This document shows positions 1 through 64,000 of a stretch of DNA of 64,000 nt, in pieces. The stretch is from Mesodorylaimus sp. YZB2_4. Taxonomy: Eukaryota > Nematoda > Enoplea > Dorylaimida > Dorylaimidae. The notes under the pieces are model-generated. The model saw only the letters and a list, made by a program, of their open reading frames with translations, ran no database searches and was not told the origin of the DNA. Made by a program: the position numbers and the translations under genes. The stretch spans positions 1-64,000 of the forward strand of contig JASANH010000556.1 of assembly GCA_030248295.1 (NCBI GenBank), written 5' to 3'. How positions within the stretch are numbered: the first letter of the stretch is position 1; every line of letters begins with the position of its first letter.

Positions 1-630
1 AAAGGTCCATGAAATGGACCAACCCCTAGGTGCTTAGGAATAGAGAACACAAACCTGCCACCAAAAAACCGTGCGAAAAATTTCCCCTCTCCACGCGCTT
101 CTCTATTCCTAAGCCCTGACAAATAATACCGTGGTGCGTTGCTGAAGCGCTGAAGCTTCGTGGCATGCGGTCACTACACTCACGTTCTATGTATAACGTG
201 AAATAAACATTGCACAGGAAGCTTGCTCTTTGACACAATGAGTAACCGACACAGCCATTATATCCGCACACTTGGCATTCTATTAATTGACCTACAGCTT
301 GCAATCGTAACATGCCTACAGTTATAGTGACATAACGCACTGTGCATTTACAAAATGCATAGTTTACTTGAAAGACTAAACGAATCACTGCACCGAACCC
401 ATAACAGCAAAATCTCATGCCTCCAACCATGCAAGCAATGCAGCAAATGCTTCTATGCATTATGACTCGGCATGCAATGTATTCTCCACGCTATACCTAA
501 CGCAAGCGTATATCAGGGCTTAGGAATAGAGAAGCGCGTGGGGAGGGGAAATTTTTCGCACGGTTTTTTAATGGCAGGTTTGTGTTCTCTATTCCTAAGC
601 ACCTAGGGGTTGGTCCATTTCATGGACCTT
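1..630. mobile_element. Foldback/MITE-like element with about 120-bp terminal inverted repeats
   Basis: Positions 1-119 and 512-630 are near-perfect reverse complements of each other. The outer end of each arm is itself palindromic (ggtccatgaaatggacc), giving nested hairpins. The roughly 390 bp between the arms has no convincing coding sequence. This is the layout of a non-autonomous foldback DNA element. It abuts the decayed gypsy pol that begins just after it, so it probably inserted into or beside that element. The left end may extend beyond the window. Confidence 0.85.
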
Positions 631-639
631 TTTTAGTGG

Positions 640-1940
640 GGTCGTGGGAGGCTTGAAATGTGAATCAGCCTCTTCAGCTGGCAAACGCAAATGCATCTGG
701 TCAATATGGCGCTTCCACACGTCAAGCGAAGTCAAATTAAGCGAATTTGCGTGGGCCAAGCATCTCGATGACTCGACCCGGCGCCCATGCCATTCTTAAA
801 AGTACGAACAAATCTTTCCGCCTCGCCATTAGTAGCAGGAAAATATGGCGCGGACAACTTATGCTGAATTCAATTGGATTGACAAAATGCGCGGAATTCC
901 TCTGCAGCAAATTAAGGACCATTGTCCGAGACGATAGATTCAGGAATGCCGAAACGGGCAAACAATAGACGCAGCTGCATAATAGTAGCTTGTGCAGTAG
1001 GCATAGCCGAAAATGGAATAGCTTCTGGCCACTTAGAATGAGCATCAACCACAATCAGTCAGTATAGGCCATCAACAGGACCACAAAAATCGATGTGCAG
1101 TCGTTGCCACGGACGATCGGGGAAGGACCCAGGTTGCACTGCCGATGTAGGAGGAGCAGCTTGCGTTTGAGAGCAATCAACATAAGATTTGGCAGTGGCC
1201 TCAATCGCAGAATCGATGGCTGGCGACCAGACGTGGGATCTGGCCAGAGCTTTCATGCGTACAATTCCGAAATGACCATCGTGCAAAGCCGTTAAAATTG
1301 ATGCACGCAAAGAAGACGGAATGACGACTCGCAAACCCCAGAAAATGCAGCCATTTGAATTGGATAGTTCATGACGATGAGTGAAAAATCCAGATAAATG
1401 CGGGCAAGCTGACTGATTAGCAGGCCAACCAGACTGAAAGTATCGAATCACCTTAGTCAGTTCCTTATCTCGTGCAGTGGCATGGCGTATTTGACGAAAA
1501 GTAATAGGCCATTCCGCACTCTCCTCGAGCACAGAAATAATTGCGGACTGCTCATCCTGAGGCAAGAAGTTGGTTTGCACTACAGGAAGAGGATGACGAG
1601 ACAGGTAGTCGGCATTCGCATGTTGCTTCGTCGAACGGAATTTCAAAGTGAAATCGTAGTTTGTCAAAATGGTAGCCCAACGATGCAAACGGGAAGCAGA
1701 GACCGAAGCAATATCACCCTTTGGACCTAGCACTGTCAACAAAGGCATATGGTCTGAGACCAAATCGAACTTACGTCCATTCAGGTATCGATAATAATGC
1801 TTCACCCCAAAAATCAAAGAATACGCCTCTCGCTCAATTTGCGAGAAGTTACGTTCAGAAGCAGAAAGGGTTTTGGAAGCAAAAGCAACTGGACGTTGAA
1901 ACCCATCTGGCATGTATGTGTATGACATGTATGTGTCCAT
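640..1940 (-). pseudogene. Decayed Ty3/gypsy pol fragment (RNase H, integrase)
   Basis: On the minus strand, 1940 to 1059 is one open frame of about 293 codons. It covers a Ty3-type RNase H (VSDHMPLLTVLGPK), the zinc-binding N-terminus of integrase and the start of the integrase core (HIDFCGP). An in-frame TGA at the GLY-stop-LIVVDAHSKWPE junction ends it. Core similarity continues to about 750 in shifted frames with the other acidic residues still visible (VSDNGP, NGEAERFV). In the zinc finger one cysteine of the CxxC pair appears to be Tyr (YVDC). Reverse transcriptase, gag and LTRs are absent. It is a dead truncated copy, truncated in RT at the 5' end and adjoining the foldback element at the 3' end. 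Confidence 0.85.
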
Positions 1941-4872
1941 GTGTGCCAGTTTGTGTCTAATGCGTGCGTTTACCTTTCGAAGCGTATAAGCCTTTGATGC
2001 TGTGGATAAACATGAGCACAGAAATTGGCATAACAGATTAAAACCAACCCAAACAGTTTAAAAAGCATAGGCAGCACAGGGTTTCACTTTGGGGTGATTT
2101 CCGTTTGGGGGTGGGGGGGGGGGGGCTCGCACGAAATCCAATTCTGACCACACTGTCATTGCTACTTGTCAGTAGAAGTATAATGTTAGCGCATGTTCGC
2201 GAAATTATTGCGTAAACTATCAGATAATACTGTATATTTTCCAACAGCTTCATAAAACTTGACTGGGTTTTTCAAGCATATACTGAACACATGATATACT
2301 ATACCAAAGTCGATACAGAGTGACATAAGTCTTTTCATTGTATGTATTGACGCATTAGTATCTATCTCGAGGTAGATCGAATTAGAAATTAAAGTAAACG
2401 CGGAGTCTGAGAATAATTTAAGTTCAAGTAGCCGTTAGTGTCAGCTGGTCAGTTTTACATTTTCTTGCACAGTAAAAACTCGGCAGGGTATAAAGCATCG
2501 CATTGCCAGGCTCATTTCCATAACCTACTATGCAGTACTGAACTCTCTGTATTACACAAGTTGAATCTGATTGTGCAAGCAAAGACCACTGAATGTCACC
2601 TATGGATCGTATCAACATACAATGCAAAGAATAATACTTATTAGCAACCAAATCTTATTAAATATTGTACTCAAAACGGTCATAATATACAGTACGTGGT
2701 AAGCTAACGATAAACCGAAAATAATAATAATAACGCAGTGATAAACTAGCGCAGCAATATCATGGCACTGATAAAAATGACAGCTCTATAATTGATGGCT
2801 TGCTACGAGGCATTGAGGCATTACATCGTGGACTAGTCTTTTTATTTTCCTGTTAATAGCAATTACAATGAAGAAGTTCAGCGTGTCTGTGGTCATGACA
2901 ATTGCGCTGGCCATAGCTTAATGACCAACTTGTAACATTCTTTCCACTCGTTTGCGAAACGACCCAGCAAGTGGACCCACATGACATGCGGCACTTGATT
3001 AACTAGCATGGCACAGGCTTGGTGAATATTGATCCAAAGTAATGCTCTCTCCTTGGTTCGACTTGAGGAGAAAAAAAAGATTCCTTACCTTTTATTGTAA
3101 TCACCTTAACTGGCCGTTTTTGAACAATGCAATCACCAAGCAATCAAGGAATAATAAGAATGCTAAGCCTCCGACCCGAGAATATAAACGAGCTTTTTCA
3201 CAAATTGTACGGAGTCGGTTTCATCTTGCACTCCAGGCCGTGGATGACTCCCCCGCCTGGTACCGTCAAGGTTCTCCGAGTGGGGATAAAAGAGTAGAGC
3301 CTCGGCTGTCGAACTCCGACAAGACCGACAAGGTTCGCAGAACACCATATAGAAGTATCTCTTAACACTTACTTGTGAACTGGCACATCGGCTGACGTGC
3401 GCTTTCTCTCCAACAGCTATCGTCAGCCAGCATCGAATGATTACTGGCGACCGACCAGAAGTACAGTAACAAAACTCTCTACTTCTTGTATCATTTTCAT
3501 CACAGATGCGAGGCCTGATCCAAGTTGTTGTCTCCCCGCAACTGAATATTTCGAGCTACTGGATCATCGTACCAATACGTATTATTTTCCGTCGTCCCGC
3601 ATGATACCAAACCATCAACGCTGTTATCACGTTGCCAAAAAAGCCAAAAAAAAATTTTTTACGCGTCCATAGGCGGACTAAAAAAGCCTTCGGAAAATTA
3701 GTTTCTTATAAAAGATCACTTTCCTTTTTACCATTATCCAGTTATGCAGCAGCATTCCCTTATATTTGTGCCCACAATAGTGCCCAAATAATTGAAAAAT
3801 ATCTTACAGTAGTGGGCGAGTAGGAGTCACTAACTTTTGGAGTTGACAGGCTATACCATTTAAACAAAGAGATACCTAGATAATATTGACCCACGCTAGA
3901 GTGTGCATGTATAGTCCTTCCAAAAAGACTGCTTACAAAGTCATATATTTTGCTGGAAACTACCCCCTGTCAGAGCCTCCACTACTGATGGAGGAATGTT
4001 AGGGTGCCTATGGCTATTTATAAAAGTAAACTGTTTTGCAATGATGATGTAGTGGCCGAGGGGATTATTATTCGGGCAAATTTTTTGTGGTTTGGGCACA
4101 GGCTAAAATACCGGGTTTATACAAGAACTTATTTGCCATATTCAGCAATCAAATGTGATTGTAGATACTCCCACGAACTCTTAAAAATTATCAAGTCCTT
4201 CTCACGAGTCAGACTATGGCTAGTCCCAACACATTTATTAGAGTTGCTACGAATGTCTTAATGGAAACTCTCAGATATGGACCCCTTCTTATGCAGAAAT
4301 CACTCAGAAAAATTGGTCATTGTCACATCTTACAATTGGTCTAGCATTCTTGGAAGTTATGCAGAATGAACTTATGCGATGGAAGACTTTATGCGTGCAT
4401 GAATGAAGCAAATTCTGCAGATGCTGGAATTGAACTTGCAAAATTGCTAAATTTTTGAGCCGTTTGACCCGATCTTTCAAAAAAGTGACCCGACCCGACC
4501 CAAAATTTAGCTAACCCGCCCCGATCCGGGTCTAGCAGGCGCCTCAAATTAATCAACAGCGACTCCATGAATGACCACATTTCACTTCGAGAAGCATTTT
4601 TAGCAGCACTGGGTAGAATTTACGAGAATCACAACCACAAAGTCAGCCTACTAGCATCAGGATTATAAGATAAGATGCTCTGCGAGTGCTTGAAATTCTG
4701 GTCGCTTTTGTAGAGTCGGTTATCTAGCAATTACTTGATACTTGATACTTTACTTTTGACGAAGCACTAGCTGTGCACTCAGGCCATCAAAAGACACATA
4801 CGATAATAAAAAACAAAAACAATTTAAAGTGTCAAAAAAAAAAATGTCAAGACTTAAAAATGTTTAAGAGCA
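1941..4872. other. Intergenic DNA with no gene seen
   Basis: No coding feature can be supported here. The stretch holds a G-run around 2107-2122, a minus-strand copy of the R3 repeat near 3222-3345, an A-rich run at about 3650 and a degenerate cluster of GACCC words at 4468-4540. Short open frames here lack codon structure, splice context and recognisable similarity. Confidence 0.5.
3222..3345 (-). repeat. R3 repeat, partial copy
   Basis: Read on the minus strand this matches the body of the repeat seen at 29720-30150 and 54660-55015. Shared words include gttcgacagccgag, ctactc, ggtaccg and ggcctgg(c/a)gtgcaag in the same order. Only the central part is present, so it is a truncated copy. 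Confidence 0.6.
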
Positions 4873-6516
4873 CTAAAATTTCATACAACATATCTTGTCC
4901 CTGAATTTAAGAAATGTACTAAAATTCACATCCTCAGTCAATGCATTCCAATGTTGTAGTGTCGAGTATAAAAAAGACTGTTTGTACGATTCGAAGAATG
5001 GATGTTTGATTTCGCAGCAATGATGTCCATTTTTTCGAGAACTCACGCGCCTACCCGAATCGACAGTCCGATCAAGTATCAAATTTGGACGATCACTAAA
5101 TTCATGGAAGTATTTATACAATCGACTTAATTTCAAATGCATCCTACGATCAGACAGGCGAGGCCTTTCATGCCGTCCTAGTGCTTCATCGTAGTCCAAC
5201 CTCCAGTCGTTTTCAATAATGCGCATAGCGTAGATTTGAGTCCTCTCTAGTTCATCAATATCTTTTCGCAGGATGGGATCATAGGTACAACACCCATAAT
5301 CCAGTTTTGAACGAATACAAGCTGTATATACCGCCTTGAGAGTCTTCTGGTCGATATGGCGTCCAAATTTCCGTCTTAGAGTTCCAATCATAGCCCTGGC
5401 ATTACGACTAATCAAATCAATGTGCTCTGAGAATTTCATATCTGATGAGAACAAGATTCCCAAATATTTATATGTTTCAGAAACTTCGAGAATTCGACCA
5501 GAAATGCGCAGTGATGGAGATTGAATTTTTTGATAAGAATACAGATAGCCCATCACTTTAGTTTTTTCAGCGTTAATTTCCATACCACTGTCGTAGACCC
5601 AACAATCAATAAAATCCAGCATTGGTTAGACAATTTGTTCAATCGGTGACGTTTTCTTTGTCGGTACCAGAAGTAAAAGATCATCTGCAAAGGCCTGGAG
5701 TAGGACATCTGAAAATCGATCGGAGAATGATTTTAGAAGGGGATCAATGCTGGCGATGAACAAGGTTGGACCCAACACTGACCCTTGAGGAACACCAGAG
5801 GCCACTGGTCTAATACTTGAGGACCAGTCATTGATCACCACTCTTTGCGATCGATTCGACAAATACGAAAATAGCCAATTGACTAGTGTTGGAGAGATTT
5901 GATGATATTCTCTCAGTGTTGACAATAATTTATAATGAGGAATACGATCAAATGCTTTTTTCAAATCAATGAACGTACCAGTAACAATGCCAAAATCCTT
6001 TGAATTCAGCCAGTTGTGGATCGACTGAGAGGCACTGATTAGGGCATTATCTGTGCCACGACATTTTACAAATCCATGTTGGTGATCAGATAATTTCAAT
6101 GCATGACGCAGTAGTTTGTCAATGTGTTTCTCCAGAATCTTTGAGAAAATGGGAAGAAGCGAAATCGGCCGGTATGAGTTTGACGAATTTCTATCTCCAG
6201 CTTTTGGGATAGGAATTACCTTAGCCGATTTCCACTGCGTTAGAAATGTTTGGGACCCAATCGATCGATTAAATAGCATGGTAACCGCTGGTACGATTGA
6301 TGGTGCAATTTGCTGAATAATAGGCACAGTGAGCCCGTCATCACCAGGAGAACTTCGTTTTCTCAAGCGTTTGATTTCTTGTAGAACGAATGCTGGAGAT
6401 ACTGAATAGTCTGCAGCGTTTCCTGGATCAGGTGCCAATGATGAGAACACTCCATAGTGAGTGCCATTGAAATTTTCCATAAACTGGTCATTGAGGAGTT
6501 CGGCTTTATCCCCTGA
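4873..6516 (-). pseudogene. Non-LTR retrotransposon reverse transcriptase, 5'-truncated, one nonsense codon
   Basis: On the minus strand an open frame runs from about 6516 to 5626 and resumes in the same frame from 5622 to 4873. They are separated only by an in-frame TAA. The N-terminal part has RT motifs in order: SYRPISLLP, IDLKKAFDRIPH, GVPQGSVLGP and the FADD active site. The second part has the C-terminal block typical of jockey/CR1-type elements (INAEKTKVMGY, YKYLGI, DRR region). No endonuclease domain or poly(A)/tandem tail was found, which fits 5' truncation at integration. Apart from the one stop it is well preserved, so it is fairly young, or the stop may be a sequencing error. Confidence 0.9.
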
Positions 6517-6654
6517 CCCGTAATGTCAATAGCAATAGTTTGGGAGTTTAAACAAACAGCTGCTACTGTAGATTCCTTTTCTCTTCATAAAAATTGGCCG
6601 CTTTGAAGCGAAGGAATGTACTCGAGCGTTACATTATACGCAAAATATTATAAA

Positions 6655-6755
6655 ACTTGGTACGGCCGTACCAGGCTATTTTCAGTGCCGTACCCGTGCC
6701 ATACCGTACCACCCCCTGGTACGGTACGGCCGGTGCGGTGGCACGGTCGACCCTG
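6655..6755. repeat. Degenerate GGTACGG-word cluster
   Basis: About 100 bp built from variants of ggtacgg/ccgtacc, several arranged as palindromes (ggtacggccgtacc). It is low complexity but not a clean tandem array. Similar clusters of other words occur elsewhere in the window. Confidence 0.6.
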
Positions 6756-8281
6756 AGCACCAGCGAACAGTCGGGTGCTGACCTCTAGGATCTCCTTTTT
6801 ACGATAATCAGGCACAAAAATTCCAGTTTCAAAAGCGTGGCTGTTTCAAAGTCCTTCAAAGTATTCCCTTTTTATGTCGAAACAAAGTGACTGCTTAATT
6901 TGATGCGAATGGAGGGGTGTGGTCTGACGGTTCGTCTTGACCTCGAGCTCGATGTTGACAACCTCTCACGACTTCAAACTTCAAACTTACTTTCTACGCA
7001 CTCCACCATGACTCAGATATAATTTTTCCTTTGCGATTTCAGATTATTATCCATGTGGGACATTTGGATTGGATTGAAGTTCAATCCGATTCGACCTGAT
7101 AGCGAGCTGTGGACAAGTGCCTTCCTGCATCTCACACTGGCCTGACTGACTCACACACAGGCTAATAAGCGAGGGGCCTATAATCTGCGCGTTTCATAGC
7201 AGCTACTTTACCCCCTTCTTACGGGGCCATTTTACACTTATTTTGTTCAAGTAATTCATCTTTCCGACGGGAAATGTACTGCTTGAAAATATTTATCTCC
7301 TTTTCTGTCTTCACCGGCTGTGTGACGAGCGCACCCATTTGGAGATGAGAATGTAGATAACGCGTTTTATATGGAGATTGAAAGATTAGTTGCTAAACAT
7401 AAGCCTTTACAAGGCGACAGGTATATAACTAATGGGGTACGAGTCGCCAAGGAGAACTAGAAATTCCCCCACCCACTGTAAATTACTAATGCCGGTTTTA
7501 TCGTCTCATCGTCATCATCTCGTCCGGGTGTCTTGCATGCGTCCGGACAAAATAGAGTTATAACTGATTGTCGAAGGAAGATAGCAATGGCCCATGTTTA
7601 TTTTGCCCAAGTTATATATCATTTCAAAGTATTGACGTAAAAACAGAGAGGCCTAACCTGCGATATTAGGAATCTTGATCATGTTTCACAAACATATCCT
7701 TTTATTTCCTGACTTCAAAACAAATTCCTGCGTGTGAGAAAGGGCTAGTGCGGAACTGAAAAAAAGCTGAGTGGGCTTTCATGACGCTGTGGACAAGTGC
7801 CTCCCTGCATCTCACTGGACCCAAAATGCATACTTGAATTGACCTCACTGGACCCAAAATGTCACTTGCCTGCTTGTAGGGTAGGCCTCAGAATGCTGTG
7901 CCTTGACCCAAGTGCCCTGCAGACTTACAGAGCTGATCGTGAGTGAGCCTAGTCGTAGCATCGTTGCGCAGTTTCCGTATGGCAATTGTGAAGAAATTCA
8001 CCGGTGTGGAGGGGAGAATGCTCTTTGAATTATCCTGGCTCGATTAATCCATCGTCCGAGTTGTCAATATAAATTTGGACCCGTCTCACTTTAATTGTCT
8101 GTTTGTGCGGCCATGCCCGTCGGCGAGTGAACACTCGCCAAAAACAATGGGCGTGGTGCAGATTGTGGAATTTGGAAACCAGACATCGCCATATGAAACG
8201 ATTGAAGCGAAAACACTATATAAGAGACCAAAGACATCGAGAAGAGTTATGAAGTGGTAAATTGTCAAACAAGTGAAGACA
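6756..8281. other. Upstream region of the NKCC gene
   Basis: No gene is seen. A direct repeat of ctgtggacaagtgcc plus ctgcatctcac lies at about 7105-7140 and 7790-7825. Just after the second copy, cactggacccaaaatg is itself duplicated (about 7815 and 7847). The promoter and 5' UTR of the following gene should lie here, but no TATA box or trans-splice acceptor adjacent to the ATG can be assigned. Confidence 0.4.
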
Positions 8282-11200
8282 ATGGAATTAAGACAAAGGA
8301 ACTACAGTGGTAGCGATACGTCTGGTATGTATCACGTGAATGAAACTTTCGCCGATGACGAATTCTCTGACGACCCCGATTTATTCCATCGATCCATGAA
8401 CAGTGGCATCCACATCCATGCTATACCATCTCCACATATGCCCCCATCTTACCATTCTGTCGATGAGGGCCAGCTTGGTCACGAAATATCTTCTGGCGGT
8501 GGCAATCCTGGCAATCCAGCTCAGAGGCGATTGAGCGTCGGCGATTCGGCGCCTCACATCGACCATTACCGCAATGTGCTTACCACCAGGCGAAATAGCG
8601 AAAAATTCGGCAGTCGACCTAGTTTGGCCGAACTGCATTTACAAATTGATGAGTTGCCCACCTCAGTTCCATCTTCAGTGCAGGGGATCACTGAAACCTC
8701 ACTGGTGAGTCCGCATATGACCTAGAATACTGTATGGTCACGGCCGCATCGGATAGGGGTTTGCCGGATCGGATCGGATGTGAAATAGGTACTTGTAATT
8801 TTTTTCAACAATCATTAACGCATCAACTTTTTCGAAAGGTTGCTCCCCATGATAAGCACAGTATTTATCATCACAGTGCCATGGCACAAGCAGCTGCCCT
8901 CTCTCTCTGCTCTGCCACACTGCTCATCCTGGATCTACTCAATAAGCTGATAATGTAAAGAAGATCCATGCTGCTCACCATTGACTGTAAACAACACTTC
9001 AATTTTTTTAAACACAGATATTTGCGTTTTTTTTCCACTCCTCTCTAATATATTTTTCTCGTCTGACTTTAAATACTGTACATATTTGCAGAATCTTGAA
9101 AGGCAACCTTTGCCAGCCATTGCGTCGAGCTAAAACCAAAAATTGTAATTTGCTCCTAGGTGCAAAAAAGCTCTCTGAAAAATATCAGAGGTGTCTGGCC
9201 AACTGATCAGCTGCTCAGCGCCTAAAGTCCGGGAAGTTTTAAAATTCTTCTGGATTTTTGGGTTAATTTTTAGAGAAAAAACCGAAACCTGAGTGGTGGG
9301 CGAAGCCTAAAACCCTAAAAGTGAGTTTGGAAAGAACCCTGCGTGGTTATCTCAACGTTCGAGCTCCTTATTATCGAGAATTCAAAAACTCTCTGGACTT
9401 TAGGCCACTGCTAACCACTTAACCTGACCTCTAATATTTTGCAGAAAGTTTTCTTTTGCATCTAAGAGCAAATTACAATTTTTGGTTTTGTCAAGTTCGA
9501 CTTAATAGTTGGCGATGTTCCCTTGTGAGTCATCCATGGTTTCGTTTATCTCAAATAATAATAATGAGATGACTTTTAACCCTAATTATGAGCAGAAAAA
9601 AGAAGCATCAATGCAGATTGATCTTATCTCATTCATTACACTAGAGTGGTTGGAGAAAACTGCGCGGTAGCTCGTTGTTTGCCAGCGGTTATTGCACAAA
9701 CCAAAGAATGTCGGATTGGATAGTTCAGATCGGATAATCCGATCCGAATTTTTGGATCGTGATTTGGATGGATCCGAATATCCGATCCGGTCGTGACTGT
9801 AGAGGACCAGGAACCTGGACTTCGAAGAATAATACGTACATTTTAGGGTGCAGCCCCAACATCGCCTCCAACTCCAATTATCACGCAAGAAATGCAAGTC
9901 AAAGCCCCAATAAAGTTTGGTTGGATCAAAGGCGTACTTGTCAGATGTATTTTGAGTATCCTCGGCGCAGTGCTCTATTTGCGTTTAAGTTGGATAGCTG
10001 GCCAGGCCGGAGTGGCTCTAGCCACTTTGATTGTCATCCTCAGCTACACAGTGACCACACTGACCGCCATATCCATGTGCGCGATTACAACTAATGGCGA
10101 AATTAAAGGAGGTATGACATTTTAGCATGCAAAGGGAGATTTCAGTGACAGGGTTCCCAAGCAACTCCACCAATCCAATATGACTAGGCCTGCGAAAATC
10201 TAAAAATTTGGTATCTCAATTCAATACGACGATTATTTGGTGGGATCTTATGTGGATATGGGCGCAATTGGGTTAGCTTCGCTAAGTATCATTTCTATCT
10301 CAGGATATATAGAGAAATGTCCCAAAAAGCGCGCTAAGCCATATCCAGTGGTTGTCCCAAATTTTGAGCTAGAATAACCGACAGCACGTCAGCTGACGCA
10401 GAATCTTCATTTATTGTAAATTTATTTTTCATAGAGAAATTCAAATTTGGCGAAATCAACTTTAGGGACTTACGGATAGCTTACAAATACCTGTATGCTC
10501 CCAGCGAATTTACTGCATGCATCGAGGCTAATTAGTGGTGATGATAACCTTTTATGGAGCTGTCCAGAGGCTGCTGGGGTTTCAGTACAGAGTCTGGAAT
10601 TTTGCATTGGCCCAGCTACATATTTTTTGCTTAAATAAAGTTTCTGACGAATCGTGCGCGCATATTTCAGGCGGTGCATACTACATGATATCACGATCAT
10701 TGGGGCCAGAATTCGGTGGCTCGATGGGAGTCATGTTTTCAATCGCCAATGCACTCGCCGCGGCATTGCATACAGTCGGATTCGCTGAAACTGTGAAAGA
10801 CCTCATTAAGGTAAATGCTTTTCTCCTGCTTTCAGAACTGGTAGTCTGCATTAGCTTTGTTTGCAGGCTCATGGCGCCATGATAGTGGACGGTGGTAAAG
10901 GCGATATTCGTGTCGTGGGCGTGGTCACATTATTCTTGCTAGTGATGGTCGTAGCCGTGGGGATTGATTTTGAAACAAAAGCCCAGCTCGGTCTGATCGT
11001 CGTTCTGGCAGTTTCATATGCGAATTTTGTTGTTGGCACTTTTCTGCCCGTGCCTGATTATAAAAGGATTAAAGGCGTAACAGGATATTCGTGGGAAACA
11101 TTCACAAGCAATATACCACCCGCTTGGACTGGAGAGAATTTCTATTCGGTGTTCGGTGTTTATTTCCCATCAGCTACAGTAAGATGATTTTTTACCTCCT

Positions 11201-14200
11201 GATCGCGTTTAGAAAAAATCTGGGAAAGGGTCAGGGCCCCGCATTCGGATTTGTCATGCTTTGAATCAGAGAGTAAAAGAAATTATGCATAGTGACTCTA
11301 AATAGTTTTGCCCTGTGCACAGGCAAGACCTTTCGAAGGGAAGGGTTTCATAGCATAACAGTTTACTCCTAACTTTCTAGGGTATTATGGCTGGAGCGAA
11401 CATATCGGGAGATTTGAAGGAACCAGAAAAAGCTATTCCGAAAGGCACTTTGCTGGCACTCATGGTCACATTCCTGGTGTATATTGGTGCCATATGGATT
11501 CCAGCCGCCACTTGCATGAGGGAAGCATCTGGCGAATTTCAAGTGTTTATGGACCCTAATACAACAGTGGCCGAGTTCGAGCCTACGGATTACACCAGCG
11601 TGGCCTGTACAGCGAACACGACATGTCAGGAAGGCTTGCTGCACCGTTTTCAGGTAGGTCCCAAGTCCTTTACTGAATCTGAAGGTCACCCATCTACAAT
11701 TTTAGGTGATGGAATTGGAAAGTGCATTTGGGCCCCTGGTCACTGCAGGAATTTTTGCAGCTTCACTCAGCTCAGCTCTCGTGTGTTTGATTTCTGGCCC
11801 CAAATTGCTGCAGGTGAAAAATTTTTAAATATACAGTATACTGTATATCTTACATCCGGTTTACTACAGAAGCGTTTATCTTCAGGCCGTGGGGAAAGAC
11901 AAGCTATTCCCAATGTTGGAGCAATTGACCAAAGGTTATGGTCGAAATGATGAACCCAGGCGCGCCTACATTGTGACATTCTTGCTGGCATTGGGCATGG
12001 TCTGCGTCGGTAAGAGCTCTATTGTAAAGCAAAGCTGTGTCCAGACATTGTTGTTTGCAGGTGACCTGAACGCTATTGCCCCATTTATATCCAACTTTTA
12101 TTTGGCCACGTATGCCCTGATCAACTACGCTTGCTTCGACTGTTCATTGGCCAAGTCACCAGGATGGCGCCCTGCATTCCGTTACTACAATAAGTGGCTG
12201 TCCCTCCTTGGTGCTTTGCTCTGCGTTGCGGGCATGTTCTTGATGAGCTGGTGGGCAGCACTGTTGACCTTTCTGTTCGCCATCTGCCTATACGTCTACA
12301 TTTTACGCTCAAAACCTGGTCAGTAGCTGCGCATATTTCTGTATATGCTTGATATATTTACTGTAATTGCTTCCAGATGTCAACTGGGGCTCATCATCGC
12401 AAGCCCGAACATACAATGTTGCCTTACAAGGAATGCTCAAGCTGTTGGTGACCGGAGATCACGTCAAAAATTATCGACCACAAATCCTCGCCTTGACTGG
12501 AAATCCAGTCAGTCGAAGCGCTTTTGTAGATTTCGTCAAAAATATCACTCGACAGAAACATTTATTGATTTTGGGCCATGTTGTTAAGGTAAAGAAAAGT
12601 TGATTATCGGCTCGACATCAATCTGTAAGACGGTTCTCCAGGATCAACCCAGTGCCACGATGTACGATATTTTGAAAAAGTACACGTCGAATATTTATGA
12701 ATGGCTCGAAAATCGATCAGTCAAAGCCTTCTACATTCCTGTTGCAGCCAATAGCATGCGGCAAGGACTGCAAGCGTTACTGCAGGCCGCGGGATTGGGA
12801 AAACTGCGCCCGACTGTAGTCATGCTGGGATACAAGAACAACTGGAGGCAATGCTCACCTGCTGAGATCGACGATTATTTTCAACTGATTCAGTAAGTGC
12901 ACTATTGTTTCCTCCCCCTGACAAGTGAATTCTTCAGAAACCATATCCTGTAGTTTAGAGTAGTTTCAACCGTTTTTCTTGAAGCGCCTAGCTCATATAC
13001 AGTAGAGCCAGACTTCGAAATGCAACATGACCAAACTCAGCTGATTGTTAGACAGGGTATTTGAGAGAGATCAGGAGAACTTCGCGAGCGGAGGAATTCA
13101 TTTTATGGACGCGAGTTAAGGGCACAGCTATTGTAGCTGACAATACGCCGAGACAGGTTTCTGTATATCAGTGTATGCTTCACACTTATATGGTCAAGCA
13201 CCACAGGCGCGCGCACTCGAGGAGTAAAAAGCGGAAACCCTGATCACGCACTGTCTTGCATGAAAATTCTGAATTTTTGTAGGAATAAATTCATTGTTTT
13301 GCCTGTCTTCAAAGCACTGATTACAATAACGAATTTAGACAGTAGAGGGCTGGGGTGGTGAACAGGGCATGTTAGTATCATTTTGGCTGCATCTGAACAC
13401 CCCCATTTTTAGCGAATCTTTCGATTACCACATGGCTGTCGGTGTGTTGAGAGTTCGTGGTGGTCTGGACTACATGGACGCCATGAGAGCAGCGAATGTG
13501 TATGATGCTCAAAAGTTGTACAATGTGTCGCCAGAAACCGAAGTCCTGCGCATGCAAGAAACGCCAGCACCAAGCTGCCCCAGTGCCGTATCGAGCCCTG
13601 CGATCGCCAGCTCTGCTCATGAGGGAATGCAGCAACGAAAAAGGAAGAAAAAGTCATCAGTTTACGCCCTAGGGGCAGAAACTATTAAAGCACTTGTGGC
13701 TACTGTGGAAAATTTGGATATATCCTTACTGAACACGTCGGAATCACAACGTCAGGTTTTGGCTTCAGTAAATCAGTTCCAACACAAAGTGAAAAAGGGA
13801 GTTGTCGATGTGTGGTGGTTGGCTGACGATGGAGGTAAGAAAAAGTGCGATAGCATTCAAATATTTATAAAATGTCTGTTTTAGGGCTGACTGTCCTTTT
13901 GCCTCACATTCTTACCCATCATCGAATGTCATATTTACACGGCAGCAAACTTCGAATATTCACAGGCATAAATGAAAAAGACTCGATACAAAGTGAACAA
14001 AGAAAGTGAGTCATGAAATTTAAAACAATCTACAGTACACATCGCACAAATTTAATTTACATTGTATACCTGATTTTTTATTTTCAGCATCGCGGACTTG
14101 CTTCAAAAATTCCGTATCGATTTTCTGGATGTTGTAGTTTTGAATGATTTGCACTTGCCTCCCAAAGTAGCAACCCTCAACGAATTCAATGAATTGATCG

Positions 14201-14548
14201 CACCTTTTAAGGTGGACTCAATTTCGGATAAGAAATCGCCAAAAATCTTTATCACCAACGCGGAACTAGAAATTATGAAAGAAAGAGTAAAAATTAGTAA
14301 TCATTTGAACTACATAATTCTTATTTCTAACCTCTGTTTTTCAGACAAATCGTCATTTGAGAGTTCGTGATCTTTTGGTACAACATTCTCAGAACTCGTC
14401 CTTGACTGTGGTCAGCATGCCAGTGCCCAGAAGGGGTGGAGTGTCGGCCTGCTTGTATATGGCCTGGTTAGAAATGCTGGTCAAAGAAATATCGCCCATT
14501 TTGTTGATCAGAGGAAACCAAGAGCCTGTGCTGACACTTTATTCCTAA
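8282..14548 (+). CDS. Na-K-Cl cotransporter (SLC12A1/A2 type), 14 exons
   Basis: Electroneutral Na+/K+/2Cl- symporter of the plasma membrane. Exons: 8282-8704, 9847-10111, 10671-10810, 10867-11178, 11381-11653, 11706-11813, 11886-12009, 12061-12318, 12377-12588, 12642-12892, 13413-13834, 13885-14005, 14088-14286, 14345-14548. All have GT/AG ends and consistent phases, giving 1103 aa, normal for NKCCs. The N-terminal cytosolic part has the family motif [10 protein letters not shown]1 carries [11 protein letters not shown]; then come [21 protein letters not shown] and [20 protein letters not shown]. The loop with several Cys and NTT-type glycosylation sites follows, and the last residues [15 protein letters not shown] match the NKCC C-terminus. 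The ATG at 8282 was chosen; an in-frame GTG just upstream is ignored. No frame defects, so it is probably functional. NCC or KCC would differ in TM1 and the C-terminus. Confidence 0.96.
8745..8782. repeat. GGATC-word cluster in NKCC intron 1
   Basis: A short run of ggatagg/ggatcgg words. It resembles larger clusters at 9718-9795 in the same intron and at 32125-32200, 38040-38105 and 38755-38825 in other genes' introns. Confidence 0.5.
9131..9487. mobile_element. MITE-like inverted repeat in NKCC intron 1
   Basis: Positions 9131-9236 and about 9385-9487 are diverged reverse complements: aaaaccaaaaattgtaattt on the left, aaattacaatttttggtttt on the right, with cctaaagtcc against ggactttagg at the inner ends. 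The arms are about 100 bp around a 150-bp non-coding core. A non-autonomous DNA transposon is the simplest explanation. Confidence 0.75.
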
Positions 14549-14704
14549 AAAAAGTACACTTGGTTTTCTTGTGTTCGAGGATGTTGCGTAGTATATGGGA
14601 TTTAACAATATTATACTAGGGATACGGTAAACAAATTTTTCCTTCTGAGAAATGTTGCTACAGTACGTTAGAATTTTGCAGAACTATATGCAAAATGTTT
14701 TATA

Positions 14705-14710
14705 AATAAA
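14705..14710 (+). terminator. Poly(A) signal AATAAA of the NKCC gene
   Basis: A canonical AATAAA lies about 157 bp after the NKCC stop codon in an AT-rich stretch. It is the first such hexamer downstream on this strand. Confidence 0.5.
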
Positions 14711-15952
14711 ATTTTTCCCCTTGGGTAATGCCTGCTTTTTCCACCATTCGCAAAAGTCACTACACACTTCCCTAAAGCGCAAAAGCCCTGCGCTTTGGCT
14801 CCAGGTCCGACAATGGGTTCATTGTTCGGCCCGAACCCAACCCATAAAAACCCATATTTTTGAAAATGGACTAAAACCCCCAAAAAACCATTTTTGTTTT
14901 GTAAAGTATATTATCAGTACGTACATTTTTTGTGAAAATTCTATCATTCTTCACTAAGCGACCTGAGGGGAAACGATCTTGGCTTGGTGACTTCACTCGA
15001 AAATCTTTCTCGATACAGAAGCTGTTAGGATAGTGGCAGAGTCTCCCCTGGGCGCACCAGGTAGCACATTTTGCCAGCGCACATACTGTAACTCTGAAAG
15101 TTGACCTTACGATGAACACATTTTTGAGCAGCTGAGTGAGTCGTGCCCCGCTCGCATCGAGTTCGCATCTTTATCTACCTTCAAAAAGATCTCCAGGGAT
15201 ACCAGAATAAACTTATCTAGCGCGTGATAAAGTGGCATGAGCTAATCCGACTGCCCCTCCAATTCGGTTTTTGGAATCCTCCAAAAACAACCTGAGACGT
15301 AAGAAGTATCCTGCTCACATCTTGCCAAGCGGAAGTCACCGGAAGCGGCACAGCCTTACCACGGCGTGAAAATCAGTTTCGGCGCCTTAGTGCAAGTGGT
15401 GGATGAGTCTGAAAACGTCTATCGCGCCTACTAACGTAGTAGGTGGTGCTTCTATCAAGATGCCCTTTCCCTACAAGGATTTTTTCGGTCTAAAAGGTAC
15501 TTCATAGACATTGATTCTGTAAGACTCTACCAGAAAAATGAATATCAAAGCTGATAGTAAGCACTGTGGATGTCAAGTAGTTGGAGGGGGTGTTGAGCTT
15601 GTACGTTTTGTGGCACAATGATTAGCGTAGGCAGTGTAAAGAAGCTCAAGTTAAGCTCAAGGCGCATTTATAGTCGACAAAATTTCTACTCCTACCCAGT
15701 AATGGCCATATACTTAAGCGCATGCTACTACTCCTACCCTAGGGGTAGGACTAGAAATTTTGTCTAGCCGCAATCCAATCCAATCCAATTTTACTGGTAG
15801 CCAAGCGCCTGTGCGCACTCAGGGACCCCAGACACAGATAATGAATACACAATAAACGTCTACAAAGAAATTGAAAACATCAAATCATGAAAACGTCATC
15901 TTAGTAACCCAGTCACGAAAAAAAGAAAACTTGGAGAAAACGAGATCTTCAC
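14711..15952. other. Intergenic DNA with no gene seen
   Basis: Short open frames on both strands lack similarity or splice support. A small diverged pair of inverted words (ctactcctacccagtaatgg / ctactcctaccctagggg) lies near 15690-15760. Nothing else is supportable. Confidence 0.4.
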
Positions 15953-16360
15953 TCAAATTATTCCACAAGAGACCTGTCGACGATAAAAAATTTTGAGAAT
16001 ACGTAAGCCGGGTATCTGTTTGCAACAAACCTTGATGCCGCTTAGCGTTTCTGGTGGCATGGGGATCAGTGATGTGTGTAAATTTAAAATATAAATATAA
16101 ATATTTGGAAAATCGTGGAGCCCAAAGTAAAATTTGTAAAATTGCACCAGCTTCAGGCGTTTGCGGCGATCATACAGGCGACTCCAGCCAAGTTGAGGAA
16201 GCCCAACATCGTAGTTGACCACCCAGTCGCGCAGGCAATGCCGAACCGCCAATCTCTGAGCCCTCTCCAGCTCATTTATGTCCGACACTAGAATAGGGTC
16301 CCAGGCACAAGCGCCATATTCCAACCAAGCGCCGCAGTGGTCACTTAACTCACAGCACAT
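15953..16360 (-). pseudogene. Scrap of non-LTR retrotransposon RT C-terminus
   Basis: The minus-strand frame encodes a segment (YGACAWDPILVSDINELERAQ, then YDRRKRLKL) clearly related to the C-terminal block of the reverse transcriptase at 4873-5290 in this window. The two differ too much to be recent copies, so they represent different elements of one clade. Nothing else of the element remains. Confidence 0.8.
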
Positions 16361-17034
16361 AACTTGCTAGCTTCTTTTTAATATTAGAGCAGCAGAAGCT
16401 GAGGGGTTAGCCGTCCATCCTCTTGACTGGCGAAGCCTGAGCCTTCGATGCATCTTGGCCCTAAACAGAAATTCACATAGCAGATAGACTGCAAAGGCAC
16501 CAGTTACTCACTCTCTGCAAGAGGCTGGAGAGGGAAGAGACTTTGTGAATGGGTAAGGCAGAAAGTAAAACAGACTTTATAAATGTCAAAGTGTCTAGGG
16601 CTTACCAAAAGGTTTGTCCATCTAAAAAGTTTTTTCTAAAAATATTTTGGAATCGCAGCATACAGCATCGAATTTAGAGAATAGTCAAATGCACCAGAAT
16701 TTATAAAATGAAAAAGGTCAACTGGGGGATCTAGAACCTGTGTGATGAGAGTCAGTAGAGGTTAATGGCCACATGCATGTTTGGTTGCTAATTAGCATTC
16801 TGTGACTTAATTGAATCTGCATGTTGGCGTTCAAAAAAACTTTTAACCATATAATAAACTTTGGCCAATAAACTTTAGTTGCACTTATCTCGTTTTTGTC
16901 ACAATATTACTGCTATGGACAAATTATGGTTAGGTATTCATAAACGCATAATTAGAGCACATGCACATGTCGGCCCCACCGGACACATGAACAGGAAGAT
17001 ATAGCAAGAAGAGAAATGGCAAGATCAGTTTTCA

Positions 17035-17615
17035 TCACTCAACTTTTAAGACAGCTAATTTGCTAGCATGCCCTTTCCTACCATTTTTATCAATTGCGGT
17101 AACTTTCCACAAATAGGTCCCTTTGATCGAGAGCTTCAGAAGCAATTTTGGTTGTGCAATTGTTTCTTGCTTTTCATAGCCACCTTTTGAACTAGACAGA
17201 ACAGAAACCTCGTACTTGATAGCTCCTGGAACAACGGTCCAGGAAAGATCGACTCGGCCAGCAGGCACTGGTGAACCAAGATTTCGATCTGGTCGTAAAT
17301 CTTTTGGCGCTGGTAGAACATAAATGCTGTCAGCAGATTTTGAAAGAGCTAAAAAAGAGGTTGTTGGTCAATCATAAACTATTTTCTGACCCTTACCTTT
17401 CATTCCAGGCACCGCAAGAAAATTCATTGTTGCGGAAGGATGACTAAACCTGGTGTGTTCCGAGCTTTCATCGAGGTTCTTTGGTGTGAAGCCATGTACG
17501 ATCTGACGTAAGCTTTTTCTAAGCTGCATCCGTATCAACTTGCTTTCGCACTTTTTAGTGCAAAAACAGGGGTAGAGTGGAGTGGCAAAGTTGTTGAATA
17601 AATTAGCGCAGCTTT
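17035..17615 (-). CDS. Last two exons of a secreted FN3-like, Cys-rich protein (5' part not found)
   Basis: Two minus-strand exons join in phase: 17615-17397 and 17348-17035 (stop). The first begins in phase 1 and has a Cys cluster (YPCFCTKKCESK), so it is likely extracellular. The second encodes a fibronectin type III-like beta fold: VPAGRVDLSWTVVPGA, then IKYEVSVL and GTYLWKVTAIDKNGRKG, ending LAVLKVE-stop. The acceptors are TTTTTTAG and AACTAG, and the donor is GTAAGG. No upstream exon with a signal peptide could be placed between 17616 and about 18200. The family is unknown to me. An anosmin-like layout (Cys-rich then FN3) is a weak possibility only. Confidence 0.55.
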
Positions 17616-18269
17616 CTAGTTAAAAGGATAAGAAGCCAAGTGAAACTTCCCATCCTAAGCGATATGCTCTTCTGAAACCAGTAGATTGTTTTTCATTGGA
17701 AGCAAATAGTACGATGTAGATGTTGCGAAGTTCATATCTATGTTTCCCCCAGCCCAGACTTTCTGTGCCTTGATCTGGGTCATAATCGATCAGTGTTTAG
17801 CATTTTCAGGTGCAGCACATCTTATATTTTGACGACAACTATTAACAAGCAACACTCCGCGGGGATAGAACTTGGCAGTAGTGCTCCCTGGACAGCACAT
17901 GCCTCATTCTCACGTCAGACAGCAGAAGCAGCGAATCAGGAAGCACAGGGGCATTCCTCAAGGATGCAATCTAAAAGGGGCAAAGTACTGTACGTAGACG
18001 ATAGAGGGAGAAGTTTGAAGCTGAAAGGAGTGACGTGTTATGTGTGAACGAACATGACAAAACATGTGAAGTGGCGCATACAAACTGAATTTTTCAACCG
18101 CCTGCATGGCGCCTCGCCAGCGCGGGTTTTTTCCCTGATGTGCGATGCCGATGCCTAATATTGTGTGATCGACTGAAACACCCGCGCGCACACTATACTT
18201 ATAACAACCCGCAATAATGATTTTTCAAAATTATAATCCAGATATGAAAGCTTTATGATTTCAATAAAA

Positions 18270-20440
18270 ATGAATGCAGGCAGCCGAGCTGACTTGGAAG
18301 AAGGTGTGGAAATTGCTAAACGGTAAGTTTCTACGTTTGTATCCAGCAATAAAACATTAAAATCATTGGATATATTTGTCCCGTTAGACGTTATCTCATG
18401 AGTAACTGCCCGTTTTTGTGCGTAGTGAGAGGAAAAACTGAATACGATGGACACCCTAGACTTGTTGACAATTGCGAGGATTTGGAAAAAGCGATTCGCG
18501 CATCGGACAAGCATCATCTGGGGAATATTAATGATGATGACGATGATAACCACTGGGTGGATTTTCATATCGAAGATTTTGATGAAGCTGGAGGTATAGG
18601 GCTCGATCATTTATTATTCAAGGGTCTTAAATGATTTGAGCAGCCCCTTACCGTCGATTTTCTTTTAAAGGTGAGATGCGCGAAAGGATTAGTCGAATGT
18701 TGGGTCATGTAATCGCCGCTCCAGCCGATGACGACGACGAGGATAAATTTGCCCGTGATCCTGATCGTGACAATGGTCCAAGCACATCAGAAGTCATTCG
18801 TAATACTCCGAAATCAACTCGGCTGAAAAGTCAAACCGAAGTCGCCACGCGTGTTGCAACTTGTACATCGGCCAGGTCATCTCAAATGGCCCATTCATCA
18901 GGAAAGTTTGTTCAGCCTATCAGTCTGAAGAAGCGCTTGGCGAAAGTAGCATCATCAACTGTACAACCTTCGACCAAATCCAGGCGTATCGACCTGAAAA
19001 GCCCAGTAGTATCGAGTAGCAGCGAAAGAAGTAGCGACGATGATGGTGATGGTGAGGACTTTGACGAGAGTCAAGAGACTAATGCCACTGCAGTTTCGGA
19101 TCGACCAGTGCGATGGACGAGGAACAAATTTGTAGCCCTAACAGTTGAATTTCGAGGCGATCAATGTGAAGCTGCCCCATGGCCGTTGCCCACGCCATTG
19201 CAATACGTGGAAAAATTTCTTACGCGTGATGCATTTCTAAGATTGCCAAAGAAAACGATATCACAAGCAGATAATGAATGAATGCAAATCCAAATCATTT
19301 TTTGCCAATGTGTGTGCTTACTTTTAGGAAAAGCTGGAACGCCTCGAGAAGAGTGCATCATCGCCGGCACCTTCCAGCAATTCTTCTTTGCTAACTATTG
19401 CGTCAGAAAGCAGTACACCGAGTGGGAAGAAACGTGGAAGACCAAGGAAAACCAGTACTCCAAGTCAACAATATGCGCAGCAACCAAAGCAGCAATCAGC
19501 CAGGGGTGGTGACTTTGAAAACCAATCGATTGACGATATTGCTGCTGAGCTCAACACGTTGATTGGCGTTCTGTTGGCCATGGGACAGCATCCGTTAAGC
19601 AACAGTCGTGATCACTGGTCCAAAATATATGGAACGCCAGTTATTCGGAATGCAATCAGTCGAAATCGTTTCGAGCTTTTGCTTCGACATCTCCATTTCG
19701 CTGATAATAAAAGATCACTGACGAAATGTGCAAGAAAGATCCAATCATAAAAATCCGATCATTTTTGGATTTGATCAGGAAAGAATTCCTAAAAATTACC
19801 CCGGAGCAAGACCAGGTAAGTGGCTAAAATGTTTAAAACCCCACTTCCCTAATCTGTGTTCTATTTTTAGGCAGTGGACGAGCAGATGATTGCGTATAAA
19901 GGACATTGGCGAATCCGAGTGTTTATGTCCAGTAAACCTATCAAGTTCGGAATAAAAGTAATAACTTTGAACTTTAGTGGTCTTAATTTTTGCAAGTGTG
20001 GGCAGCGCAGGTTCGTCAGGTTTTGTCTACGATTTTGAAGTATACAATGGGAAGGTCATTAAGGAGGATATCAAGGGCGAAGAATGCGGGCCTGACTTCA
20101 TCTTAATACGCGGTTTGGAAGCTATTACGAGAACTGCCACCTCACCAAGGATTTATCATTTATGCTGATCGCTTCTTTAGTGGGCCGCAGTTGGCTCGCT
20201 TGATCTTGAGGCGAGGCGACCACTATATTGGTAAGATCATTGTGATATTGTAATAATATTGTACTGGTAATCATTTCCTTTTATTTAGGCACCATCTTGG
20301 TGAATCGCGTGAATGGCGCAGGGGCACCAAAGGACGAGAAGAAAGCGAAGGAATTGATCGAAAAAGGAATAATCTTCTTGAAATCAGACTCGGAGCTGAA
20401 GGCACTCGGACGTGGCGCTATGGACGAGCTTGTATCATGA
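18270..20440 (+). pseudogene. piggyBac-transposase-derived gene with introns and frameshifts
   Basis: Plus-strand exons 18270-18322, 18389-18594 and 18671-about 19250 give an acidic, Ser-rich N-terminus. The exon from 19328 carries an AT-hook (KKRGRPRK) and the start of a piggyBac DDE domain (LIGVLLAMGQHPLS, RNRFELLLRHLHFADN). The frame then shifts by one base in an A-run near 19709 (ITDEMCKKDP follows). An exon from 19871 holds VDEQMIAYKG and KPIKFGIK, and another +1 shift precedes GFVYDFEVYNGK. A third shift precedes IIYADRFFSGPQLARLI, and the end is IGTILVNR to MDELVS-stop at 20440. The first two catalytic Asp (VDEQ, YADRFF) survive; the C-terminal third Asp region is missing. It is either a decayed element or a domesticated gene with sequence errors. 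The exon 3 donor is unclear. Confidence 0.75.
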
Positions 20441-20565
20441 CGCACAGAGAATGGAAGTAATGCAAGGACAAAATAAGATGGAATAACCTTCCATAAAAAT
20501 TGGACTAAAAATACAAAATGCAGTTTATTTCGTTTATTCAAGCTGCATTGCAACATGACAGAATT

Positions 20566-22331
20566 TTACACATGACCTCGAATGACTGCAATTATCACAA
20601 GTAAAATGAAGAAGCTGTGGACTGTGGCCGTACTTGCTGCTGACGGTTTACTTGCGTGCACTTGACAAGCTGGAGGTAAGCTTTCACTCGCTATGCCCCC
20701 TTTGACGAGCATGCTTGAAGCCCAATTTAGGGTCTGTTTCAATTGATCGTTGAGTAGTTGAGCGGCATTTTTAGAGCAGCGTCGTTTCACCAATGAAGCC
20801 AGGCAATCATAGGAGCAATCGAGATACCTAAGCAAAAAGTGCTGTAAAGTGTGGTGCAGGCAAACAGTTCATATTTCCCCCATTTTTTGAAAAGTTCTTG
20901 ATTTTGGGGGCTATAAATATTTATAGATATGTTAACAGGCATGTACAGAGTATTTTCTTGGTCTACAGTAGATGTTCGTCCGCTCGTAGAGTAAGCATCT
21001 GCTGGTTGCCACTGGGTCTCATTGCCAGTCAAAATTTCTTTCCCTTTGCATATCACCCTCCAGTCCCCTTGTCTACCAACAATATGCAGCACCACTTACT
21101 TGCACATATTAGACAGGATTGTGTGCGTGGTGATATTGTCGTAGTCGTCACCAATCGATTCAACGACATGAGGTTTTTGAAAGACGTCGCCCAGCAAATT
21201 TTTGTTCTTCGAACACCTTGGTTCGCAATTTGTATCGAATTCGCCACATGTCGAACTTATGCAAGGTATACTTTGGTGGTAATCTGAAAAGATCTACAGT
21301 TTTATGGGGCAATGATTCCTTGAGTATCACCCTATCCCTTTATGCCCCCTGGGATAACCTGGTAATAATCCGAGGAGATCCAGAGTTTCAGTAGGTACAC
21401 GCAGTGGTTCCTTAAATATCACCCCTTTCCCTGTGTTCCCTGGGGTAACCTGTTAAGCAGAGGACGCGAGAATATATTCGCACGCAGATTGTAATGGCAC
21501 TGGCACGTTCTTGACCACAGTTTGCACAAGAGAAACTCTCTGCTGGGTTCCGCTGTGTTGGGGAAGTGGGTCTGGGAAACTCGCCAACTACAATCGTCAG
21601 ACTACCCGCCCACAGTAATCGAATTTCATGTCCGCCTTCTCGAACGCAGTGCTGTACTGCAGGTCTTCTCGAATATGCACCCTCCAGCACAGCAAAATAA
21701 AACTTTTTCCCTTTTGACATATATTTGAGAAACTACAGTAGCACGATAGTCAGTATTCTCTGTTGACGATAATGAGGTACAGCACAGAAAAATTCAAAAT
21801 TTGATTTCCCGCCATGTGTTTTTTGCAGCAGAACAGAAAAAATCTTAGCTTACCATTATATCTCGTCACACACATAAATTCCATTGTTTCCAGCGATTTA
21901 GAAACCAAAGTTTTTGAATCTCCATCCGGACACGCCGAAAAGCAATGCCTGCCGACATTGTAGGCACTGCAAGCACCCTTGAGCATGGGCATGGAAAATC
22001 CATAACAAATGTTATAAGGTGCTTTTTTGAATGCAATAAATGTCTCAATCAGTTCAGGGTCATTTTTGACATGGTCGAGGATTTTGCTCGTACAATTCGC
22101 CACACAGAATAAGCTGGAGTCTTGCTTTTTTCCGATTTGAGCGAGGGTCGAAACAATATCTGCAAATTAAAAAACACAAGAGTGCTTGTTTTGCCATTCA
22201 AAAAATTTTTTCAACCGTAAAGTTATAAAAAATTTTGTCAGTGCTCACACAGTATTTGTGGATTTCTCGGAGGGGAACAAAAAGGAAAAGGTTGACTTAC
22301 GAGAAACCAAAATAAGAGAGAGAAAATACAT
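20566..22331 (-). CDS. Secreted, probably GPI-anchored Cys-rich protein, 4 exons
   Basis: The minus-strand exons 22331-22301, 22159-21854, 21283-21100 and 20827-20566 join in phase with GTAAG donors and give 260 aa. Exon 1 plus the start of exon 2 form a signal peptide (MYFLSLILVSHIVSTLA). The mature part has many cysteines spread over all exons (SSLFCVANCTSK, YNICYG, KGACSAYNVGRHCFSACPDG, PCISSTCG, NCEPRCSK, YLDCSYDCL). It ends with a Ser/Ala spacer and a hydrophobic tail (SFFILLVIIAVIRGHV), the pattern of a GPI-attachment signal. The role is unknown; the domain recalls nematode DUF19-type secreted modules, but I cannot confirm that. Poly(A) signals lie at 20533-20538 and 20524-20529 (minus). 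Confidence 0.8.
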
Positions 22332-23885
22332 TTTTGAGTCGTCTGATTTTCACGTACTGAATCTGAAAGGAAAACAATGTCACAATGTCCTACGTCACAT
22401 AAGTACACTCGCCCGATGCATAAATACTCTTTGTTCCAAATCTTGGGACCAGTTACACAAGGCAGGCGTATCTTCAAAAGTTCAAGTAACTAACATTTAG
22501 AACGGGTTTACGCCGTCACAAAAGACACTGCATTGTCATTTTGGCCAGGCGAGAAGAAGAAAACAGGCAGGAAAAACTATGTCACGTGCGTTTTGGCAAA
22601 GTGGACTCCAAAACGGGTGTTCCAAAATAGGAGTATGTTGTGGGCAGAAATTAGTCGGAGCGGATACAGAATTTTCTCGTGTGTACAAAGCTGCGGGTGG
22701 CTTACAAAGTACACTGGGCGACACAGTGCAGCACAGTGCAGTGAAAGAAAGGCTGGGCAAAGGCTGTGGGTGGGTGCAGTACTGCCGTGCCAAGCATCGC
22801 TATAATGCACTCATGGGCGTAGAACACGATATACAGTATGTACTACTGTAAACAACTGAAAAGAATGGATGTTTTTAATGATCACTGAGAAGGATAGAAT
22901 TCACGAATCTGCTTCCTTAAAGCTTGTGGCTGATTTGATCAGAATATCATTCGGTACGGAGTTCTATAAAACGAGGGCACTAATATGTTCAAATGACTAT
23001 GTAAAGGATGCAGCTCCATGCTTCGGCACAGCCGAACGATGAGGTTCGACAGACATCCTGGCACTTCTATGCAGTCCCATGTCTGTCTACTCTGATTTTG
23101 AAAATGCTCATTCCAACAGGCGTACAGCCATTGTAGATCTTGTAAGCTAAAACCGCTTTGCAATGATTTCGACGAGTCTGCAGCATGCATAAGGGTAGGT
23201 TGATCAAGCGTCTTTATTGAATGCTGTACTTGAATGACTCTTGAAGCAAATCTTTGCGCCATTTTTACGTATGTAAATCGTGAATCGATGTTTGATGAAC
23301 AGATTTCCAAATTGCGCGTATACGTTAAGCCCAGGGCAGGCAAAACGCATTGCAGGTACACATTTCGAGCACCCTTTGATAGTTTCCCAAATCAGTGTTT
23401 GATGCATCCCATCGTCGCTCTCTGTTCCTTGGCAATAGCTTGGCAGTGGTCGTCAAACTGCATATTCGACGACGCAGTGACTCCAAGATACATTTAGATG
23501 TTGACATGATGATAGCCTATTGCGCTCAAAAGTGTGTAATGCTCTGACATGTACAGTATTACACCTGCAAATCGTCAGGGGTAATTAATGCACATAGCAC
23601 TCACAATTGGCTAATAACATGCAGAGATTATCGATATCTAAAACTCCCAATCAGCCATGTGAGATGTTGAGGATTCATTTGCGCATGCACGACTACCAAT
23701 AACAGCTATTGTAGATCAGTGTCCTACTGTACTTTTTCCAAACCTTTTGTAGAGTAATGGAAATCAGCGCATTGTGTAAAAGACAATGGGGGCATCCCTT
23801 ACTTCACATACAAAAACAAGAAGCATGATTAGCTCGTCCCATAGATCATAGCAACGTTGAAAATGAGTGCCGCAGATTTCGAGTG
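22332..23885. other. Intergenic DNA with no gene seen
   Basis: Open frames up to 140 codons on both strands look random in composition and have no similarity I recognise. The promoter of the upstream Cys-rich gene should lie near 22340-22600. Confidence 0.4.
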
Positions 23886-23959
23886 GCCGCGATAGCTCAG
23901 TTTGGGAGAGCGTTAGACTGAAGATTTAAAGGTCGCTGGTTCGATCCCGGCTCGTGGCA
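23886..23959 (+). tRNA. tRNA-Phe (GAA)
   Basis: A complete cloverleaf: acceptor GCCGCGA/TCGTGGC with discriminator A, D-arm GCTC..GAGC, anticodon loop CTGAAGA (GAA), T-arm with GGTTCGATCCC. Compared with the copy at 26442-26514 it has one extra T in the D-loop and a C-to-T change in the anticodon stem that leaves a G-U pair. No intron. Confidence 0.93.
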
Positions 23960-24051
23960 TTCAGCTTCTTTTGGTTTCATCAATGTTGATTTTAAGTCTT
24001 TCGATTCTTCCAATTGTTAGAAGCAATATACTGTATAGTGCGAGTACAAAT

Positions 24052-24140
24052 CATTTCGTGTAAAATGTGTCCCTTCACCCTCGAGTGCGCATAAGCGTTT
24101 GGTGATGTGATAAAACAGGAACAGGAACAGGAACAAAGAC
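24052..24140 (+). repeat. SINE family S1, 5'-truncated copy
   Basis: The body gtaaaatgtgtcccttcacc, the words gtgcgcataagcgtt and ggtgat, and a hexamer tail (aacagg)n match the fuller element at 38375-38545. The tRNA-like head is missing. The differing tail hexamers (aacagg here, aacatg there) indicate independent tail growth. Confidence 0.8.
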
Positions 24141-24437
24141 TGCAGTGTTTTGTCATTCGCTCCCTGGGCGGTACAAAATTGTTACTTTTTCTCGGCATCA
24201 AGTAACCGTTTTGAAAGCCGTCAGATTCTAGTTTTCTGTACAGTATCAGCAACAACGGCGGCTTCCTCCTTTTGCCTTCGATGAAGCCAGAAAATACCGC
24301 AATAATAGTTATTATGCTGGCTCATTATTCTTGCGTTGTCCTTCTGAATCTGCAGTTTGTATATCCTGTACCAACAAACATTTAAGTCAATTTACTGTCA
24401 TAATAGCCGAATCTCAAAATTAAGGCTCACTCTTTTC

Positions 24438-25805
24438 CTAGTAAAACAAAGCCCTTAATTTTGGAGCATCGCCATCGCGTCTGTTCATATGCAAATATGA
24501 TTTCATCAATTCGGGAATACAATCCAGATTTTCTATCACATTATCAGCTTGAATCTTAAAATGCTGTCGGATTTTTGTCCTGCACAGCTTCTTCAAATTC
24601 AAAAAGCTGCTTGATTGGCGCCACTCGAACAATGAACGAAGGACAATAGGGTTCGGTTTGATCTTTTTTATATGCAACCCACAGACACTAGCCGTCGTCA
24701 TTTTTAGCTTGTCTATGGGCCAAAGTAGATCGTATTCCTTGCTTAAATCAGCTCCGGATTCTAATAATAGTTCAACAATAAGCAAGGACGTCAAAGAAGG
24801 TTTAGAACCAGAGCAATATCGTAAGGCAGACCCAAGCGGGGAATCGGAACTATTGTATTGGACGATACTGTTTACCTGGCATCCCGCCCTCAGGCATATT
24901 TCTATCATATCAACATTTTGGCACATTATTGCTTCGTGTAAAAGAGAACGACCAGAATAGTCGAATGAATCTGGACAAGCTCCATTCGCCAACAACAGCT
25001 TTATAATGCCCGTGTCTAGCTTTGACCACTGCCGACCAGTGCAACCATACTTCAATGGTGTTTGGCCATCTTTGTTTCGAGAGTTGATTAATTCTGACGG
25101 TAATTTGCGCAACAAGGCACAAACCAGGTTGTAATGTTCAGACTGACACAAATTAGCATTATTTCTTAGACTATAATGCAGTGGATTCCGTCCTTCGTTA
25201 TCGATTAATTTGCCGATGGGTATCGATCGATTAGACTGATTTAATATGGATAGAAATTTTAAGATAATGTTGCCACATTCCACTGCGCAAGATAATAAAA
25301 ATGGTGTTATTCCGTTTTTGTTTGCATCTAAAAATATTGATTGAAATATTTCATCATTTCTTCCTTCGTCTTTTAAGTGACTGAGTAAGAGATCAGCTAA
25401 ATCCAGGCGACGGTCATTGTTATTGTAAAACTCCTGAACACTCGTCCGAGGGCTATCGAAGGAGAAGCGCCAGCATAAAACCGCGTGGTGCATGGGTGTG
25501 TACTGATTGTGGTCGGAATCGCGGATATTGCACTTATGAACGAGCAGGCATTTCATAACTGAAATATCGCAGCCTAGTAATATGGCCAATGACAAAATCG
25601 GTGTTTGGAATTTCCCAAAATTACGGACATTCGATTTTCGAATGGTGTCTTCTAACATTGAGACATTGCCAGATCGCAGAGAAAATATTATTCGAGCTTG
25701 CGCAAACGATAGATTTGATGCAAAAAGGGAATTGTAGATGGCGTAATGATCAAGACGGAGATCAAGATCGTTCATATTTTTAAATTCTAGTATTTTAGGC
25801 TTCAA
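24438..25805 (-). CDS. Ankyrin-repeat and SOCS-box (ASB-like) protein, single exon
   Basis: An uninterrupted minus-strand frame of 455 codons from the ATG at 25805. Several ankyrin repeats are visible: YTPMHHAVLCW (about residue 105), NGITPFLLSCAVECG, EGRNPLHYSLRNNAN, DGQTPLKYGCTG with IIKLLLANGACPD, SGRSLLHEAIMCQN, and LIVELLLESGADL. Near the C-terminus, LKKLCRTKIRQHF followed by CIPELMKSYLHM has the spacing of a SOCS box (elongin BC-binding LxxLCRxxIR, then a Cullin-box-like Pro-Leu-YL end). Such proteins are substrate receptors of Cullin-5 E3 ligases. Absence of introns in an intron-rich region suggests origin by retroposition. The flanking tRNA genes are unrelated. Confidence 0.85.
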   Translation of the reverse strand: MKPKILEFKNMNDLDLRLDHYAIYNSLFASNLSFAQARIIFSLRSGNVSMLEDTIRKSNVRNFGKFQTPILSLAILLGCDISVMKCLLVHKCNIRDSDHNQYTPMHHAVLCWRFSFDSPRTSVQEFYNNNDRRLDLADLLLSHLKDEGRNDEIFQSIFLDANKNGITPFLLSCAVECGNIILKFLSILNQSNRSIPIGKLIDNEGRNPLHYSLRNNANLCQSEHYNLVCALLRKLPSELINSRNKDGQTPLKYGCTGRQWSKLDTGIIKLLLANGACPDSFDYSGRSLLHEAIMCQNVDMIEICLRAGCQVNSIVQYNSSDSPLGSALRYCSGSKPSLTSLLIVELLLESGADLSKEYDLLWPIDKLKMTTASVCGLHIKKIKPNPIVLRSLFEWRQSSSFLNLKKLCRTKIRQHFKIQADNVIENLDCIPELMKSYLHMNRRDGDAPKLRALFY

Positions 25806-26441
25806 GCTTACGATTAGCCTAGCAGAGATTGCTAGTCAATAAAGCAACGTAGGGCCGACGGCTAGTAGGCTAGCTGCTAGCTGCTAAATGTCGGGCACCT
25901 AGTAGAAGGCTGTTACGCTCTCTACTGGCGAGTGGACAGCGCGAGATCTGGCCAGCTGTCCTCCCACGCACGCAGTCCGCAGCCGCTTCTTCTAGCTGTG
26001 AGCAAATACTGGTGGCAGCATATTGATTGTGCATAGTCTCCAGCAACACAGCAGTCACTTTTTTCCGAGCCATGTGCAGTAGATTGGTATACAACGGGTA
26101 TACTGTAAATCAACCAAATTTTCGCTATCGCTGCTGTATGAACAGTGGATGAGGGCAAAAAGGACAAAGAAAGGTAGCTGAAGGAAGTTTGTGTTGTTGC
26201 GGTGTTGATGAACAATACAAAACGTTTGGCGGGGTAAAATGATTTGGAAACGTTGAAAATTAGCCTTCTAAAGACTGTGACACTGTTACCAACTGTTACC
26301 ACATTACAATGCTCATATTACAGTGGCAATGAACTGTGCATTTGTCATTTTGAATAAAAAGCACCTAGAAAAAAAGATGGAAAATGATTTGAAGCCTCCT
26401 AATTGAAAAAATGGCATCTTACGATTAGAGAAAAACAATTT
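25806..26441. other. Upstream region of the ASB-like gene
   Basis: No gene is seen. It contains small imperfect repeats of gctagta/gctagctgc near 25855-25885. The promoter of the ASB-like gene is expected here. Confidence 0.35.
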
Positions 26442-26514
26442 TGCCACGAGCCGGGATCGAACCAGCGACCTTTAGATCTTCAGTCTAACGCTCTCCCAAC
26501 TGAGCTATCGCGGC
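26442..26514 (-). tRNA. tRNA-Phe (GAA)
   Basis: A complete 73-nt cloverleaf on the minus strand with a perfect anticodon stem (TTAGA/TCTAA), anticodon GAA, the same acceptor stem as the copy 2.5 kb away and no intron. B-box GGTTCGATCCC is intact. Confidence 0.95.
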
Positions 26515-26805
26515 CACATCAAGTGATGCAGCCACGTACGAAGGTGGGGGTGCAAGGGTGCAAATGAACCCCCTTCCAGAAAAAGTGTCAACCTGCACAC
26601 ATTTTTCCCCATGCCCAGCACTCCGTACAGAAGTTAAAGTGCTTGGAATCATTATGCTTAAACGTTTACAGAGAGAAAATCAATTTCTTGGAGCCTGAAA
26701 ACCCAATTTTTTCGCCTCCGGCGGGGATCCCGCCCCGCATCCCCCCTACCTCAAATCCTGCGCAGGAGGGGGCCAAAAGGACAAATTTAGACCTGTTTGA
26801 TACCA
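26515..26805. other. Short unannotated stretch
   Basis: About 290 bp with a GC-rich block around 26715-26775 (ctccggcggggatcccgccccgc). No gene or RNA is recognised. Confidence 0.3.
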
Positions 26806-27180
26806 CAGTTGACAATTGACCAATTTTGTACCACAGTCGCCTGAACTACGAGGGCATCGTGTGTCGTTATGCTGGCTCAGTCGCTCGTCCTCCATGCGAG
26901 ATATATCCACGGTAAGTGATTATTATCGAGCTCAGATATTCGAGAAAAATCTGATTGACTAGGAGAAGCGTACGAGGGCATCGTGTGTCGTCATGGTGGC
27001 TCTGTCGCTCATATCTCTTCTCCTACTCAATCAAATTTTTCTCGAATATTTGAGCCCGATAATAATCACTTACCGTGGATATATCTCGCATGGAGGACGA
27101 ACGGCTGAGCCAACATGACGACACACGATGCCCTCGTAGTTCTGGCGACTGTGGTACAAAATTGGTCAACTATCAACTGT
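26806..27180. repeat. Long inverted repeat (hairpin, arms about 160 bp)
   Basis: Left arm 26806-26966 and right arm 27017-27180 are reverse complements with few mismatches over their whole length, starting acagttgacaattgaccaat / attggtcaactatcaactgt. The 50-bp loop repeats part of the arm (acgagggcatcgtgtgtcgt), so the unit is partly triplicated. Transcribed, it would fold into a long double-stranded RNA. No coding sequence. Confidence 0.9.
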
Positions 27181-27267
27181 CTAGAATAGGGACTTACAGC
27201 AGCACACTGGACTGAGGGCACAGCTCTAGTATACTTACAGTACATGTCGATGCTTATAGAGTCTTTG

Positions 27268-28862
27268 CAATCTATCTGTAGCCGCCGCCAGCCAGTCGGG
27301 CCGTGGCGCCAGGCTGTCGGCTGCATACACGAGCCGAAAGAATCAAAAGTCAAGAAACATCGAGGCCATGGATCCTGCGCATCTTTATGCTACTGTAGGA
27401 CCGCGAAACTACTCATGTAATTTTCCATCCGCCTGGCAGCTATTGGAGTGGAACTGGTTCTGTGATTCGCCAAGTCAGTATTTCAGGGAGTAATCTAAAG
27501 TATGAGACCCGCTTATGACCTTGGCCAATTCGCATATTTCATAATTTTTACATTTATGTGATTTGCCCTGATTACAGGAACTACTGTACTCCTTCCATCC
27601 GTCCCAAATGTTCAACGTCCAATATTCCTGTTTTAAAATAAGCGATCGAAGCACTTGCTCCGATCTTGAGGATCACACAAATTTGCGATGGCAAATCTCA
27701 TAATATAATTCATATTTCACAGCATGTTCATATTATACTTTCTATATTTTGTGCCCAGCCCTCCTGATTAGGTCAAAGCATATCCATTGAGTTTAAAAAG
27801 CAGTGATATTGGTGTACATTAGCCAATACTGTATGGCCTGAATTTTCAGTCTATCGCTGCGCAATACTAGAATCAAAAGCTCCATAATCCTTTGCTTTTG
27901 ACGTCTGCTCGATGGCTAGTCTTCGATCAAGTAAAGAGCGAAGTAGCCCATCTCTGGGCAGGGCAGGTTTGAGGCCAGTTGTCACGGAACCTTCTTTTCT
28001 GGGCTGGCACAGGGCGTTTTCAGGATTTGTAAGAGGATAAGGTGTTGGGCCTTAGGTTTCAGAGAAGATTTTTTTGGTGCTTATGCCAATTTCTATCCAT
28101 AAAAATCACGAGGTGTCAACTGATAATTTGATGGAAACACGATTAGTGTTTCCATCATGGCGCTGCCAATATCAGGGGCTTGCACCTGGCAGACTTAAGG
28201 ACAAAGTCAGGTTTTTGGGTGCCCAACCTTGTTTGTCATGGCACCACACTCTGGTTGCTGGTCTTCTAGTTGGCATTCATATGCCTGAATCAAAATTAGC
28301 AAGCGTGTCTAAATCTTCGTTTCCCTTAGTGCCTGTACATGGTCTTCACTAATGCTCGGATCTACAGTGTGTCCATGTATACGAAATTATCACCAAAAGT
28401 GCAATCTCAGAGCAGCTGCAAAACCACTATAGCACGCCAATCTTTGCACAGATTGGTCTTGTGAGGCATGCACTCATCGCCGGCATTCAGCTGGGCCAGC
28501 TCTTTCCAAGGAAGGTCGATAAGAAGTCCAGGCACTAGCGGGCCTTTGCCGTGGCATTGCTTCTGCACCCTCAATTTTATACTTATCTTTTCTTATCTTT
28601 ATACTGCTCTTTTAATTAATATATGAAGGATCTCACTCATTGTCAGCTTGACAAACATTGTAGGCTGCTATCTTATGTATATTCGACGATTCTTTATACC
28701 AGACGTGGTACCGCATTTGAAATCTTACGCGGTCCTAGCAAAAAGATGCGCAGGATCCATGGCCTCGATGTTTCTCGACTTTTGATTCTCCCGGTTGTGT
28801 ATGCAGCCGACGCCCTGGCGCCACGGCCCGACTGGCTGGCGGCGGCCACAGATGGATTGTGC
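27268..28862. repeat. Inverted-repeat pair flanking about 1.3 kb
   Basis: 27268-27405 and 28724-28862 are about 90% identical in opposite orientation: ccgccagccagtcgggccgt against acggcccgactggctggcgg, then aacatcgaggccatggatcc against ggatccatggcctcgatgtt. The 1.3 kb between has no recognisable gene. It could be a transposon with subterminal inverted repeats or two copies of one repeat in head-to-head order. Confidence 0.85.
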
Positions 28863-29340
28863 ACGTGAATCTACCCTCGCAAACCATATGCACCTCTGTG
28901 CTAATTGCACAATTAAGTTTGCAATTAAGGTGGCAAACTTGTTAGATGAACCTACTATCCCGAAAATGCTATAGTTGGCCTACACTGTCTCTGCTTGCAG
29001 CAGATGTACTCTCATTCACGACATACTGAGGAACTTGCATAGCGACCGCGAATTTTTTAGCACAAACGATTTTCATGGAATTTTCTCCTGCGGTAACAAA
29101 CCAAGAAGTCGAAATAGTTGTACTTTATTGAAATCAGTTTCGCCTAGTTGAGTCACGCATAATTCGTATTCTATCAATCACTGGATGAGCTAATGACGCA
29201 CCATCCTCCACAAAAACACATCTCCTCAGTTAGCAAAGCCTGCGTCAATTTCATTTAAAAGCATATAAATGTAAGAAATTTCTAAGCAATGACAATCTAC
29301 TCCTATTTGGGAACTCAATCCTCCTACCATCCGCTTGCGA
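28863..29340. other. 3' flank of the 4F2hc-like gene
   Basis: No gene is seen. A minus-strand AATAAA (tttatt at 29124-29129) about 210 bp beyond the stop could serve the following gene. Confidence 0.4.
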
Positions 29341-35766
<6,426 letters not shown>

Positions 35767-37343
35767 GATAGTTGCACTTTCAGATTGGATGTCGGATGAT
35801 CAGCTAAATTAACAGGTTATTTTTAATTTGGATTAGTCGTGGCTGCGATAATGTGGCACGTGTCGCTTCACCCTCTGCTTATACCGCGTTTGGTGGTGGT
35901 GGTATGAGACACGAACATGAACCACAAACATATGTCGATTTGTCAAGAGCAACACGGGGACCCCCCCCCCCCCCGGCCAGCCAAGGCGTACACTATTGAT
36001 CAGTCTTTGGCGCTCTCCTGCATCCTATGACCATGCAATGCCTCTGTGGATTGCATCATACCACACCAGCGCGTAGGGGGGGGGGGGGGGGGGTGAAGGT
36101 ATCTATTTGCGCAGAGTACAGTCTGCACACTTATTGGAATTAGGCATGCCCCTTCCTTTGCTGGACGTTGCAACTAAACAAGATATACGAACGTCAAGAA
36201 AAGTGGGGGCTGATAAGTCGGCGAAACTAGTGCAGGTTGAAGCAAGCAAGCGCGGGCGACAACTTTTAATCACCTGAAACTGGCGTCAGTCAGTGGAGGA
36301 GAAAAGATCCAGGTTCAACAGAAGCTACAGCCAAAATCGAAATGTACAGTGTGCACATAGGAACTATTCTATTCAGACATTTTAGGTATATCTGATAACA
36401 ATAAGACGATCCGAGGACATCGGAAACGTCAAGCTGGGAGAAAGCAGCTGCATCAATGAGAGCTGTATAAATTTTCCCAAATCCAATTGCCTACAGCTCG
36501 GTGAACGTGGATACAGCGGATACAATAACAATCCAGTAACAAACAGTGGATACAGTAACAAACTGAGGAAATAGGCCTGGCGTGTTTTATCAGAACACAT
36601 GGCCCCAATAATATTTCAGGCCAGACCAGCCTACTGTAAGACACCCATAATACACCCCATATACACTCAATATATACCTATATACACAGTATATATATAG
36701 AGCATATATATATATATATCGACTTAATGATAGATCATATATGCAGTATATATATACTGTATATCGACTTAATGATAGATCATATATGCAGTATATATAT
36801 ATATCGACTTATATAATGATCGATCCTTTGAAGTATATCCACGAAACATTTCAAAGAAAAGAATATAGAAAACTGCAGGATATCCAGCACATCAGATATC
36901 CCCGCCAAATAAAGAAATCAGACACGAGTTTCAATAGTTCTCCCTCAAAACCACAATATAAACCAATCTAAAGGAGCCCATGTGCAAAGGCAGAGAAAGG
37001 TCATGTAGGTACTATCAAAACCAGCAATTTTATCAGTAGGCCTATCTCCCCTTCACTCCCATCGCACCAAATTTATTCAAATCCACTCAACTCCACACCA
37101 CAACTTGGGGTTGTAGTGGATTTGGATAGATCGTTTTGACACTTCCTGTCCACGTGAGCGAACAGCTTCAAAATGCGCTAGGTAGCAACAGGGGCTGATG
37201 CTCAGGCGGTCAACGACACTATGTCTGCTACAACGCGCGAAACAACCATCCGCAAATTTTTACCGAAAATTCGAATCGAACGAAAATCGAAACTGTTTTC
37301 AAATTTGTGATCAGATTTTCGAATTCAATAGAAATCATTGATC
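35767..37343. other. Intergenic region between divergent 4F2hc-like and RPB6 genes
   Basis: No gene is seen; it should hold both promoters. Simple repeats dominate: a C-run at about 35960-35974, a G-run at about 36077-36094, and AT/TA repeats at 36660-36810 including two copies of a unit with tcgacttaatgatagatcat. A short palindromic tatatgcagtatatatactg stretch lies within. Confidence 0.5.
36660..36830. repeat. TA-rich tandem repeat
   Basis: A (TA)n-rich stretch in which a unit of about 50-55 bp starting tcgacttaatgatagatcat occurs twice and begins a third time. A microsatellite-derived minisatellite; no coding role. Confidence 0.7.
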
Positions 37344-41258
<3,915 letters not shown>

Positions 41259-41340
41259 TGAAATTAATCGATATTTGCAATTTTCATCTCAAAGTAAAGT
41301 GTTTTATGTTTTGCTTGGGTCATATTCTCTCATTCGACTG

Positions 41341-41346
41341 AATAAA
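41341..41346 (+). terminator. Poly(A) signal AATAAA of RPB6
   Basis: AATAAA 83 bp after the RPB6 stop. The next gene's acceptor lies about 110 bp further, the geometry of nematode operon junctions. Confidence 0.6.
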
Positions 41347-41444
41347 AGTTGATGCGCTGGTTTTCTGTGTATGCTGACGATGAGGCAGTGTACTGGTCAC
41401 CGATTGTTCCCAGCCTTTGATCATTCCGTTCACTCATGTGCGTC

Positions 41445-41457
41445 CTTTCCTGCAGAC
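41445..41457 (+). other. Candidate trans-splice acceptor before PTRHD1
   Basis: tcctttcctgcag ends 2 nt before the ATG at 41458, with no good upstream exon to cis-splice from. A pyrimidine-rich acceptor this close to a start codon is typical of spliced-leader addition. An in-frame extension to an ATG at 41371 also exists, so this is inference. Confidence 0.45.
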
Positions 41458-42214
41458 ATGGCGGCCAAGGATGCGATGGTAATGTACCTTATTTTACGCC
41501 GTGATTTACTGACCTCATTGAACTGGCCGATCGGTGCCTTGGTTGCGCAAGGGTGCCACGCTGCGACTGCCGTCTTGTGGACACACAAGGACGACCAGCA
41601 TGTTCGAGAGTACATGGCCGAAATGGATTCGATGAGGAAGGTGACTTTGGAGGTGAGCACTGCACTGGGGCGTGGGAGTGTAAAGTGAGCGTGCATGCGT
41701 GACTGGGCACGTGCACGTACACTATGAACCTGACCTTGGGAGTCTAACCTGAGGTTATGGGGGATGCAAATGAGGACTAAGTAATCAGCATCAGCTTCAG
41801 GGGCTGGTTAACAATCAGCTAGGACATGTCCTAAAGTTAGGATGATCTAATCACAATGATGTAGGATAGGACTTGGGGCGTCCTAATATTTAAGACGTGT
41901 CCTTGGTGACTTTGATACCTTGCCCAGGAACCTATCACCTGCTGCACATGTCAGTGATAGGCAGCGCTATCCCACATCACGGCAGTGTGTAACATACATT
42001 CCTATAGGATGAGTCACTGCACGTGCCCCTGTGATCTTTTCAGGCCGATACGGAACACTCATTGCGTTCCATATCCGAGAAACTGTCAGGGGCAGGCATC
42101 GATCATAAGCTGTGGATTGAACAACCCGAAAATGTAGCCACGTGTATCGCTGTCAAACCTTGCCCTAAATCACTTGTTCAACCACTGATGAAAGGACTGA
42201 AATTGTTCAAATGA
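41458..42214 (+). CDS. PTRHD1-like peptidyl-tRNA hydrolase domain protein, 2 exons
   Basis: Small protein of the PTH2-type fold; the cellular role of PTRHD1 is poorly defined. Exons 41458-41652 and 42044-42214 join in phase 0 for 121 aa. Start MAAKDAMVMYLILRRDL; then WPIGALVAQGCHAATAVLW (the PTH2 AQxxHA motif), HVREYMAEMDSMRKVTLE, and in exon 2 KLWIEQPENVATCIAVKP with the end KGLKLFK. Length agrees with the family core. An in-frame upstream ATG (41371) would add about 29 residues of unlikely composition, so the start next to the acceptor is preferred. It lies 200 bp after RPB6 on the same strand. Confidence 0.93.
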
Positions 42215-42420
42215 TATGGATTAAGTTTTGAATCGTGAACCAAGTAAATTGCGCGCAAACTACTAGCCCAGTGCATTCCGAAACGTAAGCCATTATTCAT
42301 TTCCATGCCTTAGACCAGAATATACCAAAAACGAGAAGCATTCCAGAAGAAAAATGAATCAGAAAACCAACAAAATGACATTCCTACCTAAGTTATTTCA
42401 TATGCACAAAATGATGGCGC

Positions 42421-45034
<2,614 letters not shown>

Positions 45035-47663
45035 TTCGTGCTACCACTTGAGTTAATCGCGATGAATAGATTTGTCAAAATCTCTTTGCTCGCAAGATCG
45101 ACCGATCAGTTTCAAAGTCCAACCAATCAAATTGCTGGCTGCCAAAATCGTCTCGACGACAATCGATGGACAATGGTGACTTCGCGCGCACAGCTGCGCA
45201 GATTTCGAGCTTGCTATAGGCATCTGAAATGGCGGGAAATTCAATTTCAAATATTGCTACCCACTGGCCACTGCTCCATCAAAAAGAAGTCCAGCAAAGC
45301 GGAATTTAAAATGAGATGCAACGAAACATTTACTGAAGAATGATATTATTCATAGCTGATATTCAAGCCGCCGAAATAAGCGTTTCGTGTTCATTCATAT
45401 GCCTCGCACAAAGCTCTACCATAGAAACCTCATATTTCAGATTTTTTTAATCGTAAGAAAGCACAGTAGAAGAGCGAAAGGCTTCAGGAAAGCCAATCTT
45501 TGCATCTGTATGATCGCGAATTGGTGCTACAGGTTGATCTTGCCTCCTCAGAGAAGCCACCTTCTACATTTGTACGACCCCGTGTAGGTTGATCATCTCC
45601 TTATCCTCCTGCTTTGCCCCTAAACACTAGGAGGGGGGCGAGAGAAAAGACTCCTATAGCTAAACAACGGCGATGTAAAACTTGGCATGGTTGCAGACAG
45701 AGCCGATTCTGGCGAAAGAACAAAAATTGCTGGCAGATGTGCTTGCCTGTAATCGGCTGTTGCGAATCGCCGTTTACTATTCCACCTCTATTGCCTAACA
45801 ACATGCACCTTGCTGAATGCTGATATAATATAGAGAGATCTTTTAGTCCACGTCAATCCATACATCATGTACATGTTTATGTTTTGCCACATCACAAACC
45901 TTAGTCGTGCACAGTAGCCATAGCAGCATCACATTGAAAAGCCAGTGACACAGCTAACAAGAAATAAGTCAGTGTGCATGTGTCGGCACGCGCTTTCAGT
46001 GCCATCATACCAGCCTCGTAGGTGGTGGGGCTGGCGGGCTATTTCAGTCACAGTCTTCGTAGTTGGAGCGCGTGCCTGAGTGAGCGGCAATCACTGTTCG
46101 CCGGGCGATTGTTTGCTGAGTAACTTTGGGAGGATCCTATTTTATGCAAAGATAAGGCAGCACCCTAAAATTTAAAATTGTCGACAGAAAACTCCGATCA
46201 TATCACTGAAAACACAAATCATGTCGGCAATACATTTAGAAAAACTAGTACTCGTACCATCATCCGGGGTGATTGCCTGATTTTTAGGGGCAAGCTCATG
46301 ATTTTTTAATTCCATCGCTGATTGGCTGATAGGCTGATAGGCCCTCGGTGGCTTTAACTTAACCTAGCGATTCGGCCAGTGATTTTTCTTTAATCAATGG
46401 CTGACCACGGCCACCAGAATCGCTGATCTAATCATCCTCTTCCTCTTCGATGCGCGACAACTGCCGAATCCAGCCACTTTTTTTTTAATTTTCTCTGATT
46501 TTCCTGACCCGATGTTTAAGAAACCAATGACGTCAGTAAACTTTAGCGAATATTTTATATCTTGGCCTTAGGAGTGACCTTAGTGACCTTAGAAGTGACC
46601 CTAGGAGTAGCTGAAGAAGTAGAATGCCTGGAGCAGTATCCTTGTGTCGCAGTAAAAGAGACTAGAGGATGCGATAGCAGGTGCTCCGCTACTTTGACTG
46701 TCCCATATTCCCAAGCTCCAAGTACGAGTACGGACAAGTACCCATGGAAGGAACGATAGCAGCGGCTTGCAAAAGGCAGAGCACTGTATATACGATAAAG
46801 GTCACGAAATAACTTCCTCCCATTGACCAAAAGTGCCCTGCCATGGCGAACAATTGCCCGGATACCAGCCTGCGGACTGGGCAGTGGGTGAAAGAAACAA
46901 GGCTTTGTCTCAAAATCCGTCAGTTCCACAGGCGTGGAGGTTCAGGGAACTGGTCCCCCACCCCTTAGTCAGGGTCAGGTGCGAGACCCAGATCGAGGGT
47001 CGAAGGCCGAATGACTGGCGGCTTGCAGCATCTGCAACAGGCTGAACGGCCGTGCATTAGAGAAGGGTATCGCGGGGAGCGGATGAACTCAATTATACCA
47101 CCAGGCAGGCCACCTAGTCGTAGGCGGCTGAGTCATCAACCCAACGGGTTTCAGCCTCGCCTGGAGGAGCGTATCGACTGGCCAACGAAGGCAAGCCAAT
47201 ACACTGCTCCGTGTATAAGGCAGCCAGTCAAGGCAACCAAATACACAACCTTCCCCACCGGCCAAACACGCCTATTGCACATCGGTTGAAGACTGGTCCA
47301 GAGCACCTGGTCCGAACTGCTCTGTGATCACTTCGGGTTCGGGTCAGTCAGAACCTCTTCGACCTCGGGGCAAGCCCAGGATACCAACAGGTAAAAACTG
47401 CTGGATTTTAAAACTATGCTGTGCTAATATTGCGTAGGTGCAGAAGTTCTGTTTGCAAAGCAAAATTTTACTTCAACTTGCAGACGTCACACAGAGAATG
47501 AGCGATTAGTAAAAGACATGACATCCGCACTTTTCGTTTAATGAATTTAAAACATATCTGAAACATTTTTATAACCCTCGCAAAATAATTACCCTGGCCT
47601 TCAAATTAGAGAGTGATTTTGAGATACAGCACGGAACACATACAGATTACAGCTACAGTAGGG
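45035..47663. other. Intergenic region, no gene confidently seen
   Basis: The Rpt3 promoter lies at its left end. A minus-strand open frame at 46555-46929 ends in a Thr/Lys-rich tail (RVTSKVTKVTPKAKI) and might be an unrecognised terminal exon, but nothing supports it. A copy of the R2 repeat occupies about 47105-47290. Confidence 0.4.
47105..47290 (+). repeat. R2 repeat copy
   Basis: Matches the reverse complement of 53330-53450: catcaacccaacg(g/c)gtttc, gcctcgcctggag, aatacactgctccgtg, aaccaaatacacaacctt, aacacgc in order. Unknown family; the catcaaccc-gggtttcag start resembles the core of R1, so the two may be related modules. Confidence 0.7.
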
Positions 47664-48689
47664 TTACCTTATAAAATGAACTAGTAAGCCTATCACTAAT
47701 CTGTACATAACCGGCTTGCCTACACTCCCGACCCCACTGCACGAACACGGTTCAGTTTTCGTATTGAGCGTGCATTGGACTGTGCCGAATTCTTGTTTTA
47801 GTTTCTCCCGCATCCACAATTCTTTTCCCCGCTCGCATCCATACTTGTCGCACGTAGTCGCTCGCATTGCCCACGGCCCCCACTCGCAATTTCGATCACA
47901 TTCAGATATTCGTTCTTCCGGACACGGTTCGCTCGTATTTTTGAACTCAGGGCAGTCTTCGCCCCTCGGATGACCAGTTTTCTTATAGGCTATAATTGGT
48001 ATGACGCACTCCATTGATCTCATATCAGGCTCACATCTTCGTTCCGTATTCAGAGGTACCCATTCGCAGTCGGGGTACTCATCGTATTCGCATACGACGT
48101 GATTCACCTTTGCGTACAAATCCAAAATAGGTGTGTATGGTTGTGTAGCGCTGACGAAATAAAAACCATGAACATCCGGGCGACCAGGATCGACTATCAA
48201 AAGTCCAAAATCTCCTGGTTCAAATCCGTGAGGGACACCCTTACCTTGAGGTTTCAGGGCGGGATCTATGTCAAGAAATGTTTCTGCACCAAGCTTGATA
48301 TTTATATACGAGTATACTCTATCCATAAACCAATCCAACAAGTTTATATCGCTGATCATGGCTGGTGGACGGCCTTCCGGGATCTCACCGAAATACAATG
48401 CATCCTGGGCGTCTGCATGACGCATATCAGGGGTTTTCACTGCGTAATGGGGATTTTTGCAAAAATTGGCTATCGATTCTCTGTTCTCTATCACTCGATT
48501 TAGAGTCGAGGAGTTAGGGGGAAGTCCCCAGGACAATTCTCGAATACTTTGAACATGACTAGGTTTTAAAATAAAATAACAGTTACCTTGAAAGTAGAAA
48601 GTACCGTTCAAACATCTGCTTTGAATTTGTGCGAGAAAAATGAAGAAAAAGAACAATCGTGGGATTGGCATAGTTGACATTGCAAGCAC
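47664..48689 (-). CDS. Secreted Cys-rich protein with TSP1-like module, single exon
   Basis: An intronless minus-strand frame of 341 codons. Signal peptide near the N-terminus (PIPRLFFFFIFLAQIQS); start 48689, with in-frame ATGs at 48680 and 48671 also possible. The middle (about residues 25-200) is unrecognised but has paired Cys (RCLNGTFYFQGNCYF). Residues about 200-320 hold a Cys-dense thrombospondin type 1-like region: VVCEYDEYPDCEWVPL, ECVIPI, then CEWGPWAMRATTCDKYGCER to CTLNTKTEPCSC. The end is weakly hydrophobic (VMYRLVIGLLVHFIR) and may be a GPI signal. Extracellular matrix or cell-surface role inferred. It lies just downstream of the Cys-loop channel gene, same strand. Confidence 0.75.
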   Translation of the reverse strand: MLAMSTMPIPRLFFFFIFLAQIQSRCLNGTFYFQGNCYFILKPSHVQSIRELSWGLPPNSSTLNRVIENRESIANFCKNPHYAVKTPDMRHADAQDALYFGEIPEGRPPAMISDINLLDWFMDRVYSYINIKLGAETFLDIDPALKPQGKGVPHGFEPGDFGLLIVDPGRPDVHGFYFVSATQPYTPILDLYAKVNHVVCEYDEYPDCEWVPLNTERRCEPDMRSMECVIPIIAYKKTGHPRGEDCPEFKNTSEPCPEERISECDRNCEWGPWAMRATTCDKYGCERGKELWMREKLKQEFGTVQCTLNTKTEPCSCSGVGSVGKPVMYRLVIGLLVHFIR

Positions 48690-48950
48690 GGAGCGAGTGC
48701 ACGGACAAGTTCAATTTAATGTAGACGAAATATGAACAAAAATTCTGGGCATGGCGTGTGTACTACATGTAAACTATCTCGTTCACCACCCTCGCAATTA
48801 TGTGGCCTGCATATAATCTGCACAGAGCAATTCTGGCACCGAATACGCCACGTATCACCGCTACACCGTCTCTGAACCACCTCCCCTGGTTGCCCGCCCA
48901 TCATCACCAACGACCAGCACGATACATACTGTGGGATAACAAGACGTGGA

Positions 48951-51900
48951 TTAATGGTACCAACAGTTCCAACGAAAGAACAAGATCAAGACCATGAAGA
49001 CCAGCATCAAATAAATGAGTAAGCAAATTTTTTCCAAACGTCTCAGAATAATACCAGCTCCCGTGTGGTGACTTTGACTGACAGGATCGCCCATGACTGC
49101 TCTCAACGATCGCAAAACTGCCAGCGATTCGGTCATTATTGATTTGATATCCTTGTACATGTCCACGAGATGGCCAGATTGATTAACCATGGTCGAGTGA
49201 CAATTTTCCACCACACCCAGCTTCGAGTTAGCTTTTTGTTCTTTCGGACTATTTGCGTCGTCGTAAATGTCTACCAGCTAAAAGAAGATGAAAAGAATTC
49301 ATGAGTTCCATAGCCTCCTGGAACGTCGCCCAGCGGGTCATGGGGAATTATTGATCTCTCTTGCCTAGGAAACGTCAACCCGTCAGTTTGATGTTTCTCT
49401 TCCATCTCCTAGGCTCGGCTACACTCAAAGTTCCCCCAGAGGCTCAGCTGAAAGTTGCGGCTCAGGCTTGCATGGCTTGGATGCGATTTGCATAGTTAAA
49501 ATTGATCACTACAGATTGGTTGATTCAGACCTGATTGGTCGACCGTAATGTTACGAGGGATCGCAGGAGCGTAAAAAGTATATTGAAGCGCTTATTAGGC
49601 TTTGCGGGTTGCCTAGCCGTCATACAGTAAAAGGCCCTGAAAAATACTCCCCCCCCCCCCCCCCGGAAAGCTGTTAAAATTGAAGTTGACACCGTCACAC
49701 CACTGTCACAGGACATGTGTGAACCTACGAACAACGCATTTGACAAGCTTTCAAGCATGCTGATCACGAGTGATACAGTGGGTGGACACATATATATGCG
49801 GAAAATCGCTTCAACCAGCCTGGACTTTCTACTGCCACAATGCGTCAGTGGGTCCCATCCAATGGATCGGTGATAGCAATAGGCACTTGACTGCACGTGT
49901 TCTCATGTAATCTCTCGTGATCTGTACACTCTATATTTGACTTGTAAACCAGTGTTGCTGATCGCAGCGGAGCTGTAGACATTTGTCTTGCAATCGATAC
50001 TCTGCACAGAGCCAGCAGCTGGGAACATCAACCATCAGTCAGGGTGATGTTTCAGCCATGGAACAGGTTGATAGACTTGGTTGGTTGTCCCTGATGTTTG
50101 GCTTTGCGCAAAAGGCTCATCAGTCAGTCTCTCCATTTACAGACCAAACATATTACAGCACGATGCTGTCGAATTGCCTCTGTACAACCTTTTGCATTCG
50201 AAGGGTCAGGGAGAGTCGGGTAGGAGCACAGGAAGGCAGACTGAACCCTCTAAACGGGCCACTGGTCGCTGCCTGACATACCTCTAACGTGTCCACTGAG
50301 TCTTGCTTCTCACGGCCACTGATTGCGTTACCCTTGGCCGATGTGGGCTTATATTCAATGTTTGGTCTCTTCGCAGGGGATGGTGCTTTTCGGCTGCCGC
50401 ATCGACCCCTCCAGCATGGCCACTCTTCAACCATCAGCCAACGCAGATAGACTGGCACACCATCGCGAATGGCCTGTTTTTCCAAGACGACAATCCATGA
50501 GGAGGTAATGGTCGCCATGCCGATGATGGCCAGTAAGCTGAAGTAGTATATGCCTAAAAAAGGAGGAAATGCTAAGCGCCATTTAGTCTGTCCGGAAATG
50601 TGTTTAACCACGCCTTCTGATTGGCTAATTAGCAGGAAGCCACACCTCCATTAGTATTTCTCACCCACTGATCATTGACAATTCCCAAATTGACAATCGG
50701 TATTCTACTTTGCGCCACCTGTTATGCAATCTTACCTATTAATGGCACACTACTGAACGATCCCTTCTTCCCAGGTACAGCCTCGAACGCGAATTTGGGT
50801 AGCTCGTTCACGACAGATAATAGCAATACGGACATGGAGAGCAATGTCATCATGCCCAGTCTCGATTTCGATAATCGACCACCGACTGTAGCTGATGGTA
50901 AATGGAAACCGACTACTGATACCAAGCAGATGAGAGCGCTGGGTATGACAAGATTGAATATGTAATAGAAAGACTGACGTTCAATATGTAAATGCATGGC
51001 CACCACATTTGTCCGGTTCAATGAGTTGTCATACAGCAATGAGTAATTCGTCAGCATCCATTCCTGACTGTCGTAGAAATCGTGCACTGTCAGATTGTAG
51101 CCGCTTTGACTGAGATGCAGACCCACGCCATCGCCGTTTGGTGGCCATGTGTCAAACTAAAACAGTCACTTTGTCCATGGGCACTTAAAATTTTTGAGTT
51201 TTATTTTTTTATCTTATATCCCTCCTTCAAGTAATGGCAAGGTTTTTAAACCTAACCTTTGAGAAATAGCATTCAACGTCCAATTGATCATTTCAGGTAT
51301 AGCAGGTGACTTACACTTTTTTTTTTAAAAATTCAGTAAATTCTTATACGTATGTAAAACAAACCTTGTTTTGTTCTTGGGCTCTGCAGAGTATGAAATC
51401 GTATTTATCTTTTATCCACAGTACATTGTACATTCTAACCATATGTATATATTTTATACATATTTATTTAACCTGCAGCAAAAGTTCTCTGAAATCTACA
51501 GTACCCTATATACAGTCATGTCCATTTATAGTCACACTTGATAATGTCACAGTCCGGTTATTATCACAGGTTTTCGAAGCCTCGAATTTTTCTCCTATAC
51601 ATTACGTGTGTCTTGAGTTCGCTAATTATTACGCTGACTTTGGCTCAGTCCGCTTATCGTCACAAAAATTTCTTGGCCAGGCGGAATAAGTATTAGAAAT
51701 GAGTCACATTTACACTCTTGGCAGTCGGAAACGAATGCAAAATCGCCAAAAACTAGTATTTCTCGCAAGAAAACGCTTGCATCAAGGCGCATGGCACCTT
51801 ATGCTTCAGCTTTGATCTGACTGATTATCATAATTTTGATTTCTTTAGTTACAAGAACTTCTGAAAAAGCGTTTCGTCTTTTAAAACGCCAGGAATATGT

Positions 51901-54900
51901 GAAAATGATACGGAATGGCGATAAAACGCATAAAAGTAAAGCTTTGGCCATTTTAGAGTGTATTTCGGTTTTAGTCACAGTCCGGATATAGTCACATTTT
52001 CTTCCCGCCGGGAGCTGGTGATAATAAGCGGACTCGACTGTATTTGAAATACCTGTGGTACGCGGTCCCAAACCACACCGTTTTATCCATTTATACCAAA
52101 AATTACAGTATCTCATATGTGCACCAACAAATTGGGAACAAAAGGCAAACCTGACAGAAACCTCGCTGTATTCCCAATTTATCTTACGTGTTTATATCTT
52201 ACGCCAACTATGTATTTCTACAGTATATATCGTGAACCTACAGTATTATTTACAATGTACCTATCTCATGCCTGCCGAATGTCACCCTCGTGCTTGGTAG
52301 ACCATGGCGAGTGGGAGAGAGTAACCGATCTTCCCTGGGAGAAGTCAACCTCTCGGGTTGATGTTTCAGCCGTAGGTACGTATAGTCGCACGACGTGCCT
52401 ATTCCAGTTAGAACTTCAGTCGGCCACAGTCCCTTCTACATACGCCTGCTAGGCTTGTTTACAAGAATATTTGACATCGACAGCAGGTACGGTATCCATG
52501 TGTTGCCGCACACACCTCATTATACACTTAAAGTACATATATACAGCTGCATCATATCTTATTTACTGTATCTTGCATAAACTGAAAATTTGATATTTTT
52601 GCACCGTAGTCTAATGTATCATCTAATGCCGTAGCGTATATTTATCTTGACTCTTATACCTGCTGTGTATCCTGTACTTTCAGTACATCTTACACCCATC
52701 TTGGTCCTTAATCCCATTCTTCATCCCGTACCTTGATGCTTGCTATGCCGCATATGACATTGCATGCAAGCTTCAAGTCAGAACTTCTACAGTTAATCTC
52801 TGACTTTTCGGTTTTATCTCTAACATTACTGATAAAATACTGATGAAAGGTTGGAGTGAAGAGCAGAAACTACAAACATGAAAGCAATTTGCAATGCATA
52901 AGACCTGTTAAATGGAAGTCAAAAATAAGCACAGGTTAGTAAGGGTTCTACAGTAAAAGGGAATGATGGCTGGTTTTGTCGCTTTTCATGATCAAAATGC
53001 ATTGCCCACAAAACACGAATGGATAAGACACCATGTCATGGAGAACTTACCAAAATAACGCATTCTTGGACATCGAAAGGAAAATGTTTGACGTCTATCG
53101 GGCATATGGTCTCGGTCGTGAATGGCACAAAACTGTGAACGTGGCCCGTGTGATTCACCTTGATGTTCAGAATGCTTTCGATTATTGCTTTCTTATCAGT
53201 GCTGAAAAAGAAAGGCTGGGCTGCAAGAAGCAATGGACACAAGCTACCTTGCTTCGGACATGGTGCTGCTGGGAAGCAAAACACAGAATCGAAATTCTTG
53301 TATTGTTTGCATGCAAGACTCTTGTAGAAGCTTGTGATGCGTGTTTTCCCTGTGGCAAGGTTGTGTATTTGGTTTCCACGGAGCAGTGTATTGACTTGGC
53401 TGGCCGACGCACTCTCTCCAGGCGAGGCAGAAACGCGTTGGGTTGATGTTTTGGGCTCCTACGACAAGCTTTCCTATTCCGATAGCTGTATTCAACCTCA
53501 ACAACCTTCCGGTTTCCAACTCGGGGCTCTCCCCGTTGAATCCAAATGAGTCGAGCACCCGACTTTGAGTCAACATGGCTTCGCAAAGGGATGTTGAGGC
53601 CAACCGAAATTCAATTTTATTTAACTTCAAAGGGGGCTCAAAACTAGTTAAAACGAACCCTTTATCGATTTTTAGCTTAAAGGTGGTGAAAAGCAGTGAT
53701 GAAAGATTTCGCTTGTTTGAAGTGATCTCGGTGTTTTCAATCAGAGGTGCGGAAAGTAACCCAGGGGATATTAAAATCACCAGATCATGTTGACATCTGG
53801 ATCCTTCCAAGCAAATGATGTTTTGATTTCAAAAATCAGTTCTGCATAGAATGAGCGGAGCCCTTCCTCCTTTCTTCCCACTTCATCAAAAGCCTAGAGT
53901 GGTCATGATGTGGAATTGGACGCACTAACGTTACATTATCCCACGAAACAGCTGCCATACCGACCAGGTAAACGTAGGGTATACTGGCCTGAGACCATCG
54001 AACTGCAAGTGCGTGTGCTGTAATTGTCTAAAGACCCCCAGGGACTGCATTAGAAACTTATCAGATTAAAACCAGTTATCAGAGGATGGCATTTCATAGA
54101 ACTTAAGCTGCTACTCGATTTGCAGCCATTCCAGAAGGGGCGAGGCCCAGGTTCAGACTGCGTAATTAACAGCAGTAAGCAAGTCGTCTGTATACGTGTC
54201 ATATGAGTATTTTCAAGACACAAGCCTCACCCAGACGTAATAATCAGGCGCGCGCAGAAACTCGAGACAGGATTTTATTTTCAGACACCCAGTCGTAAGA
54301 AGCTAGGCTTTTGGCGCCTAATTGTCTCTCTCTAGTCTCTCTTTCTACACACCACACTGCCTGAATATTGTCTGCTATTTCCACCCAGCTGCTCGCCAAA
54401 TTTTTTTTTTTTTTTGAATCTTTGTGGGTCGAAGCCTGTTTTTGCCTATAGCCGGCCAGAGCCCCGTTGCATAAAAGATACGACCAGTCAACTCAATAAG
54501 TAAACTGGCCTAAGCAGCAGTAACTGGTCTAGGAGTTTTCTTATTCCATAAAATCTTCTTATCGCAGAACACGTGGGTATATAGTTGTCTTATCGAGCTG
54601 ACTTGTCTTATCGTATATGCAACGGGGCCCAGCAGTCAAACTTTATAAGCAAGGCTGTGCGGGGACCGGCACACACAGGAGCTTCCCTTTGCGTGCCTCC
54701 ACTATGAGCACCTCCACGCGACGGCATCCTGGACAGGACACCAACTTCATTGGACGATGGCGGGTGGCCTGTGAACCCTGTCCATGTTCGACAGCCGAGA
54801 CTGTCTACTCGTTTGGCTTCCGTCTCTCTACTCGGAGCACCTTGGCGGTACCGGGTGAGTCACCCACGGCCTGGCGTGCAAGGTCAGCGAGGGTTTATGG

Positions 54901-56981
54901 TTCGCGAACCGACCTCCATCGCCAGGGATTGAACCCAGGGTGAGTCCAGCCACTCGCTCCCAAGCAGTACGAAGAGACGAATACCGAACCGCTGCAACAC
55001 CGCGGCCGCCCTGCTGGCCAAACTTGCTAGCTGTGTTGCAGGAGCACCGATTTCAGCCACGCAGTTTTGTATCAGCACATGCCGCCAAATACACTTTACA
55101 CTGCCTCTGCCTCTGCTACTGTTTCAGTTTTACTCATGGAACGCGATTTGCACGTCTAAGAGCAATTAAACCAGTTCAAACCAGTATCCTGTGATTGATT
55201 ATTACATTACGGCTAATGTAAGTGACCTCACATAACCCACACACCCAGTGATAAATGGTAGCACATGTTGTAAGTTACGCTTAGTTGCCATAAATTTTCA
55301 AAGCGGATGCAGCCGGTTTTCACAAGTCCGTTTAAAATGAAAGCTCCTTAAGTCAGCAAGCTAATAGCCACTCACCTGTATAAAACAAACACTTCAGGGG
55401 TCCAAACGGCTGATGCTGGGAGCAATACGTAGTCGGCATACTCGTAGTCTTCGGGGTTCCATCGAAGGTAGGCATCTTGCCAATTCTAGGCAAAGTCAAA
55501 GTAATATAGATGTCAAAGTGACTGAGTTGCCTTTGTGTTATTGGTTATGTATACATACATAGTCTTTAGTTTATATTTTATATTTTATAGTTAAATATAT
55601 AGTTTATTGCTCCTTTGGCTGCCACCAAAAGTTTCAGAAATCTACACTCATTCTAATAACAGGGCTGCAGTTAAGCTCTTTTACGTCTTAGACCGAAAAG
55701 CTCTTTCAATTCTTCTTTCCCCAACATCAACTGCAACTACCGCATCTTACATGATATGTCGGGTTCTAGTTATTACTTCCTGACAGACAGCTGACTCTGA
55801 ACAAAGGCCTGCTTCAGATACGCACCTAGGTGTCAAAGGCATTTGCGGAAGCTGACGGTTGCAAGCCAGAGATTACTATGAAAACTCAATCGATCTATAG
55901 AAAATATGAGGAAGTGGCAAGACGAGATTTCTGCCCGGGGGAGGTTTTTAGGTCAGAGCTTGACGGGAGAAGCTTTTAATGCGACTAAATGCCAGCAGCT
56001 TATTTGTGACCCTTTCGCAAATCCATCATGACTAATGGAGGGAGCATGTCCATAATTATTGCTAAATGTGTTTCCGATCGCATTGATATATTTTTTAGCG
56101 CCCGTTACTGGCAAACAAAGGCACTTGCCATGCCAAGCCCGTTATTTTGCAAGCTAATTTATGCCGACCTGTTTTGATGGTATCCTACACAAAATTGTTA
56201 TGGAGACTATCATACCCCGACACGGATTGAATCAGATGATTAACTCCTCAGTCCACCGCATATCAGCGAAATTTTCATACTAGAATACCTAATCCGTAAT
56301 TTTAGGTTTTTAGGATACGTATATCATAAAAAGTGAGTCCATGGTCAGTCATGGTCAAGTGTAACAAATGCAATACTTTTTTGCCTTCCTTTCCCTTTTT
56401 CCTCCGCCCAGCACTCGCATTTATCTGCCCATAAGGCTCTTAGTGTTCTTGCTGTAGGCAATATCATGCTTCGGTTAGAGTCTAATTTATAGCTTCCATT
56501 AGGCCGAGCATACCTACTTACCATGGTGAAATGAGCCGAGACAGAGATCAGATTTCGTTTTTGATCCTAAAAGAAACAAGTTAAATAAGAAATTCTAGAA
56601 CCCTTTTCATCGACTATAAAAGAAATTGTAGGCGTGCTTAGATTTCTTTATAACTCGGCCAGTATAAGGCTGCTGTCAGCTTCCATGTGGTCTGTATATG
56701 TCTGGAGGTTAGAGAGAGAAAAATCCAGTTGACAGTGTTCAGGATAAGAAATTACAAAGGTGTTGATGAACAAGAGTGCCCGCATCACAAATGGACGCAC
56801 AATCAAGCTAGACTATGGGGACGGTTGAGTAATTTACTCACCACGTTGATAATCTGATAGGGCGCACCATAAATGGACACCGTTATCGAGTCGGCTGGGT
56901 GTAAAACGGGTCGCACATGTTTCTGATAGCGCCGTAGCAAGTCTCTGATCAAACGAGCATTCGTGCTGTTGTAAGGGTCGT
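48951..56981 (-). CDS. Cys-loop ligand-gated ion channel, nicotinic-receptor-like (7 exons, signal-peptide exon missing)
   Basis: Pentameric neurotransmitter-gated channel subunit. Minus exons: 56981-56842, 56566-56522, 55485-55376, 53201-53051, 51156-50736, 50553-50282, 49277-48951; phases join for about 488 aa, and only the N-terminal signal exon(s) upstream are not located. Extracellular: RRYQKHVRPVLHPADS, AYLRWNPEDYEYADY, LLPASAVWTPEVF, the Cys loop CPIDVKHFPFDVQEC (13 residues between Cys). TM1 FNLVIPSALICLVSVVGFHL, TM2 RLGMMTLLSMSVLLLSVVNELP, TM3 starting IYYFSLLAIIGMATITSS, a loop of about 100 residues, TM4 KICLLIYLMLVFMVLILFF. No vicinal Cys pair (loop C has YSLLYDNS), so not an alpha-type nicotinic subunit; the GEK before TM2 is SKS, so ion selectivity cannot be told. 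Confidence 0.92.
51511..52042. mobile_element. pogo/Tigger-like DNA transposon remnant
   Basis: Ends are inverted: tacagtcatgtccatttata at the left and, reversed at the right, tacagtcgagtccgcttatt, each starting with TA as expected for a TA target. The sub-terminal motif agtccg(c/g)ttatNatcac recurs inside. The minus-strand interior has KRRNAF and TKEIKIMIISQIKAEA, reminiscent of the Psq/CENPB helix-turn-helix at the start of pogo transposases. It sits in the intron before the TM1-TM2 exon of the Cys-loop channel. Confidence 0.7.
52288..52460 (+). repeat. R1 repeat copy
   Basis: Diverged partner of 40130-40325, in the same orientation, with the shared words gagtgggagag, cctctcgggttgatgtttca, gccgtaggt, tagtcgcacgac, cttcagtcggccac and acgcctgctaggctt. 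Located in an intron of the Cys-loop channel. Confidence 0.7.
53330..53450 (-). repeat. R2 repeat copy
   Basis: Reverse-oriented partner of 47105-47290, about 130 bp from the exon that encodes the Cys loop. Non-coding. Confidence 0.65.
54660..55015 (+). repeat. R3 family SINE copy, head diverged
   Basis: Shares with 29720-30150 the segments gcatcctggac, gtgaaccctgt, gttcgacag, ctactcg, ggcttcc, ggtacc, ggcgtgcaaggtcagcgagg, and a 3' part ccagccact..ccaagc. The tRNA-like head is not clear. It lies in an intron of the Cys-loop channel. Confidence 0.65.
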
Positions 56982-58139
56982 CTGAGAAATTCAGGAACTT
57001 TTGAAGAAAAAAGGTAAGCTCAATAAAGTCCTGATTTTACCTTTAAATTTTCCTTCGGTAGTAATAAAAATAGATACGAAAATTAAAATTCGGAAAGATC
57101 TAATATAATATGCCATCGATCTTTAACTTTTTCAAAGCTAGAAATTTTTGACAAGTTAGTTAAATTTTTGATGAGTCTTCGCGCAAGCAGCTCCAGACGA
57201 GCGTCTGTTGGAGTTGAGAAGAAAGTGGATCAAGTGTCACGTAACTTGGTTAGAAGAGAAAGTTTTGAAAGCTCAGTTTAACTAGCATTAATTTTCCAGA
57301 CTGAACCCGCAAAACTATCAACTCTGATTGACGTCAACACAACGCATCTCGGTCACGAGCGAGGTAGTCAAGCAGAAATTTTCTTTTCTACAGTAGATTG
57401 TCAGCGGGCTTCCCTTCGCGAAAAAGTTTAGGTTTCTCAAAAACAAACCCGCATTATGGCAGTTCCCGAGAGTAGGTCACAGAACGACTTTGCTCACTCG
57501 AATAATCTCATCTACGGCGGACATCGTTGGGATGTCGTCAGCAAGTATAAAAAAGTGAAAGGTTTTTTGTTATTTTTTGCGAAGTTGGGATTGGCTTAAA
57601 TCGATGCTCGTGTCTCTCACTCGACCCTGCAAACAAAGCGAGACCGAAAAAATGAAGGTTCGTTTTGAAACGCAATGAAAATGAGATGAAAAATCAACCA
57701 GTTCTGGGAAAGGAAGCTTATTGACATTCACTTCCACGTTTCCTCGCTCGACATTTTTTTCTCGAGTTTCGTCCTCGCTTGGTCCTTATTCGGCCGTGTG
57801 AGTATTCGATTCGGGGCTACGAGGCGTTACATTCGTGCCACCTGCACACTCACTGTGCTCAGCAAGTCGACGCGTGACTCTCCCGCTCATAGACGAGGTT
57901 TAAATCATCAGTTCTGAACCTTTTCCCCGAATGCGCAGTTACTATCAAGCTAAAGGCTGGTTCGTAATCGATTCCTCAGCGCGCATCACTCCGCTCGCAA
58001 CCATTACTCGCAGCAGTTGAGCCCAACGTGTCCATACAAGGCCGCGAGATGCACTGGGGCTGAAGCTATGTCTCACGAATGGTCTCTCGGGACCATAAAT
58101 GAGAAGCTCCTCGTTCTTGCACCTATGCGAATGACAGCT

Positions 58140-58182
58140 TTCGATGGGATCGGCTGGTTTGGCATGGCCGATCCCATCGATA
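58140..58182. repeat. Small perfect inverted repeat
   Basis: tcgatgggatcggc and gccgatcccatcga are exact reverse complements separated by about 12 bp. No oligo-T follows; eukaryotic function unknown. Confidence 0.7.
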
Positions 58183-59172
58183 AATGCGGCTATGTCGAAG
58201 ACAAACGTGCTCCAAGGCCTAAATGGACTATATATTAATTCCGTGAACAAAAATGGCTCGCCATCTCGTAATGAGCTTACATCAATCGAGAAGCAGTCGC
58301 TACTTGATGTATTGTTATTGCTGTATTGCTCTGAGTAGCACGGACTTTCGCTTTATCACTTTCTAAAATGACCTTTTCTCGTATCAAATACGTAAAGTCG
58401 CCTCCAAACTTAATACATAGTCAATACGAAAAGTCAACTTTAGTTTGCATTCGTCACTTAAATATGCAAAGAGTCCATTATTGGTCTCCACCGACTCAGG
58501 AGTCTTTTAAAAGGACCTCGACGGCGGAAGGCAAACATGAATAAGTAGTCGAAAATCGATTTATCTGCTTGGCCAGACTCCAAATGCCTTTTGGTCCTTC
58601 ATGCCTGCCATCAAAGCAAAAACTGGCAACCTGCTTTTTGTTGTAATTATTGAGGCCGGTTCGAGCAGCAAACTTTTATGGAAACGGAAATGTAATCGAA
58701 GCGTAACATTTCTCCGGAAACGCAATTTTCTCGTTCTCAAACACGGCAGCACTGGCAGCTGGTAATGGCCTCCGTTTTCCCATGAAGGGAGCGTGGGAGA
58801 ACAAGCAGAAAAATATGACTATTTTAAATGGATTTGGAAAGAATAATGCAAGCTCGAACTGAAATACAGTTCGGCATAATTGGACGTGTACACATAACGG
58901 GTGTGTCATATTTCGGCTACCTTGTGCAGTCGGAAGACCATGATAAAGTAAAAATTCACAATTTCTACACCAGTTGGTCCCCATTATGACCTCAGCAGGC
59001 CCCTAGGGATTCCCATGCCTCGCTTTTGTGGGCATGCTCATCGTCAGTATAAGTCCTGCCATACAACAAGCATATGAAACGAGCAGTTGGCTAGTTAGTT
59101 TTCTTTGGGAAAACGAAGTCTCGAAATGGCGGTAATTTTTTATTTCTGATCGGTTTAGCCAAATATACCGCT

Positions 59173-59235
59173 TGACCAGCATCACCTCATTTTGAGGCTT
59201 TCATAAGAAAAGCCTCAAAATGAGGAGATGCTGGT
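59173..59235. repeat. Compact hairpin with about 26-bp arms
   Basis: ccagcatcacctcattttga(ggctt) pairs with (aagcc)tcaaaatgaggagatgctgg with a single mismatch, leaving a 9-10 nt loop (tcataagaa). It could be a microRNA-like or transposon-derived hairpin; the sequence alone does not decide. Confidence 0.8.
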
Positions 59236-60035
59236 TTCAAAACTGGACCTTGGTCCTCCAGAGCTTCCGTGGTGTCTGACACTTCGGAATCGTGTAATTC
59301 CTGGGCCTACATGCGCGTTATTTGGGTTAGTGGGAGGCATCTCGTATGCATAATATCCTACGTACCATACTTAAAATCCTTGATAACGATTAATTTTAAA
59401 GTAGGGTTCCTTCCCGTCAAGCATTCATGACACATGCTGCAGGCTTACCCACACGTCGTGAGGAAAATGGCAGCAGAGCAGAGTGCCGGAGTGTCTTTTC
59501 TGCTTTAGAGTTCCTCCATTTGACTTAACTCATGGCAATCCTAAGAAGCTTAGGCTTTTTTTACCACACTAAACCTGGTTCAACAAAATGGAAAGACCAC
59601 ATGAGAGTATTTACAGTATGCGCACCATATATTGCTAAAACGGTCAGGAACAATTTTTAAGCTATCGATAGAAAGAAAGATGTTTTTTTTTAAATTCATC
59701 GAATTAAAGTGGTTTGTTGCCCACCATTTCCTTGTGTGGTCACAAAATTTGGCCAGAATCGCACTGTTTCAATTGATATACCCGCTGTAGTGTAGATTCA
59801 GATTCAGACTTTCAGACATCTAAAGGATGTCTCAAATCTTCAAATGTCTTTCAGAAATCTTCAATATCCAAAAAAATCTTTTTTATTTTAAAATTTCCGT
59901 CCAAATACTGTACTTCCAAGATGGCAAACAAGGCATGCTCAAGAATATCATACAAAAAAAAATAACTTGAAAATACAAATACAAGCGTGCCACTGTCACC
60001 GCTTCCCAAAAGCCAGATACCCTTCAAAGGCGCAT

Positions 60036-63000
60036 TTAAAAAATATGCCTTAACCCATCCAAACACATTTTCTCTCGAACTGAAGCTAACAAAAAGCCAA
60101 CTTTATTTCCGGTCAAGTCTAGTAAAAGTCCGTCACGATCTGACCAAATTCTTATGCTATAATTCGATAAACTATTGCAGCCGAAATAATCGTGTTCTCG
60201 CTTTATTTTTGGCAATACAAATATTATTTCGAACATGCTTAGTACTGACATGCCAAGGTAAAGACCGGAATCGGCCGCAATATCAGGGAAAAGATCTGTG
60301 ATCTAGAAAAATATGTTGTTATCCGCGACGTGTTCTAAACGCACACAGGGCATTGAGTTGAAGGTAGTTCGTCCAACTTATAATACTAGTTTTTTGCCAG
60401 CGGCTGGTGTCAATCTGGCCAGATCCATGACTTATCGCTCGGTATCGTCCTGAGACGCTGGTGCTGGCACAGGATTCCCTCGGAAAGGTGCCCTACAGCC
60501 CCAGGTTGGACCCCTGGGGCTGTACAAAATATCCTATATCCTCCGTAGCAAGCAAAGCTTCACGGCATATTCTTTGCATAAAGACGGGAAAATTGACTTT
60601 ACTTACGCTGTATGCCAATGACTCCGAATATTCTAAGTAAGTTAGGTCTTCAAAATAAACGTCAATTTGGACTAACTGGTTGATAAATAAATGTGCCATA
60701 AGCCTAATCATAAGGCATTTTTGCAGGGCATAATTATCGTAATGTATGTACCTGCCACGACGAGACACAGAGGCATTATTTGTCATTGACTGCATATGAG
60801 CGTTCTAGAACAGAGGTACAGCCAGTTCAACAAACCCAGTCTCTGGTTATCCAGTAAGACTTACTTGAAACTTGGGCCACTTTCTGGTGCTCACTGATGT
60901 TTCAAACAATTCTTGCCTGAACAGGAGACAGAATAAGAAAAGAAATGCCAGACTCGTACGCACTTACTCGCAAGCCGGAGGACACGAGCATGCGGACCCG
61001 ACTGATGAATTGGAATGGCCATAGAAATCGTTGACACAATCACCTGGCACAGAGATGTGCTGTGTGCTCTTCTTGGTACTGGTACAAAAAACGAAGGCTT
61101 ACGGCGAAGGGCATTGCAGTATCCGACTTTTGTGTTGGCTGGCAACGGGACTAGTGGATCGCCGCACTGACATCGTTCAATCACACTCTGCTGATTGCAA
61201 CTTCTCAGACAGGCCTATAAAATTCAAAATGTAACATTTTTTCTTGATATTGTGAAATGGAAGAGAATGTTTTGAGCTATTCGAGAAAGTCGAATCGATA
61301 GAACACGTGAAGAGGCTTGCTGAAGCATGAGTGCACGTCTGAATTTTTGCTTAAGCTTTCAGCGCGGATGTAAAGTCTCTCAGGGTCGTATGCTTAATTC
61401 TGAATTACATGTGTCATAAATTGGAAGTTTTTTGGATTTTGGAGTTTCCATATTTTGGATGCACTTTGCCTTTACTGGCCAATGCCTCAGGGGGCTTTTA
61501 CGAAACTTGAAGAAATGGTGTATGGGCTAAGGGAACGCATTGTAAGGCAGGTTGCTAGGTTTATACTTGGATAGGAAATGGCATTGATGGACCATCGAAA
61601 AAATAACAAACCCCCTGAAATATGCCACGGATGGAGTTTAAAGATTCAGTATCTTATATGAAAAAATATCGACGATATCCGCCCTATTTTGCTGTGACAT
61701 TATCCAAGGGAAGTCCAAAAACCATGATTTGGTGGAAACAGAATGAAAAAACAGTTGTGAAATCCTGGTTTTCAATCCGTTTCTACAACATATTTCTTGA
61801 CTCCGATGGTGAGCCACTTCTTCCATGTAAACTGTAATTTTGACAGAATCTTCAGGTCGTCTTTGACGACTGATCATTGCAATTGGTAGAGACTAGCACA
61901 GGATCGATAATGCTGCCGATTTTGGGAGCTTTACGGAAGAAGTAGACATCGCGCTGCTTATGGTGGTAGAGGGCAAAGAGGTCGGTGATGCCGAAGTTGA
62001 TGTCGAGGCTGGCGTGGTAGTCGGTGCAGTTGTGCTCGAGGACGAGGTCGATGCTGTTGATGTAGTGGACGAAGTTCTTGATGTCGTCGTGCTAGTTGTC
62101 ACAGGGGCAGCATTGTAATCTGCAACAAGAGGTCATCGAAGTCATCTGCTAAAGTGCTTCTGTGAAGCCAAAGATCCTTACATTCACAAATTACTGGAAA
62201 AGTATCCGTAGTGCCATAATTATCAAAGTCTACCCTCATATGTGGTGTGCCATGGACGATAGCAGCGAGATTAGGTATATCTAGCCATCCGTTCCGTTTA
62301 CTGTTGTGATCGGGCAGTGTCGTGTTGCATACGCTGCATAAAGTAGAGACAGTCACAGGGCCGCCTACGCCTTTTATGGTCTCAGTATCTAGCCAATACC
62401 AGTCAACTGAAGTTGGGCTACTGTAGCTTTTCATACCACAAAATACACCTGGAGTTCCCACAATCAGTCCAGTATACAACAAATGCGTTATGAGTCCATC
62501 GTTGTCGACCCTTGCAAGTCGGCTGTTCTGGTATCCAGCTGGTATCGATTGATCGCAACATTTCCATCCGCACACCCAAGTCATCGAGCTTAAAGTTTTC
62601 GCATAGCGAGAACTACCGTATATAGTTGACGGGCCCATTATGCCGCATGAGTAAGGCGGTGCCCGTTTTTCTCTTTTCTTTTCTTCATATAAGGTAATGC
62701 GCTCTTTGTCTGTGCGGCTATCTGCTGGCTCTGCTGCCGACGGATTTTGCGATAATGCTTTCATTAAAGAAGATAATTCTGGAATTGTAGCCAGGGCTGA
62801 TTTTTTATGCGGATTCAGGTTGCATAGTGTGACTGCCAGGAAAGGTAGGCGTTCTGACTTAAGCTGCAAAAAAACAATGTTCTAAGCAAAGCTTGGGAAG
62901 TGGCTCCAAATCCGCAGCTTCCCATTCCAGGACCCGTTTCGATGGGTGGAATAATTCTGGGTCCACTCTATTGAAAAGACTGGTGGAGCGTTTGCACCAC

Positions 63001-63721
63001 GGCGAGAGCCCAACGCAGTCTAGAGCGTTTCGACATATTAGTCTGTGACTGAAGCATACCGAACTATATGTTCAGTAAGTGTCCAGGAAGGAGCAGCAGG
63101 AGCATGCAGTCCCAGTGTGTTGTATCCTGATGTAATGGGCGTGGATATTCATCTGCGGCTCAATGCACTGGTTCAGGAAGCTGGTCAGCCCCTCCTAACA
63201 GTATTCGAGGCATCATCTCACCCTCTAAGCATCATTCAGCTGGGAACACACCTAAGCTCACCCATTCTCGTTTGCCATACCCATACTAGATATTCTGCTG
63301 TCTCCCCACTGGAGGCAACTCAAACTGATTGCAATTTTCATCCTACAAGTATCTGTGTGGACTTACGCACCACGCCATACCAGGGCAGCCAACTAAATCT
63401 TTCAACCCAGTTCATGGCTGAAGCATCACCCTGACGGGTGACGCTCCCAGTTCTAGCTCCGTGAGGAGTATCGATAGCTAGTCGAGCCTCTACATACTGT
63501 ATTTGACTTTTAGAAAATCTACCGTAAATCATACTAACCGAGATTGCGACCGTTCGATCATACTGAAGATACTTGACCACGCACACGGCAGTCAATCCGA
63601 CTAACAGTACCGAGGAGACTACTGTAATAACTGACCAACATATATTACTCAGAATATTTGGCCCAGTTATTGCAAGGTTCAATGAAGTAATAGTAGTGGC
63701 TTGGGGCTCCATCCCAGCCAT
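60036..63721 (-). CDS. DEG/ENaC sodium channel with unusual extracellular domain, 9 exons
   Basis: Amiloride-sensitive-type cation channel subunit. Minus exons: 63721-63539, 62863-62182, 62119-61935, 61214-61103, 61043-60968, 60916-60865, 60804-60752, 60703-60607, 60302-60036; all phases join, 568 aa. TM1 SVITVVSSVLLVGLTAVCVV, then YDRTVAIS and LPFLAVTLCNLNPHKKS, the post-TM1 signature. C-terminal half: ACLRSCNQQSVIERCQCGDP, SACSCPPACEQELFETSVS, RKWPKF, VQIDVYFEDLTYLEYSES, then TM2 with the GxS filter (SGLYLGMSVLSMFEIIF). Between them lies a Cys/Trp-rich stretch (WVCGWKCCDQS, DWYWLDTETIKG, TFPVICE) and a Thr/Ser-rich exon instead of the usual finger/thumb. The pre-TM1 HG motif reads TG. Further N-terminal exons are possible. 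The exon 3 donor (GTAAAG) is the least certain junction. Confidence 0.85.
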
Positions 63722-64000
63722 TTGCTGTTGTATAGCTTGCAGAGCAGTGATCTGAGCAGTGATAAGAGTATAGGCATAAGAGTACAGGCATGAAGCCGGG
63801 GCATCTTATAGGCCACCATGGACCCCATTTGCGGCCGTACCTATTTGGCATCATGTTCAGCATGAGTTGTCATGGAATGCTTTTAGGCACCCATTGTAGT
63901 CTTCGTGTTTGTTGAAAACAGGCTCAAAGGGGCGCAGTGAGACAGTAGTCGATAATATGGTAGAACCATGTGCCTCTATAAAACCTTACTCGCGATGTTC

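Follow-up and report, generated by a model that had tools for sequence, protein, structure and literature searches.

A gene on the minus strand of a stretch of DNA from the nematode Mesodorylaimus sp. YZB2_4 begins and ends like a DEG/ENaC channel and carries between those ends a cysteine-rich segment that recalls a C-type-lectin-like domain (CTLD), followed by a linker rich in Thr and Ser. We asked whether this is one gene or two, whether the segment is a lectin-like domain at all, and whether the arrangement is a one-off. The whole stretch analysed, here called the window, makes up the first 64 kb of the 118-kb contig JASANH010000556.1 (assembly GCA_030248295.1), and the genome searched comprises 145 Mb. 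Its nematode origin agrees with 133 matches in it to the N-terminal domain of cuticle collagens, a family that marks nematodes, and with a cox1-like stretch that reads open under the invertebrate mitochondrial code.

Results

Structure of the window gene

We rebuilt the gene as a manual splice model. It is a single minus-strand gene, 63721-60036, with 8 exons, all GT-AG and consistent in phase, and a spliced length of 587 codons including the stop. A sequence-only reading of the same DNA had placed a gene at 60036-63721, and its coordinates and strand were borne out by the model; it had joined nine exons in phase, of which the phase consistency stands and the number does not. All the motifs that it had named are present: FLAVTLCNLNP after TM1, a Cys-rich region, IDVYFEDLTY and a GMS filter at the channel ends, and the WVCGWKCC / DWYWLDTE / FPVICE segment between them. 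So is the T/S/A/P linker, put at about 60 residues. The parts of the gene are as follows.

63523..63721, minus strand: exon 1, short cytoplasmic N-terminus and TM1 (TM1 about 63655-63566); alone a weak ASC match (E 0.2)
62182..62853, minus strand: exon 2, palm start FLAVTLCNLNP, start of finger alpha-1, furin-type site and CTLD-like domain; ASC E=8.4e-5 over ORF residues 8-71, and paralogous exons
62663..62674, minus strand: furin-type site REKR directly before the CTLD-like domain; scan for R-X-[KR]-R, 12/14 genes
62183..62662, minus strand: putative divergent C-type-lectin-like domain (APPYSC...FPVICE); family alignment, PDB profile and hhalign
61935..62119, minus strand: exon 3, short mucin-like T/S/A/P-rich linker of about 62 residues; T+S 0.56 in a 79-codon open frame
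61215..61934, minus strand: intron 3, the site of four paralog exons (C.YNG..C, YGNCYTFN, GFN.PSGY, YS.EV) not found here in exon-probe scans
61103..61214, minus strand: exon 4, thumb ACLRSCNQQSVIERCQCGDP..; ASC 298-329, ORF E=4.1e-4
60968..61043, minus strand: exon 5, thumb CVNDFY..CSCPPACE; splice model and block scan
60865..60916, minus strand: exon 6, ..VSTRKWPKFQ; splice model and block scan
60607..60804, minus strand: exon 7, ..IDVYFEDLTY, last palm strand and approach to TM2; ASC 401-429, ORF E 0.011
60036..60302, minus strand: exon 8, TM2 with GMS filter (60254-60246) and C-terminal tail; ASC 428-454, ORF E 0.023

The spliced protein matched Pfam PF00858 (ASC) at E=9.3e-42 (144 bits) in two stretches, and single exons, searched as open reading frames, matched ASC positions 61-125, 298-329, 401-429 and 428-454. 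Apart from ASC, Pfam returned for the spliced protein only a chance match at E 1.8, and neither EGF nor Lectin_C. The FLAVTLCN post-TM1 motif and the GMS selectivity filter, both hallmarks of DEG/ENaC channels, are in place. Exon 1 and the start of exon 2 align with beta-ENaC 49-130, and the cysteine-rich middle domain occupies residues 131-290.

An automatic splice joiner gave an alternative model of 433 aa that uses a cryptic donor inside exon 2 and lacks the second half of the CTLD. We rejected it and kept the 8-exon, 587-codon model because paralogs have the same CTLD exon in full, through to ..C[EQ]C. The exon 1/exon 2 junction of the window gene allows at least two donor/acceptor pairs. 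A search for SL1 RNA, run with no positive control, gave no match.

A family of lectin-bearing channel genes

Of the 30 places that the middle domain matched in its own genome at E<=10, 25 reach E<=0.001. The latter are the window gene, two places in the neighbouring gene and 22 others; two of the 25 contain internal stops. We examined 15 other, paralogous loci, with up to about 10 kb around each. In 13 of these an ASC start, the CTLD exon and further ASC exons follow one another on one strand. The ASC blocks D (C.YNG..C, 49-86 bits) and F (GFN.PSGY, 59-116 bits) lie on the same strand after the CTLD exon in 13/15 loci, while the YGNCYTFN and YS.EV exons are weaker in a few (19.6 bits in L027, 19.2 in L023). 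The CLRSC thumb exon (block H) also falls within the stretch in 11/15. No channel remainder was found in the stretches examined for L039 and L040.

A TM2 block was found in 11/13 paralogous loci, and the filter of the CTLD-bearing genes reads GxS in 10 and NAS in L036, a locus whose second gene lacks a CTLD and is interrupted by a stop in TM1. L034 shows neither thumb nor TM2 although 2.5 kb lie beyond its last block; the stretch for L037 stops at the fourth block. TM1 is clear in 9/13 loci; the stretches of L027, L035 and L038 start at or near the CTLD exon, and L028 has no TM1 in 1.8 kb upstream. The exon alignment shows a post-TM1 motif of the FPA[VI]TxCN type in the paralogs.

The neighbouring upstream gene (contig about 75.6 to 65.6 kb) was joined in frame from 12 exons, all GT-AG, and carries two CTLD-like domains in tandem; the joined model contains the stalk exon only in part. 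For L026 automatic splicing yielded no join. Six-frame searching found at least 114 ASC matches in the genome, counted per exon, which makes DEG/ENaC a large family in this nematode. Three ASC genes that lie in a single frame but match in pieces (L047-L049) were inspected by eye for other inserts and showed no CTLD. The lectin-mucin DEG/ENaC architecture is a gene family and not a one-off. The arrangement described by the sequence-only reading, in which a DEG/ENaC chain contains a lectin-like module carried on a mucin-like stalk, is supported, more at the level of the family than by the window gene.

Nature of the middle domain

We aligned 15 sequences of the domain and found 12 invariant columns. 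Searched against PDB at E<=10, the family profile gave 14 matches, 13 of them CTLDs, while the reversed profile gave none. The best was CLEC2D (LLT1) at 1.7e-4, with the other twelve CTLDs at 0.0076-0.096; CLEC2A, CLEC1B, Dectin-1 and snake-venom CTLDs were among the best matches. This similarity lies mainly over the N-terminal half of the domain. With hhalign, the family scored 27.4 (E 6e-4) against 14 CTLD sequences of its own genome, compared with a maximum of 15.3 in 30 column shuffles; the hhalign probability was low (20-36%) and the local alignment spanned 45 columns, and the global alignment covered the whole domain. The nematode domain shares with CTLDs a pattern of W..C, LARIDN, WIGL, YYW.D and ICE. 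Two cysteines, C36 and C159, are invariant in 15/15 domains, and by comparison with the CTLD pattern we take them to be the outer disulfide cysteines, after helix 1 and in the final ICE, with a predicted pairing.

Other searches gave no such match. None of the 15 domains reached the curated cut-off of Pfam Lectin_C, and no family member was among the 90 Lectin_C genome matches listed (150 of 233 candidates scored). The window exon alone, searched against PDB with phmmer, found no CTLD, and the family profile, run with hmmsearch on a set of 854 ORFs that contains ordinary CTLD exons from this genome, found the window gene only. AlphaFold, run on the window domain as a single sequence, returned a pLDDT of 36. 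The domain also has extra conserved cysteines, C35 adjoining C36 and the pair C109-x-x-C112. We read it as a divergent CTLD on the strength of the profile comparisons.

The canonical motifs of calcium-dependent sugar binding in CTLDs are EPN, QPD and WND. EPN and QPD occur in none of the 15 domains and WND in one, and the module is probably not a classical calcium-dependent sugar binder; the putative 'sugar-binding' role given to it by the sequence-only reading is not supported.

Insertion position, furin-type site and stalk

The alignment of the neighbouring gene with gamma-ENaC runs to residue 113 and is taken up again at gamma 238, beta 227 or ASIC1 about 160. By these alignments the CTLD-mucin module sits in the finger, between alpha-1 and the remaining ectodomain, which is the position of the protease-gated GRIP domain in vertebrate ENaC. 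Directly before the CTLD, R-X-[KR]-R is present in 12/14 genes and R-x-x-R in 13/14. In 2000 shuffles the furin motif occurred on average in 0.43 and at most in 3 of 14. The stalks, scanned as 11 open frames in 10 genes (the set leaves out L027, L036 and the first L032 frame), contain no furin-type motif. Such a motif is present somewhere in 2/8 ordinary ASC frames as well.

The stalk frames reported here are open frames chosen for T+S above 0.3, not spliced exons. Such T/S-rich frames were found in 13/14 genes, with T+S of 0.32-0.66, up to 1847 codons and 0-13 Cys; some of them include a second CTLD (L021, giving the 13 Cys) or the first block after the stalk (L026). In nine genes the longest frames measure 1847, 1672, 1656, 1626, 1492, 1413, 1350, 1140 and 1100 codons, with T+S of 0.33-0.54 and few Cys. 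L038 has no T/S-rich open frame, and apart from it the window stalk, at about 62 residues, is the shortest. Long, T/S-rich and Cys-poor stretches of this kind fit a mucin-like domain, and may carry O-glycans.

What the window copy has lost

The window protein aligns to beta-ENaC at 49-130 and 382-540 only. The region of about beta-ENaC 131-381 has no counterpart: the finger beyond alpha-1, the beta-ball and most strands of the palm. The Cys-rich region formed by ACLRSC.. and CVNDFY..CSCPPACE aligns with beta-ENaC from residue 382, and we take it to be the thumb, so the thumb is present in this copy. The earlier statement that both finger and thumb were absent thus holds for the finger after alpha-1 and not for the thumb. 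Likewise, the channel middle was said to be replaced: only the window copy has visibly lost ectodomain exons, whereas the family has the module as an insertion in the finger, with more ectodomain exons beyond the stalk in 13/15 paralogous loci.

Extra exons that would supply a normal finger, namely the four that encode the remaining finger, the beta-ball and the palm in paralogs, were sought with paralog-derived probes for blocks D-G, for which four loci supplied the sequences. In window positions 59001-64000, intron 3 included, the probes scored 17-19 bits and over the whole 64-kb window at most 21 bits, which is noise; the 13 paralogous loci give 49-86 bits for D and 59-116 for F. Block E in L027 (19.6) and block G in L023 (19.2) score at noise in spite of their expected position, and these probes might therefore overlook an exon that has diverged strongly.

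Measured by a complete finger, beta-ball, palm and thumb, the window copy falls short of a DEG/ENaC channel. By their domain content, the lectin-bearing genes are DEG/ENaC and the window copy is an incomplete member of the family, which may be non-functional. Having lost the finger remainder, the beta-ball and most of the palm, and with a stalk of about 62 residues, it probably forms no normal pore. It would then be a relic of recent date or else a shortened chain that serves some other role.

Selection

We calculated dN/dS for four paralog pairs. The CTLD exon gave 0.18-0.29 and three channel exons gave 0.03-0.28 in the same pairs (one comparison missing), with some comparisons covering only 19-20 codons and dS above 1 in several. 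Between the window gene and the neighbouring gene dS is saturated. There is purifying selection on average in the paralog pairs, the CTLD exon included.

Discussion

The architecture is well supported by gene order, by the splice frames of the window gene and its neighbour, by CTLD-like similarity, insertion position and furin motif, and by purifying selection, all of which were computed. From it we infer a mechanism, which concerns the cleavage, glycosylation, ligand and gating of these channels. We lean towards the reading that the window gene belongs to an expanded DEG/ENaC subfamily whose finger module serves as a built-in lectin-mucin tether, and think it rather probable. The proprotein would be cut once, before the CTLD, by furin-type processing, and a single cut there would free one end of the lectin-like head, while the stalk, O-glycosylated, would keep the head attached to the channel. 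The head might then bind cuticle, matrix or some foreign surface; a pull on the stalk, or docking, would move the finger and open the pore, by force-from-filament or by ligand gating. That a nematode lineage evolved these as self-tethered channels, each with its head on a stalk of maybe well over 1000 residues that is covalently part of the finger and lets the head reach matrix or foreign surfaces, gated by pull or binding and with stalk length tuned gene by gene, we put forward only tentatively, at rather less than an even chance.

A sensory alternative gives the stalk a humbler part. The proteins could be chemosensory or immune receptor channels, in which the CTLD recognises a ligand (microbe, food, mate or host surface), recognition drove the diversification of the family, and the stalk is a mere spacer or protective coat. 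Many divergent paralogs, the tandem neighbour and the second CTLD in one gene speak for such receptors, and a stalk that ranges from none to a 1847-codon open frame suits a spacer, whereas the average purifying selection on the CTLD exon (four pairs, not site-wise) speaks against them. We think this somewhat unlikely as stated; ligand sensing is nevertheless a close rival of self-tethered gating. For the window copy itself the question is one of decay, and here we see the chances as evenly divided. An internal deletion may have taken the finger remainder, beta-ball and palm exons from an ordinary subfamily member, leaving a decaying relic. The palm core is required for the DEG/ENaC trimer. The window copy is without it and lacks exons present in 13/15 paralogous loci, and with the one exception of L038 its stalk is the shortest, all of which agrees with decay; on the other hand its 8 remaining exons are all open, in phase and GT-AG despite only about 25-40% identity to relatives, so the loss must be recent or tolerated.

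Two further explanations are less likely. Were the middle domain an unrelated cysteine-rich nematode domain with a chance resemblance to CTLDs, the want of a Lectin_C match, the failure of the hmmsearch profile to find ordinary CTLD exons of the same genome, the extra conserved cysteines and the bias of PDB similarity to the N-terminal half would all be accounted for. The 13 CTLDs among 14 PDB matches against none for the reversed control, the hhalign score above 30/30 shuffles and the global alignment across the domain make us regard it as improbable. Another possibility, which the sequence-only reading had itself raised, is that the model merges two genes, one with TM1, CTLD and mucin and behind it a separate piece of a DEG/ENaC gene; the 720-base intron 3, predicted from sequence, leaves room for it. 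It was rejected on paralog exon order: CTLD exon and then ASC exons stand on one strand in 13/15 other loci, with the thumb in 11. The neighbouring gene moreover joins in phase with GT-AG borders, and window exons 3 and 4 meet in phase 0, so that we find it scarcely credible.

One close comparison is with vertebrate ENaC, whose GRIP domain lies between finger alpha-1 and alpha-2 (PMC6197857, PMC8791634). As in ENaC, the nematode proteins are DEG/ENaC chains with an insertion at the same place of the finger and a furin-type polybasic site within it, and what remains of the neighbouring gene's ectodomain matches ENaC delta, alpha, beta and gamma in alignments at E 2e-33 to 3e-27. Unlike GRIP, which is a small beta-strand domain with two polybasic sites, the nematode insert would be a CTLD-like domain with a mucin-like stalk, and its genes have the upstream site only (12/14), with none in 11 stalk frames. 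GRIP domains are called unique to ENaC in one of these papers (PMC8791634), and an independent origin of the nematode insertion is therefore likely.

The nematode domain differs from other CTLDs in its extra cysteines, its place below the Pfam Lectin_C threshold and its position inside an ion channel. Polycystin-1 is a large, cleaved membrane protein with an extracellular CTLD that is linked to channel function; it differs in channel family, domain order and cleavage site. In the MEC-4/MEC-10 touch complex a DEG/ENaC channel is thought to be pulled by matrix tethers, whereas the nematode tether proposed here would belong to the channel polypeptide itself. DEG/ENaC mechanosensing is more generally thought to use matrix tethers, and glycan or ECM tethers and glycan-lectin contacts have been proposed for ENaC (PMC7958617). 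EGAS-1 to -4 of C. elegans are described as channels with EGF and ASC domains (PMC10424705). These too are nematode DEG/ENaC chains carrying an extra extracellular domain, but theirs are EGF modules and ours a CTLD-like and mucin-like module, with no EGF match in the window protein. In a B. xylophilus secretome paper, a degenerin and a C-type lectin appear as separate proteins. Extra domains in DEG/ENaC chains are thus already known from EGAS, and the combination of CTLD and mucin may be new: among the open-access PMC papers listed, we recognised from titles and opening abstracts no description of a DEG/ENaC with CTLD and mucin, database annotation and closed papers lying outside that scope.

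It has been hard to learn how extracellular tethers open DEG/ENaC channels, since the tether is usually a molecule apart from the channel and the two are difficult to identify. If the reading given here is true, this nematode would have a putative tether within the channel polypeptide, at the site of ENaC gating, in a dozen or more natural variants of stalk length, and the force-from-filament idea could be put to the test on channels with a single exon shortened or removed. The GRIP position would also seem to be a hot spot for the grafting of regulatory modules in unrelated lineages.

Related channel genes in the genome

In genomic stretch L036, we identified a second gene of the DEG/ENaC subfamily whose members typically carry a C-type-lectin-like domain (CTLD) and a mucin-like stalk:

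L036 4719-9133 (contig G000:C14): second gene of the CTLD-mucin DEG/ENaC subfamily

The block encoding its first transmembrane segment was interrupted by a stop, and no CTLD was found in the exon that usually bears it; this copy is likely decayed. Ordinary C-type lectin domains were densely arrayed at G000:C21, at about 899-952 kb, with dozens of Lectin_C matches within about 50 kb.

Other features of the window and the genome

The window also harbored the following:

1059-2057 (-) and 5626-6525 (-): retroelement pieces, comprising RNase H with an integrase zinc domain, and reverse transcriptase
10855-12326 (+): parts of a transporter gene of the amino acid permease type, matching AA_permease
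24438-25835 (-): ankyrin-repeat protein with a SOCS box, single long open frame
50722-53458 (-): parts of a gene for a Cys-loop ligand-gated channel, with matches to both Neur_chan_LBD and Neur_chan_memb

Elsewhere, a cox1-like stretch was observed within a 488-kb contig:

L050 (G000:C73:253316-254668): cox1-like stretch

It contained 10 TGA codons and was open under the invertebrate mitochondrial code, and represents either a recent nuclear copy or a misassembly.

Channel genes with inserts

Two further DEG/ENaC genes, L004 and L006, in which no CTLD was seen, had a proline- or threonine-rich insert upstream of the C.FN..C block. Such inserts are possible precursors of the subfamily's stalk.
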